A stretch of 64,000 nucleotides of DNA from contig NZ_KI912107.1 of the NCBI RefSeq assembly GCF_000517085.1, positions 3,159,980 to 3,223,979 on the forward strand, in the 5' to 3' direction. This document shows, piece after piece, positions 1 through 64,000 of this stretch. Under the pieces are notes generated by a model. The model worked only from the letters and a program-made list of their open reading frames with translations, was not told the DNA's origin and ran no database searches. The first letter of the stretch is position 1. Each line of letters starts with the position of its first letter. The position numbers and the translations under genes are program-made. Source of the stretch: Saccharicrinis fermentans DSM 9555 = JCM 21142 (GTDB lineage: Bacteria > Bacteroidota > Bacteroidia > Bacteroidales > Marinilabiliaceae).

Positions 1-2
1 GG

Positions 3-1229
3 AGTTCATTACATCTGGATCATCGATTTTTCATCGTTGATTCCACCCGTTTTGCTAAAAATCAAATCAGAACCCTTAACCCTGATTATTGGCAATACAA
101 GGATTATGTCATGAGTCTTAAATTTTATCCAAATCCGGATATGGAAATCAAATACAAACCGACACTCATAAAAGAGCAACTCCTTTATACTTCCAAAGGA
201 TATTTTGATATACTGAACAAAGGCAGCGATTTCGACCAAATGTTAGGACCTCTATTCAACAGCAAAAAAAAGAATGAGGAATTTTTCATTAACCATCCCA
301 AATTAGTAAAACACGTATGGAAAACAATACCCGAACCTCATCGCCTAATCACCGATAGAAAACACTTAGCAAGACGATCGGCACGCGAAGGAATTGAAAG
401 GCTGCTTTCCGGGAAGGTAGATTCTCCCAATAAGCTTGATAAACGCATCAAGAAAAATGGGCCATGGACAATGAGCGGTATTGAAAATATTCAATTTTCT
501 CAGGCTCATTTAGTAAACTGGGCCAAAGGGGGTGAAAATACAATTGCATTACAGAGTGATTTGTTACTAAAAGCCAACTACAAAAAAGATAAAATTGAAT
601 GGGAAAATTACGGTCGTCACAAGGTAGGCATTCTTAGCTCCGAAAGCTACGAAGCTCAGGTCAATACCGATCAGATCACCGCCAACAGCAAATATGGTAT
701 CAAAGCTTCACAAAAATGGTACTATAGTGGTGTTTTCGATTTTAAAACACAGTTTTTTAATGGTTACAATAACAAAGACAGAGAAACCATTATTTCAGGT
801 TTTATGTCGCCTGCCTATTTTACATTTGCAATTGGTATGGATTATAAGCCTAATAAAAATTTCACTCTTTTACTATCTCCCATCACATCAAAAATAACCT
901 ATGTAAAAGACAATGAAAAGGTAGATCCAACAAGGTATAACGTCGACGAGGACAAACATGCGGCATATAACACGGGTGCATCTATTGTGAACAACCTCAA
1001 TTGGAATATCTCAACGGAGCTAAACCTAAAGTCACAGCTAGAAGGCTTTATCGGATATGCAGGTAAAGATGCATTAACACAGGTTGACTGGGAATTGACT
1101 TTTGACATGAGAATCAATAGATTTCTATCCACAAGGATAAACACCCAGCTAAGGTACTTTACGAATGAGGCCGACAAAAAAATTCAGTTCAAAGAAAACT
1201 TTGCAGTCAACTTTAGCTATAAATTTTAA
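3..1229 (+). CDS. DUF3078 domain protein, 3' part (5' end outside window)
   Basis: The reading frame is open from the left edge of the window, so the gene is cut and its true start is not visible; about 408 residues and the stop are present. The C-terminal half alternates polar and aromatic residues in short strands (phrases such as WENYGRHKVGILSSE) and ends in ...NFSYKF. A terminal aromatic residue is typical of outer-membrane beta-barrel proteins of this phylum. The block WTMSGIENIQFSQAHLVNW followed by WAKGGENTIAL is the signature I associate with the DUF3078 family. The family has no established biochemical function; an outer-membrane location is inferred. The start of the visible part contains no recognised domain. 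The next genes are on the other strand. Confidence 0.72.
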   Translation, partial: SSLHLDHRFFIVDSTRFAKNQIRTLNPDYWQYKDYVMSLKFYPNPDMEIKYKPTLIKEQLLYTSKGYFDILNKGSDFDQMLGPLFNSKKKNEEFFINHPKLVKHVWKTIPEPHRLITDRKHLARRSAREGIERLLSGKVDSPNKLDKRIKKNGPWTMSGIENIQFSQAHLVNWAKGGENTIALQSDLLLKANYKKDKIEWENYGRHKVGILSSESYEAQVNTDQITANSKYGIKASQKWYYSGVFDFKTQFFNGYNNKDRETIISGFMSPAYFTFAIGMDYKPNKNFTLLLSPITSKITYVKDNEKVDPTRYNVDEDKHAAYNTGASIVNNLNWNISTELNLKSQLEGFIGYAGKDALTQVDWELTFDMRINRFLSTRINTQLRYFTNEADKKIQFKENFAVNFSYKF

Positions 1230-1277
1230 ACAAATAAAAACGCTTAGCAACTTTTAACATTTTTTTTACATTTTATC

Positions 1278-1308
1278 TTTGCTATTCTAAAAATGCCATT
1301 TATATTTG
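1278..1308 (+). promoter_or_regulatory. Bacteroidota-type promoter upstream of an ORF-free stretch
   Basis: TTTG at 1278-1281 is separated by 19 bases from TATATTTG at 1301-1308. This fits the Bacteroidota vegetative promoter pattern (TTTG, 17-23 bases, TAnnTTTG). A second TAnnTTTG-like box, TATCTTTG, overlaps at 1274-1281. Transcription would begin near 1313-1315, in a region without any ATG-started ORF. Confidence 0.6.
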
Positions 1309-1313
1309 CAGTG

Positions 1314-1445
1314 TAATCAAAAGGAAAACAGAGCATTGCTCATCAAAATATTAAAGAACTTAAATTTTCTCATAGTTTAGGGTTAGGTTTGGTTAAAGAT
1401 TGAAAGCCGTTGTCAATATTATTTGACAGCGGCTTTCTAATTTTT
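1314..1445 (+). ncRNA. candidate small non-coding RNA
   Basis: A consensus promoter ends just upstream and a 15-bp terminator hairpin lies at the far end, giving a predicted transcript of about 125-130 nt. I see no ATG and no plausible ORF between them, and no plus-strand gene follows before the convergent hydrogenase genes begin, so a leader role is unlikely. I do not recognise it as tmRNA, SRP RNA, RNase P RNA or 6S RNA. The extents are inferred from the two flanking signals only. Alternatively, the hairpin could simply end transcription from the DUF3078 gene about 170 bases upstream. Confidence 0.42.
1402..1445 (+). terminator. rho-independent terminator
   Basis: GAAAGCCGTTGTCAA (1402-1416) pairs with 1423-1437 over 15 bp, with one G-U pair and a six-base loop, followed by TAATTTTT. 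The T-rich side is downstream on the plus strand. On the minus strand it could also help to end the hydrogenase operon, but no U-run follows there. Confidence 0.75.
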
Positions 1446-1470
1446 AAATACTCCATTGTATCAGGCTCTT

Positions 1471-1959
1471 CTAACTATACTCAGCCAGAATATCTTTTAC
1501 ATCTTCAGGCGCCACGCGACCATATACTTTATCACCCACCGTCACCACAGGAGCTAAGCCACAAGCCCCTACGCAGCGTAAATTACTGATAGAGAATCTA
1601 CCATCAGGAGTGGTTTCACCCACTTTAATATCCAAAAGACGTTTAAATTCATCCAATACTTTTTCGGCCCCACGCACATAACAGGCAGTACCCATACACA
1701 CAGAAACAGGATGTTCACCTTTGGGGGTAATGGTAAAAAACGAATAAAAAGTAACCACACCATAAACATGCGCCACATTCACTTTTAGCTCATTGGCCAC
1801 TAGCTCCTGGACCTCAGCAGGCAAGTAACCAAAAATACCCTGAGCGGCATGCAATACATTAATCAATTCACTTTTATCATATCCAAATTTTTTACACACA
1901 TCTTTTAATTCCTGCACTTTACTCTCTGCTAATTTTATTTCTGCCATAACATCTAACAT
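1471..1959 (-). CDS. hydC: NADH-dependent [FeFe]-hydrogenase gamma subunit (NuoE-like [2Fe-2S] protein)
   Basis: A 162-residue protein of the NuoE/HydC thioredoxin-like ferredoxin family. It carries the [2Fe-2S] ligands as CMGTAC (about residue 103) and CVGACG (about 144), with the usual helical N-terminal part. In trimeric bifurcating hydrogenases this subunit passes electrons to or from the flavin subunit HydB. It is the last gene of the cluster. The ATG at 1959 overlaps the stop of hydA as TAATG, which suggests translational coupling; a second ATG four codons in (1947, MAEIKLAES) is an equally possible start, and neither has a clear ribosome-binding site. Ordinary complex I NuoE is the alternative, but the hydrogenase neighbours decide the call. 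Confidence 0.9.
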   Translation of the reverse strand: MLDVMAEIKLAESKVQELKDVCKKFGYDKSELINVLHAAQGIFGYLPAEVQELVANELKVNVAHVYGVVTFYSFFTITPKGEHPVSVCMGTACYVRGAEKVLDEFKRLLDIKVGETTPDGRFSISNLRCVGACGLAPVVTVGDKVYGRVAPEDVKDILAEYS

Positions 1960-3740
1960 TAGTCGTTATTAATTTCCACTTTCTTTTTCTTATCAAAATA
2001 ATGCGTATGGAGCAATCGGTGAGACAGGGATCCACCAGGCTCTCCCAAATACTCTTGATAGAGCTTCACAATAAATGGATTTTCGTGTGACTTACGAATG
2101 GCTTTGCCTGCATCTTCACGATAAATAGCCGCCGCTCTTTTCTTAAGAACACTGGTATCACCATGATGATAAGGTTGTCCTCCTCCTCCAATACACCCTC
2201 CGGGACAAGCCATTATTTCTATGGCATGAAAGCTTGACCTACCCGCCTGTACATCCTCCAACAATTTACGGGCATTACCTAGGCCATGTGCAATCCCTAT
2301 TTTAACAACCAGTCCGTCAAAATCCACTTCGGCAGAGCGGATGCCATCAAAGCCACGCAATACATCAAAGTCCACTTTTGCTAATTTTTTTTGGGTATGT
2401 ATCTCATAGGCGGTACGCACAGCAGCTTCAATAACACCACCTGTATTGGCAAAGATAACACCAGCACCAGTAGACTCACCCATAGGATTATCAAATACCT
2501 CATCATCCAACTCTTCAAAGTTAAGGTTGGCACCTTTTATCATCTGTGCCAGTTCGCGGGTTGAAATAGACAAATCCACATCCGGATTTCCATTGACAGC
2601 AAATTCTGGGCGTCCTGACTCATACTTCTTAGCCAAACATGGCATTACAGAAACCACCACCATCTCATCGCGCCGTATCCCCATCTGCTCTGCCAAATAA
2701 CTCTTAGCGATAGCTCCAAACATTTGCTGTGGCGATTTAGCAGTAGAAGGTACATCCAACAAGTCAGGAAAATTACTTTCGAAAAAATTCACCCAACCCG
2801 GACAACAAGAAGTGAGAATAGGCAATTTCACGTCCTTATCACCCGCCAGATGTCTTTTCAAGCGGCTTAACAACTCCGTTCCTTCTTCCATAATGGTAAG
2901 GTCAGCTGCAAAATCAGTATCAAATACCTTATCAAAGCCTATTTTTTTTAGGGCAGAAACCATCTTACCCGTCACTAAAGTACCCGGCTCCATACCAAAC
3001 TCTTCTCCCAGAGCAGCACGAACAGCAGGTGCCGTTTGTACAATTACGGTTTTTAGCGGATCAACCAGCGCTGCAATCACCTTACGGGTATTATCCACCT
3101 CCGACAAAGCTCCTGTGGGACATACAGCCACACACTGTCCACAATATGTACAAGTAGATTTCTCCAGATCCATTTCAAAGGCAGGCGCTACCACAGATTG
3201 AAACCCCCGATTAATGGCCGATAAACAACCCACCGTTTGCACCTCGTTACACATCATTTCGCACCTACGACACATAATACACTTGTCCACATCACGAATT
3301 ATCGCCGGAGATTTATCTTCCTTATAGTGCGACTGTTCTCCTTCAAAAGGTATCTCACGTATACCTAACTTCTGTGCCATTGTTTGCAAATCACACTTGC
3401 CATTTTTAACACAAGTCAAGCACTCAGCCGGGTGATCTGACAATATCAATTCCATTATTGTACGACGGGCATTGATCACTCTTAATGAGTGAGTATTTAC
3501 TTTCATACCTTCGGTACATTCCGTTTTACAAGCCGGCGCTAGATTTCTTCGCCCCTCCACCTCAACCACACAAATCCGGCAACCTCCTGGTTTATTCTCC
3601 ACATTTAAATCGTCCAGTTTCATATGACACAAAGTAGGTACATCAACCCCTACCGATTTTGCGGCCTCCACCAAAGTAGTTCCTCTTTGGACCTCTACTT
3701 GTTTATTATCTATATTTAATTTTACGATATCCTTTTTCAT
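1959..3740 (-). CDS. hydA: [FeFe]-hydrogenase catalytic subunit, HydA of HydABC type
   Basis: A 593-residue multidomain hydrogenase. In order: plant-type [2Fe-2S] domain (Cys38, 54, 57, 71), His-ligated [4Fe-4S] site of the NuoG type (His103, Cys107, 110, 116), two [4Fe-4S] motifs (Cys154-164 and Cys197-207), then the H-cluster domain with TSCCPGW (310-316), MPCLAKK (Cys368) and IMACPGGCIGGG (Cys512, Cys516), and the small-subunit-like C-terminal domain to about 575. The proton-relay cysteine (Cys312) is present, so this is expected to be catalytic. With HydB and HydC it should couple H2 turnover to NAD(H) and ferredoxin in the cytoplasm. I chose the ATG at 3740; the frame extends seven codons to a TTG at 3761, which I consider unlikely. 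Confidence 0.96.
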   Translation of the reverse strand: MKKDIVKLNIDNKQVEVQRGTTLVEAAKSVGVDVPTLCHMKLDDLNVENKPGGCRICVVEVEGRRNLAPACKTECTEGMKVNTHSLRVINARRTIMELILSDHPAECLTCVKNGKCDLQTMAQKLGIREIPFEGEQSHYKEDKSPAIIRDVDKCIMCRRCEMMCNEVQTVGCLSAINRGFQSVVAPAFEMDLEKSTCTYCGQCVAVCPTGALSEVDNTRKVIAALVDPLKTVIVQTAPAVRAALGEEFGMEPGTLVTGKMVSALKKIGFDKVFDTDFAADLTIMEEGTELLSRLKRHLAGDKDVKLPILTSCCPGWVNFFESNFPDLLDVPSTAKSPQQMFGAIAKSYLAEQMGIRRDEMVVVSVMPCLAKKYESGRPEFAVNGNPDVDLSISTRELAQMIKGANLNFEELDDEVFDNPMGESTGAGVIFANTGGVIEAAVRTAYEIHTQKKLAKVDFDVLRGFDGIRSAEVDFDGLVVKIGIAHGLGNARKLLEDVQAGRSSFHAIEIMACPGGCIGGGGQPYHHGDTSVLKKRAAAIYREDAGKAIRKSHENPFIVKLYQEYLGEPGGSLSHRLLHTHYFDKKKKVEINND

Positions 3741-3847
3741 CTGTATAAATTTATCTTTCAATGGTCAAATGGAACACATCCGAATGAATCATTCACCTGT
3801 GTGTCCTATTATTTACCCTAGCCATGCCAGTTTTATATGAATAAAAA

Positions 3848-5641
3848 TTACTGGATACTGATCGCGTTAAACTTACATTTTGCCATACAAGCCCCACACT
3901 TTATACAAACCGTTGTATCAATAACATGAGGCTGCTTTTTATCTCCCACAATAGCATCCACCGGACAAACACGAGCGCACAAAGTACACCCCACACAATA
4001 TTGTGGATCAATTACATACGACATCAACGATTTGCACTGACCCGCAGGACATTTACCATCCTTAATATGCGCCAAATATTCATGACCAAAATTATCTAGG
4101 GTAGAAAGCACTGGGTTAGGAGAAGTCTGTCCCAAACCACAAAGGGAGGTATCTTTGATGACATTACTGAGGTTTCGCAAGATATCCAAATCCTCTTCCG
4201 TTCCCTTTCCCTTAGTAATTTTATCCAATATTTCATACAAACGCTTGTTACCTATTCTGCACGGAGCACATTTACCACAAGATTCCTCCACCGTAAAGTC
4301 AAGATAGAATTTCGCCACTGACACCATACAATCATCTTCGTCCATAACAATCATACCTCCTGACCCCATCATAGAACCCGAGACGATCAAATTATCGTAA
4401 TCAATGGGCACATCCAAATGTTTCTCCGTCAAGCAACCTCCAGATGGTCCTCCGGTCTGAACCGATTTAAACTTTTTACCATCCTTGATGCCTCCTCCTA
4501 TATCAAAAATAACTTCCCGCAAAGTAATACCCATAGGCACTTCTATTAAACCAACATTATTAATTTTTCCAGCCAGTGCAAAAACCTTGGTTCCTTTACT
4601 CTTTTCGGTGCCTATAGATGAGAACCACTGGGCTCCATTATTAATAATAGCCGGTATATTCGCAAAGGTTTCCACATTATTTACATTTGTTGGCTTCCCT
4701 TTATAACCACTAACCGAAGGAAACGGTGGTTTAACCGTTGGTTCACCGCGCAAACCTTCCATGGAATGAATCAAAGATGTTTCCTCTCCACACACAAATG
4801 CACCTGCTCCATACCGTAGCTCCACGTCAAAATTAAAACCAGTACCAAAGATATTTTCTCCCAATACTCCGAGGTCACGGGCCTGTCCTATAGCTATTTT
4901 CAACCGTTCGATAGCTAGGGGATATTCGGCACGAATATAGATAAGTCCCTTATCTCCTCCTATACAGTATGCACATATGGCCATGGCTTCCAACACAGAG
5001 TGAGGATCACCTTCCAGGATAGAACGATCCATAAATGCACCGGGATCGCCTTCATCGGCATTACACACCACATATTTCTCATCGCCGTGTACCTTGCTGG
5101 TAATCTCCCATTTTAAGCCTGTGGGAAAACCTCCCCCTCCACGACCTCTCAACCCTGAGTCTTTTACTATTTCAATAGCTTCCTCTGGTGTCATATCCGT
5201 CAACACCTTACCCAATGCAGCATAGCCATCACGAGCAATATATTCATCAATATTCTCCGGGTTAATAAAACCACAGTTACGCAAAGCAATACGAATCTGT
5301 TTTTTATAGAAACCCATATGCTTTGAATCAGAGACATGCTCTTTTGTTTCCGGATCCATATATAATAAACGTTCCACCTTACGCCCCTTCACTAAGTGCT
5401 CTGAAATGATTTCCCCTGCATCCGCAGGTTTTACCTGCACATAAAATGTATTATCAGGAATTATTTTAACGATAGGTCCTTTCTCACAAAAACCGAAGCA
5501 ACCAGTACGCACCACTTGAATTTCTTTCTCCATACTATTGTCAACAATAGCTTGCTTAAGATTTTCGACAATAGCTTCACTTTGTGAAGTACGACATCCC
5601 GTACCTCCACAAACCAAAATATGATTTATAAACTTGGCCAT
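3848..5641 (-). CDS. hydB: NADH-dependent [FeFe]-hydrogenase beta subunit (NuoF-like flavoprotein)
   Basis: A 597-residue NuoF-type protein that binds FMN and NAD(H). The N-terminal thioredoxin-like [2Fe-2S] domain has Cys11, Cys16, Cys48 and Cys52. The FMN/NAD domain has GRGGGGFPTGLKW and NADEGDPGAFMDR, followed by an SLBB-like segment and the NuoF [4Fe-4S] motif ESCGKCAPCRIG. The C-terminus adds two [4Fe-4S] motifs (CVGCTLCARVCP and CIKCGACMAKC), which complex I NuoF lacks but bifurcating HydB has. In HydABC this subunit is the site of NAD(H) chemistry. The ATG at 5641 has AAAGGA upstream at good spacing. A 107-base gap separates it from hydA. Confidence 0.95.
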   Translation of the reverse strand: MAKFINHILVCGGTGCRTSQSEAIVENLKQAIVDNSMEKEIQVVRTGCFGFCEKGPIVKIIPDNTFYVQVKPADAGEIISEHLVKGRKVERLLYMDPETKEHVSDSKHMGFYKKQIRIALRNCGFINPENIDEYIARDGYAALGKVLTDMTPEEAIEIVKDSGLRGRGGGGFPTGLKWEITSKVHGDEKYVVCNADEGDPGAFMDRSILEGDPHSVLEAMAICAYCIGGDKGLIYIRAEYPLAIERLKIAIGQARDLGVLGENIFGTGFNFDVELRYGAGAFVCGEETSLIHSMEGLRGEPTVKPPFPSVSGYKGKPTNVNNVETFANIPAIINNGAQWFSSIGTEKSKGTKVFALAGKINNVGLIEVPMGITLREVIFDIGGGIKDGKKFKSVQTGGPSGGCLTEKHLDVPIDYDNLIVSGSMMGSGGMIVMDEDDCMVSVAKFYLDFTVEESCGKCAPCRIGNKRLYEILDKITKGKGTEEDLDILRNLSNVIKDTSLCGLGQTSPNPVLSTLDNFGHEYLAHIKDGKCPAGQCKSLMSYVIDPQYCVGCTLCARVCPVDAIVGDKKQPHVIDTTVCIKCGACMAKCKFNAISIQ

Positions 5642-5650
5642 GGTTTCCTT

Positions 5651-6061
5651 TTACTTTAAGTTATCTTTTGAGTTAGGCATGATGTAAGCTGCTGGAATTA
5701 TTCCATCCACCAATTCACCTCCCACAATATACCTGGCAATAATTTCTTTCGCTTTTTTCACGTCCACATGGCCATACACCACAGGATCAGCACCTGGGAT
5801 ATGCACTTCTATAGTTGGTTCAGAATGACAATACCCCATACATCCTGTCTGAGTAACTACGGCATCAACACCCTGCTTATCCAACTCTTCAATCAGATAA
5901 GACATAGTTTCCTTCGCTCCCGAAGCAATGCCACAGGTTGCCATGGAGACCTTTATCTGAACCACCTTTTCCGGACGGCTACTATTTTCGCGCAAGCTAA
6001 TCTTCTCTTGAAGATTCTCACGCATCCTTTTTAGATCATCTAAGGTTTTTACTTGTGCCAT
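5651..6061 (-). CDS. small thioredoxin-like [2Fe-2S] ferredoxin of the hydrogenase cluster
   Basis: A 136-residue protein. After a charged helical N-terminus it has the thioredoxin-like ferredoxin core with MATCGIASGA and TQTGCMGYCHSEP, supplying the cysteines expected for a [2Fe-2S] cluster. It resembles the N-terminal domain of HydB and the C-terminal part of NuoE, so it may be an extra electron carrier or a docking subunit for HydB. It lies nine bases upstream of hydB. I chose the ATG at 6061 because GGAG stands at correct spacing before it; an ATG four codons upstream (6073) overlaps that site and is less likely. Comparable small ferredoxin genes accompany hydABC in other anaerobes. Its exact role is unknown. 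Confidence 0.85.
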   Translation of the reverse strand: MAQVKTLDDLKRMRENLQEKISLRENSSRPEKVVQIKVSMATCGIASGAKETMSYLIEELDKQGVDAVVTQTGCMGYCHSEPTIEVHIPGADPVVYGHVDVKKAKEIIARYIVGGELVDGIIPAAYIMPNSKDNLK

Positions 6062-6203
6062 AATTTTCTCCATTATAGTTTGTAAATCTTCTTCTCACAC
6101 TCAAATCTCATAAAATATTCATATGCCCAACAAATCATCATCATGCCTATCCAACAATTTGCTCCAACCATGTCCACAAAAAAGGACTCTCCTGTTCCTT
6201 TCA

Positions 6204-6749
6204 TCACTTCACCCCCATTACAATCAGGTTCTCACGAATCATTTCTTGCATAAAATTGGATATTCCCACATCTGACACGGGCACTCCATCGAGTATTTTT
6301 TTTACGTCTCGGCTATCAAATTTGAATACTTCCTGATCACATTGATGGGTATATATAAAATCCACCTTAGGATTTCCAGATACCACCATACCAATAGTTC
6401 CTCCCAGATCACCCAATGGTGGTCTATCAATGTGCGAATAAACAAAAGAAGCTTTAAGCTGTGTTCCCTTGCCCGGCTCTGATTCAATCACTAAGTCACC
6501 TCCCGTCAATTGGGTATTTTGTTTTAACAAAGGAATACCCAAGCCCACTTTACGTGTTTTTCTGGAAGTAAAAAAAGGATCTAGAGCCATTTTAGCCATT
6601 TGCGCATCCATTCCACAGCCGTCATCCTCCACCTTCAATATCAATAAATCCCGAACACGATCCTCTACAATAGCTATTTTCACCAAAGAAGCTCCAGCTC
6701 TCACCGAATTTCCGATAATATCTAATATGTGCATCGATATGTCACGCAT
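6204..6749 (-). CDS. histidine-kinase-like ATPase domain protein (second copy)
   Basis: A 181-residue GHKL-type ATP-binding protein with no sensor or phosphoacceptor domain. N-box region ILDIIGNSVRAGA (about 8-20), G1 box DDGCGM (42-47), G2 box VGLGIPLLK (68-76) and GKGT (93-96) are all visible. The last 70 residues are a separate tail of unknown function. The ATG at 6749 is preceded by AAAGGAGGACAAT, a near-ideal ribosome-binding site, so the TTG six codons upstream is rejected. Such ATPases can act as serine kinases or anti-sigma-type switches. Its place in the hydrogenase cluster suggests regulation, but this is inference. It differs from the shorter ATPase at 9356-9766. Confidence 0.82.
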   Translation of the reverse strand: MRDISMHILDIIGNSVRAGASLVKIAIVEDRVRDLLILKVEDDGCGMDAQMAKMALDPFFTSRKTRKVGLGIPLLKQNTQLTGGDLVIESEPGKGTQLKASFVYSHIDRPPLGDLGGTIGMVVSGNPKVDFIYTHQCDQEVFKFDSRDVKKILDGVPVSDVGISNFMQEMIRENLIVMGVK

Positions 6750-6809
6750 ATTGTCCTCCTTTTTCAATCGATAGTTTCATAGTCCATGCTCATTTATAGA
6801 TATGAAAAA

Positions 6810-7559
6810 TCATAAATTTTCAATATCCATCACCTTTCTACCCGCTTCTCCTTTTAAAGCCATTCTTATTTCCTTAAACGAAGGTCTCTTTAACACCATG
6901 GTGGTAAAACGACTTCCAATCTGACTTAACATATGGGCATCCGAACTCGCTATTTTCGTGTAATTTTTCACCCAGCCATGCACATACTCCAATTTACCTA
7001 TCTCAACATGCGCACTCACTTCCACACCATCAACCGGTATATCCGGCGGCAAAAAGCCCAGCTGACTGATGACGCTAAATCTTAACTTATCAATATGAGC
7101 TGGAATAAACAATCCGTCCATCTTTCTCACTTGAGCAGCTACCTGATCTATGGAGACATCCAGTCCTACAATCAACAGTCTCTCTTCTTCGCCAACAATA
7201 TGATTATCCCGATCCACCCATACCTGATCCCCAAACAACACTGGTTTATTTTTAACCATTGGCAGATGCAAATCCAGATATTCTTGAAACAGGTCCAGCT
7301 TTTCAATATTTTCAAAGAACACAAGACAGTGCACCTCTTCCTTTGTATTCACCTCGACACCACACAAAACCGTTAGTCCAAGCTCCTGTCCTAAGTCTTT
7401 AACCACTGCACATTGTCGGGTACTATTATGATCAGCAATACCGATAACATCTAATTTTTCTTCCAAGGCTTTTCTAATGATGGCCTCAGGACTCATCTCC
7501 AGCTCTGCACATGGCGAAAGCACAGTATGAATATGTAAATCGACCCGATAGCTATTCAT
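6810..7559 (-). CDS. PHP-domain metal-dependent phosphoesterase
   Basis: A 249-residue PHP-family protein. The N-terminal metal-binding motif DLHIHT (His9, His11), IADHN (43-45), an internal IPAHIDKLR and the late SSDAHM give the usual PHP set of histidines and aspartates, so it is likely an active hydrolase. PHP proteins hydrolyse phosphate esters with a multi-metal centre; the substrate is not predictable here. It sits inside the hydrogenase gene run, 78 bases after a DRTGG gene and 60 bases before an ATPase gene. That position suggests a signalling or phosphoprotein phosphatase role, for example reversing a phosphorylation by the neighbouring ATPases. That pairing is speculation. Confidence 0.85.
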   Translation of the reverse strand: MNSYRVDLHIHTVLSPCAELEMSPEAIIRKALEEKLDVIGIADHNSTRQCAVVKDLGQELGLTVLCGVEVNTKEEVHCLVFFENIEKLDLFQEYLDLHLPMVKNKPVLFGDQVWVDRDNHIVGEEERLLIVGLDVSIDQVAAQVRKMDGLFIPAHIDKLRFSVISQLGFLPPDIPVDGVEVSAHVEIGKLEYVHGWVKNYTKIASSDAHMLSQIGSRFTTMVLKRPSFKEIRMALKGEAGRKVMDIENL

Positions 7560-7637
7560 TTTATCACCATTTTAAAAAAGCCTACTTAGTATGAGAAAAA
7601 ACAATTATTTCAATCCATCCCCTTCAGGTATCTACAC

Positions 7638-7979
7638 CTATTCTCTATTTTTCATCAAGTCATACAGTAAGCCAGCTATTTCAAAAGTTTGCAAATGCGT
7701 ACCCAAAATTGGAATCCCCTCCTTATTGCTTTGATCGATGGTGGCCTGTTCAGGCCTATAACCCTTCACTAAAACCACAGCCGCCACTTCTTTAAGCGAA
7801 GCAATGGCCATAATATTCTTATGTGTTTGCAGGGTTATCCACAATTCATCTTCCTTCACATTACCCATCACATCGCTCATCAAATCTGACACATACGCAC
7901 CTGTCACTTTTTTTTGAAGTCCTTGTTCCCCACAAAAGACCTTTAAGTTGAGTTGTCCAACCAAATCACATACCCTCAT
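7638..7979 (-). CDS. DRTGG-domain protein (second copy)
   Basis: A 113-residue protein made of a single DRTGG-like domain, the small domain otherwise found between CBS-type and catalytic modules of phosphotransacetylases and pyrophosphatases. Visible landmarks are VSDLMSDV (about 30-37), the hydrophobic core AAVVLVKG and the IPILGTHL segment near the end. The ATG at 7979 lies 14 bases inside the end of the upstream H-cluster gene and has GGAG before it, so the two are probably translationally coupled. It is a paralogue of the protein at 9772-10116. DRTGG domains are thought to bind small ligands; the ligand is unknown. Confidence 0.82.
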   Translation of the reverse strand: MRVCDLVGQLNLKVFCGEQGLQKKVTGAYVSDLMSDVMGNVKEDELWITLQTHKNIMAIASLKEVAAVVLVKGYRPEQATIDQSNKEGIPILGTHLQTFEIAGLLYDLMKNRE

Positions 7980-9339
7980 TTTTTGCTCCTATTTTCTTAC
8001 AATCCTTATCCAACCTATCCCTTCCCCATGTTCTTTCTATAATTCGTATTGCATGTTCACTACTCAATTTTTTATTTTTCTCCATCATCCGTTGTAAAAA
8101 CACACAGTTAGAGAGGTTCGCTTTTTTTTGCACAATATCTTCAGCCAATGCTTGACACCCCGGCGATCCACAAGCCCCACAATCAATACCTGGCAAATAA
8201 CACATTAAATTACGAATACGCTCCATCTTCTTCAGTGCTTCCTGAAAATCCTGATCTAAGGAAATCGTCGGAAGCGGATCTATCTTACTGACAAACAGAT
8301 TTCGGTCCTCAATAATTTCCGCATACTCTTTCCAGTCCACATCTCCTGCTACACTCTCAAGCTGATAAGCTCTTCTTTTCATTCTATCAACCGTCATAAA
8401 ACGATTTCCATGCAACAACACCCCACCAGCACAGCCTTGATCACAGGCTCTCAATTCCAGATAATCCACTGTTGGTATTTCATCATTTTCCAAGCGTTCC
8501 AAAAATTCTATTACATTATGAATTTCATCCACAGCCAAACATCTTCCTTTCATATTATCAGCCTCGCCGCGTGTCAAACTCCATTGAATGGCTTTGCTCG
8601 AAAGATGCGGCAATATGGGTAACTCACGGTCTCTATCCTTGTTATTTTTAATCTTAGCATAGAGTTTATTATAAAGATAACGCATATTAATCACTCCATT
8701 GATCACGGCCCCTTGATCTTCGCTCCAACCTTTTATAGCTGCAATTTTAGCCGCACAAGGTGTCACATAAAAAATTCCAATTTGACAATCTGGTACACCT
8801 TGGTTCTGGAGCATTTTCCGATAGAAAGCTGCCGAGGCATCTACCGGTGGTTTAACAGAAGCAATATGATCAATTAAAGCTGGAAAACGAACCTGTATCA
8901 ATCTCATCACTGAAGGACAAAAAGTGGAGATCAATGGTTTCTCATTGTTAATCTTCATTTGCTCATCCATAAGTTCATTAATCACGTCTACCATAAATTC
9001 AGCCTGAAAAACATGGGTAAAACCAAGCTCTTTCATCATACTAAATATCTCTTCTTCACTAACGTAAGTAGGAAACTGGCCAGTAAATACTGCAGGAACC
9101 AAGGCAATACGACATTGATATTCAAAAATATTATCCAAGTCATCCTGCTCCACATAAATAGCATCCACAGGACAAGCCTTTAAACACTCACCACAATCGA
9201 TACACCGCTTCTTCAATATCAAAGCTTTTCCATCACTTATACGAACGGCATCAGTAGGACACACATTCATGCAATGTGTACAACCATAACAAATATCTTT
9301 GTCGACCTTTAGGGCGTGATATATTTGTATCATCTTCAT
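7966..9339 (-). CDS. divergent [FeFe]-hydrogenase-like protein, putative sensory (HydS-like)
   Basis: A 457-residue protein. It has two N-terminal [4Fe-4S] motifs (Cys17, 20, 23, 27 and Cys46, 49, 52, 56), a reduced H-cluster domain, and a C-terminal Fe-S domain of PF04060 type (Cys387, 390, 395, 412). The H-cluster cysteines remain as TFCPS (Cys141), TPCAAK (Cys195) and ACDQGC (Cys299, Cys303). The first cysteine of the TSCC motif, the proton relay in active enzymes, is replaced by Phe140, and the GGGQP part of the third motif is gone. Such proteins occur beside hydABC in Thermotogae and Firmicutes and are regarded as putative H2 or redox sensors; that role is inferred here. It overlaps the next DRTGG gene. 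Confidence 0.85.
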   Translation of the reverse strand: MKMIQIYHALKVDKDICYGCTHCMNVCPTDAVRISDGKALILKKRCIDCGECLKACPVDAIYVEQDDLDNIFEYQCRIALVPAVFTGQFPTYVSEEEIFSMMKELGFTHVFQAEFMVDVINELMDEQMKINNEKPLISTFCPSVMRLIQVRFPALIDHIASVKPPVDASAAFYRKMLQNQGVPDCQIGIFYVTPCAAKIAAIKGWSEDQGAVINGVINMRYLYNKLYAKIKNNKDRDRELPILPHLSSKAIQWSLTRGEADNMKGRCLAVDEIHNVIEFLERLENDEIPTVDYLELRACDQGCAGGVLLHGNRFMTVDRMKRRAYQLESVAGDVDWKEYAEIIEDRNLFVSKIDPLPTISLDQDFQEALKKMERIRNLMCYLPGIDCGACGSPGCQALAEDIVQKKANLSNCVFLQRMMEKNKKLSSEHAIRIIERTWGRDRLDKDCKKIGAKNEGM

Positions 9340-9355
9340 TCAGACTATCAACATT

Positions 9356-9766
9356 CTACAGATAAGTTTTCATTTCAACGATGGTTCCATGATCCACTTC
9401 ACTACTTACATTTAGCTCGTCCACGTTTTTCTTTATATTAGGTAACCCCATCCCTGCACCGAACCCCATCTCCCTAACCTTAGGAGACGCAGTAGAAAAA
9501 CCCTCCTTCATAGCTAATTCAATATCTGGAATTCCAGGTCCTTTATCATCCAACACAATCTCTATATATTCCGGCGTAATATTAACACGTATTATGCCCT
9601 TATAGGCATGTGCTACAATATTTACTTCAGCCTCATATAAAGCAACCACCGTACGTTTAACAATTTTTGGATGAACATTTAGTTGCTTCAATATTTTTTT
9701 CACTGCGCTGGAAGCATTCCCTGCCTTGCCAAAATCCCCTCCATCCACTTCATAAATAAATTCCAT
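9356..9766 (-). CDS. anti-sigma-type ATP-binding protein (GHKL ATPase, first copy)
   Basis: A compact 136-residue GHKL ATPase of the RsbW/SpoIIAB type, with only the ATP-binding fold. N-box EAEVNIVAHA (45-54), G1 DDKGPGIPD (73-81) and G2 GFGAGMGLPN (101-110) are intact. Relatives phosphorylate or bind partner proteins. No sigma factor or anti-sigma antagonist gene is next to it; its neighbours are DRTGG and hydrogenase-like genes, so its target may be one of these. It starts at the ATG at 9766, five bases after the preceding DRTGG gene, and is followed after 16 bases by the H-cluster gene. It is clearly distinct from the longer ATPase at 6204-6749. Confidence 0.85.
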   Translation of the reverse strand: MEFIYEVDGGDFGKAGNASSAVKKILKQLNVHPKIVKRTVVALYEAEVNIVAHAYKGIIRVNITPEYIEIVLDDKGPGIPDIELAMKEGFSTASPKVREMGFGAGMGLPNIKKNVDELNVSSEVDHGTIVEMKTYL

Positions 9767-9771
9767 GGCGC

Positions 9772-10116
9772 TTAATAAACAGGTGATAATCCGGCAGTAA
9801 ACAACTTACCTACCGCATTATACATAGAATACCTACACTGCAACACCACCACCCCTTCTTCCTTGGCCAAGGCCAACATTTCCGGCGTCACTTTCTTATT
9901 TCGTACAAACACAATACAATTTATATCTGCCATTTCAACAGTTCTAATTGTTTGCATATTAGCCAGACCTGTTACCAATACCATCTTATCAGTATCCAGT
10001 GTAAGCACATCACTCATTAAATCGCTGGCAAATCCACAAGTTATTTCATCATCCATGTTGGAATCACCACACACTATTTCGGCATCCAGAATAGCAACAA
10101 TTTCCTTTATTTTCAT
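9772..10116 (-). CDS. DRTGG-domain protein (first copy), first gene of hydrogenase cluster
   Basis: A 114-residue single-domain DRTGG-like protein with the landmark FASDLMSDVL (29-38) shared with the paralogue at 7638-7979, and with a late EEGVVVLQCR segment in place of that copy's IPILGTHL. The two are alike in length and fold pattern but well diverged, so the duplication is old. It starts at the ATG at 10116 and is the most upstream gene of the ten-gene run. A 16-bp perfect palindrome lies 37 bases upstream. The function is unknown; a ligand-binding or protein-interaction role with the adjacent ATPase is plausible. Confidence 0.8.
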   Translation of the reverse strand: MKIKEIVAILDAEIVCGDSNMDDEITCGFASDLMSDVLTLDTDKMVLVTGLANMQTIRTVEMADINCIVFVRNKKVTPEMLALAKEEGVVVLQCRYSMYNAVGKLFTAGLSPVY

Positions 10117-10309
10117 TGAATGAGGCTTAAGTAAAATCCAACCCTATTTATTATCATTAATTAATGATTTTTTTCAATAATTAACTACAAAATACAATGT
10201 ATGAATTGAAAAAAAAAAGCAGAATATCAGCAAATGGCAATACATAATAAGTCTAAATAAGACTTAACCAAGAAGATAGGCATAGCATTAGACAACGCAG
10301 GCATAAATA
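10117..10309. other. intergenic region between hydrogenase cluster and MITE copy 1
   Basis: There is no credible ORF. Besides the palindrome at 10153-10168 it contains a small inverted repeat, TAAGTCT (10248-10254) with AGACTTA (10260-10266). The remainder is AT-rich and unremarkable. Confidence 0.5.
10153..10168. promoter_or_regulatory. 16-bp perfect palindrome upstream of the hydrogenase cluster
   Basis: ATCATTAATTAATGAT at 10153-10168 is its own reverse complement and lies 37 bases before the first start codon of the hydrogenase run. It sits next to a wider inverted repeat (TTTTTTTCAAT 10168-10178 and ATTGAAAAAAA 10205-10215). It could be an operator. It does not match the Rex consensus, and AT-rich palindromes can arise by chance. 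No clean -7 TAnnTTTG box was found here on the minus strand. Confidence 0.35.
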
Positions 10310-10463
10310 GTCTTTGCAAGACAACTCCAAATACTGCGTTATTCTCATTTTTGAAACAGTCATTTACAATCAATAAACTCCCTTGGTTTCAAAAATATCT
10401 ACAGCCTTGTCTTTGAAGCTTTCTTATCAAAGACAGAAAAAACAGTCGTTTTCTTGCAGCCAC
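10310..10463. mobile_element. MITE-like repeat, copy 1
   Basis: A 154-bp element flanked by TA on both sides (10308-10309 and 10464-10465). The ends are inverted: TGCAAGACAAC at 10315-10325 against GTTTTCTTGCA at 10448-10458, one mismatch. Inside are two further perfect inverted repeats: ATTTTTGAAAC 10347-10357 with 10386-10396, and GTCTTTGA 10409-10416 with 10427-10434. Together they give a cloverleaf-like fold. Closely related copies lie at 62068-62220 and 63659-63811. TA flanks suggest mobilisation by an IS630/Tc1-type transposase, none of which is in the window. It carries no credible gene. Confidence 0.7.
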
Positions 10464-10467
10464 TAAA

Positions 10468-10509
10468 TAAGTGATCCCAAAACAATATCACTTAAAAACT
10501 TTATTTTTG
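10468..10509 (+). promoter_or_regulatory. inverted repeat and -7 box before the AlbA_2 gene
   Basis: TAAGTGAT (10468-10475) and ATCACTTA (10487-10494) form an 8-bp inverted repeat with an 11-base spacer, directly upstream of TATTTTTG (10502-10509), which fits TAnnTTTG. The start codon is at 10526, so the leader would be about 12 bases. No good -33 box is seen. The repeat is well placed for a repressor, possibly autoregulation. Confidence 0.42.
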
Positions 10510-10525
10510 CAACAAAGAATAAAGA

Positions 10526-11194
10526 ATGATAAACAAAGAGCTTCAACGAAAAATAGACGAGGGGGAACACCAACAACAGGACTTTAAATATGCCATCAAT
10601 GACTCTAAGAAGATAGCGCGTTCATTGGCTGCCTTTGCCAATACGGATGGAGGCTGTTTACTTGTAGGCGTAAAGGACAATGGGAAAATAGCAGGTATTT
10701 CGTCCGAAGAAGAATTTTATATGATTGAAGCAGCGGCACAGATGTATTGCAGACCACCTGTTGAATTTGAAACCTTGGAATGGCAAAGCGATGGAAAAAC
10801 TGTACTTGAAATAAAAATTCCTAAAAGTGCAAACAAACCACACAAAGCCCCGACTAAAGATGGCAAATACATGGTATATGTGAGGGTTGAAGACCAAAAC
10901 TTATTAGCTAACAAAATACTGTTGGAGTACTGGAAGGCGCAGCAAAAAAACAAAAGCCATTTACTCCGCTTTAATAAACCGGAGAAATTTTTATTACAAT
11001 TCCTTTCTAATCATGATTCAATAACACTTAGCCGCTTTCAGAAACAGGCGAACATACCAAGATTTAGGGCAGAAAGAATATTAGTAAGTCTACTGTGTAT
11101 GCGTATAATTCAGATTCACATTACAGAGAAACAAGTATTTTATACCTTGTCAGAGAATCTGGATAAACACCACACCCCCTATGATAGAAATTAA
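10526..11194 (+). CDS. AlbA_2/Schlafen-type ATP-binding regulator-like protein
   Basis: A 222-residue protein. Residues about 12-125 form an AlbA_2 (formerly AAA_4) domain: QQDFKYAIND, then SLAAFANTDGGCLLVGV with the conserved AFANTDGG turn, and a late VYVRVEDQN. The rest (about 140-215) looks like a small winged-helix segment (SRFQKQANIPRFRAERILV). The family includes putative transcriptional regulators and Schlafen-like proteins, some linked to phage defence or tRNA cleavage; I cannot choose between these. It stands alone on the plus strand between opposing genes, immediately after a MITE copy. The ATG at 10526 follows AAAGA. Confidence 0.75.
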   Translation: MINKELQRKIDEGEHQQQDFKYAINDSKKIARSLAAFANTDGGCLLVGVKDNGKIAGISSEEEFYMIEAAAQMYCRPPVEFETLEWQSDGKTVLEIKIPKSANKPHKAPTKDGKYMVYVRVEDQNLLANKILLEYWKAQQKNKSHLLRFNKPEKFLLQFLSNHDSITLSRFQKQANIPRFRAERILVSLLCMRIIQIHITEKQVFYTLSENLDKHHTPYDRN

Positions 11195-11218
11195 GGATGA
11201 AACAGGTATAGTAAGGAA

Positions 11219-12436
11219 CTACTCAGCCATCGGGTATAACAAATACTTTTCCCTTAATTTTGCATACTTTTGCAAAGCAGGCTTCCATTTTATTCGAATG
11301 GCATCCTCCGACAAACCAGCCTGAATATCCTTAAGTAACTGGTCATCTCCTGCCAATAAATTAAACCAACGGTCATTTAATCCAAACCCATCATCTTGTC
11401 CGAACTGCTTATAGAAAGAGATAAAATAAGAAAGGGTAAAACGGTGTGCCAAATCACCTTGTCTAAGATCAATACCGAAGCACTTCTTACCTCTCTGCGG
11501 AGGATTTTTTGCCATACCCACAATACTTTGTGGCATAAAAATGAAATCTCCCGCAGCACTATCGGGATATCCTATCACTTGAAACGGGAAATAAGTACCT
11601 CGTCCAACACTCACCTTTGTAGCCTCAAAGAAACATAGCGACGGATAAAGACGAATAGCACGATTATTTGGAAGATTAGGAGACGGTTTAAGTGGTAAAA
11701 CATAAGGCAAGCTATGCTTCCAGTTTTTAACTTTAATCACTTCCAAAGGACATCTTTGAGCTTCGGCTAACCAGCCTTCACCATTGATCATTAGAGCCAG
11801 TTCTCCAACTGTTAAACCATGAACCACAGGAATAGGATGCATCCCTACGAAAGATCGGAATGCGGGCTTCAGAATAGGACCATCAAAGTAATCACCATTG
11901 GGGTTTGGCCGGTCAAGCACCAGCATCTTAGTAGACGTTTCGGCACAGGCTTCCATCATATAATGCATTGAACTGATATAGGTATAAAACCTAACTCCCA
12001 CATCTTGAATATCAAAAACAACCACGTCAAGATCTTCCAGTTGCTCTTTTGTTGGCTTTTTATGATCACCATATAACGAAACAATAGAAATACCTGTTTG
12101 AAGATCCACTTCACTTTTTACTGACTCACCTGCATCATGCTTTCCTCTAAAACCATGTTCTGGTGCGAATATTCTGGTGACTCGAATGCCTTGGCTAAGC
12201 AGGGTATCCAATAAATGAGTTCTTTCCACCAACGAAGAATGATTCACCAATAAACCTACCTTTTTACCCTTTAACAGATAAAGATAATCTTCAAAACAAG
12301 CAGCTGCTGGTTGAATCTTCTTTATTATAGCTTTCTCTCCTTGCGCTGAACAAGAAAAATCACAAAAAAGAATCACAATAAATATAAATATTCGAAACAT
12401 AAAAATGCGCACTATAAATTCATAAAAAGCATTCAT
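11219..12436 (-). CDS. NamZ-like exo-beta-N-acetylmuramidase (DUF1343)
   Basis: A 405-residue exported protein of the DUF1343 family, whose characterised member NamZ releases N-acetylmuramic acid from the non-reducing end of peptidoglycan fragments. Family landmarks: GLLVNHSS (about 61-68), FAPEHGFRG, VFDIQDVGVRFYTYISSMHY and LDRPNPNGDYFDGP, then a second domain with LPNNRAIRLYPSL and the GRGTYFPFQVIG region. The N-terminus is a signal peptide ending near CSAQG, so it should act in the periplasm in wall recycling. The ATG at 12436 gives a long n-region; an in-frame ATG at 12400 (MFRIFIFIVILF) gives a more typical signal peptide and is a good alternative. Confidence 0.88.
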   Translation of the reverse strand: MNAFYEFIVRIFMFRIFIFIVILFCDFSCSAQGEKAIIKKIQPAAACFEDYLYLLKGKKVGLLVNHSSLVERTHLLDTLLSQGIRVTRIFAPEHGFRGKHDAGESVKSEVDLQTGISIVSLYGDHKKPTKEQLEDLDVVVFDIQDVGVRFYTYISSMHYMMEACAETSTKMLVLDRPNPNGDYFDGPILKPAFRSFVGMHPIPVVHGLTVGELALMINGEGWLAEAQRCPLEVIKVKNWKHSLPYVLPLKPSPNLPNNRAIRLYPSLCFFEATKVSVGRGTYFPFQVIGYPDSAAGDFIFMPQSIVGMAKNPPQRGKKCFGIDLRQGDLAHRFTLSYFISFYKQFGQDDGFGLNDRWFNLLAGDDQLLKDIQAGLSEDAIRIKWKPALQKYAKLREKYLLYPMAE

Positions 12437-12527
12437 TCCCTACCATCCACAAAGTAGTCCTACCCTTAAACCCCATTGATGCATTAGAAGATATATTACT
12501 AAGTTCTAATGCATCCGAGTTAAAAAA

Positions 12528-12848
12528 TCACGCTTGGGGCGTAGATCCGAAATTCATCGGAATATTACCTCCAGGTTGTCCTTCATCAATATTTTTAATA
12601 GGCCCATGCATGGCTTCATAACGTTTTATATTATCCTGTAAAGCCATCATTAACCTTTTAGCATGTTCAGGTGTAACAACCACCCTTGATTTCACCTGAG
12701 CTTTAGGCAGTCCCGGCATCACACGGATAAAATCCATCACAAATTCCGATGCTGAGTGCGTTATAACAGCTAGGTTAGAATAAATCCCCTGTCCTACCTC
12801 TTCATTTAATTCAATATTCAACTGATTCTTGTTTTTTTTATCTTCCAT
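12528..12848 (-). CDS. DUF3467 protein
   Basis: A 106-residue soluble protein of the DUF3467 family, recognised from the central block FVMDFIRVMPGLPKAQV and VVVTPEHAKRLMMAL. It has no known function. It lies downstream of rpoC on the same strand, an arrangement common in this phylum, but a strong terminator separates it from rpoC, so it may be read from its own promoter or by read-through. The C-terminal tail is rich in Gly and Pro and likely disordered. Confidence 0.85.
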   Translation of the reverse strand: MEDKKNKNQLNIELNEEVGQGIYSNLAVITHSASEFVMDFIRVMPGLPKAQVKSRVVVTPEHAKRLMMALQDNIKRYEAMHGPIKNIDEGQPGGNIPMNFGSTPQA

Positions 12849-12907
12849 TTTACTTCGATTACAAATTATAAATCATTCTAAAATATATAATTTATTTACC
12901 ATTGCAT

Positions 12908-12939
12908 AAAAAAAGGGAAGCATAAAAAATACTTCCCTT
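12908..12939 (-). terminator. rho-independent terminator after rpoC
   Basis: On the minus strand AAGGGAAG and CTTCCCTT (12932-12939 and 12913-12920) pair over 8 bp around an 11-base loop and are followed by a run of seven T. It lies 24 bases after the rpoC stop and is the expected end of the large ribosomal protein/RNA polymerase unit. Confidence 0.85.
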
Positions 12940-12962
12940 AAATTTATATGAATTAGAATAAA

Positions 12963-15900
12963 CTATTCTTGTTCTTCTTCCACTACTTTATTCTCCACCA
13001 ATCTATCATACTCATCCTTAGAACCCACTACCAGATTTTTAAGAGCTCTCTGACCTGTTCCGGCAGGAATCAAGTGGCCACAGATTACGTTTTCTTTCAA
13101 TCCTTCTAGTAAATCTACTTTACCAGAGATAGCAGCTTCATTCAATACTTTGGTTGTTTCCTGGAAGGAAGCAGCCGACATAAAGCTCTTGGTTTGAAGC
13201 GCAGCTCTTGTAATACCCTGTAGAATTTGGCTGGAAGTAGCAGGAATGGCATCTCTAGACTCCACTAGCTTAAGATCTTTTCGTTTCAGCTGAGAATTTT
13301 CATCTCTTAAACGACGAGCTGTAACAATCTGACCAGCCTTTAAGTTTTCAGAATCACCCGGATCCACTACGACTTTTTTATCGAAGATATCATCATTTTC
13401 ATGCATGAACTCCAACTTGTCAACAATTTGTTTTTCCAAGAATTTAGTATCACCCGGATCCACAATATTTACTTTACGCATCATCTGACGAACGATGATT
13501 TCAAAGTGCTTATCATTGATCTTCACTCCCTGCAGACGGTAAACATCCTGTACTTCGTTCACAATATACTCTTGTACAGCCGTAGGTCCCATGATATGAA
13601 GAATATCAGAAGGAGTTGTAGCTCCATCAGACAATGGAATACCGGCACGCACATAATCATTTTCTTGTACCAAGATCTGTTTAGAAAGAGGAACCAGGTA
13701 TTTCTTCACCTGACCATTCTTAGAAGTAACAATAATTTCGCGGTTACCCCGTTTAATCTTACCAAATGTCACCTCGCCATCAATCTCAGAAACTACAGCC
13801 GGATTAGAAGGATTACGAGCCTCAAAGAGTTCTGTTACCCTTGGAAGACCCCCTGTAATATCACCAGCTTTACCAACTGCTCTAGGGATTTTAGAAACAA
13901 TCTCACCTACTTTTACTTTTTGGCCTTCTTCCACTGAGACGTGCGCCCCAACCGGTAGGTTAAAAGTTTTAAGAATCTCACCAGAATCATCAACAATCCT
14001 CAAAGCAGGGTTTTTGGTTTTATCCCTGGTTTCAATGATAACCTTTTCCTTAAATCCTGTTTGTTCATCAGATTCTTCTTTGTAAGTGATACCATCAAGC
14101 ATATTATCAAAGCTTACGGAACCAGATTTTTCAGATACGATTACCGCATTGTAAGGATCCCATTCTGAGATTAAATCTCCAGACTTAACTTCAGTTCCGT
14201 TTTTAACAAACAATTTAGAACCATAAGTAATCGGTTGATTAGCCAATGCAATACCTGTATTCTTATCTATGATACGTAATTCAGCCAAACGACCAATGAC
14301 GATATCCACATCTCTTCCTTCTTCATCTTTAGTAGGAACAGTACGTAGCTCATCTATTTCTATGATACCATCATACTTAGCTGTGATACTACTTTCTGTA
14401 GAGATATTACCTGCTGTACCCCCAACGTGGAAAGTACGAAGCGTAAGCTGTGTTCCTGGCTCTCCAATAGACTGAGCAGCAATAACACCTACAGCTTCTC
14501 CAATATGAACAAAGTTACCTGTGGCAAGGTTACGTCCATAACATTTGGCACATACCCCTACTTTAGATTCACATGTCAATACTGAACGAATTCCAACCCT
14601 TTCCAGCGGAGAATCATTTAATATCTTAGCTTTTTCTTCATCAATTTCTTCACCTGATTTTACAATCAACTCACCCGTTGATGGATGATAAACATCATGT
14701 ACCGAAACACGACCCAAAATCCGTTCATAAAGAGTGGCAACAATATCCTCGTTATTTTTAACATCCGAAGCCGAGAGCCCTCTTAATGTACCACAATCGT
14801 CCTCTGTAATGATAACATCCTGAGACACATCCACTAAACGACGGGTCAAATACCCGGCATCCGCTGTCTTAAGTGCCGTATCCGCAAGACCCTTACGAGC
14901 ACCGTGAGTAGAAATAAAGTATTCCAGTACAGATAGACCCTCTTTAAAGTTAGAAAGAATTGGGTTTTCAATAATCTGTCCACCGGTAGCACCTGATTTT
15001 TGAGGTTTAGCCATCAGTCCCCTCATACCAGACAGCTGACGAATCTGTTCTTTAGAACCCCTTGCTCCAGAATCAAGCATCATATAAACAGAGTTAAATC
15101 CTTGTTGATCGGAACTTAACTGAGTCATCAGAGTATTCGTCAAACGTGCATTTACATGCGTCCAGATATCAATGATCTGATTGTAACGTTCGTTGTTCGT
15201 GATGAATCCCATATTATAGTTATTCAACACTTCCTCTACTTCGGCATATCCCTCTTCCACCATTTTATTTTTGGCTTCCGGAATAATTACATCACCCAAG
15301 TTAAACGACAGTCCACCTTCGAATGCCATTCGGTAACCCAGGTTTTTAATATCATCAAGGAAAGCAGCCGTACGCGGAGTACCACATATTTTCTGTACTT
15401 TACCAATGATATCACGTAAGGCCTTCTTAGTCAATACATCGTTAATAAAACCTGCTTCTCTTGGTGCAAATTCATTAAACAAGATACGACCTACCGTAGA
15501 CTCTATTATTTGAATTTCAGGAACACCATCTTTATTCAGATCGTAACCTTTAACTTTCACATTCGCGTGTAAATCAACAACTCCTTCATTATAGGCAATT
15601 TTCACCTCTTCCAAGTCATAGAAAGTCAGTCCTTCACCTCTGGCGCCTTCACGTGCTTTAGTCATGTAATACAGACCCAAAACCATATCCTGAGAAGGTA
15701 CTGTTACGGGAGCACCATTGGCGGGGTTAAGAATATTCTGCGAACCCAACATCAACATTTGTGCTTCCAGGATGGCTGCATTACCAAGAGGTAAGTGAAC
15801 TGCCATCTGGTCACCATCAAAGTCAGCATTAAAAGCCGAACAAGCCAAGGGGTGTAACTGAATTGCCTTACCCTCAATTAACTTAGGCTGGAAGGCTTGA

Positions 15901-17237
15901 ATACCCAAACGGTGAAGAGTAGGAGCCCGGTTCAACATAACAGGGTGTCCTTTCAGTACGTTTTCAAGAATATCCCATACGACAGGATCTTTTCTATCCA
16001 CGATTTTTTTTGCGGACTTCACTGTTTTAACAATACCACGCTCGATGAGCTTTCTAATTACAAAAGGCTTATATAACTCAGCGGCCATTCCCTTAGGAAT
16101 ACCACACTCGTGCATTTTCAACTCTGGACCAACCACAATAACCGAACGAGCCGAATAATCAACCCTCTTACCTAACAGGTTTTGACGGAAACGACCTTGC
16201 TTACCTTTTAAGCTATCACTTAGTGATTTCAAAGGTCGGTTAGCATCCGTTTTAACGGCATTGGCTTTACGCGAGTTATCAAACAACGAATCAACCGACT
16301 CCTGAAGCATACGTTTTTCATTACGTAATATAACTTCCGGTGCTTTAATTTCGATCAATCTTTTTAGACGGTTATTTCTAATGATAACCCTACGGTAAAG
16401 GTCATTCAAATCGGAAGTAGCAAACCTACCTCCATCCAATGGCACCAGAGGACGCAGTTCAGGTGGAATAACAGGAACCACTTTTACGATCATCCATTCA
16501 GGACGATTTCGTCCCACAGACTCACGGAATGACTCAACAACCTGAAGACGTTTCAGCGCTTCGTTTTTACGTTGCTGCGACGTTTCGGTATTGGCTTTAT
16601 GTCTAAGGTCATAGGATAAACTATCCAAATCCAGTCTTGACAAAATCATGTGCAGCGCATCCGCTCCCATTTTGGCAATAAACTTATTAGGATCGTCATC
16701 CTCTAAATATTGATTTTCTTTAGGAAGTGTCTCTAGTATATCCAGGTACTCCTCTTCCGTTAAGAAATCCATATACTTAATTCCATCCTCTTCTTTGATA
16801 CCCGCTTGTATAACTACATAGCGTTCATAATAAACGATGGAATCTAATTTTTTAGTTGGCAATCCTAACAAGTAACCAATTTTATTAGGAAGCGATTTAA
16901 AGTACCAGATATGGGCCACGGGAACAACCAAAGAGATATGTCCCATTCTTTCGCGACGTACTTTCTTCTCTGTAACCTCGACTCCACATCGGTCACAAAC
17001 AATACCGCGATATCTGATTCTTTTATATTTACCACAGTGACACTCATAATCCTTCACAGGACCAAATATTCTTTCGCAGAATAACCCGTCACGTTCAGGT
17101 TTATAAGTTCTATAGTTGATGGTCTCCGGTTTAAGAACCTCACCGCTTGATCTTTCTAAAATTTCTTCTGGTGAAGCTAATCCGATAGAGATTTTTGTAA
17201 AATTACTCTTTACTTTCGTATCTCTTCTGAATGCCAT
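12963..17237 (-). CDS. rpoC: DNA-directed RNA polymerase beta' subunit
   Basis: A 1424-residue RpoC, the size usual for Bacteroidota. Visible: N-terminal zinc site CHCGKYKR with CDRCGVE, the catalytic NADFDGDQM near residue 470 carrying the three magnesium-binding aspartates, the bridge/trigger region around [19 protein letters not shown], and the second zinc site [11 protein letters not shown]. It forms the active centre with RpoB. The start is the ATG at 17237, 78 bases after rpoB; a nested hairpin lies in that gap. No truncation or unusual feature is seen. Confidence 0.99.
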
Positions 17238-17273
17238 ATGTCGACTTCTATTAAATTTAAAACAAATAAGGCA

Positions 17274-17306
17274 ATCATTGAATAATGCGAGGCATTACCC
17301 AATGAT
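17274..17306 (-). other. nested hairpin in the rpoB-rpoC intergenic gap
   Basis: ATCATTG (17274-17280) pairs with CAATGAT (17300-17306), and inside it AATGC (17284-17288) pairs with GCATT (17292-17296). No T-run follows on the minus strand, so it is not a standard terminator. An RNA-processing or stability role is possible. Confidence 0.4.
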
Positions 17307-17315
17307 AAAAAGGCT

Positions 17316-20300
17316 TTAATCAAGATTTACACTTAAACCAAGACCTCTAAGCTCGTGCAACAACACATTAAGTGATTCGGGGATTCCCGGTTTCGGCATT
17401 GGGTCTCCTTTTACGATGGCCTCGTAAGCTTTCGCACGACCCATTACATCATCAGACTTAACGGTTAATATTTCCTGTAAGATATTGGCAGCACCAAAGG
17501 CCTCCAATGCCCAAACTTCCATCTCTCCAAAACGCTGACCACCAAACTGAGCCTTACCACCTAATGGTTGCTGAGTAATCAGCGAGTAAGGTCCGATAGA
17601 ACGGGCATGCATTTTATCCTCAACCATGTGTCCCAGTTTAAGCATATAAATCACACCTACCGTCGCTGGCTGGTGAAATCTATTTCCTGTTCCTCCATCA
17701 TACAAATAACTTTTACCATAAGCAGGTACATTAGCCTTGGTAGTCCATTCATCCATATCAGAGAACTTGGCACCATCAAAAATAGGTGTAGCAAACTTAA
17801 CACCTAATTCTTTACCGGCCCAACCAAGTACGGTTTCATAGATCTGACCTAAGTTCATCCTTGATGGCACACCCAATGGGTTAAGTACAATATCAACGGG
17901 TGTTCCGTCTTCCAAGAAAGGCATATCTTCTACACGAACGATCCTAGATACAATACCTTTGTTACCATGACGTCCCGCCATTTTATCACCAACGGTGATT
18001 TTACGTTTTTTGGCAATATAAACTTTAGCCAATTGAACGATACCAGCAGGAAGTTCATCTCCAATGGTCAGGTTATATTTTTGACGTTTCTCTTTCGCTT
18101 CATATTCTTGGAACTTCAACAGATAATTATGAATCAATTTCTGGATCAATTCATTTTTATCCTTATCGGTAGTCCATTTATTTGGATCGATATTATGGTA
18201 ATCGATATCACTCAATATCTTTTGGGTAAACTTAGTACCTTTAGAAACGATATCTACACCAAAGTAATCCTGTACACCCTGTGAAGTCTTGCCATTAACA
18301 ACGGTAAATAATTTATCCACCAAACGATTTCTTAAATCAGCTACCGAGCGATCAAATTCCTCGTCAATTTTCGCAATCAAAGGTTTATCAGAAGACCTAG
18401 CTTTTCTATCTTTAATGATACGAGAAAAAAGCTTTTTATTAATCACCACACCTTTCAATGATGGAGAAGCTTTCAATGATGCATCTTTCACATCACCTGC
18501 TTTTTCACCAAAGATAGCACGCAATAATTTTTCCTCAGGCGTAGGATCACTCTCTCCTTTTGGTGTAATCTTACCTATCAAGATGTCACCAGGTTCCACG
18601 TGGGCACCCACTCTAATCAATCCATTATCATCTAGATCTTTGGTAGCCTCTTCACTAACATTGGGAATATCAGAGGTCAATTCCTCCAGTCCACGTTTAG
18701 TATCACGAACCTCCAAAGAATATTCATCAATATGAACAGAGGTAAATACGTCTTCACGCACAACACGTTCCGAAATAACGATCGCATCCTCAAAGTTATA
18801 ACCTTTCCAAGGCATAAATGCCACTTTCAGGTTACGTCCTAAGGCCAACTCTCCATTTTCTGTTGAATACCCCTGTGTCAGAATTTGGCCAGCCTTCACT
18901 CGTTGACCTGTAACCACCATTGGTTTTAAGTCAATACAAGTATTCTGGTTCGTTTTCTGGAATTTAGGTATTTTATATCGTTTTGTTTCAGAATCAAAAC
19001 TTACGAATTTCTCATTTTCCGTCAGGTCATAACGAATAACGATTTCTTCGGCATCACAGAACTCAATAACTCCATCCTTCTCAGCGACGATATTGGTTCT
19101 TGAATCGCTAATCAATTTTCCTTCCAGACCGGTACCAACGATAGGTGCTTCAGGACGTAATAAAGGAACGGCCTGGCGCATCATGTTAGATCCCATCAAT
19201 GCACGGTTGGCATCATCGTGTTCCAGGAATGGAATTAGTGATGCGGCCACAGAGGCAATCTGATTAGGAGCCACATCCATTAAGTGAACCTCCTCAGGAG
19301 TAGCCAAAGGATAATCCGCTTCTAAACGGGCTTTAATTTTATTATTTACAAAGTTTCCTTCTTCATCGAGCGGTGCATTAGCCTGCGCAATTGTCAGCTC
19401 TTCCTCCTCCTCTGCACTCAAATAAGTCACACCCTCTGGAGACAAATCAACTTTACCATTATTCACCTTACGATAAGGTGTTTCAATAAAACCAAGATCA
19501 TTTATCTTAGCGAACACACACAATGAAGAAATCAGACCAATGTTAGGTCCTTCAGGTGTTTCAATCGGACATAAACGACCATAATGCGTATAGTGAACAT
19601 CCCGAACCTCAAAACCGGCTCTTTCACGAGAAAGACCACCAGGTCCTAACGCTGACATCCTACGCTTATGTGTAATCTCAGCCAAAGGATTTGTTTGATC
19701 CATAAACTGAGACAAGGCATTCGTTCCGAAGAAACTATTTATAACAGAAGATAAAGTTTTACTATTGATCAATTCGATCGGTGTAAACACCTCATTATCT
19801 CTAACGTTCATTCTTTCACGTATGGTACGGGCCATACGAGCTAAACCAACGCCAAACTGATTTCCTAATTGTTCACCTACAGTACGTACACGACGGTTAC
19901 TCAGGTGATCAATATCATCAACTTCTGTTTTTGAGTTAATCAGTTCAATTAAGTACTTGATAATTTGAATAATATCAGGTTTAGTCAGTACCTTGGTATC
20001 CATATCGGTATCCTGACCCAATTTTTTATTCAAACGATAACGTCCCACTTCTCCTAAATCATAACGTTTATCAGAGAAGAACAATTTATCGATGACATCA
20101 CGTGCTGTAGACTCATCAGGTGGCTCAGCGTTACGTAATTGACGATAGATATGTAAGACAGCTTCTTTTTCGGAGTTACAAGGATCCTTTTGAAGCGTAT
20201 TATATATAATAGCGAAATCAGAAAGGTTCTGATTTTCCTTATGCAGCAGAATAGTTTTGGCACCTGAATCAACAATCTCTTCAATGTGCTCTGTTTCGAT

Positions 20301-21128
20301 GATAGTTTCACGGTCAATGATCACCTCATTACGCTCGATGGAAACAACTTCACCGGTATCCTCATCCACGAAATCTTCGATCCATGTTTTCAGGACACGA
20401 GCAGCAAGTTTACGACCTACTACTTTCTTTAATCCAGACTTGGAAACCTTCACTTCGTCGGCCAAGTCAAAGATCTCTAAAATTTCTTTATCGCTTTCAT
20501 AACCAATTGCCCGGAGCAATGTAGTTACTGGCAGCTTTTTCTTCCTGTCGATGTAAGCATACATCACACTGTTGATATCAGTGGCAAATTCTATCCACGA
20601 ACCTTTAAAAGGAATAATACGTGCAGAATATAATTTTGTACCATTAGCGTGGGTACTCTGACCGAAGAATACGCCGGGAGAACGGTGAAGCTGCGACACA
20701 ACAACCCTTTCCGCACCATTGATAATAAAACTACCCTTATCTGTCATATATGGCACAGTACCCAGGTAAACATCTTGTACAACCGTATCAAAATCCTCAT
20801 GTTCCGGATCGGTACAATACAATTTAAGTTTAGCCTTTAAAGGTACACTATAGGTAAGTCCACGCTCAGTACACTCTTGGATTGAGTATCTAGCCGGATC
20901 TATACCGAAATCAAGAAACTCGAGTACAAAATTGTTTCTTGTGTCCGTGATGGGAAAGTTCTCTTCAAAAACTTGAAACAAACCTTCTGTTTTTCTTTCT
21001 TCAGGAGTAGCTCCCTGTTGAAAGAACTCACGGAACGATTTTAATTGCACTTCTAAAAAATCGGGATACTCTAGTTGATTTTTAATAGAAGCAAAGCTAA
21101 TCCTTTCGCTTGTGGTATTTGGAGTCAT
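17316..21128 (-). CDS. rpoB: DNA-directed RNA polymerase beta subunit
   Basis: A full-length 1270-residue RpoB. The rifampicin-binding segment reads [20 protein letters not shown] followed by [13 protein letters not shown], with the residues normally mutated in resistant strains in their wild-type form, so no resistance mutation is evident there. The C-terminal [19 protein letters not shown] block and the [10 protein letters not shown] motif are present. It starts at the ATG at 21128, 104 bases after rplL; an attenuator-like hairpin lies in that gap. Confidence 0.99.
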
Positions 21129-21168
21129 CTATCAACAAAAATTAATTGAACTTATAACATAAATGCAT

Positions 21169-21208
21169 AAAAAGGTCTAGGAACTTATCTCCGATAAGTC
21201 CCTAAACC
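21169..21208 (-). terminator. attenuator-like hairpin between rplL and rpoB
   Basis: On the minus strand, 21193-21208 pairs with 21174-21189 over 16 bp (with G-U pairs) around a three-base loop, followed directly by TTTTT. By form this is a rho-independent terminator, but rpoB follows 41 bases later. That matches the partial terminator known between rplL and rpoB in other bacteria, which sets the ratio of ribosomal protein to polymerase mRNA. Confidence 0.75.
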
Positions 21209-21232
21209 GTCCCCTATAAAAGGTAGTAATAA

Positions 21233-21610
21233 TTACTTAAGTTCAACTTCTGCTCCAGCCTCTGTTAACTGAGTTTTAAGTGCTTCAGCCTCTTCTTTAG
21301 TTACTTTTTCTTTCAATGGTGCAGGAGCTTTGTCAACTAATTCTTTAGCCTCTTTAAGACCAACGCCAGTCATCTCTTTCACTAACTTAACGATAGCTAA
21401 TTTAGATCCACCAGCTGATTTAAGAATCACGTCAAATTCTGTTTGCTCTTCAGCAGCAGCGGCTTCGCCACCAGCTGCAGGTCCAGCAACAGCAACAGCT
21501 GCAGCAGCAGGTTCAATACCATATTCTTCTTTAAGGATCTCTGCAAGTTCGTTAACGTCTTTTACTGTTAGGTTAACTAATTCCTCTGCAAGCTTCTTTA
21601 AATCTGCCAT
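21233..21610 (-). CDS. rplL: 50S ribosomal protein L7/L12
   Basis: A 125-residue L7/L12 with the standard layout: N-terminal dimerisation helices ([16 protein letters not shown]), an Ala/Gly/Pro-rich hinge at about 35-57, and the C-terminal factor-binding domain with [13 protein letters not shown] and [13 protein letters not shown]. It binds to L10 in the ribosomal stalk and recruits elongation factors. It follows rplJ by 39 bases. Confidence 0.98.
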
Positions 21611-21649
21611 TTTTTCTATTATTAAAATATTGTTTTTTTACTATTTTAT

Positions 21650-22168
21650 TTACTCTCTTTCTGCTAGTGTTTGTAGCACACCGTGTATTGTAGAACCACC
21701 CGACTGAAGCGCAGAAATAACATTTTTTGCAGGTGATTGTAATAATGCAATAATATCGCCGATAAGTTCGTCTTTAGATTTAATGCTAACAAGGGCATCT
21801 AATTGATTCTCGCCAACATAAATAGACTCCTCTACATACGCACTTTTTAACACAGGTTTTTTGTTTACTTTGCTAAACTCTTTGATTAATTTAGCAGGCA
21901 CATTACCAGTATTTGAAAAGAAAACTGCAGTAGAACCTTTCAACGTTTCATACAATTCTTCATATTCTCCTTCAGACTCCTGAAGTGCTTTAACGAGTAA
22001 GGTATTTTTCACCATCATCATTTTCACTTCTTTGTTGAAACAAAGTCTACGAAGGTCGCTTGTTTTACTCGAATCCAATTCACCGGCATCCACCACATAA
22101 AAGTGATTATAAGCGGCTATATTTTTAGCGAGTTCTTTAACAAGTAAGCTTTTATCTTCCTTTTTCAT
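21650..22168 (-). CDS. rplJ: 50S ribosomal protein L10
   Basis: A 172-residue L10, base of the ribosomal stalk. Typical segments are LLVKELAKNIAAY, the RRLCFNKEVKMMMVKNTLL region, and a C-terminal helical tail for L12 dimers. It starts at the ATG at 22168 in a run with rplA upstream (29-base gap) and rplL downstream. In other bacteria L10, or L10 with L12, represses this message; no clear binding structure was identified here. Confidence 0.97.
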   Translation of the reverse strand: MKKEDKSLLVKELAKNIAAYNHFYVVDAGELDSSKTSDLRRLCFNKEVKMMMVKNTLLVKALQESEGEYEELYETLKGSTAVFFSNTGNVPAKLIKEFSKVNKKPVLKSAYVEESIYVGENQLDALVSIKSKDELIGDIIALLQSPAKNVISALQSGGSTIHGVLQTLAERE

Positions 22169-22197
22169 GATTCCTTTCTTTTCTGTTAATTAAACAT

Positions 22198-22893
22198 TTA
22201 GGCTTCAACCGATTTGGCCTCAATCCTAATACCCGGACTCATGGTACTTGAAAGACTAATGCTTTTAATATAAGTACCTTTTGCTGAAGAAGGTTTAAGT
22301 TTATTAATCACATTAATAAATTCTTTTGCATTCTCAACAATTTTGTTCTCATCAAAGGATACTTTACCGATTGAAGCGTGAATAATACCATACTTATCAA
22401 CTTTAAAGTCGATTTTACCGGCTTTCACTTCATTCACGGCTTTTCCGATCTCCATTGTAACGGTACCACTCTTAGGGTTTGGCATCAGACCACGAGGACC
22501 CAAAACGCGTCCTAATTGTCCTACTTTAGCCATTACACTAGGCATGGTAATAATTACATCAATATCGGTCCATCCGCCTTTGATTTTTTCCACGTATTCA
22601 TCCAATCCGGCGTAATCAGCACCTGCACTTTTTGCTTCTTCCTCTTTATCGGGGGTACACAAAACAAGCACACGAACATCTTTACCTGTACCATGAGGCA
22701 GAGTACAAATACCCCTTACCATCTGGTTTGCCTTTCTTGGATCAACACCTAACCGTACGTCAACATCTACCGAAGCATCAAATTTTGTGTTTGTGACTTC
22801 TTTCACCAATTTGGCTGCATCCTCAAGCGTATATTGCTTTCCGGCTTCGATTTTATCTAACGCTAACTTTTTATTTTTTGTTAGTTTTGTCAT
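22198..22893 (-). CDS. rplA: 50S ribosomal protein L1
   Basis: A 231-residue L1 with the signature block [12 protein letters not shown] and the N-terminal [20 protein letters not shown]. It binds the mobile L1 arm of 23S rRNA and in other bacteria represses the L11-L1 mRNA. It starts at the ATG at 22893, 20 bases after rplK, consistent with co-translation. Confidence 0.98.
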
Positions 22894-22913
22894 ATCTCCA
22901 AAATGGTATTTAA

Positions 22914-23357
22914 TTAATTATCACCAGGGAATTCACCATCAACGGTGATACCCATACTTCTGGCAGTTCCGGCCACCATCTTCATACCGGAGCTAACTGT
23001 AAAACAATTCAAATCAGCCATTTTATCCTCAGCTATTGCTTTCACTTGATCCCATGATACTGAACCTACCTTTTTACGGTTAGGTTCTGCTGAACCACTT
23101 TTAAGCTTAGCAGCATCCAAAAGTTGAACAGCTGCTGGTGGTGTTTTAATAACAAAGTCGAAAGACTTATCTGTATACACCGATATAACAACTGGTAAAA
23201 CCTTACCTGCTTTTTCCTGAGTTCTGCCGTTGAATTGCTTACAAAACTCCATAATATTCACACCTTTAGCACCTAATGCAGGCCCTACTGGTGGCGAAGG
23301 GTTTGCCGCTCCACCTTTTATCTGTAACTTGATAAAAGTTTCTACTTCTTTAGCCAT
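22914..23357 (-). CDS. rplK: 50S ribosomal protein L11
   Basis: A 147-residue L11 with the Pro-rich N-terminal [20 protein letters not shown] and the C-terminal RNA-binding domain ending near [10 protein letters not shown]. It takes part in the GTPase centre of the ribosome. It begins at the ATG at 23357, 111 bases after nusG, the largest gap in this ribosomal protein run; a short hairpin lies in that gap. Confidence 0.98.
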
Positions 23358-23419
23358 GTAGCAATTCGTATTAAAATTAATATATATATAAGAATTCAGT
23401 CTCTTTTGTTCCTGCAGTG

Positions 23420-23439
23420 ATAAAAGACAAGTCTTTTAT
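23420..23439 (-). other. short perfect inverted repeat in the rplK leader
   Basis: ATAAAAGAC (23420-23428) and GTCTTTTAT (23431-23439) are perfect complements separated by two bases. It lies between nusG and rplK, where an L1 autoregulatory site would be expected. I cannot show that the loop resembles the L1 site on 23S rRNA. Confidence 0.35.
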
Positions 23440-23468
23440 GGAAGCTTAAACATACAAGATAAAGCGAC

Positions 23469-24020
23469 TTATTGTTCTTTTTCTACTTGAAGAAAACTTA
23501 GTTCTAATGGTGTTTTTCTTCCGAAAATCTTAACCATAACCTGTAGTTTTCTTTTCTCTTCATTTACTTCTTCGATAATGCCATTAAAACCGTTAAATGG
23601 ACCATCAATTACTTTCACGGTTTCACCTACAAAATACGGTACGTTCAGTTCCTCATTTTCGCTATCGGAAAGCTCATCTACTTTACCCAAAATACGATTT
23701 ACTTCCGACACGCGTAAAGGCACCGCACTATTATCACGATCTCCCAAAAAGCCAATAACATTAGGGATACCTTTTAAGATATGTGGTACTTCACCCACGA
23801 GAGCAGCTTCAATCATTACGTATCCAGGAAAATAATTACGCTCTTTGCTAATTTTTTTTCCATTACGTATTTGATAAACCTTCTCCTGCGGTATCAGAAC
23901 CTGAGCGATATAGTCATGTAAATTCAGACGTTCAACTTCATTTTCAACGTATTCCTTTACTTTTTTTTCCTTACCCCCAATGGCTCTAAGCACATACCAT
24001 TTTTTTTCTAGGTTACTCAT
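23469..24020 (-). CDS. nusG: transcription termination/antitermination factor NusG
   Basis: A 183-residue NusG with the N-terminal NGN domain (KKWYVLRAIGGKEKKVKEYV) and the C-terminal KOW domain (VGETVKVIDGPFNGFNG). NusG binds RNA polymerase and links it to Rho and ribosomes. I place the start at the ATG at 24020, which has GGAG at proper spacing; the frame continues three codons to a TTG that overlaps that site. It lies 12 bases after secE. Confidence 0.97.
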   Translation of the reverse strand: MSNLEKKWYVLRAIGGKEKKVKEYVENEVERLNLHDYIAQVLIPQEKVYQIRNGKKISKERNYFPGYVMIEAALVGEVPHILKGIPNVIGFLGDRDNSAVPLRVSEVNRILGKVDELSDSENEELNVPYFVGETVKVIDGPFNGFNGIIEEVNEEKRKLQVMVKIFGRKTPLELSFLQVEKEQ

Positions 24021-24032
24021 TTGCTCCAAATC

Positions 24033-24227
24033 TTAGTAAAGTTTCTTATAAATCCAATCTAGTACTTTCTCAAATGAAAAATCCATTCCATAAACAATTG
24101 TGGCAATAATTGCAGTTGCAACCATTACTACTAAAGCACTATTTTGTAATTCGGACCAAGTTGGCCATGACGTTTTATTTACTAATTCGTTTTGAACGTC
24201 TTTAAAGTAATTAACAATCTTGCTCAC
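24033..24227 (-). CDS. secE: preprotein translocase subunit SecE (GTG start)
   Basis: A 64-residue SecE of the short bacterial type: an amphipathic N-terminal segment with ELVNKTSWPTWSEL, then one membrane helix (ALVVMVATAIIATIVYGM). It stabilises SecY in the translocon. No ATG fits; the codon at 24225-24227 is GTG and gives the expected N-terminus MSKIVNYFKDV. The tRNA-Trp gene lies upstream. Confidence 0.93.
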   Translation of the reverse strand: MSKIVNYFKDVQNELVNKTSWPTWSELQNSALVVMVATAIIATIVYGMDFSFEKVLDWIYKKLY

Positions 24228-24362
24228 TAGTTTATTCTTTAATTTCTATCAAAGGTACAAAATCTCCGACAGGTTCCTGTGTAAACTGATGTTTTTAACA
24301 CCTTGATTCCTTTCACTAACTTGCCGGATAACCATCGATTGAACGATTTTCATCCGGCTTAG

Positions 24363-24435
24363 CACGGGATAAGAGACTCGAACTCCTGACACCTGGTTTT
24401 GGAGACCAGTGCTCTACCAACTGAGCTAATCCCGT
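24363..24435 (-). tRNA. tRNA-Trp (CCA)
   Basis: A 73-nt cloverleaf. The acceptor stem ACGGGAT pairs with ATCCCGT, the D stem is GCTC/GAGC, the anticodon arm is CTGGT-CTCCAAA-ACCAG with anticodon CCA, and the T arm has GTTCGAG. The discriminator base is G, as expected for tryptophan. The CCA tail is not encoded. It lies between tuf and secE, the usual order in Bacteroidota. Confidence 0.97.
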
Positions 24436-24487
24436 GTAATAATGGAAGGAATAAATCCTTCCATTAAGACTTTATACTATTTATTGA

Positions 24488-25675
24488 TTACTCAATAATT
24501 TCAGTTACCTGACCAGCACCTACTGTTCTACCACCCTCACGGATAGCGAAACGAAGACCTTGATCGATAGCTACTGGGTAAATAAGCTCAACGTTAATAG
24601 TAACGTTATCACCAGGCATTACCATTTCAGTACCTTCTGGAAGAGTGATCTCACCAGTTACATCAAGCGTACGTAGGTAGAATTGAGGACGGTATTTGTT
24701 GTGGAAAGGAGTGTGACGACCACCTTCTTCTTTCTTCAATACATATACCTCAGCTTTAAACTTAGTATGTGGAGTGATTAGTCCTGGCGCACCAAGAACC
24801 ATACCTCTTTTTACTTCATCTTTATCGATACCACGTAATAATAAACCTACGTTATCACCAGCTTGTCCGTCATCAAGAATCTTACGGAACATTTCAACAC
24901 CAGTACATACAGTTTTTTTACCTTCGGCACCAAGACCAATAATTTGCATTTCGTCACCAGTGTGGATAGTACCTGTTTCGATACGACCTGTAGCTACAGT
25001 ACCACGACCAGTAATAGAGAATACGTCTTCGATAGGCATCAAGAAAGGCTTATCAACATCACGTGGAGGAATTGGAATCCAAGTATCAACGGCATCCATT
25101 AACTCCATAATTTTCTCAACCCACTTTTCTTCACCATTTAATGCTCCAAGAGCAGATCCCTGGATAACTGGAGTGTTGTCACCATCAAACTCATAGAAGT
25201 CTAATAGCTCACGAATTTCCATCTCAACAAGCTCTAAAAGCTCCTCGTCGTCAACCATATCAACTTTGTTCATGAAAACGACCAATTTAGGTACGTTTAC
25301 CTGACGTGCTAATAGGATGTGCTCGCGAGTTTGAGGCATAGGTCCATCTGTAGAAGCTACTACGATGATTGCACCATCCATTTGCGCAGCACCAGTTACC
25401 ATGTTCTTCACGTAATCGGCGTGACCTGGACAGTCAACGTGTGCATAGTGACGATTTGCCGTTGCATACTCAACGTGCGCACTGTTAATTGTAATACCCC
25501 TTTCTTTCTCTTCAGGAGCATTGTCAATTTGATCAAAATCCTTTGCTTCAGAAAAACCTTTATCTGCCAACACTTTAGTAATTGCAGCAGTTAAAGTAGT
25601 TTTACCGTGGTCAACGTGACCAATTGTACCGATGTTCACGTGAGGCTTTGACCTGTCATAATGTTCTTTAGCCAT
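24488..25675 (-). CDS. tuf: elongation factor Tu
   Basis: A 395-residue EF-Tu. The GTPase motifs [24 protein letters not shown] and NKVD are intact, followed by domains 2 and 3 to the end. It delivers aminoacyl-tRNA to the ribosome. The frame is open for 35 more codons upstream, but that part reads through the tRNA-Thr gene; [16 protein letters not shown] at 25675 is the true start. Confidence 0.99.
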
Positions 25676-25738
25676 AACTCGAATAATTAGACAATTAGAT
25701 ATTAACTTATAATTTTTTAAAATTCCGAACCAGAATAG

Positions 25739-25810
<72 letters not shown>

Positions 25811-25815
25811 GAATG

Positions 25816-25888
25816 AGCGGGAGACGGGATTCAAACCCGCGACCCTTAGCTTGGAAGGCTAATGCTCTATCAGCTGAGCTACTCCCGC
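25816..25888 (-). tRNA. tRNA-Gly (TCC)
   Basis: A 73-nt cloverleaf with acceptor GCGGGAG/CTCCCGC, anticodon arm TTAGC-CTTCCAA-GCTAA with anticodon TCC, and T arm GCGGG-TTTGAAT-CCCGT. Member of the Tyr-Gly-Thr tRNA group ahead of tuf. Confidence 0.97.
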
Positions 25889-25978
25889 TTTTTTTTGATT
25901 CGGGGCTACAAAGGTAATGATTTATTAATCAAAAACTTCGCAAAACCCCGGATAATTTTCAATATTTTCCGGTTCTTG

Positions 25979-26061
25979 TGGGGAGAGCAGGATTCGAACC
26001 TACGAAGACGAAAGTCAGCGGAGTTACAGTCCGCCCCAGTTGGCCACTTTGGTATCTCCCC
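25979..26061 (-). tRNA. tRNA-Tyr (GTA)
   Basis: An 83-nt class II tRNA with a long variable arm. Acceptor GGGGAGA/TCTCCCC, discriminator A, anticodon arm GCGGA-CTGTAAC-TCCGC with anticodon GTA, and T arm GTAGG-TTCGAAT-CCTGC. It is the most upstream RNA gene of the tuf unit. Confidence 0.97.
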
Positions 26062-26182
26062 CTAAACATCCTTTTCTTTAAAAGGTTGCATATTTAACAT
26101 TCAATAGGCTGATCACTTTTCAACAACCAGCCTATCTTTAGCTTATTTTAGGTATTTTATTTTACGTTCTTAAAACGGTGTG

Positions 26183-26215
26183 CAAATGTATAATATATTT
26201 TTAAAAGACCACAAA
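26183..26215 (-). promoter_or_regulatory. promoter of the tRNA-tuf-secE-nusG-rpl-rpo unit
   Basis: On the minus strand TTTG (26212-26215) is separated by 21 bases from TACATTTG (26183-26190), a full match to the Bacteroidota promoter form. It lies about 120 bases upstream of tRNA-Tyr with no gene between, so it should drive the tRNAs and at least tuf. Confidence 0.65.
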
Positions 26216-26332
26216 AAAATATGTTTTTTTTTAAACTTACATTTACAAACACTTGCCCGTTTTCAATAAAACACTATCTAACAATACATTGAACCAATAC
26301 AAAATGAACTACAATGATTGACAGATCTACCT

Positions 26333-26626
26333 TTACTTCACTTTTTCTTTTTTCTTGATCAGCTGTTTCCGAAGCGCCTCGCAACAAAGGTCTACTGCTT
26401 CTTCAAATGTTTTGGTTTGTTTTTTGGCAAACAACTCCGAGCCAGGTACCTTCAAAGCGATTTCCGCCACCTTGTTTTCAGCAGTTTCTGATTTGTCAAG
26501 CTTCAGAATTACCTCTGCATCGATAATCCTATCAAAAAAAACATCCAGCTTGTTTACCTTTTGCTCGATAAATCCCTTCAACTTATCAGCAGCATCAAAT
26601 TTTACTGATTGAATTGTTACGTTCAT
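26333..26626 (-). CDS. hpf: ribosome hibernation promoting factor, short form (HPF/RaiA family)
   Basis: A 97-residue protein of the HPF/YfiA family: IQSVKFDAADKLKGFIEQKV at the start, the central KLDKSETAENKVAEI strand pair and the basic C-terminal helix ending KKKEKVK. It binds the 30S subunit in slow growth. The length matches the short form, with no dimerisation domain. The ATG at 26626 follows AAAAGGAGGATTTCAT, a strong ribosome-binding site. It lies 17 bases after the Xer recombinase gene. Confidence 0.9.
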   Translation of the reverse strand: MNVTIQSVKFDAADKLKGFIEQKVNKLDVFFDRIIDAEVILKLDKSETAENKVAEIALKVPGSELFAKKQTKTFEEAVDLCCEALRKQLIKKKEKVK

Positions 26627-26643
26627 ATGAAATCCTCCTTTTA

Positions 26644-27528
26644 TTAAGACCGCGGATGGGCCTGATTATATATATCGGTAATTTTTTCGAAACTATTATG
26701 CGTATAAACTTCTGTAGCATTTAAATTTGAATGCCCTAAAAGCTCCTTAATAGCATTTAAGTCGGCGCCAGCATTGAGCAATGATGTTGCAAAAGAATGC
26801 CTTAAAACATGGGGGCTTTTTTTATGCAATGTAGTCACTAGACCCAAATATTTATTCACAACCCGATAAACAAGCTTATGGTAAACTTTGGCACCTTTTA
26901 CTGTCAGAAAAAAAGCATCCACCTTGTTCATACCAAACTCACGATTTCTCACTTTTTGGTATTCCCGCACCATACTTACCAACTCATTATACATGGGAAT
27001 AATACGATCCTTATTAAACTTACCTGTCACCCGAACAACACCTTCCCTTAAATCAAAATTGCGATCCGTTAAATGAACCAATTCCGACAAACGCATACCA
27101 GAGCCATAAAACAATTCTAAAATCATTTTATCACGTACTCCTTCATAGTCATCACGAAAGGGAACATCATCCAACAGATGATTCATTTCTGAATCACGAA
27201 CAAAAACCGGTAATCTCTTGGGAATTTTTGGAGTGACAACTCCATCAACAGGACTGACCTCCACAACCCCTTCTCTCATTTGAAATTTGAAAAAGGATTT
27301 TAAGGCCGTTACTTTTCTACTTACACTTTTGGGAGCCATTCCGTCATTAACTAACTTAACCACCCAACTACGCACAACCTTAGTCGTTATTGCGCCTAAC
27401 TCATGTATATTTTTATCTTCGCAAAAAGATAAAAATTGTTCGAGATCGCAGCGATATGCGCTCAGTGTATACTGTGAACTGCGCTTCTCGAACTCTAAAT
27501 ATTTAAAAAACGATTGAATTGTAATCAT
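26644..27528 (-). CDS. tyrosine recombinase XerC/XerD
   Basis: A 294-residue tyrosine recombinase with an N-terminal SAM-like domain (1-100) and a complete catalytic set: Arg146, Lys170, His240, Arg243 (HVLRHSFAT), His266 (LLGHSNLN) and Tyr275. Its length and its setting between rpsU and hpf, a stable location in this phylum, point to the housekeeping chromosome-dimer resolvase and not to a mobile-element integrase. XerC and XerD cannot be separated from sequence alone. Confidence 0.93.
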   Translation of the reverse strand: MITIQSFFKYLEFEKRSSQYTLSAYRCDLEQFLSFCEDKNIHELGAITTKVVRSWVVKLVNDGMAPKSVSRKVTALKSFFKFQMREGVVEVSPVDGVVTPKIPKRLPVFVRDSEMNHLLDDVPFRDDYEGVRDKMILELFYGSGMRLSELVHLTDRNFDLREGVVRVTGKFNKDRIIPMYNELVSMVREYQKVRNREFGMNKVDAFFLTVKGAKVYHKLVYRVVNKYLGLVTTLHKKSPHVLRHSFATSLLNAGADLNAIKELLGHSNLNATEVYTHNSFEKITDIYNQAHPRS

Positions 27529-27601
27529 CCAGGGTCACATCTAACTTTATCGTAAAAACGAATATACAAAATTTACCGTAACATGACCCGATTATTTTTT
27601 A

Positions 27602-27793
27602 CTATTCCTCGTTTTGTTGCAATTGCTGAACGTAAATCGCTTTTTTTACTTCTTCTCTTCTCTCAACAGAAGGTTTTGTATAAGCCTGACGAGAACGTAA
27701 CTCACGCATAGCACCTGTCTTTTCAAATTTTCTTTTGAATTTTTTCAATGCTCTCTCGATGTTTTCACCCTCTTTAATTGGAATAACAATCAT
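27602..27793 (-). CDS. rpsU: 30S ribosomal protein S21
   Basis: A 63-residue S21 with the basic core ALKKFKRKFEKTGAMRELR. It starts at an ATG preceded by AAAAGGAAAAAATT, about 30 bases after a promoter. In some Bacteroidota S21 is linked to control of initiation with a hidden anti-Shine-Dalgarno sequence; here the site before rpsU itself is fairly strong. Confidence 0.97.
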   Translation of the reverse strand: MIVIPIKEGENIERALKKFKRKFEKTGAMRELRSRQAYTKPSVERREEVKKAIYVQQLQQNEE

Positions 27794-27825
27794 AATTTTT
27801 TCCTTTTTATTTTATTATTTGCGTA

Positions 27826-27856
27826 CAAATTTATTTACTAACATCCAAACAATCAA
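27826..27856 (-). promoter_or_regulatory. rpsU: rpsU promoter
   Basis: On the minus strand TTG (27854-27856) is followed after 20 bases by TAAATTTG (27826-27833), fitting the phylum's promoter form. Transcription would start near 27820, giving a leader of roughly 27 bases. Confidence 0.6.
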
Positions 27857-28116
27857 CTTATTCCAAAGAACTTTTGGCAACACCTCAATTATTTGCGGGT
27901 ACAAAGAAACTAAAGTTTATTCATTGCAGCAAATAATTGGATAATATTTTTTTGTAAGTTACTCAAAATAAGTTGGCAGTCGGCATTAACCAGCAATAGG
28001 TTCTCCACTGCATTTTTCGGGTCTAATACAAACATAGTTCTTTCGTCGCCAGCACTGCGACATCACAATCCGCTCCATCTATTCAATACACATATCGTAT
28101 AGCACCAATATATGTA
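27857..28116. other. intergenic region between rpsU promoter and the HHH gene
   Basis: No gene seen. It contains a perfect 11-bp inverted repeat, CAATTATTTGC (27886-27896) with GCAAATAATTG (27929-27939), followed on the plus strand by seven T at 27947-27953. The 32-base loop is long for a terminator, and no plus-strand gene precedes it. The rest shows nothing recognisable. Confidence 0.45.
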
Positions 28117-29202
28117 TCATGAGCCATCCAGATAGAATTTAATCTTTTCCCAATCCCTTTCTTCTATGGATTCCAGCTTCAAAACGTCTTCTTTATGGGG
28201 CTGACTTATTTTCCGATATAGATTTTTCAGTTCTTTGGCTTGCTCATAGTTAATATAAGCATGCTTACTTATTTCCTCTATCTTCAGCTGTCCAGGTTTT
28301 ATTTTCTTAACCAAGGTGGTGTCAACTGAAATATGCTTTACCAAACTCTTATATAGGTCTTCCGAAATACCATACACTTCTCCCAATTGTGACTTACAAT
28401 AGAAGCCTCCCAAAGAATTACGAAATTTGACGATTCTAACTGACAGTTTACTTCCAATACCGCGCAGTTGTTTCAGCTGTGATGTATCGGCTGAATTTAG
28501 CTCTACCACGGGCAGTGCTGCAGCCTCTTTTTTGAAATGGAACTTAGTTTTAGGACTACTATTGTTCCTAAGCCAACGAAGCAGATATTCGTCGTTATAG
28601 TTTTTAACTTTAGTATAAGGGAGTGATTTGGATATATAGTGGGTTTGAAGAAGCCTTTGTATCTCTTGCCGGATTGGCCCTGAGTGTACATTTTTCTGCC
28701 AAAAATCATCATCTTGCCTATTAAAATTGACCCACTCCATCTTTTGGGACGGCTTCATATTCCCGGGCATCTCAGAATCATTGCGAACAAGATTATCCGG
28801 CCAGATGATAAAATCCTCAATACTAAAATAAGTGGATGAATCCATTCCGTACACCTGTAACATATCCTCTTTATCGCGGATAGGTCCTATCTTATTCCTA
28901 TATCTAATCAACGATTTTGCCTGATAAGTATTAAATCCTAAGGCCAACAACCCTTCTGAAGATATGGTATTCGGATTAAAGAAAAAAAGCGAATCATCCT
29001 TTTCCTGATACCCTTCGTTATTCACCTGTTCATTTACGGCCTGCACTTTTTGCAAAAACGCCTCATCAAACTCCTCAGAAACAAGGTACCTCATCCAATA
29101 TGGCATAGAAAAACGTACGCCTAATACAATCAGTATCAACGAAAGAAGAACTACAATCCCTTTTTGCTCGCTACGCGTGTATAAAAAGAAGCCGTTCCAC
29201 AT
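28117..29202 (-). CDS. membrane-anchored helix-hairpin-helix protein (ComEA-like)
   Basis: A 361-residue protein. One membrane helix near the N-terminus (residues about 15-35, GIVVLLSLILIVLGV) is followed by at least two helix-hairpin-helix units: NPNTISSEGLLALGF with KIGPIRDKEDML (about 72-115) and ELNSADTSQLKQLRGIGSKL with GGFYCKSQLGEVYG (about 232-290). ComEA-type proteins bind DNA outside the membrane during uptake. This repeated-HHH form is common in Bacteroidota and its role is not established. It has its own unit between rpsU and the transporters. Confidence 0.82.
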   Translation of the reverse strand: MWNGFFLYTRSEQKGIVVLLSLILIVLGVRFSMPYWMRYLVSEEFDEAFLQKVQAVNEQVNNEGYQEKDDSLFFFNPNTISSEGLLALGFNTYQAKSLIRYRNKIGPIRDKEDMLQVYGMDSSTYFSIEDFIIWPDNLVRNDSEMPGNMKPSQKMEWVNFNRQDDDFWQKNVHSGPIRQEIQRLLQTHYISKSLPYTKVKNYNDEYLLRWLRNNSSPKTKFHFKKEAAALPVVELNSADTSQLKQLRGIGSKLSVRIVKFRNSLGGFYCKSQLGEVYGISEDLYKSLVKHISVDTTLVKKIKPGQLKIEEISKHAYINYEQAKELKNLYRKISQPHKEDVLKLESIEERDWEKIKFYLDGS

Positions 29203-29384
29203 GAAATATAAATACTTAAGTTTGCTCCATCAATTTAATAATTTCTTATTAAATCCTAAAAATACTTTAGAAAATCTATTACGAAGTTCTAAAACATCAT
29301 TTGGATTAAAGGAAAAAACAGTTATTAATTTCATCACTTCACACATAAAACAATAGAAAAGAAAGCACAGCACACGTATGAACA

Positions 29385-30698
29385 CTAGCCCAATAAACCT
29401 ATATTTTTCATAAATACCAAAGCTACGGCAATGGGGGCAAATATCTTAACGATAACCATAAAGACATTAAGTATTACAACTTTCCCACCGTGTGCCTCTA
29501 TTTCTTCTTTCACCTTATCCTTGCCTAAAAACCACCCTATAAATACAGATATGAGTATACCACCCAGGGGCAGCAACAAATTAGAAGAAGTCCATTCAAA
29601 AGCATCGAACAATTTTGGATAAATCACACAAAACACTCCCAAAACAATCATCAATATAGTTCCCAGAAGTGTGGCATATTTACGAGACATTTTTAACTCA
29701 TCAGTAAAATAGGCCACCACCACCTCTAGTAAGGAAACTGAAGAGGTTAACGCAGCAATTAATAGGAGCACAAAAAAAGCCACCGAGAAAAAATAGCCTC
29801 CCCCCATTTGGTTGAAGATATTAGGCAGTGTAACAAAAACCAATCCTGGACCCGCATCTGGTTGAATATTAAAAGCAAAGACAGCTGGAAAAATAGCCAC
29901 TCCCGCCAAAACGGCTATCAGTGTATCTACCATTGAAACCGACACAGCTGCATGCACCAAATTTTCCTTTTTCTGCACATAGCTCCCATAAGTTGCGATG
30001 GCCCCCATTCCAATACTCAAAGAAAAAAAGGCCTGTCCCAACGCCTCGAGCACCACATTACCGGTTATCTTAGAAAAATCTGGTTGAAACAGAAACTTAA
30101 AGCCCTCCACGGCTCCAGATAAAGAAGCCGATTTCACACAAAGGATAATGATAATCAAAAACAAAACAGGCATTAGTATTTTTGCATATCTCTCAATCCC
30201 ATTCTTCACACCACCGATGACTATTCCAGCAGTAAGAAACATAAAGACCACCAGGTAAAATATGGGGCGCCAAAGCGAGGTGGAGAAATCCTGAAATAAA
30301 ACAGAAAGCTGCTCGGGCGTTTTATCTGAAAGTTGATTTCCAATTGCCAGAACAGTATACTCAACAGTCCACCCTGCCACAACAGAATAAAAAGACAAAA
30401 TAAGAAAGGCGGCTGCCACGCCCATCACCCCCACCACTTGAAAGAAACTCACCCCAGGACACAACACTTTAAATGCACCAAAAATACTACTCTGCGACCT
30501 CCTCCCAATCACCAACTCTGACAACATAACAGGTATACCGATAGATACAATAAAAAAAAGATAAATCAGAAAGAATGCACCTCCTCCGTTTTCACCCAAC
30601 ACATACGGGAAACGCCAGATGTTTCCCAAACCAATAGCCGACCCGGCAGCAGCTGCTATTACGCCGAACTTACTACTAAAGCTGTCACGCTTGCTCAT
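29385..30698 (-). CDS. sodium-dependent symporter, SNF family (copy 1)
   Basis: A 437-residue membrane protein of the neurotransmitter:sodium symporter family (LeuT/MhsT type), which imports amino acids or related solutes with Na+. The TM1 signature IAAAAGSAIGLGNIWRFP followed by YVLGENGGGAFFL is intact, and about 11 membrane helices are expected at this length. The substrate cannot be predicted. It lies 30 bases downstream of a close paralogue (30728-32056), with the same order of motifs throughout, so the pair arose by tandem duplication and has since diverged. Confidence 0.92.
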   Translation of the reverse strand: MSKRDSFSSKFGVIAAAAGSAIGLGNIWRFPYVLGENGGGAFFLIYLFFIVSIGIPVMLSELVIGRRSQSSIFGAFKVLCPGVSFFQVVGVMGVAAAFLILSFYSVVAGWTVEYTVLAIGNQLSDKTPEQLSVLFQDFSTSLWRPIFYLVVFMFLTAGIVIGGVKNGIERYAKILMPVLFLIIIILCVKSASLSGAVEGFKFLFQPDFSKITGNVVLEALGQAFFSLSIGMGAIATYGSYVQKKENLVHAAVSVSMVDTLIAVLAGVAIFPAVFAFNIQPDAGPGLVFVTLPNIFNQMGGGYFFSVAFFVLLLIAALTSSVSLLEVVVAYFTDELKMSRKYATLLGTILMIVLGVFCVIYPKLFDAFEWTSSNLLLPLGGILISVFIGWFLGKDKVKEEIEAHGGKVVILNVFMVIVKIFAPIAVALVFMKNIGLLG

Positions 30699-30727
30699 AT
30701 ACTACACTATACAGATTAACAATAAGA

Positions 30728-32056
30728 TCAACGAATAAACAAATCCAATAATCCAAGATTTTTCATAAAAACGAGGGCAATAGCAAAAGGAGCAACAATT
30801 TTTAATATTACAATCAATACACCTACAATTTTCACCGAACCGCCATGCGCTTCCAATTCTTCCTTTGTATGCTGTTTACCAATAATCCACCCCACAAAAA
30901 CAGATATAAGTATTCCACTAATGGGTAACATGAAATTAGAAGTCACATAATCGAAGGAATCGAACAAAAAAGGATATATCACACAAAACACTCCCAGAAA
31001 AGTCACCATAACAGTAGCTAATAAGGTAGCCTTTTGTCTACTCAGATGAATTTCCTCAGTAATATAAGCTACAACAACTTCCAACAACGAAACAGACGAA
31101 GTTAATGCAGCGATCAGCAGCAACACAAAAAAAGCAATTGCAAAGAAATAGCCACCAAACATCTGGTTAAAAATATTAGGCAAGGTAACAAATACGAGAC
31201 CTGGTCCTGCATCGGGTTGTATCCCAAACGCAAAAACTGCTGGAAAAATAGCTACACCAGCCAGGACAGCAATCAATGTATCAGCCACAGAAACAGAGAT
31301 GGCCGTATTTAATAGATTCTCTTTCTTCTGAATATATGAGCCATAGGTAGCAATGATTCCCATCCCAATACTTAAAGAAAAGAATGCTTGCCCCAAGGCC
31401 TCCAGAACCACAATTCCATTTATTTTTGAAAAGTCAGGTTGAAAAAGGAATGACAAACCTTCAACAGCTCCATCCAACAATAGGGCATTCACACACAGCA
31501 CAAGAATAATCACAAACAAAATTGGCATCAATACTTTTGTATACTTTTCGATACCATTTTTCACTCCACCAATCACAATACCTGCTGTCATAGCCATAAA
31601 AACCAAGAGGTACAAAATAGGCCGCCAGACAGAGCTAGAGAAATCAGCAAACATATCCGATAACTCCACAGGGGTTTTATCCACCAGCTGATTCCCAACA
31701 GCCAACATGGTATATTCAACAGTCCACCCAGCTACCACGGCATAAAATGAAAGTATCAAAAAAGCTGCCGAAACCCCCATTACCCCCACCACTTTAAAGA
31801 ACTTAAGTCCGGGAGCCAAGATTTTAAAAGCGCCAAACACACTTCGTTGGGCTCTACGTCCAATCAAAAGTTCAGACAGCATCACCGGAACCCCAATGGC
31901 AACAATAAAAAACAAATAAATCAAAAGAAATGCCCCTCCTCCATTTTCTCCTAGCACATAAGGGAATCGCCAAATATTACCTAAGCCTATTGCCGATCCT
32001 GCAGCAGCGGCTATCACTCCGAACTTATCACTAAAGCTATCTCTTTTTTGATTCAT
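30728..32056 (-). CDS. sodium-dependent symporter, SNF family (copy 2)
   Basis: A 442-residue paralogue of the adjacent transporter, with the same AAAAGSAIGLGNIWRFPYVL segment. I start it at the ATG at 32056 (MNQKRDSFSDKFG), which aligns with the MSKRDSFSSKFG start of the other copy. The open frame runs 27 codons further to 32137, but that stretch encodes the terminator of the aldolase gene and is not a real N-terminus. Both copies have the unwound TM1 that binds Na+ and substrate in the family. Confidence 0.92.
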   Translation of the reverse strand: MNQKRDSFSDKFGVIAAAAGSAIGLGNIWRFPYVLGENGGGAFLLIYLFFIVAIGVPVMLSELLIGRRAQRSVFGAFKILAPGLKFFKVVGVMGVSAAFLILSFYAVVAGWTVEYTMLAVGNQLVDKTPVELSDMFADFSSSVWRPILYLLVFMAMTAGIVIGGVKNGIEKYTKVLMPILFVIILVLCVNALLLDGAVEGLSFLFQPDFSKINGIVVLEALGQAFFSLSIGMGIIATYGSYIQKKENLLNTAISVSVADTLIAVLAGVAIFPAVFAFGIQPDAGPGLVFVTLPNIFNQMFGGYFFAIAFFVLLLIAALTSSVSLLEVVVAYITEEIHLSRQKATLLATVMVTFLGVFCVIYPFLFDSFDYVTSNFMLPISGILISVFVGWIIGKQHTKEELEAHGGSVKIVGVLIVILKIVAPFAIALVFMKNLGLLDLFIR

Positions 32057-32100
32057 AGTATATTTTATCATTAAGCCTGTAAAAAAACTAAAAATGCACA

Positions 32101-32134
32101 TAAAAACAAAGCCCCCACCAAAAACGATGAGGGC
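32101..32134 (-). terminator. terminator after the fructose-bisphosphate aldolase gene
   Basis: On the minus strand GCCCTCATC and GGTGGGGGC pair over 9 bp (including G-U pairs) around GTTTTT, then TTTGTTTTT follows. It lies 26 bases after the aldolase stop and separates it from the transporter pair. Confidence 0.75.
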
Positions 32135-32159
32135 CATAAGCTATAAAAGGCTTGTATTT

Positions 32160-33239
32160 TTAAAGTACATCAACGCAATTAAGGTCGTTAAATGCCACTT
32201 TTAATCTTTCCACTAAAGAAGCTTGTCCTTCACGCAACCACTTACGAGGATCATAGAATTTCTTATTAGGTTTATCGTCACCTTCTGGGTTACCGATTTG
32301 TCCTTGAAGATAGTCATGATTTTTAGCTTCGAATTTACGAATACCATCCCAGGTAGCCCACTGAGTATCTGTATCGATATTCATTTTAATCACACCGTAA
32401 CCGATAGCTTCACGAATTTCTTCTAAAGAAGAACCTGATCCACCATGGAATACAAAGTTCACAGGGTTATTTGTCAAACCATGTTTCTTTTCAATAAATT
32501 TTTGAGAGTTATCAAGAATTTTTGGAGTCAACACAACGTTACCTGGCTTATAAACACCATGCACATTACCAAATGAAGCAGCAATAGTAAAGTTATTTCC
32601 TACTTCTTTCAATGTTTCATATGCTTTGTTTACTTCTTCTGGTTGTGTATAAAGCAATGCATTATCCACATCAGAGTTGTCAACGCCATCTTCTTCTCCA
32701 CCAGTAATACCAAGTTCTATTTCAATGGTCATACCGATTTTGTTCATACGCTCAAAATATTTCTTACAAAGCGCCAAGTTTTCTTCAAGAGGCTCTTCAG
32801 AAAGATCTAGCATATGAGAGCTAAAAAGAGGTTTTCCTGTTTCTTCAAAATATTTCTCACCAGCATCCAAAAGACCGTCGATCCATGGAAGTAATTTTTT
32901 AGCAGCATGGTCAGTATGTAAAACCACAGGTACACCATAAGCTTCGGCTACCATATGTACATGTTTAGCAGCTGAAACAGCTCCTAAAATTGCACCTTCT
33001 TGTCCTTCAAGACCAATACCTTTACCTGCATAAAATGCAGCACCACCATTTGACAACTGGATGATTACAGGAGAATTAACCACTTTCGCAGCTTCTAAAA
33101 CCCCGTTTATAGAATCAGTACCTACTACGTTTACCGCTGGTAACGCAAAACCGTTCTCTTTTGCAACTTTAAATAATTTGCTTACGTCGTCACCAGTTAC
33201 AACGCCTGGCTTTACTACATCCAAAACTCTTTGTTTCAT
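32160..33239 (-). CDS. fbaA: class II fructose-bisphosphate aldolase
   Basis: A 359-residue class II aldolase of the E. coli FbaA type. The zinc-binding and catalytic elements are visible: VVLHTDHAAKK, the IEIELGITGGEEDG block, SFGNVHGVYKPGN, FVFHGGSGSS and the phosphate-binding MNIDTDTQWA. It cleaves fructose 1,6-bisphosphate in glycolysis and forms it in gluconeogenesis. It forms a separate transcription unit with its own -7 box upstream and terminator downstream. Confidence 0.97.
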   Translation of the reverse strand: MKQRVLDVVKPGVVTGDDVSKLFKVAKENGFALPAVNVVGTDSINGVLEAAKVVNSPVIIQLSNGGAAFYAGKGIGLEGQEGAILGAVSAAKHVHMVAEAYGVPVVLHTDHAAKKLLPWIDGLLDAGEKYFEETGKPLFSSHMLDLSEEPLEENLALCKKYFERMNKIGMTIEIELGITGGEEDGVDNSDVDNALLYTQPEEVNKAYETLKEVGNNFTIAASFGNVHGVYKPGNVVLTPKILDNSQKFIEKKHGLTNNPVNFVFHGGSGSSLEEIREAIGYGVIKMNIDTDTQWATWDGIRKFEAKNHDYLQGQIGNPEGDDKPNKKFYDPRKWLREGQASLVERLKVAFNDLNCVDVL

Positions 33240-33328
33240 TGTGTCTATTTTTAAAATTTTAGAGACCTTTCCTGCAATAGTTAACAGGCAATCTTTTATA
33301 TAAAATATACTAATTCAGAATTATTCCG

Positions 33329-33336
33329 CAAAAGTA
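33329..33336 (-). promoter_or_regulatory. -7 box candidate for the aldolase gene
   Basis: TACTTTTG on the minus strand fits TAnnTTTG, about 90 bases before the start codon. No convincing -33 TTG was found at the right distance, so this is only a half-match. Confidence 0.35.
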
Positions 33337-33462
33337 CAAAATAAAACTCATTTACGTGCGTAAACCAGACTGGTTTAACAACAAAAATGATAAACGTTAG
33401 GTTTTTTAACAAAAAAAGCACCCGTGTTACCCAAACACACCTTCACGACGCCTGTACTCATA

Positions 33463-35781
33463 TCAAAATGGATATCCAATGGCAAAGTTAAAAGCCACAT
33501 CACCCCACGTATAAGGTCTGGTTCCCACAAGCCACCGTTTACCAGCGGACTCCACAGGATCGCGTAACTTAATACCAGTATCCATTCTAAAGATAAAATA
33601 CTTTAAGTCGAAGCGCATTCCTAATCCGGTTCCTACAGCCAGCTTATCACTAAAATTTTTCAGCTTAAACAATCCACCTTCCGGACTAATATCTTTTCGA
33701 ATGGTATAGATATTACCTGCATCCAAAAAGAAAGCACCTTCCAGCATCCAAAATAATTTAAAGCGATATTCGGCATTCATTTCAAGCTTTATATCACCCG
33801 TTTGGTTGTAATAGTTGGCATCATCAGAATCATACGAACCAGGCCCCACACCACGTACAGGCCAGGCTCGAATACTATTAGCTCCACCAGAGAAATATCT
33901 TTTTTCAAAGGGCAACACATTCAAATTTCCGTAGGGATACCCCACACCCAGATAAAAACGATATGCCATACTATTAATCCGGTTCATGTAATGGTGATAC
34001 CGAATATCGATATCACTCTGAACATACTGCGCATACCTTACTCCCAGCACTTCATAATAATCGCCATCCTCCGCATCCTGCACCTTCTCGCCTAAGGTAT
34101 TTGAAAAAACGTTCAACACATTTCCCGCTTCTTCAACATTCCAATTGACATACCAAAAATCCTTACGTTTATTGACCTCTTGTTGATTATATACAATTGA
34201 ATAGGAGGTACTGGAGATCAAGTGATCCTCATAAGAATACTTTAAATAGGTATCGCTAATAATAGAATCAAAGGCTGCATCAACCGTTGGTATACCCACA
34301 TAATTCATACTCAATGGAGTTAATATATGAGAAGTATTTCTATTGGATTTCCACAGATAACTTATTTTTCCGGTGGCAATCGTTCTGGTGTAATCAGGTC
34401 GACGCTGATGATTATAAGCAAGCGACAAGGATGTTTTAGGATTATACCTTTGGCGAAATCGTTCAATTTTAAAAGGCATCCAAAATTTTGGAAATATAAT
34501 TTCAGACTCTCCACCTATCTCTAAGGTACTAAATGGATCTTCCTGTCTGTCGAATTGATTTTGCATAGAAGCTCCAAAGTTAAAGCTAAATTCTTCTGCT
34601 CCCTTCAGTAAATTTTTATGTTGATACTTAAAATTACCTCCTGCACCCAGGTTTCCAGAAGAATTAATACCCTCTATATCTATGGAATACGACTGATATT
34701 TAGCAGGCACCAACTGAATATGGCAGTCAAGCCATTTATCATCAGTACTTGCGGTATCCGGAGCACTTACTTCATCAAAACGAATATTGACGAAGCGATA
34801 TATTTTTAAGTTGGATAACAAAGTCTGTGTACGATCCACCAGGTCGACTCTGTATAACTGCCCCGGCTGTATATAACTAGAATTATACAGTACATCTGGG
34901 TCAACCCGCACCTTATCAATGTACAGAAAATAACAATCATGAATCATGAGAGTATCGAACTCCGAGAAATAAGTTTCTTTCTCAGCCAATGCCTTATGCG
35001 TATTATAGCCCATTCTATAATACACATTTTTGATACGAAAGGTAGGATGTACAAAAGTGGTATCTTTATCTCTCCCCAACTCCTTACGGGCATTTTTTAC
35101 AATTACAGAATCATTGACCATAAATCCGCCCACAGAACTATCAGCCTTAAAATAGATAAACTCTTTAGAAAAATTGTAATAACCTTTATTTCTCAGACTA
35201 CGCGTGATCCGTTCTCTTTCAGCATCATGCAATGACACATCAAAGGCTTTGCCTTTTTTGAGCAAGCTACGATGACTATCTTCCAGAACCAATTTACCAA
35301 TGGTTGAATCTACGGCACCATAGGTAATGTCTCCTAACTTAAATTGCCTGCCTTGGTCAATGACATATCTAACCTTTACTTTTTTTTTAGAGACCACCAC
35401 CAAACTGTCATGAACACTGGCATGAAAATAGCCCTTATTTTTCAAGAACACTTCCAGCTGATCAGCTGATTGGTGAGCCAATAACTCATCATACAAAACA
35501 GGAGCCTCCCCCACCCGACGCAACCATTTATTGATCTTTTTAGTCGTATCTTTTCCCGCAAAATTGTATAAGCCCAAATGAAATTTTAGAACTCCAAAAA
35601 TCCTTAAGTTTTCACGCTGTTTCACATAAGGCATGAACCTTTCCTTGGAAATATCCCGTGGATTATTTTTGATAAGTACTTTTTGGAGAAGATACTCATT
35701 TTCAGGCACGTTTTTAACCGAACTACATGAACTTACCAGCAGAGCCAAAGAGAGTGCTATATAATATAAAATATATTTCAA
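33463..35781 (-). CDS. TamL-like lipidated outer-membrane assembly protein (BamA/TamA family)
   Basis: A 772-residue Omp85-family protein. The signal peptide ends in a lipobox (LALLVSSC, Cys19), so it is predicted to be lipidated, as is known for the Bacteroidota TamA homologue TamL. After POTRA-like repeats (about 30-380, e.g. LEVFLKNKGYFHASV) comes the C-terminal barrel with RYFSGGANSIRAWPVRGVGP near 640 and the closing FAIGYPF. No ATG fits: the start is TTG at 35781, with a stop codon two sense codons (ATA, ACA) upstream and the next Met beyond the lipobox. No tamB gene is in the window. It probably takes part in outer-membrane protein or lipid transport. Confidence 0.88.
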   Translation of the reverse strand: MKYILYYIALSLALLVSSCSSVKNVPENEYLLQKVLIKNNPRDISKERFMPYVKQRENLRIFGVLKFHLGLYNFAGKDTTKKINKWLRRVGEAPVLYDELLAHQSADQLEVFLKNKGYFHASVHDSLVVVSKKKVKVRYVIDQGRQFKLGDITYGAVDSTIGKLVLEDSHRSLLKKGKAFDVSLHDAERERITRSLRNKGYYNFSKEFIYFKADSSVGGFMVNDSVIVKNARKELGRDKDTTFVHPTFRIKNVYYRMGYNTHKALAEKETYFSEFDTLMIHDCYFLYIDKVRVDPDVLYNSSYIQPGQLYRVDLVDRTQTLLSNLKIYRFVNIRFDEVSAPDTASTDDKWLDCHIQLVPAKYQSYSIDIEGINSSGNLGAGGNFKYQHKNLLKGAEEFSFNFGASMQNQFDRQEDPFSTLEIGGESEIIFPKFWMPFKIERFRQRYNPKTSLSLAYNHQRRPDYTRTIATGKISYLWKSNRNTSHILTPLSMNYVGIPTVDAAFDSIISDTYLKYSYEDHLISSTSYSIVYNQQEVNKRKDFWYVNWNVEEAGNVLNVFSNTLGEKVQDAEDGDYYEVLGVRYAQYVQSDIDIRYHHYMNRINSMAYRFYLGVGYPYGNLNVLPFEKRYFSGGANSIRAWPVRGVGPGSYDSDDANYYNQTGDIKLEMNAEYRFKLFWMLEGAFFLDAGNIYTIRKDISPEGGLFKLKNFSDKLAVGTGLGMRFDLKYFIFRMDTGIKLRDPVESAGKRWLVGTRPYTWGDVAFNFAIGYPF

Positions 35782-35802
35782 TGTTATCTAAACTTTATCG
35801 TA

Positions 35803-35836
35803 CAAAAGTATTTTAACTTAAAACTTTACCCAGCAA
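35803..35836 (-). promoter_or_regulatory. promoter candidate of the TamL-like gene
   Basis: TACTTTTG (35803-35810) with TTG 23 bases upstream (35834-35836) on the minus strand fits the phylum consensus at its wide limit, 22 bases before the TTG start. Another TACTTTTG lies at 35865-35872. Confidence 0.45.
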
Positions 35837-35893
35837 TTTTTGATCCGATTAGGTAAATTTTACGCAAAAGTATCTAATTACATTGTAATAAAG

Positions 35894-35901
35894 TAAATTT
35901 G
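35894..35901 (+). promoter_or_regulatory. -7 box of the RNA methyltransferase gene
   Basis: TAAATTTG matches TAnnTTTG. The last base is the first base of the GTG at 35901, so that GTG would lie upstream of the transcription start; this supports the ATG at 35922 as the real start. Confidence 0.5.
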
Positions 35902-35921
35902 TGACGAACTATATTATAAAA

Positions 35922-36677
35922 ATGATCAGTCAAAGCAAAATTAAACTCATTAACTCCCTAACTAAAAAGAAATTTAGGGAGCAACATCAACTTTTTTTAG
36001 CCGAAGGTGAAAAACTAGTTCTTGATCTCATACAAGGAAACACAGGTATCTCCGAATTATTTATAAGGGAAGGATGGTCGGAAATTCATCATTTGCCGGC
36101 TTCTATTCCTTATACGGTGACAACTGAGCAATATTTAAAAAAAATCACACAACTAAAAACCCCTCCACCGGTAATAGCGATATGCAAGATACCCGAGAAT
36201 GAAATAGCGCAATATTCGTGGCATGACAAACTAATCCTAGCTCTTGATGACATTCAGGACCCCGGAAATCTGGGAACCATCATACGCTTAGCTGATTGGT
36301 TCGGGATAGAACATATTGTTTGTTCTCAAAACACAGTAGACACATACAACCCCAAAGTTATACAAGCCACAATGGGAGCTATTGCACGTGTAACTATTCA
36401 CAGTACAGATTTGCATGCGTTTTTATCACAGCAAAAAAAGAACAAGACACCTATTTACGGAACCTTCTTAGATGGGGAGAACATTTACCGACAAGAATTA
36501 TCAAAAGCCGGAATAATTGTAATGGGGAACGAAGGCAAAGGAATTTCGAGCCATATAGAGACTTGTGTGGATAAAAAACTATTAATTCCCTCTTTTTCTT
36601 CACATGAAGACAAGTCAGAGTCGCTCAATGTATCAACAGCCACAGCCATCATCATGTCTGAATTTAAGAGAAGATAA
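35922..36677 (+). CDS. TrmH/SpoU-family RNA 2'-O-methyltransferase
   Basis: A 251-residue SpoU-family enzyme. The N-terminal substrate-binding domain (KKKFREQHQLFLAEGEKLV) is followed by the SPOUT knot domain with the three motifs: ALDDIQDPGNLGTIIRLADW, VMGNEGKGIS and LLIPSFSSHEDKSESLNVS. These supply the catalytic Arg/Asn and the SAM-binding knot. The likely substrate is rRNA or tRNA, not determined. It is the only gene of its unit and is divergent from the TamL-like gene. Confidence 0.93.
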   Translation: MISQSKIKLINSLTKKKFREQHQLFLAEGEKLVLDLIQGNTGISELFIREGWSEIHHLPASIPYTVTTEQYLKKITQLKTPPPVIAICKIPENEIAQYSWHDKLILALDDIQDPGNLGTIIRLADWFGIEHIVCSQNTVDTYNPKVIQATMGAIARVTIHSTDLHAFLSQQKKNKTPIYGTFLDGENIYRQELSKAGIIVMGNEGKGISSHIETCVDKKLLIPSFSSHEDKSESLNVSTATAIIMSEFKRR

Positions 36678-36726
36678 AAAAGGTATTACAAAAGGAGGCA
36701 TCGCATCGACAAGTTGCTTCCAAAAT

Positions 36727-36762
36727 ATTAAACATCGTAAATTATCATTTTCGATGTTTAAT
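36727..36762 (+). other. inverted repeat after the RNA methyltransferase gene
   Basis: ATTAAACATCG (36727-36737) pairs with CGATGTTTAAT (36752-36762), a perfect 11-bp stem with a 14-base loop, 50 bases past the stop and between convergent genes. The following sequence is TTACAC, so the U-run of a normal terminator is missing; it may still end transcription. Confidence 0.45.
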
Positions 36763-36921
36763 TTACACAAGTCATTAAGATTGAGCCTTACTGAAATATT
36801 ACTTTTCATTCGGACAAGTATACTTTCATCCCTCCATTTGACCAAGCTTTGCTTTATCGTCATGCCCCCCGAAGACCACCAAAAGATCGAGAACAGTACA
36901 CTCGTAATCTTTCGGATACAA

Positions 36922-38487
36922 CTACTCTCCCAACATCCGAGCAACTGCATCGGCACACTTCTCTCCATCAATGGCCGAAGAGGCAATTCCTCCAGCATAA
37001 CCGGCACCTTCACCACAAGGGAACAGCCCTCCTATATGCACATGTTGCAAAGATAAAGGATCTCTCGGAATACGAAGGGGTGATGAAGTTCGCGATTCGG
37101 TTCCCAAGATAATCGCTTCAGGATCAAGAAAACCATTGGCCCATTTACCAAATTGCTTAAACCCCTCCTGTAACCTATTGCTTATGCCATAGGGCAATAC
37201 AAAATGAAGTGGAGAAGCGATGGTTCCGGGTACGTAGGATGTAGGTGGCAAATCAAAAGACAATCTAGAATCCACAAAATCAGTTAATCGTTGCGCAGGA
37301 GCAATCAGATTTTTACCTCCATTAATATAACAAAGTCTCTCTACTTCTTTTTGATACGCTAAGCCTGCCAGCACTCCCTGCTTCCTAAACTCATCTGGAA
37401 TATCTTCGGGACGAACCTCCACTACCATACCCGAATTTGCATATGGTGAATTACGTTTAGATGGTGACATACCATTTACCACCATTTCATTTTCTCCAGT
37501 CATAGCAGGCACAATAAAACCACCAGGACACATACAAAACGAATACACACCTCGCTCCTGCACCTGACACGAGAAGTTATAAGATGCGGCGGGCAAATAT
37601 TCGCCCCTCCCATCCGGCGAATGATATTGGATTTGATCAATCAGTTCTTGCGGGTGTTCAACCCGTACCCCCATGGCCCATGTCTTAGCTTCCAATTCAA
37701 TAGCCCTATTATCTAACATGGTGTACACATCACGAGCAGAATGCCCTGTTGCCAACACTACTGCTTTGGCTTTAATATTAGTTCCATCCTTTAAAACGAG
37801 CCCTTTGACAGAAGAATCTTCAATGACAAGGTCAGTAACAGTGGCATTAAACAAAACCTCTCCTCCTGCGGTAATAATAGATTCCCGCATCTTTTTTATC
37901 ACCCCCGGCAGTCTGTCGGTCCCAATATGTGGATGAGAATCAACCAGGATATCATCCTGAGCCCCATGAAAATGCAGAACATGCAATACCTTATTAAAAT
38001 CTCCTCTTTTGGTGCTTCGTGTGTATAACTTACCATCAGAAAAAGTACCTGCTCCTCCTTCACCAAAAGCATAATTAGATTCCGGATCCACAGGATTATT
38101 CCTATTTAACAGCGCAATATCCTTTTTCCGTTCGTTCACATCTTTACCCCGCTCCAATACAATAGGCTTAAAGCCTAACTCCACTAGGCGCAGAGCTGCA
38201 AATAATCCTCCGGGACCAGCACCAACTACTATCACCTCAGGCTTATCACTTACATTTTGGTATTCAAACGTTACAAATTCCTTTTCCGGCGCCGGCGCAT
38301 TGGCAAAGGCTTCCAAATGAAGCTGAACCATAACTTGACGCTGACGGGCATCAATAGATCTTTTGCGCACCCTGATAGCGGTAATCTTATCAGGATGTAC
38401 CTTCATCTTTTTAGCTACGATATCCTTATAATATTTTTCGTTCGATGCCTCCTGAGGAGTAAGTCTTAATGCAATGTCTTTCTTCAT
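36922..38487 (-). CDS. FAD-dependent oxidoreductase (COG2509-type dehydrogenase)
   Basis: A 521-residue flavoprotein. The N-terminal about 85 residues are a small extra domain, followed by the dinucleotide-binding VVGAGPGGLFAALRLVELG and a second FAD motif VVLATGHSARDVYTML; NYAFGEGGAGTFSDGKLYT and the C-terminal FPCGEGAGYAGGIASSAIDG are typical of this uncharacterised dehydrogenase group. The substrate is unknown. The ATG at 38487 is chosen; the frame reaches a TTG 13 codons upstream that would add an unlikely N-terminus. Confidence 0.88.
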   Translation of the reverse strand: MKKDIALRLTPQEASNEKYYKDIVAKKMKVHPDKITAIRVRKRSIDARQRQVMVQLHLEAFANAPAPEKEFVTFEYQNVSDKPEVIVVGAGPGGLFAALRLVELGFKPIVLERGKDVNERKKDIALLNRNNPVDPESNYAFGEGGAGTFSDGKLYTRSTKRGDFNKVLHVLHFHGAQDDILVDSHPHIGTDRLPGVIKKMRESIITAGGEVLFNATVTDLVIEDSSVKGLVLKDGTNIKAKAVVLATGHSARDVYTMLDNRAIELEAKTWAMGVRVEHPQELIDQIQYHSPDGRGEYLPAASYNFSCQVQERGVYSFCMCPGGFIVPAMTGENEMVVNGMSPSKRNSPYANSGMVVEVRPEDIPDEFRKQGVLAGLAYQKEVERLCYINGGKNLIAPAQRLTDFVDSRLSFDLPPTSYVPGTIASPLHFVLPYGISNRLQEGFKQFGKWANGFLDPEAIILGTESRTSSPLRIPRDPLSLQHVHIGGLFPCGEGAGYAGGIASSAIDGEKCADAVARMLGE

Positions 38488-38647
38488 CCGTTTTTTAATA
38501 ACGGGGCAAAGATAATGAATTATCAATTTACAACGCTATTACTTCGACAATGGATTCATAAAGAGCTTACACCTTCATTTATCCACCACTCAATAAGACC
38601 ATAAGTGACTGACAACAAAACACTTAATAAATGCAAAAAAATCACTT

Positions 38648-39373
38648 TTATTCAAAATAAAAGCTCAATACAAAAATTCGCGACGTTAATTTGTCAATTG
38701 CTTGGGTATAGGGCATATCCAAGGACTCCCCAGTACCATCATGATTGAGTACATCGCGCATACCGATAGAGACTTTAAGTTCGGTGGACAACCTAAAGTA
38801 ATTGAGATAAGAATCAAACCCGGCTCCAAACTCATAATAAAAATCCAGCGCATTTAGCACTACCCCGGATTGATTTTTCTTGGCCAGATCGTAACGGGGA
38901 TTAATACCAGCCACCAGATAAGGCTTAAAGTTATGGTTTCTATCAGCCCCATATTTTAACATAATAGGCATTTCCAAAAAGGTAGATTTTAACTGAAGAG
39001 CTTCATCCTCCTTGACTCCCTTTGAGTCAACAAAAGTCAGATCTCGTTGACCAAAGGAAATACCCGGCAACATCCTCAGATTTAAATTTTTCCTGATCCT
39101 CAAACTGGCAATTATTCCCAAATTAATTCCTGGTTGCAAAGACAATAGCTCTGCATACCGAGGATTATTTCCATTTTCTGGCGTAGCAGCACCCGAGTGC
39201 TGCACATTGAAATTCATGGTATTGAATCCAATCAAAAAACCAAAATGAATCGGTTTTTCGTCGAAACCTTTCAGGTTAGGCACATTTTTATTCTTATCGT
39301 TTTGTGCATTGATTTCCCCCATCAAACACAAGAGCACGAAAAACACAAAAAATTGCTTAAATCCAAGTATCAT
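38648..39373 (-). CDS. porT: PorT, type IX secretion outer-membrane protein
   Basis: A 241-residue beta-barrel protein with a signal peptide ending at INAQ. The block EKPIHFGFLIGFNTMNFNV is the PorT signature, and the chain ends in a strand with terminal aromatic residues (LSFYFE). PorT/SprT is required for the type IX secretion system that exports proteins with conserved C-terminal domains and supports gliding in some members of the phylum. It follows menG/ubiE, an arrangement seen in many Bacteroidota. No other secretion-system genes are in the window. Confidence 0.88.
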   Translation of the reverse strand: MILGFKQFFVFFVLLCLMGEINAQNDKNKNVPNLKGFDEKPIHFGFLIGFNTMNFNVQHSGAATPENGNNPRYAELLSLQPGINLGIIASLRIRKNLNLRMLPGISFGQRDLTFVDSKGVKEDEALQLKSTFLEMPIMLKYGADRNHNFKPYLVAGINPRYDLAKKNQSGVVLNALDFYYEFGAGFDSYLNYFRLSTELKVSIGMRDVLNHDGTGESLDMPYTQAIDKLTSRIFVLSFYFE

Positions 39374-39468
39374 AAATACGTAATTTATCTTCCTTCAAAT
39401 ATATCATAGGATCAGACCTCTAAACTCAATAACTATATATTTTATGGTTTATTGTTTACAAAAGAGGA

Positions 39469-40191
39469 TTACTTAGTGGCAAAATAAATCGTTGCCACGC
39501 CAAAAGTCTGCTTCCACACCCTTTCTATTTTAAAGCCAGCCTGATTTAATTCATTCACAAAGGACTGTCCTTCAGGGAAAGCAGCCACAGATTCAGGCAG
39601 ATAGGTATAGGCAGCCTTGTCCTTAGACAGAAGTCCTCCCCACCAAGGTAATATTTTAGTAGAATAAAACTTATAAACTTGTTTAACAGGAAACGTTGAT
39701 GGGTTTGAAAACTCCAGCACCATGAACTTGCCCCCTTTTTTAAGCACTCTATTAATTTCAACCAATCCTTTTTGTAGGTTTTCGAAATTACGCACCCCAA
39801 ATGCAACCATCGCAGCATCAAACTCGGCATCATCGAAAGGAAGGTTTTCGGAATCGCCCTCTATCATAGAGATAATATTATGAAGGTTCTTCCGCTTAAT
39901 TTTTTCTTCTGCCACTTTTAACATCTCTGGCGATAAATCCAGCCCCACAACTCTCTGCGGCTTCAATCGCAAGGATGCAATCGCCAAATCACCTGTTCCG
40001 GTGGCTATATCTAAAATCACAGGAGAATCCATTCCTTTCAGCAGATTTATGGCTCTCCGTCTCCATATTTTATCGACTCCCAATGACAATGAGTGATTTA
40101 AAAAATCATATTTGGGTGCGATATTATCAAACATGCTTTTTATCTGATTCTTCTTACCTTCTTCTGAAGATTTATATGGCTTAACCGTCAT
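39469..40191 (-). CDS. menG: demethylmenaquinone methyltransferase
   Basis: A 240-residue UbiE/MenG-type SAM-dependent methyltransferase. Family motifs: MFDNIAPKYDFLNHSLSLG, the SAM-binding VILDIATGTGDLAI, and KFMVLEFSNPSTFPV followed by WWGGLLSKDKAAYTYLPES. It should carry out the last step of menaquinone synthesis, consistent with respiration of this phylum. The ATG at 40191 is preferred to a TTG seven codons upstream. The gene precedes porT. Confidence 0.94.
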   Translation of the reverse strand: MTVKPYKSSEEGKKNQIKSMFDNIAPKYDFLNHSLSLGVDKIWRRRAINLLKGMDSPVILDIATGTGDLAIASLRLKPQRVVGLDLSPEMLKVAEEKIKRKNLHNIISMIEGDSENLPFDDAEFDAAMVAFGVRNFENLQKGLVEINRVLKKGGKFMVLEFSNPSTFPVKQVYKFYSTKILPWWGGLLSKDKAAYTYLPESVAAFPEGQSFVNELNQAGFKIERVWKQTFGVATIYFATK

Positions 40192-40406
40192 GTAGTTAGT
40201 GGATTCGTGCAATATTCATCGCAGGCTTATTTTATAAACAAGTTGTTAATATGCCAATGAATAATACTATTTAAAAAATTTAATCGGTTGTCAAAAATAC
40301 AATAGATATTAAACTCTGGCAATAATTCTGAAGTTTTTAAGCACCGAAAAACTAGATAATGCATCATTACCACATTGCACCACCCACAAGCTACTCCTCA
40401 AACGCA

Positions 40407-40937
40407 CTAATTTTCCAATGACCGTTCCAATACTTGAAGCATTTTTTCAAACTCATCGGGTGCAAATCCGGTTGAAGCATAAACTACCTTACCCGCTTTA
40501 TCTACAATATAGTTTCTAGGAATTGTATTTATGGCAAACTTACCATATACAGCTCTTTGGGGATCTGGATATAATGGCAAATCAAACTTATTGGCCTTAA
40601 ACTGATCCATTTCCTTTTGACTATGCTCACGTCCCACCACCAACAGAACAAAATCCTGACGTTCTTGATACTTATCAGCAATACGACTTTTAATGTACGG
40701 AAGCTCTTTCATACAAGGGGGGCACCAAGTTGCAAAAAAATTAATCAGCACCACCTTACCTTTCAGATCTACTGAATTCACATGACCACTCGTTGATTTC
40801 AGAACAAAAGAAGGCATGTCATCATCCACCTTAACCAAAGAGGCACTGTCTTGCGCTAAACATTCCGACACAAGAACCGCCCATATAAATCCCAGAGCCA
40901 GTAATTTTATCGTAAACAGCTTATTAATTTTCACCAT
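40407..40937 (-). CDS. TlpA-like periplasmic thioredoxin
   Basis: A 176-residue exported thioredoxin-fold protein with a signal peptide ending near LAQ (residue 29) and the redox motif WCPPC (Trp71-Cys75). The cis-proline region NTIPRNYIVD is present. TlpA/ResA proteins reduce disulfides in the periplasm, for example in cytochrome c maturation. The start lies 14 bases inside the end of purL, so translation may be coupled to it, an odd pairing of functions. Confidence 0.88.
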   Translation of the reverse strand: MVKINKLFTIKLLALGFIWAVLVSECLAQDSASLVKVDDDMPSFVLKSTSGHVNSVDLKGKVVLINFFATWCPPCMKELPYIKSRIADKYQERQDFVLLVVGREHSQKEMDQFKANKFDLPLYPDPQRAVYGKFAINTIPRNYIVDKAGKVVYASTGFAPDEFEKMLQVLERSLEN

Positions 40938-43158
40938 CCATCCATGATTTTAAATACCCTGCAAATTTTTTCTTATAATCTTCTACGTAACCAAATGTTT
41001 CATCATCAATTCGTATTTCTCCTTTTGTTACATGGCCTAACACTGAGAATACGGCTCCTGTTTCCAACATAAAATCCACAAAATCATCTTGTTTTTCCGG
41101 AGCCACAGATACCACAATTCGGCTTTGTGCCTCTCCAAATAAAAAGGCATCCTTTCTAACCTCGGCATCTGTTGTTATATCAAAGCCAAAGCCCAATGGA
41201 ATACCCGATTCTAACAAATTAAAGAACAACCCCCCGGAGGATACATCATGCACAGAACGCACCAAGTCTTTACGAATCACTTGCTTCACCAACTCCTGCA
41301 CCTCTAACTCTTCGTCTATATCAAAATATGGTGCAGCGTGACTTTTTTTCTGATGATAAAAGTTCAGATATTCTGACGCATTAATATCATCTCTGGATTG
41401 ACCTATTAAAAAGATCATATCCCCTTTACTCTTATAGGACAATACTGTATGGTGATCAATAGAATCCACAGTACCAACCATCCCCACAACCGGACACGGG
41501 GTAATAGGTGTTAAACGACCTTCCACCGAGCGTTGGTTATAAAAACTCACATTTCCACTAACAACTGGCGTATTAAATCTCTTACAAGCCTCCGACAATC
41601 CCTCAACCGATCTAGTAAACTGCCAGAACACTTCAGGATCATAGGGATTACCATAATTCAAACAGTCGGTTACTGCCAGTGGCACCCCACCCCCACAAAT
41701 GATATTACGGGCCGCTTCGGCCACCGCAATCTGAGCACCCACATAGGGATCAGCCTCCACATAATTCGAATTACAGTCAACCGTTAAAGCTAATTTTTTA
41801 TTGGTTTCTTCAATACTAACAAAAGAAGCATCCGATGGAAACTGATTACTCACAGAGTCTTGTTGTGCCGACTGATCAAAGATTTGAGTAAGATATTCTT
41901 TGGAGACCAGGTTTAAGTTAGTCATCATTTTATGAACCACCTTTTGGTAATGATCCGGTTCCGGGATATCCTCTATCTTTAATTCTTTTATTTTATTTTT
42001 TTCAGGCTCCAATACTTCCCGCTCATAAATAGGCGCTTTACCCCCCAATCCCACATAGGAAACAGGAATCTGTGCAATGGTATTAGTTCCTTCTTTACAT
42101 TGTAAAAACTCTCCCTTGACCACGACACCTATCTGAGCAAATGACAATTGCATAGGCTGCAATAATTCAGAAACCCTAGTGATATTTTCAGGGTCAATAC
42201 AAAGCAACATCCTTCCCCATGATTCAGAAAGCAACACTTCACGCATGGTCATACCTTCATCACGGGTAGGCACTTTATCTCCCTTCAACTCCATGCCTGC
42301 ATTCCCTCTGGCTGCCATTTCAGTAGCAGCGCCCACAATACCCCCTGCTCCAACGGTTTGAATACCCACGACCAGTTTCTCTCTATTCAAAATTTTCACG
42401 GCCTCCAACAGACTACGTTCCACTGTTGAATCCATCATCTGCTCCATGGTAAAATTAGATGACAGCTTATCAGAAATAAAATCAGCAGAAAAGGCATCAT
42501 TATCCACTCCTTCTTTACCCGTTAGAGAACCCAATAGCAATATGATCTGACCTTCGTTGGTGGCAACGCCGGATATAAGATCCTCTTTTTTGGCCACTCC
42601 CACGGTCATGTTATTTACAATAGGATTAGAATTAAAACCGGCATCAAAACAAACCTCGCCTCCAATAACCGGCACTTTCATATTTTCTTCAAAATCCTTA
42701 ATGCCATTCACCACCTCTGAAAAAAGCCATCGTGCAGTATCTCTTTCTGCATCACCGAACCTCAATGAATCCAGAAATGCAACTGGTTTAGCACCCATAG
42801 AAAAAACATCCCGATTTACAATTCTCAAACCCGTTAAAGCACCTAATCGCGGTTGAATTGAACAAGGATGATTATGCGACTCCATCTTGAACACACATAC
42901 ATAACCGTCGCCAATATCAATGGCCCCAGCCGATTCGTCACCGGCTTCAACAATTACATTTTCACCTGATTTGGGCAATTTGCCCAGCCATTTCAAAGAG
43001 TTTTTATATGAGGCATGTTCTGTCCACAGACGCGAGAAAATATCCAACTCTAACTCATTGGGTTCTCTTTGTAATATTTCAGAAATTAATTCAAGTTCAG
43101 ACTGTGTCAGACTTAAATTTTCTGAACTTTTAATATTAGGGTTATGTGTATTCATCAT
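40924..43158 (-). CDS. purL: phosphoribosylformylglycinamidine synthase, PurL subunit
   Basis: A 744-residue small-type PurL (the Bacillus type that needs PurS and PurQ), unlike the roughly 1300-residue fused enzyme. Landmarks: LWTEHASYKNSLKWLG, FKMESHNHPCSIQP, the metal/ATP-site block GGEVCFDAGFNSNP, and the second half with YGNPYDPEVFWQ and SVHDVSSGGLFFNLLESG. It makes FGAM in purine synthesis. purS and purQ are not in the window. A rather long leader lies upstream. Confidence 0.95.
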   Translation of the reverse strand: MMNTHNPNIKSSENLSLTQSELELISEILQREPNELELDIFSRLWTEHASYKNSLKWLGKLPKSGENVIVEAGDESAGAIDIGDGYVCVFKMESHNHPCSIQPRLGALTGLRIVNRDVFSMGAKPVAFLDSLRFGDAERDTARWLFSEVVNGIKDFEENMKVPVIGGEVCFDAGFNSNPIVNNMTVGVAKKEDLISGVATNEGQIILLLGSLTGKEGVDNDAFSADFISDKLSSNFTMEQMMDSTVERSLLEAVKILNREKLVVGIQTVGAGGIVGAATEMAARGNAGMELKGDKVPTRDEGMTMREVLLSESWGRMLLCIDPENITRVSELLQPMQLSFAQIGVVVKGEFLQCKEGTNTIAQIPVSYVGLGGKAPIYEREVLEPEKNKIKELKIEDIPEPDHYQKVVHKMMTNLNLVSKEYLTQIFDQSAQQDSVSNQFPSDASFVSIEETNKKLALTVDCNSNYVEADPYVGAQIAVAEAARNIICGGGVPLAVTDCLNYGNPYDPEVFWQFTRSVEGLSEACKRFNTPVVSGNVSFYNQRSVEGRLTPITPCPVVGMVGTVDSIDHHTVLSYKSKGDMIFLIGQSRDDINASEYLNFYHQKKSHAAPYFDIDEELEVQELVKQVIRKDLVRSVHDVSSGGLFFNLLESGIPLGFGFDITTDAEVRKDAFLFGEAQSRIVVSVAPEKQDDFVDFMLETGAVFSVLGHVTKGEIRIDDETFGYVEDYKKKFAGYLKSWMDGEN

Positions 43159-43459
43159 ATCTTTTTTTGGTGCTGTATTTACAGATCTATAACTTTACAA
43201 AAATATTGTCATATCTTCACATTTTATATGGTACGACATTACAAAAGCACATGTGATTATTGACTTTTTGAAAGTATAAAAAAAATACCTAAGTACAAAA
43301 GTGAGCGATGTAAATTGAAAGCAAATATACATTTATAAAATCGGCACAACCACTTGTCTACATCAGATAGGGAAACAGTTATCGAACATATACGACCAGA
43401 TTACTCATTTACTCTGGTCATTCAGTTTTTGATCAATTATAAAAACAAATTTTTAACAC
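43159..43459. other. divergent intergenic region with purL promoter candidate
   Basis: A 301-bp gap between purL (minus) and the SDR gene (plus). On the minus strand TTG (43347-43349), 17 bases, TATATTTG (43322-43329) fits the phylum promoter and would leave a leader of about 155 bases before purL. A nearer -7-like TATTTTTG stands at 43198-43205 without a -33. No known purine riboswitch structure was recognised, and no small gene is evident. Confidence 0.45.
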
Positions 43460-44218
43460 ATGCAGACAATTGCGTTCATTACCGGAGCCACTTCCGGAAT
43501 AGGAGAGGCAACAGCTAAGATGCTTGCCAAACAAGGCTATGATATCATTATTACAGGTAGAAGAGCCGAACGGCTAGAACATCTCAAGAAGAATATTGAA
43601 GCTACATTCAACAACTCAGTATTAAGTCTATGTTTTGACATTAGGAACGAAGAAGAAACAACCCAAGCCTTGGCCTCTATTCCGGATGCTTGGAAAAATA
43701 TTGATATTTTAATAAACAATGCAGGTCTTGCTGCGGGAACCGAAAAAATATATGAAGATGCCTGGGACAAATGGTCACAGATGATTGACACCAATGTAAA
43801 AGGATTATTGTTCCTTTCGAAAGAAATTATAAAATGGATGGTCAAAAACCAACATGGCCATATCGTAAACATATCATCCATTGCAGGCATCAATGTTTAC
43901 GAGGGTGGGAGCATATACTGCGCCTCTAAACATGCTGTGAATGCGATCACCAAGGGGATGCGTGTTGATCTTTTAAAACATAACATCAGAGTCACTTCCA
44001 TCTCGCCGGGTATGGTAGACACGGAGTTCTCATTGGTTCGATTCGATGGCGATAAAGAAAAGGCTAAAAATGTTTACCAGGGAATCACCCCTTTATCCGC
44101 AATAGACATAGCCGAAGCTATTGAGTTTGCCGTAACCCGCCCACCGCATGTAAACATCAACGATATTTTAATTATGCCTAGCCAACAGGCTGATGCATTT
44201 AATACATACAGGAAATAG
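43460..44218 (+). CDS. SDR-family NAD(P)-dependent oxidoreductase (YdfG-like)
   Basis: A 252-residue short-chain dehydrogenase. Cofactor motif TGATSGIGEAT (8-18), NNAG at about 88-91, and the catalytic Tyr153 and Lys157 in YCASK. The later segment SPGMVDTEFSLVRFDGD is characteristic of the YdfG group (3-hydroxy acid or malonic semialdehyde dehydrogenases), so a role in serine or 3-hydroxyacid metabolism is possible. The Arg in ITGRRAE favours NADP. It stands alone on the plus strand. Confidence 0.9.
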   Translation: MQTIAFITGATSGIGEATAKMLAKQGYDIIITGRRAERLEHLKKNIEATFNNSVLSLCFDIRNEEETTQALASIPDAWKNIDILINNAGLAAGTEKIYEDAWDKWSQMIDTNVKGLLFLSKEIIKWMVKNQHGHIVNISSIAGINVYEGGSIYCASKHAVNAITKGMRVDLLKHNIRVTSISPGMVDTEFSLVRFDGDKEKAKNVYQGITPLSAIDIAEAIEFAVTRPPHVNINDILIMPSQQADAFNTYRK

Positions 44219-44305
44219 GGTACGACTCGCAGGGCAGTGGTTCTAAGAGGTGAAACCTAAAAAACAATCTCCACCACTGACCCTCCTGTAAGAAAAATAC
44301 CTAAA

Positions 44306-45352
44306 CTAAGAGCTTGTAATACGACCAGTAAGAATATTCCACATGGCTAAAAAGAAATATTTAATATCGGTTCTAAAACCTTTTTTTAGTTTTTCGCTCA
44401 TATAAATCCTTTCCGCTTCTATATTACCTGAAGAATCAGGCATTAAAAGGGATACATACGGAGGAATACAACCAGGCTTAAATTTCACCCGTAACTCCTG
44501 AACCTCATTAGGGAGTTCTGAAAAACGCGTACGACTTAATGGTCTCACGCCTACCAAAGCAAGCTCCCCTTTAAAAAGATTAACCAGCTGAGGCAATTCA
44601 TCCAACCAATACTTCCTAAAGAATTTTCCCCACGAAGTAAGGCGAAAATCACCAGCAGGCTTTCCAACAGCGTTATATCCATTTAAACGAACCACATAAT
44701 CCTGCAGGTATTGCGAATAAGGATGCATTGTCCTAATCTTAAAAACCTTCAATTCTTTTCCTTCACGCCCAACCCTGGTCATGGAAAATAAAAATCCACT
44801 GCTACATCCTTCTTGCTTCTCTGGTGCTTTTTTCACCTTCATAGTCATAAAGTAAAGCAGTCCCTCAATTTCTTTAAAGTCTATAATAGAAAATCCTGCA
44901 TAAACCAAACGACCCAATGCTTCGGCTTTACCAATAAACTTCTTATGCTTTAAACTCTTCAGATATGGATTTTGATCTCTAAAATGCTTATCTTTTTTAT
45001 TCTTCAAGTCAGCAATAGCGCAACACCCTACAAAAATAGTGGCTTCAGGAATATGGTCATTTAATTGAAATAAATATTGATTAATATTACCTGCTGAGTT
45101 AATGGGAGCCACATCCACAATACCCAACAATGGTTTTTCTATTGTATAATAATTTTGAGGACAATATGATTCCTCTACTCTTACTTTATCAGAGTATAAA
45201 GGTACAGTTTGAGAGATAAACCCATATACCTTCTTCGACATACGCTTAATCAAATTATTTTTATACATATTGAGCTGTCGCCCCACATGCTCATCTATGG
45301 CTTTTAAATTTACACCATTGGAATTGGTTTTTGTAGTTTTTACGTTTTGCAT
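44306..45352 (-). CDS. bacterial sugar transferase (polyprenyl-phosphate glycosyl-1-phosphate transferase type)
   Basis: A 348-residue protein. Residues about 190-340 are the bacterial sugar transferase domain: VFKIRTMHPYSQ, RLTSWGKFFRKYWLDELPQL, and LALVGVRPLSRTRF with the conserved DELPQL and VGVRPL motifs. These enzymes start lipid-linked glycan chains by moving a sugar-1-phosphate to undecaprenyl phosphate. The N-terminal half is unusual: no clear group of membrane helices and no match I recognise. No other glycan genes are adjacent, so the glycan is unknown. Confidence 0.85.
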   Translation of the reverse strand: MQNVKTTKTNSNGVNLKAIDEHVGRQLNMYKNNLIKRMSKKVYGFISQTVPLYSDKVRVEESYCPQNYYTIEKPLLGIVDVAPINSAGNINQYLFQLNDHIPEATIFVGCCAIADLKNKKDKHFRDQNPYLKSLKHKKFIGKAEALGRLVYAGFSIIDFKEIEGLLYFMTMKVKKAPEKQEGCSSGFLFSMTRVGREGKELKVFKIRTMHPYSQYLQDYVVRLNGYNAVGKPAGDFRLTSWGKFFRKYWLDELPQLVNLFKGELALVGVRPLSRTRFSELPNEVQELRVKFKPGCIPPYVSLLMPDSSGNIEAERIYMSEKLKKGFRTDIKYFFLAMWNILTGRITSS

Positions 45353-45554
45353 TAAGTAAAAGTAGTTTTATTGGCTCGCTCAAAAATAACAAGATGATTT
45401 ATATTAATAGGAAAATATTGACATACGGCCTAAAAAAAGTAACGAAGGCATTCTTTGTACATCGTATGTAACGCCCTAGTACGACTGCACTATACAGCTA
45501 CGAGCCCTACTTTTATTCGATAGGCAAACACGCTTATTTTTTACACAAACGTCA

Positions 45555-46541
45555 TTATCTAAAAGCCACTCCAGCCCCCAAGCTCATGGTTCCGTACTCA
45601 CCCGGTGCATAACCGGCAAACAACTCTACCATTCCTATTTTCGCTTTCACACCGAAATCCAACGCCATCCTACTGAATTCATACTTTACTGACAGCGGGT
45701 TTGTTTCTTCCAAGAGAGCAGCAGGGTCACCCACATAATAATTTCCTTTTAAAGTATAATCAACATTTGAAGAAACATAGCCAAGGCCCATATATGCTGA
45801 AAAAACAGGCACATCTATCCCGACTAACAGTTTAGCACTTAAGCCAGTCATCACGCCTTCCAACGACTGACCAGGGCTACCCATATTCGGATAGTCTATC
45901 TTTATATCATTTGACATAAAAGCATAAGATCCCCATACAGCCAACGAAAGTACTGGTACATTCGCTAAAACAGGAATATACTCTTTAACACTGTGTTTAA
46001 GGCCAACCCCATATTGCGAAACTTCACCCGTATTACCCATATCTAGCTTAGGCATCAACTTCACCCTCAGCTCAGAATTATATGGTAAACCTATTCCACC
46101 CGATAGCACAGGAAGTGAGATTCTGTCTTCCCCTTTACCTTTGGGCAATTGTATCTCTCTACCATCTGTTCTATTTCTAATAACAGGGAAGTCAGTGGTT
46201 TGACCCGCCATATTGGCGGCTATTGAGAAACTACCATCTTTGAGGATATAATTTTGTTGAAAATCAGGGATCTGATCAATATAATAACCTCTCTGATCAG
46301 AAGGAGTAGTTGTTGCTGACATACTCAACGAAATATCAAATCCTAAAAAACGGTGTGTTTTTGCAGTTCGATACCAACCGGAATGCAGATTACCATGCAT
46401 CATTTCACCCATAGGACTCAGATATTCCATGGCTAAGCCCTGCGAAAGCTCCGGCACCTGAAGAAAAGTAACCACTTCCTTTTGTCCCTTTACAATAGAT
46501 ACACCCACAGCCAACAATAAGAATATGAAAGTTTTTCTCAT
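45555..46541 (-). CDS. predicted outer-membrane protein, DUF6588-like (copy A)
   Basis: A 328-residue exported protein with a signal peptide ending near VKG (about 19) and a beta-rich remainder ending in a strand with terminal Phe-Arg. It aligns along its whole length with the protein at 47680-48660: HSGWYRTAKTHRFLGFDIS against NNGWYNSAKPHKLFGFDLT, and the GGIGLPYNSELRVKLMPKLD and KEYIPVLANVPVL segments. I believe the family is DUF6588; function unknown. It is the last gene of a duplicated two-gene cassette, 40 bases after the SPOR-like gene A. Confidence 0.78.
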   Translation of the reverse strand: MRKTFIFLLLAVGVSIVKGQKEVVTFLQVPELSQGLAMEYLSPMGEMMHGNLHSGWYRTAKTHRFLGFDISLSMSATTTPSDQRGYYIDQIPDFQQNYILKDGSFSIAANMAGQTTDFPVIRNRTDGREIQLPKGKGEDRISLPVLSGGIGLPYNSELRVKLMPKLDMGNTGEVSQYGVGLKHSVKEYIPVLANVPVLSLAVWGSYAFMSNDIKIDYPNMGSPGQSLEGVMTGLSAKLLVGIDVPVFSAYMGLGYVSSNVDYTLKGNYYVGDPAALLEETNPLSVKYEFSRMALDFGVKAKIGMVELFAGYAPGEYGTMSLGAGVAFR

Positions 46542-46581
46542 GGTAGTTCTTTTAGCATTGTTAAATATCCAACTACTGCCT

Positions 46582-47628
46582 TTATTGTATTAACCAGGCC
46601 TTTGCTTCACTTAATGAAATTCTGTCACCTCCTCTATAAGCAACAATGTAACCTTTGGTATTAGATTGTACTAAAGCCTTTTTTGCTGCACTGAAAGTTC
46701 CAAACTTTCCAAAACTATACCGATACCAACCGTCACCTTTATTTTCAACAATCGGATATTTTCCAGAATAGACCTGCTTGATACGTGATTCTGAGACAGG
46801 AGCCTTATCCGCCATAATCTGCACCGTATAATACACCACTTGCTTCTGCTGCCTGGTCTCCTCAACTAAAGATTCAGCTCTATCTTCTTTTTCAACCGCA
46901 AGAACTTCCTTTTCTTCTGACACCAAGAGCAAATCTGTATACACTTTTTCTGTTCCTGAACTTTCTAAAAACCTTCCTTTTTCCTCCTTCACAGGGGTGG
47001 GTGCTTGACGAACCACTTTCGCACCTACAGTATCCTGAACAACAGCAGATCCTTTTTTCTGCGTTTGGAGCGCACTTTCTTTTTCTATTAAATCAAGTGC
47101 TTGTAGGCAAAACAGCACTGCCTGTTGATATTGAATATTAGAAACATGAATCTGCTCTCCCCCTTTTCTCAATTGGGCGCTTACAAGACTTTTACCTCGC
47201 ATCTCTTCTGCATGAGATACATACATATCCACAGAATCTTTCAATGCGCTTATCTTTTTATAATACAGACTGTTTGTTTCACCTAAATATTGATTTATAT
47301 ACCGTCCATACACAGTCAGCATACTTTCAAAACCTGTTCGGTAATAATCCTTGGTTTCGAACAACAACCTGCTCACCCGTTTGCCTGCGTATAAATTTTC
47401 AGAAAGTTCAACATAAGTAAGACCTTGTCTGAATAAACTATCCTTAGGGTAAACGAAATCAGCAAACAATATTTCATTGCCCTGGGCAATATAAGAATGT
47501 GCTTTTAAAATTTTTGACATATCACTTTCAGATACCACTGAGTGCGTTCTCTCCATCATATTCTGCGCATTTATACCACAAAATAAAAACAAAAGCACAA
47601 CCAGCATTCTGAATCGGAAAAAATCCAT
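46582..47628 (-). CDS. exported SPOR-like protein (copy A)
   Basis: A 348-residue protein with a signal peptide (MLVVLLFLFCGINAQ), a helical middle part and a C-terminal SPOR-like domain of about 75 residues (YYTVQIMADKAP to KGYIVAYRGGDRISL). SPOR domains bind denuded peptidoglycan glycans, so a cell-wall role is possible. The ATG at 47628 is chosen because it places the signal peptide correctly; the frame runs 11 codons further to a TTG. Its paralogue is at 48688-49785, and each is followed by a DUF6588-like gene. Confidence 0.75.
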   Translation of the reverse strand: MDFFRFRMLVVLLFLFCGINAQNMMERTHSVVSESDMSKILKAHSYIAQGNEILFADFVYPKDSLFRQGLTYVELSENLYAGKRVSRLLFETKDYYRTGFESMLTVYGRYINQYLGETNSLYYKKISALKDSVDMYVSHAEEMRGKSLVSAQLRKGGEQIHVSNIQYQQAVLFCLQALDLIEKESALQTQKKGSAVVQDTVGAKVVRQAPTPVKEEKGRFLESSGTEKVYTDLLLVSEEKEVLAVEKEDRAESLVEETRQQKQVVYYTVQIMADKAPVSESRIKQVYSGKYPIVENKGDGWYRYSFGKFGTFSAAKKALVQSNTKGYIVAYRGGDRISLSEAKAWLIQ

Positions 47629-47679
47629 CACATATGTATTAACAAAAATTTCAAAGCACAATTCTATCCCTTACAATAA

Positions 47680-48660
47680 CTACCTAAAACTCAAACCAAA
47701 CCCAGCAGTAATCGCACTATATTCACCTAAAGTATAATCAGCATGCAAAGCAATTACTCCCAGACGAATTCGCATACCCACATTGGCATCAAAGGAACTG
47801 GTTGAATAACCCAATTTAATAGGGTCTTTCAGAACAACAGGAATATCATCACCTACGTTGTAGGTACCTAACAAATTAAAATCACTGTTTGATTTTCCAT
47901 ATCCCATGCCGGCATAAAAAGCAACAACAGGAAGGTTGGCTCCCACAATCAAACGCGTACTTAAACCACCAGCTGATATTTCCAGTTTTCCGTCAGGGCC
48001 ACCATCTTCTATATCTATCTCACTTGAGAAATGGGTATAAGCCACCAAAGCCGAGACATTTAAAATGGGAATATGCTTTACTCCCGGAATATAATCCTTG
48101 ATATCCTTTTGAACCCCCAATCCCCAAAGACCTACCTTACCAGCATCTTCAATATCGATCTCTGGAATAAAGCGACCTTTTAACTCAAAACCCATCGGAA
48201 GACCAACACCAGCTGTAACCATTGGAATCGGAAGAAAGTCCATTCCGGTACCATTGGGCATGGTAATTTCTGACAAGCCAGTGGCCTTATCTGTTAAAAC
48301 AGGCAGATTCTCCATATCTCCAGATACGGTGGGAGAAATAGAATTATTAGGATTTTTCAGTTCAAATTCTTGTAAGTTATCCTCATATTTAGCAATATCA
48401 AAGGTGGCTGCACTGGAAGGAGCTTGTATTAAACTAGCTGTAACAGTCAGATCAAAGCCAAACAATTTATGAGGTTTAGCCGAATTATACCAGCCATTGT
48501 TCATACCCTTTCCTAACATTTCACCAAAGGGCTTTAAATACGGTTTCGCCAACACATTGGCATCATGAGCACCTGCCTTCAAAAAATCAACCACGTCCTC
48601 CTGCGCCATCGCATTGAACGAGACCAACGCAATCATTATCAATAAATAAATCTTTTTCAT
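47680..48660 (-). CDS. predicted outer-membrane protein, DUF6588-like (copy B)
   Basis: A 326-residue exported protein: signal peptide ending at NAMAQ (about 20), then a beta-rich chain ending FGLSFR. It is the paralogue of the gene at 45555-46541, with shared length and motif order (IPMVTAGVGLPMGFELKG, KDYIPGVKHIPIL, FYAGMGYGKS). An outer-membrane barrel is the likeliest fold. It lies 27 bases after the SPOR-like gene B. Function unknown. Confidence 0.78.
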   Translation of the reverse strand: MKKIYLLIMIALVSFNAMAQEDVVDFLKAGAHDANVLAKPYLKPFGEMLGKGMNNGWYNSAKPHKLFGFDLTVTASLIQAPSSAATFDIAKYEDNLQEFELKNPNNSISPTVSGDMENLPVLTDKATGLSEITMPNGTGMDFLPIPMVTAGVGLPMGFELKGRFIPEIDIEDAGKVGLWGLGVQKDIKDYIPGVKHIPILNVSALVAYTHFSSEIDIEDGGPDGKLEISAGGLSTRLIVGANLPVVAFYAGMGYGKSNSDFNLLGTYNVGDDIPVVLKDPIKLGYSTSSFDANVGMRIRLGVIALHADYTLGEYSAITAGFGLSFR

Positions 48661-48687
48661 AATAAAAATGTATGTGTATTGTGTATT

Positions 48688-49785
48688 TTAATTTGCACTC
48701 ATTTCTTCAGCCCTACTCATTGAAATTCTCATTTCATTTAGATAGGCAACAACAAACCCTTGAACTCCAGATCTATCTTTCATGGTATTAGCTTCTTCGA
48801 TGCTCGTGAATTTACCAAAACTATATTTAACCAAGCCATCCACCTCATGTTTAATCACTTCAAAAGGTCCATCATATAAAGAAAGTAACTTTTCCTTAGG
48901 TACTGGTTGCTCTTCAGCCAAAAACTGCACCGTAAAATAAAGGCCTGGCACCTTTTCTTGAACCACCTTGTCCTCTAATAGTTCATTTTCGCCATCCACC
49001 AATGTTGACTCTGCAGCTACAGCAGAAGCCGTAACAAGCGCTGTATCCGCAGTCATTATCAAGCTTGTATCCTGAAAAGCTATACTATCAACTCTACTTA
49101 GGGTATCAGATAAACTTAAAGAGTGACTTCCTATGGAATCAAGAAGTAAAGAATCCGACACGATACCCGCAGAAGAACCCGCCAATATTAAAAGAGTATC
49201 CGACGTAACTACCATAGAATCTTCAATTGGCACTACTGCATTCTCTTCCTCGGTATCTACCGAATGTATATACCCGGTTGCTTTGGCTAATATTTCGATT
49301 GCCTTTCCCTCTTTTTCATTGGCTTCCAACAATAAAGGCGCTGCCTTATTGGCATTAGAATAGTTAATCGATTTCCTTCGAAGTTTTCTACCTCCTCTAA
49401 ATTCATCTTTGGCATCGGCTAAAAACGTTTCTATGTTTGCATCAAAGCTTCCCGCTTTCAGTCCTTTAGAAACCACTCTTTTAAAAACATAATATTTCTT
49501 TCCGTATCCCTCTTTATAATAAGATGAAGAGCCTACCAAAATTTTATTCGTCTTCTTGTTCAACCTCCTTATTTTACCTTTTCTCTTTTTTCCTTCGGCT
49601 TCTATTTCCTCAATTTCACGGGTATACTTTTCCGTTTTTGCTACAATGGCATCCCCTTTTTTAATTTTTTTCTCCGCACGATCGATCTTTCTATTATCAC
49701 GTGGACTAAGCACTTCTGTATTTTGTCCTCCTACAATCATATTCAATCCACAAAGAAGCAAAACACCCAAAATTACTATTTTCAT
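48688..49785 (-). CDS. exported SPOR-like protein (copy B)
   Basis: A 365-residue protein: signal peptide ending near VGGQ (about 21), a very basic helical region (AEKKIKKGDAIVAKTEKYT; GKKRKGKIRRLNKKTNKI), a Ser/Thr/Asp-rich linker at about 190-265, and a SPOR-like C-terminal domain (LYFTVQFLAEEQPVP to QGFVVAYLNEMRIS). The SPOR-like domain clearly matches copy A (46582-47628), while the middle has diverged strongly. It is the first gene of the four-gene run. No function is known. Confidence 0.75.
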   Translation of the reverse strand: MKIVILGVLLLCGLNMIVGGQNTEVLSPRDNRKIDRAEKKIKKGDAIVAKTEKYTREIEEIEAEGKKRKGKIRRLNKKTNKILVGSSSYYKEGYGKKYYVFKRVVSKGLKAGSFDANIETFLADAKDEFRGGRKLRRKSINYSNANKAAPLLLEANEKEGKAIEILAKATGYIHSVDTEEENAVVPIEDSMVVTSDTLLILAGSSAGIVSDSLLLDSIGSHSLSLSDTLSRVDSIAFQDTSLIMTADTALVTASAVAAESTLVDGENELLEDKVVQEKVPGLYFTVQFLAEEQPVPKEKLLSLYDGPFEVIKHEVDGLVKYSFGKFTSIEEANTMKDRSGVQGFVVAYLNEMRISMSRAEEMSAN

Positions 49786-50243
49786 ACACTATAAGTTATT
49801 TAATGAGAGACTATCAAAACACTACATTTAAGACAAACACCTCAAAAAAAGGCATCTTCAAACAATTCGCTGTCTCTACCACAAAATGTTCGATTCTTTC
49901 TACTATAAAAGATGAATGGATGTTACACTTAAGTTTCATTTTAAAGGAAAATTCACCATAAATTAATAAAACAAACGCTTCAAAAGCATAATATACGTCC
50001 CCAATACTCACCCCAACTATCCAATAGTAATAATTATCATTGTTTACAAAGCAAACACCCCTTATTTTTATACCCATTTAACATTTCAACACCAACTTTA
50101 CCAATAAACGATATCGTCATTGCAATAATAATCACTCAAAATAAACACTTGCACTTAAATTCGATGCTCCAATCTGACAAGCAAGAAGATAAGCTCACTC
50201 ATCAATAAATTACGTCAAACCATTTAAAAATAAATTTAAACCA
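49786..50243. other. intergenic region between divergent genes
   Basis: A 458-bp AT-rich gap between the SPOR-like gene B (minus) and the M3 peptidase (plus). It must hold promoters for both, but I find no good TAnnTTTG with a spaced TTG on either strand. An 87-codon minus-strand frame (49814-50077) has no family resemblance and is not counted as a gene. Confidence 0.4.
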
Positions 50244-52355
50244 ATGAAACCAAGTTTATTTATTAGTTGTTTACTTTGCATTTCCATATTTATGGACAGT
50301 TGTAATCAGAAAAGTACTATGAACACCAATCCATTATTAGAAGAATTTAGCACGGTGCACAATACACCACCGTTTGATCAAATCCAATCCAGCCATTATC
50401 TACCGGCTTTTAAAGAAGCTATTATCAAGGCCAAGGCAGACATTGACAAGATTGTGAGCTCCACAGAAGAGCCTACATTTGAGAACACTATTTTAGCACT
50501 GGAATATGCTGGAAAACAATTAAACGACGTGTCCAACATATTCTTTAACATAAACTCGGCAGAAACCAACGAAGAAATTCAAGCCATCGCTCGCGAAGTA
50601 TCTCCCTTGTTAACAGAATATTCCAATGACATTGTACTGAACGAGACCTTATTTAGGAAAGTAAAAACAGTATACGACTCTCGCAACAAGCTAAATTTAA
50701 ACGAAGAACAATTAAAACTTTTAGAAGATTCTTACAAAGGCTTCGAAAGAAAAGGTGCTTTATTAAAAGGAGAAGACAAGGAACGCTACCGCTCTATTAC
50801 ATCGAAGCTAAGTCAACTAACCTTACAATTTGGCGAAAATATATTAGCAGAAACCAATGGATATAAACTTCACATTACAGATGAAGCAGATCTTTCGGGA
50901 TTACCTGCAGGTATAATTGAAGCAGCTGCCACAGTAGCTAAAAGTGAAAATAAAGAAGGGTGGATTTTTACACTTCAGTTTCCCAGCTATGTTCCATTCA
51001 TGAAATATGCTGACAACAGAGAGCTAAGAAGGCAGATGTACATGGCCTATTCCACCAGAGCCAATCACGACAACGAGTACGACAATAAAGAGATCATTAC
51101 GCAAATCGTTAATCTACGCTTAGAGAAAGCAAAATTACTAGGATATGAAAATCATGCTCAATTTATACTGGAGGAGCGTATGGCCCAAACCCCCGAGAAA
51201 GTAAATACTTTTTTAGACGAACTATTTGCGCGCTCGATAGACTTCGCCAAAAATGAGATCGCTGAAGTTGAAACATTTGCCCAAAAGAATGGACTCAAAG
51301 ATCAACTACAGCGCTGGGATTTCAGTTATTATTCTGAAAAACTAAAAGCGGAAAAATTTGACTTCACCGAAGAAATGACCAAACCTTACTTTCAGTTGGA
51401 AAAGGTAATTGATGGTGTTTTTGGTTTAGCCAACTCGCTTTACGGCATTAGCTTTAAGGAAAACAAAAATATTCCTGTATATCATAAAGAAGTAAAAGCT
51501 TATGAGGTACTTGATGAAGATGGTTCATTTTTAGCCGTTCTTTACCTAGACTTCCATCCTCGCAGTGGAAAAAGAGGTGGTGCATGGATGACCAATTATA
51601 GAGAACAATACATCAAAGATGGCAAAAATATTCGTCCATTTGTTTCTTTGGTATGTAATTTCAGTCGACCAACAGAAGACACACCTTCTCTGCTAACACA
51701 TAATGAAGTAACCACATTTTTACATGAGTTTGGTCATGGCTTACACGGCATGTTAGCCAACACAACCTATCAAAGCCTCAGCGGCACCAATGTTTATCGC
51801 GACTTTGTTGAACTTCCATCACAATTATTAGAAAATTGGGGTACCGAAAAAGAATGGTTAAAATTGGTCGGCAAACACTATAAAACAGGAGAAGTCATAC
51901 CTGATGAGTTAGTAGATAAAATCTTAGCATCCTCTAATTTCCAGAGTGGCTACCTCAGCGTACGTCAATTATCATTTGGCATGAATGATATGGCTTGGCA
52001 CTCCATCAACACTCCCTTTAAAGGATTGGTCACTGAGTTTGAAAAAGAGGCCATGGCAAAAACAGAATTATTCCCTCAAGTGGAAGGTACATGTTTTAGC
52101 ACAGCCTTCTCCCATATTTTTTCGGGAGGATATGCAGCCGGTTATTACGGATACAAATGGGCTGAAGTATTGGATGCTGATGCCTTTAAAGCATTCAAAA
52201 AGAACGGCATTTTTAACAAAGAAACAGCTGCGTCCTTTAGAAAAAACATATTATCAAAAGGCGGCACCAAACATCCAATGGAATTATATGTAGCCTTTAG
52301 AGGACAAGAACCTACACCCGATGCATTGCTTGAAAGAAGTGGATTGGTAAAATAG
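50244..52355 (+). CDS. M3-family zinc metallopeptidase, Dcp-type, lipoprotein
   Basis: A 703-residue peptidase of the M3 family (peptidyl-dipeptidase Dcp/oligopeptidase A). The zinc site HEFGH is at 494-498 within FLHEFGHGLHGM, with the third ligand expected in the FVELPSQLLENW segment about 25 residues later. The N-terminus has a lipobox (SIFMDSC, Cys17-20 region), so this form is predicted to be lipid-anchored in the periplasm, while E. coli Dcp is cytoplasmic. It should cut dipeptides or short peptides. It forms a single-gene unit with a strong terminator. Confidence 0.92.
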   Translation: MKPSLFISCLLCISIFMDSCNQKSTMNTNPLLEEFSTVHNTPPFDQIQSSHYLPAFKEAIIKAKADIDKIVSSTEEPTFENTILALEYAGKQLNDVSNIFFNINSAETNEEIQAIAREVSPLLTEYSNDIVLNETLFRKVKTVYDSRNKLNLNEEQLKLLEDSYKGFERKGALLKGEDKERYRSITSKLSQLTLQFGENILAETNGYKLHITDEADLSGLPAGIIEAAATVAKSENKEGWIFTLQFPSYVPFMKYADNRELRRQMYMAYSTRANHDNEYDNKEIITQIVNLRLEKAKLLGYENHAQFILEERMAQTPEKVNTFLDELFARSIDFAKNEIAEVETFAQKNGLKDQLQRWDFSYYSEKLKAEKFDFTEEMTKPYFQLEKVIDGVFGLANSLYGISFKENKNIPVYHKEVKAYEVLDEDGSFLAVLYLDFHPRSGKRGGAWMTNYREQYIKDGKNIRPFVSLVCNFSRPTEDTPSLLTHNEVTTFLHEFGHGLHGMLANTTYQSLSGTNVYRDFVELPSQLLENWGTEKEWLKLVGKHYKTGEVIPDELVDKILASSNFQSGYLSVRQLSFGMNDMAWHSINTPFKGLVTEFEKEAMAKTELFPQVEGTCFSTAFSHIFSGGYAAGYYGYKWAEVLDADAFKAFKKNGIFNKETAASFRKNILSKGGTKHPMELYVAFRGQEPTPDALLERSGLVK

Positions 52356-52383
52356 TTACCTGCTATTTTCAATCATGATAAAT

Positions 52384-52419
52384 AAAAAAGGGATGTTTCT
52401 GACGAAACATCCCTTTTTT
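52384..52419. terminator. bidirectional terminator
   Basis: A perfect 16-bp stem: AAAAAAGGGATGTTTC (52384-52399) with GAAACATCCCTTTTTT (52404-52419) around a four-base loop. T-runs occur on both strands, so it can stop the M3 peptidase gene and the convergent sugar-binding protein gene. Confidence 0.9.
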
Positions 52420-52463
52420 ATTTAAGATCTCTCCGACTATGCAAAGAGAGTCTAATTTAAAAT

Positions 52464-53465
52464 TTATTCATACAATTCCTTATGCGTATAAAAACCTGAA
52501 CCTATCAGCACCTGATCAATATTATCTTTTGTAACCGCAATAGAATTCACCCTATGCGTAGGAATTTCACTTAAACCGTTAAAATCGGAGCTATTAACAA
52601 ATCGATCCAGATTTTTTCCCTGAGCCATTTCAATAGCGATCTCAGCACCTTTTTCGGCAATGGTTTTCAATGGGTGAAAAACGGTAACACACTGATTACC
52701 CGCGATCACATTTTTACACCCGGCCAATTCAGCGTCTTGTCCGGTCACGGCCACCTTACCCAGTAGACCATTGGCTCTAAGCACATCAATCACCGATGCA
52801 GACATTCCATCATAACCAGCAATTACGGCATCAATATCTGAACCATATAAAGATATCACCTTGTCCATTTCAAAAGCAGCTGTACTTGCATCCCACTTCT
52901 CCACAAATGTTTCGTAAACTATCTCCACTTGCTTCTGATCTATTTTAGGTTTTAAATATTTTTTTACGGCCGCCTGTAACTCCTCACCATTCTTATCAAA
53001 TTTATCTCCGCCCAAAATAACAAAATTACCCGAAGGTTTTTCTTTGAGCAGTGCATCCACCATTATTTTACCTATTTGATCATTATTACTGGCCACAAAG
53101 AAATCTACATCACTATTTTTTATCATCCTATTGTATGCCAGTACAGGTATATCTTCGGCATGCGCATTACGAACAATAACAGCTGCAGTATTAACATTGG
53201 CAGCAATAAGAACAAGTGCATCCACCTCTTGTTCAATCATCTCATTGGCTAGTTCTATCTGCAAAGACTCATCGTTAGATGCTGTTTTAACAATGACTTC
53301 CACACCTTGTTTTTGACAATAGTCTTTAAAAAAAGCACTTTCCTTATTAAATCGCACAGTTAAATCAGAAGGATATAAAAAGCCGATTGACATTGTTTTT
53401 TTCTCTTTACATCCCCCCAAAAGGACGATGACAGAAAGAAGCATGACACTAATAATATTTTTCAT
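52464..53465 (-). CDS. periplasmic sugar-binding lipoprotein (XylF-like)
   Basis: A 333-residue periplasmic binding protein of the type I (RbsB/XylF) fold, with lipobox VLLGGC at Cys19. The closest pattern I recognise is the D-xylose-binding group: YPSDLTVRFNKESAFFKDY, AYNRMIKNSDVDFFVASNN, TGQDAELAGCKNVIAG. No ATPase or permease gene is adjacent, so it is an orphan component. It is transcribed away from a chemoreceptor gene, which suggests it may serve sugar sensing, or an ABC transporter elsewhere. The ligand is a guess. Confidence 0.87.
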   Translation of the reverse strand: MKNIISVMLLSVIVLLGGCKEKKTMSIGFLYPSDLTVRFNKESAFFKDYCQKQGVEVIVKTASNDESLQIELANEMIEQEVDALVLIAANVNTAAVIVRNAHAEDIPVLAYNRMIKNSDVDFFVASNNDQIGKIMVDALLKEKPSGNFVILGGDKFDKNGEELQAAVKKYLKPKIDQKQVEIVYETFVEKWDASTAAFEMDKVISLYGSDIDAVIAGYDGMSASVIDVLRANGLLGKVAVTGQDAELAGCKNVIAGNQCVTVFHPLKTIAEKGAEIAIEMAQGKNLDRFVNSSDFNGLSEIPTHRVNSIAVTKDNIDQVLIGSGFYTHKELYE

Positions 53466-53779
53466 AATGATTATAATTAATTTTCAAGGCCATCAGAAAC
53501 GCGCCACCTTCATCTTTTTCATTTTTGAGAAAGACTTACTTATGATTCGTTTCATCTCCAAAATTATTATTATTTTGACAAAAAAAACGGTTGTATTTGT
53601 TACAAAGCTAATAATTTTACTCAGTAAAAAAACACTATTTTAACAGCTCTCCTATTAACAAAAAAATGTTTTACTTTTTATGTTTTTTTAGTAACATTTA
53701 TGCATATCATACGTTAAACAATACACCCTACCCGATGCATAGCGAAAATAAATCAAGCTTACTTCTTAATTGTTATTTC
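53466..53779. other. divergent region between binding protein and chemoreceptor
   Basis: An AT-rich gap. A minus-strand -7 candidate TAATTTTG lies at 53559-53566, without a -33 box at a good distance. On the plus side the frame of the chemoreceptor stays open back to an ATG at 53666, whose extra 38 residues do not look like a chemoreceptor start. Nothing else recognised. Confidence 0.4.
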
Positions 53780-55708
53780 ATGAAATGGAGAGATCTTAAA
53801 ATTAGAAACAAAGTTGGAACTGGATTTGGTATTATCATCTTAATGACGATTGTTTCCAGCACAATATTACTTATAAACCTGCTAAAGGTGGACAAGGAGA
53901 TTAAATCATTGTCCAACCAATACATTCCTTCGGTGAACGAATCATCAAAAATGGATCACTATTGGGAGCGGGCCAACGGAAATATGAATGCCTTTGATTT
54001 ATCGGGCAATTCTCACTACAATAGTATGGCTGATCAACAACTGGAAAGCTATATGCAGGCCTTGGAAAAACTGATTTTAATGTCTGACACCACCAACAAC
54101 AAACTCGCGTCCAGAGGCATTAATTTAGTCACACTTCAAGAATTTGCCAACTCCTTTAAAAAGATTAAAAAAGAATTTGTACAAAAAGAAACAGAACAGG
54201 GGGAACAAATCAATAAGTTAAATGGTCTTTTTGCAAGCTTGAACGAACTTACTAAAAAGTCAAGCGGCTCTTTTGCCACACAAAAAGCACTTGCTGCTGC
54301 CAACCAACTTCAGGTAAATTTGCTACAATGCATACATTCCAAAAATGTTCTTCTATTATCCGACGTACAAAATAGCCTTGATCAGCTCGCACAAATACGA
54401 GGAGTAAGACGAGAGATAAAAGAAATTATTGACCAGATCCAAACTTCAGCCACAGACTTCATCCCCCACTACAGTTTAACCAGAAGGCTTGAACTTAAAA
54501 AATACCAGATGGCCCAACAATTGATGTGGGAAGTTAGAAAATCATCAGAGCTAGGACTCGACTATTTATTGGAGATGGGTGAAGACAGTGCACATATTGT
54601 TACTCAGGAAAAGCAAATCCTCATTATCTCCATCATCCTGATTCTTGTTTTTGGAATAAGTCTCAGCTACCTATTGGCCTCATCCATCAGCAAACCACTT
54701 GTTAAAGGTATCGCCATGGCTGAACAAGCGGCCAAAGGCGATTTAAATGTTTCTTTTGCGGCCAACAGCAAAGATGAAGTTGGACGCCTATCTACAGCCT
54801 TGAACATCATGGTAGGCAATATAAAAAATGTAGTGAACGAAATAAGCGCTGGCGCCAATAAGATGGTATATGCCAGCGAAAGGCTTAGTAAAGAATCGAT
54901 GGAACTAAGTGAAGGAGCCAGTGAGCAAGCATCGGCAGCAGAAGAAGTTTCATCCTCTATGGAAGAAATGTACGCGAACATCCAGCAAAACACCGAAAAT
55001 TCTAAAGAAACAGAACGAATTGCTGTGCAGGCAGTGGAAGGGATGAAAATCAGCAACACCAGTTCTGAAGAAGCCAAACAACATTTAGATACCATTACCG
55101 AAAAAATATCCATCATCGGTGACATTGCTTTCCAAACCAATATTTTGGCTTTAAATGCCGCTGTTGAGGCAGCTCGCGCAGGACAAGAAGGTAGAGGATT
55201 TGCTGTAGTTGCAGCAGAAGTACGTAAATTGGCCGAAAGAAGCCAACAAGCAGCCAACGAAATCAATGCCTCTTCTCAAAACACCATCAACAGCTCCAAA
55301 GAAGCCAATGATAACTTAAAACAAATTACTCCTGAAATAGAGAAAACAGCCATGTTGGTACAGGAGATCACCAGCGCATCACTGGAGCAGGTATCAGGCG
55401 TGGAACAAATCAACAATGCCGTACAACAATTAAATCAAGTAACACAGCGCAATGCTTCCAATTCAGATGAGATCAGCTCTGCTGCCCATGAACTGGAAGA
55501 ACTTTCAATGATGCTAAAAAAATCCATCTCTGTTTTCAATGTTGATGACCAAAACACAGTCAACACCAACCAAAATGCGCAACCGAAAACAACAAACAAA
55601 CAAAATCACATCAACAAAAAACAAAAAACTTCAGGTGGTATTTCTGCTAATAAACCAATCATCGACTTAGGGAAAGACATAGACGGTGATGATTACGAGA
55701 AATTCTAA
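53780..55708 (+). CDS. methyl-accepting chemotaxis protein
   Basis: A 642-residue chemoreceptor: N-terminal membrane helix ([20 protein letters not shown]), a helical periplasmic sensor of about 240 residues, a second membrane helix ([20 protein letters not shown]), a HAMP domain ([20 protein letters not shown] onward), and a cytoplasmic signalling hairpin with the conserved tip [20 protein letters not shown]. The extreme C-terminus, DYEKF after a Gln/Asn/Lys-rich linker, resembles the tethering pentapeptide that recruits CheR or CheB. I start at [13 protein letters not shown] (53780). No other che genes are in view. It diverges from a sugar-binding lipoprotein gene. Confidence 0.92.
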
Positions 55709-55730
55709 CACATCACTACTTAATACAAAA

Positions 55731-55780
55731 GGATGGTATCTTTATCAACAAACAGCGAACCAAGATACCATCCTTTTTTT
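55731..55780. terminator. terminator between chemoreceptor and pgpH
   Basis: GGATGGTATCTT (55731-55742) pairs with AAGATACCATCC (55762-55773) over 12 bp, with a 19-base loop and seven T following on the plus strand. AAAA precedes the stem, so it may also act weakly on the convergent pgpH transcript. Confidence 0.82.
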
Positions 55781-55786
55781 CTTGAC

Positions 55787-57916
55787 CTATTTTTTCTTCT
55801 TTACCTCAGGGTAAGAAACCCGGGCATGATATATATTTTTTAGTTTTTTCTTAAACACAGATTTTGCCGTAGTGATTTCCCTAAAAGTAATGGGCGCATT
55901 AAAAAACTGACCTTCTTTTATCTGAGCATTCACAATATTCTCCACTAATTTATCTATCGCCTCATCCGTATAATTCTTTAAACTCCTACTGGCCGCCTCT
56001 ATTGAATCAGCCATCATTAATATGGCGGTTTCCTTGGTAAAAGGCGTTGGGCCAGGATAAGTAAAGTTCTTTTCCTCCGGTTTTTTATCCGGATGCTCAT
56101 TAATAAATGAATTATAAAAATACCTTGTTTTCGTAGTGCCCTGATGTGTAGCAATAAAGTCTATAATTTTTTGTGGCAATTTATGCTTCCGAGCAATTTT
56201 AACACCTCCCTCAATATGGTCAATCACTAATTTTGCACTCTGTTCATAATCCATATTATCATGCGGATTGATACCCGAAGTTTGATTCTCAGTAAAATAC
56301 AATGGAGTGGCTGTTTTTCCAATATCATGATACATAGCTCCAGCCCTTACCAAAAGAGGGTTCGCATCAATCTCATAAGCTACCTCTTGTGCCAAATTAC
56401 CCACCTGTATGGAATGCTGAAAAGTACCCGGAGCATTTTCTGCCAACTTACGAAGCAATGGATGATTCGTATCTGACAACTCTACCAACGTTACATCCGA
56501 AAGAAAGCCAAAAAGCTTTTCGAAAATATAAATCAATGGATACACAATAAAAATCAATATTCCATTGATTCCAAAATACATAAAATACCTATAATTAATA
56601 GTTTGAATATTCCCTTCCCTTATCAGATGCAGTCCTGTATAAAAAACACTGTAGGTAAGAAATATAAAAATAGCAGAACGAACAATCTGAGCCCTTCTGG
56701 CCATCTTATACAAACTAAAGATAGCCGCAATACCTCCAGGAATTTGCAAGAAAAGAAATTCAAAACTATTATCACTAAAAAAAGAAGCCAATACCATGGC
56801 CACAACGAACATAAAGAAACCAAGTCGTGAATCCATAAAAGTTCTCACAATCAGTGGTAATATGGTAAAGGGAATAACCCAAATAGGGACATCAGCAATA
56901 CGATAAGAAATAAATGCCATCATAATCACCGTACATAACATCAACAATAAAAAAGTCACATACTTAAGATTTAAGAACACATCTTTTCTATAAAAATAGA
57001 GAAATAGAAACAAACCGGTCATAAACATAAGTGTAATCAACACATGCCCAGCCCAAATCTGGTTATATTGCGACAAAGTTCCTACCCGGGATTCATATTC
57101 TCGTTTATACGAGTCCAATTTTTTAATACCATTCTCATCAATGATTTCCCCCTTGTCAATAACACGCTGCCCACCTAAAACAATACCATTTGTAAGTGCC
57201 ATATTTTTAAGTACTCTATCCCGCTCTTTCACAGTTCTTTCCTCGTCAAGCACAATATTCGTGATCAAAAATTCATTGAGCTGCAGTTCCGAAATAAAAT
57301 TCTCAACACCCGTAAAGTCATTGGTAGCAAAAGCCAATCCCTTGGCCACCTCTTTAATTATAAACTGGTATGATGATCTTAAAGTCAGAAACTCATTAGC
57401 CATAAAAGGTTCTGCCAGATTCTCCTTCACCACCATTAGCTCCAGCTTTTCTTTTCTTGAAGCATACTCTTCAGGAATCGCAATAATACCTTTATCATAC
57501 ACCTGCCACAAAACAGTATCAACCAATTCCTTCACCAATCTTGTATTTTCTTTATTACGGACTTTACGTTTTAAAAACTTATACTTCTTGATGTAATCCG
57601 GTAATTTTTTTTCAAAGGTTAGATGAAAATTTTGTGCTACTTTTTTTACAGCAGTACTATCATACAAAAAATACGGCCTAAAATTTTTAAGTATACTATC
57701 GCGCTCCACATCCAATTCTTGGCTGGTCTTAAAAATTCGAAAATCAAATGGGGCAATTAACACTTCATAGCGCCACGGTTCGCCTTTACTATATTCATAT
57801 CTAAACTTTCGTTCCCGAGGCATCAAGTTGGCAATAATAAGTACAGCTGCCAAAAACAACAATATTCTATAGGATGCTTGAGAATATTTTTTTAACCGTT
57901 GAAGAAACTCTTTCAT
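55787..57916 (-). CDS. pgpH: PgpH-type HD-domain membrane protein, c-di-AMP phosphodiesterase
   Basis: A 709-residue protein with the PgpH layout: one N-terminal membrane helix, an extracytoplasmic 7TMR-HDED domain (about 50-265), seven membrane helices (about 285-475), and a cytoplasmic HD domain from about 490 with GTFQHSIQVGNLAQEVAY, MYHDIGKTATP, IDHIEGGVKIA, ATHQGTT and MMADSIEAASRSL. In Firmicutes PgpH hydrolyses the second messenger c-di-AMP, and the HD residues are present here. The ATG at 57916 (MKEFLQRLKK) is chosen over a TTG 11 codons upstream. Confidence 0.93.
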   Translation of the reverse strand: MKEFLQRLKKYSQASYRILLFLAAVLIIANLMPRERKFRYEYSKGEPWRYEVLIAPFDFRIFKTSQELDVERDSILKNFRPYFLYDSTAVKKVAQNFHLTFEKKLPDYIKKYKFLKRKVRNKENTRLVKELVDTVLWQVYDKGIIAIPEEYASRKEKLELMVVKENLAEPFMANEFLTLRSSYQFIIKEVAKGLAFATNDFTGVENFISELQLNEFLITNIVLDEERTVKERDRVLKNMALTNGIVLGGQRVIDKGEIIDENGIKKLDSYKREYESRVGTLSQYNQIWAGHVLITLMFMTGLFLFLYFYRKDVFLNLKYVTFLLLMLCTVIMMAFISYRIADVPIWVIPFTILPLIVRTFMDSRLGFFMFVVAMVLASFFSDNSFEFLFLQIPGGIAAIFSLYKMARRAQIVRSAIFIFLTYSVFYTGLHLIREGNIQTINYRYFMYFGINGILIFIVYPLIYIFEKLFGFLSDVTLVELSDTNHPLLRKLAENAPGTFQHSIQVGNLAQEVAYEIDANPLLVRAGAMYHDIGKTATPLYFTENQTSGINPHDNMDYEQSAKLVIDHIEGGVKIARKHKLPQKIIDFIATHQGTTKTRYFYNSFINEHPDKKPEEKNFTYPGPTPFTKETAILMMADSIEAASRSLKNYTDEAIDKLVENIVNAQIKEGQFFNAPITFREITTAKSVFKKKLKNIYHARVSYPEVKKKK

Positions 57917-58068
57917 AAATACTAAATGACTTAAATAATACAACAACAAATATGCGTAAAATCAGTCACATAATCAGGCCTTCATGATGGTATAATGATA
58001 TTTTTACACAAGGCTCAATTTTGTTTAGGCATATTTTGGTATATTCGCAGCACTAAAATTTAAGGTAT

Positions 58069-58848
58069 ATGAACGGTTCTATCAGCGTATATAGTTTTAT
58101 TCCAGTAAGGAAAGAACCATCAGAAGCATCGGAACTTGTTACACAAATTCTTTTTGGAGAAACCTTTGTGGTTCTTGAAAAAGACAAAAAGTGGGCAAGA
58201 ATCAAGATGGATTTTGATGGTTATGAGGGCTGGATTGATGCTAAACTAATTTTTTCAATGGCCGAAACAGAATATGAGCTTTGGAAAAATACCGATGCAT
58301 GGATGGTTTCTACACCAAAAATAAACATCGTAAAAGACGGTTCTGGTACCACTATTACCATACCTGCCGGCAGTCGCATTGTTTTTAATGGCCACGATAG
58401 AAATAGTTTTTCCATTGGAAAAAATGACTATTTTATCTCCGGTCAAATCCCATCCCACAAAGAGTTAGGCATTAGAGAAGTAGCTACCTCTCTACTACAC
58501 ACCCCTTACCTATGGGGAGGAAGATCATACTTTGGCATTGACTGCTCAGGGCTTTCCCAAATAGTTTTTAAAATTAACGGAACCCGTATTCCCAGAGATG
58601 CTTATCAACAAATGGAGCTAGGTACCAATGTAAGTTTTGTGGAAGAAGCCAGAATTGGTGACCTCGCCTTTTTCGACAATGAGGATGGACATATTGTTCA
58701 TGTAGGAATCTGTTTGGGCTCCGGCAAAATCATCCATGCCCATGGCGAAGTAAGAGTGGATTCTTTGGATCACCAAGGTATCTTTAACCATGACACCAAT
58801 AAGTACTCTCATAAATTAAGAGTCATCAAACGAATCATACCAGCTTAA
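58069..58848 (+). CDS. NlpC/P60 cysteine peptidase with SH3-like domain
   Basis: A 259-residue C40 peptidase. Residues 1-60 form a bacterial SH3 domain (VRKEPSEASELVTQILFGET), with a second less clear SH3-like segment at about 75-125, and then the NlpC/P60 domain with catalytic Cys159 (IDCSGL), His211 (HIVHVGI) and His223 (IIHAHG). Such enzymes cut peptide cross-links of peptidoglycan, often L-Ala-D-Glu-DAP linkages, in turnover or recycling. There is no signal peptide, so it may work on recycled muropeptides in the cytoplasm. Four bases separate it from the Nudix gene. The upstream TATATTCG is a near -7 box. Confidence 0.9.
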   Translation: MNGSISVYSFIPVRKEPSEASELVTQILFGETFVVLEKDKKWARIKMDFDGYEGWIDAKLIFSMAETEYELWKNTDAWMVSTPKINIVKDGSGTTITIPAGSRIVFNGHDRNSFSIGKNDYFISGQIPSHKELGIREVATSLLHTPYLWGGRSYFGIDCSGLSQIVFKINGTRIPRDAYQQMELGTNVSFVEEARIGDLAFFDNEDGHIVHVGICLGSGKIIHAHGEVRVDSLDHQGIFNHDTNKYSHKLRVIKRIIPA

Positions 58849-58852
58849 AACT

Positions 58853-59281
58853 ATGCGTTTCACCTATAAATACCCCCGCCCAGCTGTAACTGTAGATGTC
58901 ATCCTAATCACCAAAGGTAAGCAGCCACAAATACTCCTCATCGAGAGAAAGCATGAACCTTACGAAGGGTGCTGGGCTTTTCCCGGAGGATTTTTAGATA
59001 TGGATGAAGACCTGGAAACAGCCGCCTTGCGTGAACTGCAAGAAGAAACACATATACAAAACATCCAAATAAAACAATTTAAAAGTTACGGTGGAGTTCA
59101 GCGCGACCCAAGGGGCAGAACAATATCTGTGGTTTTTTATGCTTTTATAGAGGATGTGCTAATGGTTCAACCTGGAGACGATGCCAGCAAGGCGAAATGG
59201 TTTTCATTGGAAAAAATACCAACACTGGCATTTGACCACTCACTCATATTAAATGAGTTTAAGGAAACTTTCCTATCCTAA
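58853..59281 (+). CDS. Nudix hydrolase
   Basis: A 142-residue Nudix protein. The Nudix box spans 46-68: Gly46, Glu52, Arg60-Glu61-Leu62 and Glu64-Glu65 are all in place (GGFLDMDEDLETAALRELQE), though the usual Gly after the Glu pair is Thr-His. These enzymes hydrolyse nucleoside diphosphates linked to another group. The substrate is unknown; ADP-ribose or 8-oxo-dGTP are typical possibilities. It is the second gene of a two-gene unit with the NlpC/P60 peptidase. Confidence 0.93.
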   Translation: MRFTYKYPRPAVTVDVILITKGKQPQILLIERKHEPYEGCWAFPGGFLDMDEDLETAALRELQEETHIQNIQIKQFKSYGGVQRDPRGRTISVVFYAFIEDVLMVQPGDDASKAKWFSLEKIPTLAFDHSLILNEFKETFLS

Positions 59282-59400
59282 TGCATGGCTTTTCAAAATA
59301 AAAATTAGCTAGGTATAATTTACTCCTGCTGTATAACCACAACTACGGGGCACATTATCGTTTTATGGCCTAGTTTTATTTACATTCTTGATAAATCAAA

Positions 59401-60738
59401 TCAACGCATTTCAAATAATTCTTGATGAAATTTTGCTTTAAATCCATTTGTTTTAAAGTCTTTTTTTATTGATTTCCCCATTTTCGAAGGACCACAAAAC
59501 CAAACACTGGCAGACACCCAATCTGAAATAGTATTTCGGATATGTTCTCCTGAAATTAAAGCAGATTTGGAGGCTTCAAACAAATGTAGATTGATGTTAG
59601 CTGCTGTTGCGAGTTGCTGTAATTGTCCCTCTAAAGTAGCATCTAATTTATATGCTGCGTAGAAAAAATCAATTTTTTGCATATTACTCAGTTGTCCCAA
59701 GCCTTCCATTCGTGCCAAAAACGGAGTAATACCAACACCACCACCTATCCATATTTGACTTTCTTTGTTATCGTTAAACGTAAAATTACCATAAGGACCT
59801 TCAACAACTATCGAATCGCCGATTTTTAATTTATTAGCCAATGTATTGGTATAATCACCAAGAGCCTTAATCGTAAAACTTATATTTGGGGTGTTTCTAT
59901 CCCAAGCCGAACTTATGGTAAAAGGATGGGATGGTTCTCTCTTTTCTAATTTTAAAAATGCAAATTGCCCCGCATTATGTCCTTTCCACTTATCGCTTCT
60001 TACTATTAATTCAAACATATTCATATCGGAATAAGACTTGATAGATTGAATGAATCCCTCCGTTTTTTGTTTTTTACCCACTTGTCCCAAAAGTACTATA
60101 ACCGAAGAAACGGTTCCTAGTACCATTAAAATTGCCATAGTAATACCAATAGGCTCCGTCCAATACTCAATATACATTAAGGCAAAAGAATGAAAAACCA
60201 ACGCCAAATAAATTACCGCCATCACAATATGCGTTTTCGCAAATATGTGATAAGGTATTTTCTTTAGCAATGCCATAATAAGAAATAGGACCGTTAAATA
60301 GAAAGCATACTCCCCTACTTGGTGAGCCGAAACCTCAAGAGTTTCTAAAAGCTGCTCGAATGCGGAGGGTTCAGTATCAGAAACAGTGGCACCTGAGATA
60401 GCATCTAAAGTTATGAGATTATCTAAACGCAACCACCAATCCGGCAACTTTGCTACCAACCAATGCATAATGGAAAACGAAAAAGCAATAATACCAAGCC
60501 ATTTATGTAAGCGATAGATCTTATCAAGCCCATTCAAACGCTTTTCAAGCCACAGGTGACGCGTTGCCAATATCATTGAAAACGTCATCGCAGAAAAAGC
60601 AATAACTCCAGTAAATTGATCTAAACTTTTGGTAAATAAGTCGTAATCGAATGGAATATACAGTAAGGTATTTGTTAAAAACCAAATTATTGTGATGGAA
60701 ATAAATAGTGCAGCAAGTGTTATTTTTATTCGTGTCAT
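59401..60738 (-). CDS. ferric-reductase-like transmembrane flavoprotein
   Basis: A 445-residue membrane protein. The N-terminal half has about six membrane helices of the ferric reductase-like domain, with His residues suited to heme binding (YRLHKWLGIIAFSFSIMHWL, FAKTHIVMAVIYLALVFHSF). The C-terminal half is an FAD/NAD(P) reductase module: HPFTISSAWDR for flavin, VVEGPYGNF, and the pyridine nucleotide site WIGGGVGITPFLARM. It would pass electrons from cytoplasmic NAD(P)H across the membrane to iron or another acceptor. It follows a lipidated nitroreductase gene by 44 bases, which may be a partner. Confidence 0.88.
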   Translation of the reverse strand: MTRIKITLAALFISITIIWFLTNTLLYIPFDYDLFTKSLDQFTGVIAFSAMTFSMILATRHLWLEKRLNGLDKIYRLHKWLGIIAFSFSIMHWLVAKLPDWWLRLDNLITLDAISGATVSDTEPSAFEQLLETLEVSAHQVGEYAFYLTVLFLIMALLKKIPYHIFAKTHIVMAVIYLALVFHSFALMYIEYWTEPIGITMAILMVLGTVSSVIVLLGQVGKKQKTEGFIQSIKSYSDMNMFELIVRSDKWKGHNAGQFAFLKLEKREPSHPFTISSAWDRNTPNISFTIKALGDYTNTLANKLKIGDSIVVEGPYGNFTFNDNKESQIWIGGGVGITPFLARMEGLGQLSNMQKIDFFYAAYKLDATLEGQLQQLATAANINLHLFEASKSALISGEHIRNTISDWVSASVWFCGPSKMGKSIKKDFKTNGFKAKFHQELFEMR

Positions 60739-60782
60739 ATTAGTTTGCTAATTTCCCAAGTGCCTTTTGTCATGAAAACTAA

Positions 60783-61532
60783 TTAAAGTTCAATAATTAC
60801 ATCTTCTTTTGCCATACGTGCTTTTGGCAATTTACGATTGTAATCTTTTTTATCATCATGATAACCAATCGCTAAGGCAAAAGTACATTTGTAATCATCG
60901 CCTAATTCTTTGGCAAACTCCTCCCCAATCGCCTCTGCATCTACACCCTCCATTGGTGTGGAATCAATCTTTAAACGTGATAATGCGTGTAACACATTAC
61001 CTAACGCAATGTAAGACTGTGCTTTTGTCCAGTTACTATTATTTCCGTTTTCATCGGCCGCCTTTTCAGCAAATTTGAATGCATTTGTTAGCATTTTGTC
61101 ATATCCTTTTTGATTCATGCGGCCGGCCTTTACGCTCGCATCTAATCGTTTTTTGTAATCCTCTTTGTCAAAATGAACTTTATTGGCAAAAAGAATAATT
61201 TCTGAAGCATTGGTAGCGTGTGGTTGATTAAATTTATAACTTTCAAAAGTTTTGGCCAAACGTTGTTTTGCTTCATCACTTTTAATAACGATGAATTTCC
61301 AAGGTTGTGAATTAATAGAGGAAGGTGATAAACGCAACACTTCTTCGATGGTTGCTAAATTCTCGGGCGAAACACGTTTTGTTTTATCATAAGCCTTTGC
61401 TGTATAGCGTTGGTTTAGGTCTTCTATGATTTGATGATCCAGAGAAATCGTTGATGATTCTTCTTTTTCTTTTGAAGTACAAGCACTTAAGACTCCCACG
61501 ATAGTTGCTATAATTAAAATCCCTTTTTTCAT
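60783..61532 (-). CDS. nitroreductase-family protein with lipoprotein signal
   Basis: A 249-residue NfsB-type nitroreductase fold: QRYTAKAYDKTKRVSPENLA, LSPSSINSQPWKFIVIKS for FMN binding, and the late KCTFALAIGYHDDKKDYN. Unlike typical cytoplasmic members it begins with a lipoprotein signal (ATIVGVLSAC, Cys18), so it should be anchored on the outer face of the inner membrane or in the outer membrane. A flavin enzyme there needs a non-NADPH electron source; the adjacent membrane flavocytochrome-like gene could supply it, but that is inference. Functional assignment beyond the fold is not possible. Confidence 0.85.
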   Translation of the reverse strand: MKKGILIIATIVGVLSACTSKEKEESSTISLDHQIIEDLNQRYTAKAYDKTKRVSPENLATIEEVLRLSPSSINSQPWKFIVIKSDEAKQRLAKTFESYKFNQPHATNASEIILFANKVHFDKEDYKKRLDASVKAGRMNQKGYDKMLTNAFKFAEKAADENGNNSNWTKAQSYIALGNVLHALSRLKIDSTPMEGVDAEAIGEEFAKELGDDYKCTFALAIGYHDDKKDYNRKLPKARMAKEDVIIEL

Positions 61533-61654
61533 TTCTGTAAATAATTAATGTTAAACTATAATTTTTATAGTGCCAAAAATATATACAGTTTTCAAATTAC
61601 ACAATAACAGTCAAAAAGGATAGTATGATTTTCTGTTGTTACTATATTGGTTAT

Positions 61655-61750
61655 ATGCATGCGTATAAGTACGCGCAGCCGAGTAAACAAAGGGAGTTTC
61701 ACACTAAGCCTCTCACAGAACCCTACATATTAACACCCCGTCATGCGGCT
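61655..61750 (-). mobile_element. possible group II intron fragment
   Basis: On the minus strand this reads AGCCGCATGACGGGG, then GGGTTCTGTGAGAGGC, then GTGAAACTCCC, then TTTACTCGGCTG. That succession resembles the conserved RNA segment of bacterial group II introns just before the reverse-transcriptase ORF (GAGCCG...ATGTACGGTTCTGTGAGGGG...CTACTCGAC). No reverse transcriptase frame and no intron ends are present, so it would be a scrap. Recognised by pattern only. Confidence 0.45.
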
Positions 61751-61778
61751 ATTATTATATTATTGATACAAATTTTAA

Positions 61779-61967
61779 CAAGGTGAACCAGAGATTGCTA
61801 ATTCAGATCAAGGGGCGCAATTTACCTGAAAAAATGAATTAACGCACTAAAATTCAAGGTGATTAAAACAGCGTGAATAATAAAAAAGAGCCTTGAATAA
61901 TATATACATAGAACACTTATAAAGAACCGTAAAAAGAGATGACGTATATTTGAATTCCACAAACGAT
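61779..61967 (+). pseudogene. decayed IS3-family transposase (OrfB) fragment
   Basis: Three short pieces in consistent order translate to parts of the IS3 OrfB integrase core. GEPEIANSDQGAQFT at 61782-61826 resembles the N-S-D-Q-G-S-Q-F-T core; then, one frame over, a segment with INALK and YIHRTLIKN (about 61828-61935, with stop codons); then, back in the first frame, DDVYLNSTND at 61938-61967. Two frameshifts and several stops show it is dead. No IS ends were found. Confidence 0.72.
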
Positions 61968-61984
61968 TAATAGAGATAATAGAC

Positions 61985-62059
61985 TTCCCACTTCTTCAAT
62001 TCGGGTGTAGCCAAAATACGCAATAAATCTTGTATTAATCAGCAGGAAAAAGCGTCCAT
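61985..62059 (-). pseudogene. truncated copy of the 92-aa gene
   Basis: From the ATG at 62059 the minus strand reads MDAFSC, stop, then LIQDLLRILATPELKKW, against MDAFFCRLVQDLLRILATPELKEW in the gene at 63372-63650. Similarity stops after about 25 codons, close to the IS3 relic, which may have caused the truncation. The in-frame TGA makes it non-functional. Confidence 0.8.
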
Positions 62060-62067
62060 CTTAACTA

Positions 62068-62220
62068 GTCTTTGCAAGAAAACTCCAAATACTGCGTTAT
62101 TCTCATTTTTGAAACAGTCATTTACAATCAGTAAACTCCTTGGTTTCAAAAATATCGAAAGCCTTGTCTTTGAAGCTTTCTTATCAAAGACAGAAAAAAC
62201 AGTCGTTTCCTTGCAGCCAC
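62068..62220. mobile_element. MITE-like repeat, copy 2
   Basis: A 153-bp copy of the element at 10310-10463, with TA on both sides (62066-62067 and 62221-62222). Ends TGCAAGAAAAC (62073-62083) and GTTTCCTTGCA (62205-62215) are inverted with one mismatch, and both internal inverted repeats are intact. It is part of a tandem duplication, so it is nearly identical to copy 3. It lies directly after the lipoprotein gene and before the broken 92-aa gene copy. Confidence 0.72.
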
Positions 62221-62244
62221 TAACTAAGATAGACGCTACTTTTA

Positions 62245-63357
62245 TTATTCTGTTATTTGGCGTATACCAAGTCGTGCACCTCTGCCTTCTTGCTCGGCTC
62301 TTATGTAATCAATTTCTGCATAAACCTGACCTTTACCATAATAGGCGATAGGGTTTGGCGTAACAAAGAAATCGCGTAGTTTTTCGGTATGCCAGGTTTT
62401 TCCTCTATCCGTGCTATATATGTAATTATACCAAGGGCCATCGTGATTCATGGCGTGAATATAATCGCCATGCACTGCTACATAGGTATACATTTTTATG
62501 CCCTTTGGTAGTTTTATTATTTCGTTGGTTTTTATAAATTTAATATGTGTTTTGTAATCCGATTGTTCTTTTGTGAAACTTACATACAGTTGCTTTTTGC
62601 AAGTGCTAATATTAACAGATAGCTTTTGTTTACACCCTTTAGGGTATATATCCTTAGCTAAAATTTCTTCTTCCCCGGTAATAAAATCATATTTCATATA
62701 GTTGTTATTGTGCAAATACTCCACTTCTGTTTCTGAAACCAATCTCGATATATTTATATAATAATCAGGACTATACTTAAAATCATGCCAAGTCACACCA
62801 CCATCATAAGTGTACTTATTTTCTGAGATTCGATTGTAGAAACTAAAAAAACTAGCTACACCTACCTTTTTATTTATAAAAAATAGGTTATCTATATTTA
62901 TCTTATCATAATTACTTACGATTTTCCACTTTTTAAAATCAGCATCAGCCTTCACCAAATAAGATGACCAATTTTTATCACCAGTAGCAACCGTAATATA
63001 ATAAGTGCTATCAATAAATACAACGCGCTCACAAACCCCTTTACCCAATATTGTCTTTTTAAAGTTATCGCCACCATCAGAGGATGTAAATACAATGGCA
63101 TCGCAACCAGGATCAGGTTCGTAATCCATAGATTGTGGTTCGTTACTACCCACTAAAATAAATTGCTGCTCGCTAACTGGCAATATTTTTTTTATATCGT
63201 AATTACTTAATGCCGCAAAATAAGTATCATGTTTGGTTTCACCCGGCATATCGATAAAATCTATTTCTTTCCAGTTCATATTTATTAATTGTCGTTTACA
63301 ATTAAATAGTAGCAGGGCTATTAATATTGTAATTATTACTAAAAAAAACTTCTTCAT
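62245..63357 (-). CDS. Asp-box repeat lipoprotein, function unknown
   Basis: A 370-residue exported protein. The signal ends in a probable lipobox (IALLLFNC, Cys20). Three Asp-box-like motifs (S/T-x-D-x-G-x-T-W) are visible: SSDGGDNF (92-99), TYDGGVTW (183-190) and STDRGKTW (315-322), which suggests a beta-propeller of the BNR/sialidase-like type without sialidase residues that I could confirm. It follows the 92-aa gene by 14 bases. The first 54 codons counted from the 3' end are repeated almost exactly at the right edge of the window. Its role is unknown; repeated exported genes like this are sometimes immunity or surface proteins. Confidence 0.8.
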   Translation of the reverse strand: MKKFFLVIITILIALLLFNCKRQLINMNWKEIDFIDMPGETKHDTYFAALSNYDIKKILPVSEQQFILVGSNEPQSMDYEPDPGCDAIVFTSSDGGDNFKKTILGKGVCERVVFIDSTYYITVATGDKNWSSYLVKADADFKKWKIVSNYDKINIDNLFFINKKVGVASFFSFYNRISENKYTYDGGVTWHDFKYSPDYYINISRLVSETEVEYLHNNNYMKYDFITGEEEILAKDIYPKGCKQKLSVNISTCKKQLYVSFTKEQSDYKTHIKFIKTNEIIKLPKGIKMYTYVAVHGDYIHAMNHDGPWYNYIYSTDRGKTWHTEKLRDFFVTPNPIAYYGKGQVYAEIDYIRAEQEGRGARLGIRQITE

Positions 63358-63371
63358 TTGTTATTATGTTC

Positions 63372-63650
63372 CTATAAGCTAAACTGTTCCCAGTGCGATT
63401 TTAATTCATTTAGTTTTTCATTTAATAACTTTTGGGAGTCTGTAATAATGCGTGTTGCATTAGGATGATCCTTTTTTAGTTTTTCCCAAGTAGCTTCAGT
63501 TATTTGCCAAGTTTCTAACTCATTGGGAATTATTTCGCAAGCCATAATCCATGCTTGCTCCCACGTATCCCATGCTGTCCACTCTTTTAATTCAGGTGTA
63601 GCCAAAATACGCAATAAATCTTGTACTAATCTGCAGAAAAAAGCGTCCAT
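63372..63650 (-). CDS. 92-aa hypothetical protein paired with the Asp-box lipoprotein
   Basis: A small soluble protein rich in Trp and Glu: MDAFFCRLVQDLLRI, then EWTAWDTWEQAW and a basic-acidic helical C-terminus ending SHWEQFSL. No family recognised. The ATG at 63650 is preferred: the frame stays open to a TTG at 63740, but that upstream part lies inside MITE copy 3. The broken copy at 61985-62059 begins at the same Met, which supports this start. Its pairing with the lipoprotein gene is repeated in the array. Confidence 0.65.
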   Translation of the reverse strand: MDAFFCRLVQDLLRILATPELKEWTAWDTWEQAWIMACEIIPNELETWQITEATWEKLKKDHPNATRIITDSQKLLNEKLNELKSHWEQFSL

Positions 63651-63658
63651 CTTAACTA

Positions 63659-63811
63659 GTCTTTGCAAGAAAACTCCAAATACTACGTTATTCTCATTTT
63701 TGAAACAGTCATTTACAATCAGTAAACTCCTTGGTTTCAAAAATATCGAAAGCCTTGTCTTTGAAGCTTTCTTATCAAAGACAGAAAAAACAGTCGTTTT
63801 CTTGCAGCCAC
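63659..63811. mobile_element. MITE-like repeat, copy 3
   Basis: A 153-bp copy with perfect 11-bp terminal inverted repeats, TGCAAGAAAAC (63664-63674) and GTTTTCTTGCA (63796-63806). The left TA is kept (63657-63658); the right one reads AA. It is offset from copy 2 by 1591 bases and almost identical to it. It lies between the end of the partial lipoprotein gene and the start of the 92-aa gene. Confidence 0.72.
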
Positions 63812-63835
63812 AAACTAAGATAGACGCTACTTTTA

Positions 63836-64000
63836 TTATTCTGTTATTTGGCGTATACCAAGTCGTGCACCTCTGCCTTCTTGCTCGGCTCTTATGTAAT
63901 CAATTTCTGCATAAACCTGACCTTTACCATAATAGGCGATAGGGTTTGGTGTAACAAAGAAATCGCGTAGTTTTTCGGTATGCCAGGTTTTTCCTCTATC
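63836..64000 (-). CDS. second Asp-box lipoprotein, 3' end only
   Basis: The last 54 codons and stop of a further copy of the lipoprotein at 62245-63357, cut by the window edge. It reads the same residues, including KTWHTEKLRDFF and the ending ARLGIRQITE; only single-base differences such as ggtttggc/ggtttggt are seen. How far the copy extends, and whether more follow, cannot be seen. Confidence 0.85.
   Translation of the reverse strand, partial: DRGKTWHTEKLRDFFVTPNPIAYYGKGQVYAEIDYIRAEQEGRGARLGIRQITE

Follow-up and report, generated by a model that had tools for sequence, protein, structure and literature searches.

Organization of the six-gene run upstream of hydABC

The window, by which we mean the whole 64,000-nucleotide stretch of Saccharicrinis fermentans DNA under analysis, contains six minus-strand open reading frames at positions 10116 to 6204 (Table 1). 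They are arranged in the order DRTGG1, RsbW-like, HydS, DRTGG2, PHP, and GHKL2 and are followed by FD, hydB, hydA, and hydC. All of them were found where the original prediction had located them, directly upstream of the hydrogenase genes and with an overlap and short gaps. As calculated from the coordinates, 5 bases separate DRTGG1 from the RsbW-like gene and 16 bases separate the latter from hydS. The hydS and DRTGG2 genes overlap by 14 bases, and the remaining gaps amount to 78 (DRTGG2/PHP), 42 (PHP/GHKL2), and 130 (GHKL2/FD) bases. The description of this module as fused to the hydrogenase cluster holds for the gene order but not for the proteins, since none of those encoded in the window is a fusion.

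Table 1. Features of the ten-gene run in the S. fermentans window
Feature	Position	Strand	Length (aa)	Domain evidence
DRTGG1	9772..10116	-	114	Pfam PF07085 above cut-off
RsbW/SpoIIAB-like GHKL ATPase	9356..9766	-	136	HATPase_c_2 above cut-off
HydS	7966..9339	-	457	Pfam Fe_hyd_lg_C, FeS, Fer4
DRTGG2	7638..7979	-	113	Pfam PF07085 above cut-off
PHP phosphoesterase	6810..7559	-	249	Pfam PF02811 above cut-off
GHKL2, larger GHKL ATPase	6204..6767	-	187	HATPase families only
FD, thioredoxin-like [2Fe-2S] protein	5651..6073	-		Pfam and NCBIfam [2Fe-2S] matches below cut-off
hydB, FMN/NADH subunit	3848..5641	-		Complex1_51K, NADH_4Fe-4S, Fer4
hydA, group A6 [FeFe]-hydrogenase subunit	1959..3761	-		NF040763, 892.5 bits (cut-off, 765)
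hydC, thioredoxin-like [2Fe-2S] (NuoE-like) subunit	1471..1959	-		PF01257, 172 bits (cut-off, 24.8)

Each of the six module proteins exhibited at least one Pfam domain above the cut-off, and a second, PHP-associated domain of the PHP protein (PHP_C) scored slightly below it. Pfam searches did not reveal sigma, response-regulator, or DNA-binding domains in any of the six proteins, nor STAS or sigma-factor domains in the ten-gene run. Judged by sequence, the neighboring enzyme is a group A6 HydABC hydrogenase: HydA exceeds the curated cut-off, HydB and HydC are both present, and electron bifurcation is predicted. In relatives, the hydC homologs are located downstream of hydA.

Conservation of the six-gene unit and its linkage to hydABC

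The six-gene order recurs across genomes. Among 80 named loci from genomes other than this one, 69 have it unchanged, and the arrangement is therefore not due to chance. This count uses all matches; a stricter one, which dropped DRTGG2 genes that overlap hydS, yielded 60 of 80. No additional gene was regularly interspersed within the unit in the 80 loci. Fifty-seven of the 69 same-order loci continue into FD-hydB-hydA-hydC. In another locus (L091), FD-hydB is missing after the unit and a different hydrogenase lies directly before it. Sampling covered Bacteroidota, the phylum of the genome carrying locus L104, and one Bacillota record (L258), in which five of the six genes form one run and the sixth is divergent. 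Thermotoga maritima, the control genome, returned matches for PF02906, NF040763, and PF07085. A search of 72,556 plasmid records with the RsbW-like protein at 1e-8 matched three: module records of Parabacteroides and Subdoligranulum, and an anti-sigma gene of Halobaculum. The matches to the PHP protein at 1e-12 were the same Parabacteroides and Subdoligranulum module records.

Among 295 genomes of the order, an A6 HydA, linked or unlinked, is carried by 96 of the 97 with this HydS and by 95 of the 198 without it (counts not corrected for kinship), in line with the tight tie to hydABC that had been claimed. The A6 HydA was located within 8 kb in 65 of the 97 genomes and farther away or on another contig in 30. 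This distance count is based on A6 matches above the cut-off plus four lower rows and mostly excludes a lower-scoring group of HydA proteins of approximately 580 aa. Separation from the hydrogenase genes, which had been named as an observation that would speak against the module, is common, yet it is partial in that nearly all of these genomes retain the enzyme.

In split genomes with both halves visible, the break fell exactly between GHKL2 and FD in two of three cases (L051 with L261 in genome G296; L265 with L266 in G600). FD remained with hydB after the module had split off (L261, L262, L263, L264, and L266) and was therefore rejected as a module member and assigned to the hydrogenase side. 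The only module genes recognized in G599 (L263) were those for the RsbW-like protein and HydS. Parabacteroides gordonii (L051) and Parabacteroides distasonis (L259) harbor the unit without adjoining hydABC.

Features of the H-cluster protein HydS

HydS had been described as a degenerate H-cluster protein. This term does not fit its H-cluster ligands, as all four cysteines (C141, C195, C299, and C303) are retained. Together with the four C-terminal cysteines, they are present in 105 of 105 alignment rows, the window being counted twice. Proteins outside 390 to 700 aa or with an E value above 1e-60, including L215, were left out of this alignment. Of eight HydS rows added later, six possess all four H-cluster cysteines and two have His at one of these positions.

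The protein consists of two N-terminal [4Fe-4S] motifs, the H domain, and a C-terminal Cx2Cx4Cx16C motif (C387, C390, C395, and C412) with a Pfam FeS match. No PAS domain was matched by Pfam in its 457 aa at an E value of 0.01. The proton-transfer cysteine is replaced (F140), as are two methionines near the cluster (T193 and R297); the same cysteine and methionine losses are described for group D enzymes (PMC8163306). At the two positions that characterize this group, designated C299 and M353 in the description of TamHydS, the window HydS thus has a residue other than Cys (F140) and Thr (T193), respectively. All 84 rows in the first set have T193, whereas Thr or Ser occupies this position in only 10 of 21 rows of the second. 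In the tree, HydS falls into a clade separate from the rows labeled A, B, and C; the letters A to D are our own labels, and of the nine longer HydS loci contributed by the phylum survey, an ORF was obtained for three. Compared with TamHydS by its published description, HydS fits a putatively sensory, group D (M2e)-like [FeFe]-hydrogenase, which agrees with the sensory type originally assigned to it.

Group C-like HydS proteins carry other elements in the slot after the C-terminal cluster domain, namely a weak PAS match below the cut-off in L038, where a gene for a SpoIIE-type phosphatase adjoins the HydS gene, and fused HisKA and HATPase domains in L220. In L212, L213, and L222, HydS was present and the module was absent from the stretch read. 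Distances among HydS proteins correlate with those among HydB proteins (r = 0.92 for 70 loci, uncorrected for shared ancestry).

DRTGG proteins and the RsbW-like putative kinase

Residue conservation was counted with at most one row per locus and family across 104 loci and the window, at E values below 1e-18 and 0.75 to 1.5 times the length of the window protein. In DRTGG1, D32, S35, and K74 are invariant (89 of 89 rows), and two further basic residues, R58 (85 of 89) and R72 (86 of 89), are highly conserved. D32 and S35 are likewise present in all 82 rows of DRTGG2. The AF2 model of DRTGG1 (pLDDT, 95.7) places S35 in a helix of residues 34 to 38 that is preceded by a strand, and its top Foldseek matches were AF1212 DRTGG, the DRTGG domain of CBS-pyrophosphatase, and HPr kinase. 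The N-box residues E45 and N49 of the RsbW-like protein occur in 97 of 97 rows, supporting its prediction as a kinase-type ATPase. All four PDB sequences that it matched are SpoIIAB, as is its best NCBIfam match; this match scored 59.8 bits, below the curated cut-off of 135 bits, and we therefore name the protein RsbW-like rather than RsbW.

DRTGG2 is naturally fused to the C terminus of HydS in three loci (L214, L217, and L218), and DRTGG1 is fused to the RsbW-like protein in two (L256 and L257). These fusions suggest that the same pairings may represent the wiring of the module. We propose DRTGG1 as a partner or substrate of the RsbW-like protein, itself a proposed Ser/Thr protein kinase, and DRTGG2 as an output adaptor of HydS. 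Perhaps DRTGG fills the role of STAS in a partner switch; a ligand pocket lined by the conserved R58, T59, R72, and K74 of DRTGG1 is an equal possibility. We rejected a neighboring gene for a STAS substrate as a general feature: using the STAS protein of L109 as a query in one similarity search, a match adjoining the module was detected in 2 of 80 loci, both from the rumen, although distant STAS proteins may escape such a search.

PHP phosphoesterase and the larger GHKL ATPase

Nine positions of the PHP protein (H9, H11, D43, H44, E69, H77, H155, D207, and H209) are invariant in 92 of 92 rows, consistent with its designation as a phosphoesterase. Likely metal ligands are among them. We propose this protein as the reversing enzyme. 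Its solved relatives include an exoribonuclease and endonuclease Q.

GHKL2 is composed of a GHKL ATPase domain and a second, C-terminal domain. D16 and N20 are conserved in 90 of 91 rows (one row has a gap), and D48, G50, G52, G75, and G77 are conserved in all 91. In its AF2 model (pLDDT, 91.2), the first helix spans residues 10 to 23, and Foldseek matched MutL, PMS2, and topoisomerase VI-B in addition to histidine-kinase ATPase domains. Pfam recognized HATPase families only, from residue 14, and no dimerization/phosphoacceptor domain of histidine kinases; membership in the two-component histidine kinases was rejected on this ground. The kinase or partner-switch role originally foreseen for GHKL2 is modified accordingly, with a likeness that extends to MutL and topoisomerase VI-B. 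Both PHP and GHKL2 are absent from the gene run in L256 and L257, in which HydS has one H-cluster Cys replaced by His. Hence, neither PHP nor a standard H cluster is universal.

Partner enzymes beyond HydABC

Relatives of the module were also found preceding a [NiFe]-hydrogenase, next to six clusters of selenocysteine formate dehydrogenases (in-frame TGA in 6 loci), and next to HydB-GltD fusions. A strict link to hydrogenases as such, as first assumed, was accordingly rejected. The catalytic partner varies, and what these enzymes have in common is the HydB/HydC core.

Proposed function and relation to known systems

Based on sequence comparison, we propose that the six genes encode a self-contained H2/redox-sensing phospho-switch dedicated to HydB/HydC-type electron-bifurcating enzymes, and we put the probability of this reading at roughly 0.5. 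HydS would bind H2 at its H cluster and equilibrate with the low-potential electron pool; H2 is reported to induce a structural change in TamHydS, a group D enzyme. Its state would be passed via the C-terminal cysteine domain to DRTGG2, which, as positioned by the fusions, occupies the slot that holds PAS or, in one protein, a histidine-kinase domain in group C HydS. The C-terminal cluster of TamHydS is reported not to be reduced by H2 (PMC13104023), which means that a change in its redox state cannot underlie this step. Joined to DRTGG1 in the fusions, the RsbW-like kinase would phosphorylate DRTGG, most likely at the invariant Ser35, in parallel to the role of STAS for RsbW/SpoIIAB. The PHP protein is the candidate for removing the phosphate because it has a conserved metal site and the unit contains no PP2C gene. 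GHKL2 may be no histidine kinase but a clamp or adaptor driven by ATP. The output would tune the HydBC-type enzyme, either by binding to the enzyme or its FD neighbor or through an unlinked regulator. No DNA-binding Pfam domain is present, and some genomes have the module and hydABC at separate places; hence, the module can act in trans. A wider reading is less likely than not: all enzymes of the HydB/HydC family would be under the control of a widespread, portable module that would occur in at least three phyla. Its H-cluster sensor would drive a new type of partner switch, with DRTGG in place of STAS as phosphate acceptor of an RsbW-type kinase and PHP in place of PP2C. There would be one switch per enzyme, and a cell that has more than one bifurcating enzyme could tune each of them to the H2/ferredoxin poise.

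The closest described protein is TamHydS of Thermoanaerobacter mathranii (group D/M2e), which shares the domain plan without PAS, the loss of C299, Ser/Thr at the M353 position, and a gene that precedes those of a bifurcating group A hydrogenase (PMC8163306). Its gene is flanked by one for a histidine-kinase-like ATPase and one annotated as AraC family (PMC8163306). The available part of that account does not, however, define a six-gene unit, roles for DRTGG, RsbW, and PHP, fusions, or nonhydrogenase partners (PMC8163306). Group C HydS proteins (TmHydS, Ruminococcus albus HydS, and hfsB) are similar in being sensory H-cluster proteins encoded next to hydrogenase genes, accompanied by genes for Ser/Thr kinases or phosphatases, for which kinase/phosphatase signaling has been proposed; they differ in their PAS output domain, as opposed to DRTGG2, RsbW-like, and PHP proteins here, and in forming a separate clade. 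With SpoIIAB/RsbW switches, the module has in common a GHKL kinase with catalytic N-box residues and a small adjoining partner gene, but the partner is DRTGG instead of STAS, the unit lacks a sigma factor, and the kinase scores below the curated SpoIIAB cut-off. The DRTGG domain of CBS-pyrophosphatase and the N domain of HPr kinase display the same fold (Foldseek E value, 5e-05), whereas the DRTGG proteins of the module stand alone and have the motif SDLMSDV with invariant D32 and S35. HydB- and HydC-like proteins are common to the neighboring enzymes, as in the Bfu family of FeFe-Hyd, NiFe-Hyd, Fdh-Bfu, and Nfn-Bfu (PMC9304861). For the HydB-GltD type found here, bifurcation is putative. Genes named hisK and hydD are placed beside the Acetomicrobium mobile operon; the accessible main text contains neither the word kinase nor the word sensory, and the legends mention processing or regulatory genes without analysis (PMC9304861). 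The literature searched, which included few subscription papers, describes pieces of the six-gene unit and not the unit itself.

Other functions were weighed against the phospho-switch. We consider it unlikely that the module senses nucleotides, with DRTGG binding an adenine (di)nucleotide, PHP hydrolyzing it, and the GHKL proteins reading energy charge, so that ATP would be coupled to H2/NADH/ferredoxin without protein phosphorylation. The conserved basic residues of DRTGG1, its best solved relatives, among them CBS-pyrophosphatase DRTGG, and the nuclease relatives of PHP are compatible with this function. DRTGG also accompanies adenine-nucleotide-regulated CBS domains in pyrophosphatases, although there it is the CBS domains that are said to bind the nucleotide (PMC10742508). 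Furthermore, the N box of the RsbW-like protein is of the protein-kinase type, and its fusion to DRTGG1 in two loci is expected for a kinase and its partner. Even less probable is a role in assembly or maturation of the HydBC core, with HydS as scaffold or electron donor and the GHKL proteins as chaperone-like ATPases. HydB/HydC, and no single catalytic center, is indeed common to the partner enzymes, and HydD, HydP, and HisK of the A. mobile NiFe-HydABCSL operon were assumed by the authors to function in maturation and/or regulation (PMC8880783). A conserved H-cluster site, however, is hard to explain for a scaffold. Moreover, this HydS is missing from 95 of the 191 genomes of the order that carry an A6 HydA, and 31 of these 95 have no match to either HydS type at an E value of 1e-30; the enzyme thus seems able to do without it.

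Classical transcription control, in which the RsbW-like protein would sequester a sigma factor or GHKL2 would act as a histidine kinase on a response regulator encoded elsewhere, likewise appears improbable. RsbW and SpoIIAB are anti-sigma kinases, a STAS gene adjoins the module in the two rumen loci, and in L220 the group C-like HydS bears HisKA and HATPase domains in one protein, all of which would suit such control. So would the hydrogenase operons of Clostridium thermocellum, whose upstream kinases, phosphatases, and/or PAS sensors were read as possible two-component control (PMC3492117). Against it, the six proteins are devoid of the respective Pfam domains, nothing else is regularly placed among their genes, GHKL2 has no phosphoacceptor domain, and the L109-type STAS, allowing for distant homologs that may escape, was matched in only those two of the 80 loci.

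The original interpretation as a whole is partly supported. With likely partners and the exact gene unit named by fusions and co-occurrence, the idea of a phospho-switch is now directly testable, and the natural fusions suggest the sensor-kinase pairings. P. gordonii and P. distasonis offer a natural genetic test, free of polar effects on hydABC. If the proposal is true, it suggests how anaerobes, gut bacteria included, tune their H2 output, and control by H2/redox poise would extend to formate dehydrogenases and NiFe hydrogenases that share the HydB/HydC core.

Gene run and H-cluster protein

The six module genes head a minus-strand run of ten genes, ordered DRTGG1, small RsbW/SpoIIAB-like ATPase, HydS, DRTGG2, PHP, and GHKL2, then FD (a thioredoxin-like [2Fe-2S] protein), hydB, hydA, and hydC. 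HydA scored above the curated cut-off for group A6. All genes of the six-gene run described in the original prediction were in place, and their order is kept in other genomes. A genome-wide search returned only the module's two DRTGG domains, along with three Fe_hyd_lg_C proteins, namely HydA, HydS, and a third encoded at another site, which carries B in our tree as a working label. Pfam identified no DNA-binding domain in any of the six module proteins.

Features and their coordinates in the window and in compared loci (L numbers)
Locus	Position	Feature
Window	10116-1471	Ten-gene run, minus strand
Window	10116-6204	Six-gene module, minus strand
Window	10526-11194	AlbA_2 (Schlafen) domain gene, divergent from module, 409 bases upstream
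Window	11219-12436	NamZ exo-beta-N-acetylmuramidase gene
Window	12528-12848	DUF3467 gene; with NamZ, precedes large gene
Window	12963-17237	Large gene, presumably rpoC-like
Window	24362-26061	Four tRNA genes (Trp, Thr, Gly, Tyr)
L038	790-7809	Second hydrogenase region, directly upstream of module
L109	12122-12469	STAS-domain gene
L115	3483-3917	STAS-domain gene
L220	1794-3812	672-aa HydS-like protein
L253	5641-8074	Heterodisulfide reductase-like genes (Fer4_8, CCG, FAD/4Fe-4S)
L256	8277-9539	HydS, His for one H-cluster Cys and for one N-terminal cluster Cys
L257	8186-9433	HydS, as in L256

The H-cluster protein had been called degenerate, which its sequence did not bear out: none of the four H-cluster cysteines is missing from HydS, which also has eight N-terminal cluster cysteines and the C-terminal motif Cx2Cx4Cx16C. 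The proton-transfer cysteine position is Phe; Thr (193) and Arg (297) take the places of the two cluster-flanking group A methionines. This pattern agrees with the traits of TamHydS, group D, which in the available text of PMC8163306 are the absence of PAS, loss of C299, a hydroxyl residue for M353, and variability at M497. HydS proteins of the window's type formed one clade (100/99) in a 40-row tree, separate from rows labeled A, B, and C, which are our own labels. The window belongs to a Bacteroidota genome, and the closest named relatives of its HydS among the matches listed were Labilibacter and Saccharicrinis loci (79 to 86% identity). H-cluster and C-terminal cysteines were invariant over 105 HydS rows (window counted twice), and the H-cluster four were intact in six of eight further rows; in L256 and L257, the third motif begins with His where the others have cysteine. 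Cysteine 20, in the N-terminal part, is substituted in L034, L035, L253, L255, L256, and L257. In L256, HydS adjoins a HydA-like protein that has a molybdopterin domain, and a rubrerythrin gene lies close by.

Conservation and linkage of the module

The six genes are a unit. Among the best 80 of 422 loci confirmed by scanning named genome contigs, 69 carry the window's order on one strand. FD, hydB, hydA, and hydC come next in 57 of these 69; six have only part of that set within the stretch examined, and six have no enzyme genes after the unit (L051, L052, L053, L091, L109, and L070, the last a short contig). In L091, another hydrogenase immediately precedes the unit. Among the 11 off-order loci, L057, L085, L088, L097, L115, and L116 stop near HydS, and two (L104 and L114) are rearranged; GHKL2 is absent from L098 and L099, and both PHP and GHKL2 from L108. 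Median gaps within the unit were -1 to 7 bases, whereas 86 bases separate GHKL2 from FD.

Co-occurrence was surveyed through HydS in 295 genomes of the order. HydS of the window's type was called with 2.5e-69 as the weakest E value; further matches begin at 6e-53 and are nearly all longer (at least 580 aa among those listed). HydS was present in 97 genomes and A6 HydA in 191 (both, 96; HydS only, 1; HydA only, 95; neither, 103; Fisher p 4e-22, uncorrected for kinship). Of the 97, 60 had A6 HydA codirectional with HydS and downstream of it by no more than 8 kb, 5 had it within 8 kb in another arrangement, 6 farther away on the same contig, and 24 on a separate contig; no match was entered for G310, which has none, and G354, which fell below the cut-off. 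Fourteen genomes in which no FD-hydABC was seen after the module, the contig was short, or the label was odd were examined for HydA. All had Fe_hyd_lg_C matches, and 13 had a HydA-like frame of 559 to 659 aa (E 1e-94 or better); G301 had a partial match in a 341-aa frame only. HydS and HydB distances were correlated (r 0.92 over all 70 loci, 0.85 over 57, and 0.65 over 13 of a second phylum); part of this correlation would arise from shared ancestry alone.

The six genes stand alone in Parabacteroides distasonis (L259). In P. gordonii (G296), they stand alone at L051 with FD-hydB-hydA-hydC alone at L261, and G600 shows the same split (L265 and L266). FD stays with hydB in G599 (L263), where RsbW and HydS were the only module parts recognized, and FD-hydB-hydA-hydC are together in L262 and L264, examined in full for the enzyme side alone. 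With the break falling after GHKL2 in G296 and G600, the boundary originally drawn before FD is therefore correct, and action of the module in trans is possible.

Conserved sites and natural fusions

The N-box Glu and Asn of the RsbW-like protein were kept in 97/97 rows, nine candidate metal ligands of PHP in 92/92, and Asp32 and Ser35 in 89/89 DRTGG1 and 82/82 DRTGG2 rows. In the DRTGG1 model (pLDDT 95.7), Ser35 opens a short helix following a strand, a placement we take to resemble that of the phospho-serine of SpoIIAA; fold relatives were AF1212, the CBS-pyrophosphatase DRTGG domain, and HPr kinases. The GHKL2 model (pLDDT 91.2) aligned full-length to MutL/PMS2 and topoisomerase VI-B (TM 0.46 to 0.59), a possible likeness that we treat as a lead only, and its ATPase part aligned to histidine kinases. 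We infer phosphorylation and its direction, the roles that PHP and GHKL2 would play, and the output of the module. A STAS-domain gene lies opposite the module end in two genomes from the rumen (L109 and L115).

HydS and DRTGG2 are a single protein in L214, L217, and L218, with DRTGG2 immediately after the C-terminal cluster domain. In a group-C-like HydS of L038, the same slot shows a weak, below-cut-off match to PAS, and in the 672-aa group-C-like HydS of L220 it carries HisKA plus HATPase. This position therefore looks like the general output slot. The L220 protein, an H-cluster sensor encoded alongside a group D module, itself resembles a true histidine kinase. DRTGG1 and the RsbW-like kinase are a single protein in L256 and L257 (Pfam DRTGG slightly below cut-off); PHP and GHKL2 are absent from the run there, and the smallest enzyme-linked set observed is therefore two DRTGG domains, RsbW, and HydS.

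The L038 upstream region comprises a second trimeric hydrogenase, an 82-aa HydC-like gene, and the longer group-C-like HydS, followed by a SpoIIE-type phosphatase gene. Similar gene matches occur in L039, L041, L042, L044, and L046 to L049; the window has other genes at this place. Close relatives of the window thus carry two different putative HydS switches side by side.

Enzyme partners

In L034 and L035, two Bacteroidota genomes from a 296-genome phylum survey, the six genes are followed by HydC-FD-HydB, a HydA-like protein that lacks the H domain, and the large subunit of a [NiFe]-hydrogenase. L255 has the same arrangement, as does L253 as far as its stretch reaches, which is to the small subunit. 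Heterodisulfide reductase-like genes precede the NiFe-linked modules in L253, L034, L035, L252, and L255, and partly in L254.

In the phylum of the L104 genome (labeled Thermodesulfobacteriota), 30/148 genomes gave a match at E 1e-25 and 19/148 one at 4e-90 or better. The module lies beside formate dehydrogenases in L209, L210, L211, L221, L223, and L228; there the HydA-like gene stops at a TGA (DHCARL*HS.TVAGL) with the frame continuing beyond, and the part after the TGA was a molybdopterin enzyme in 4/4 examined (L209, L221, L223, and L228). HydB is about 1000 aa in L208, L209, L210, L211, L219, L220, and L225; that of L208, the sole long HydB examined for domains, is fused to a GltD-like domain. 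HydA has H-domain length in L104, L220, and L227. No catalytic partner was recognized at L214, L217, and L218, nor any enzyme beside the six genes within the L216 stretch examined; HydS stands alone in L212, L213, and L222, and modules are partial in L178, L215, L219, and L224. In the tree, the module genes and FeFe hydrogenase of L104 and L227, from one genome labeled Thermodesulfobacteriota, nest within the Bacteroidota clade, reflecting either gene transfer or contamination of the MAG; a third module of this genome lies beside a formate dehydrogenase (L228). In a Bacillota record (Subdoligranulum, filed as plasmid; L258), DRTGG1-RsbW-HydS-DRTGG2-PHP is divergent from HydC-GHKL2-(unassigned ORF)-HydB-HydA, with HydA of group A6. 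The factor common to the module's partners is the HydB/HydC core, called Bfu in the available text of PMC9304861.

Sensory H-cluster proteins beside bifurcating hydrogenases, and kinase-like neighbors, have been published, e.g., TamHydS (PMC8163306). HydD/HydP/HisK of A. mobile are presumed to serve maturation and/or regulation (PMC8880783), phosphatases, kinases, and/or PAS sensors lie upstream of C. thermocellum hydrogenases (PMC3492117), and R. albus HydS has a neighboring Ser/Thr kinase, as cited in PMC5707799. The available portions of these accounts yielded no description of the six-gene unit or of its fusions, nor of where it breaks or of its non-hydrogenase partners. The original observation is confirmed, and the proposed sensory switch is partly supported. 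The analysis established the unit, the association with HydBC enzymes, the conserved sensor and catalytic sites, and the fusions; a link to hydrogenases only did not hold, given the formate dehydrogenase and HydB-GltD partners. The interpretation is thereby widened: the partners of the module are not hydrogenases only.
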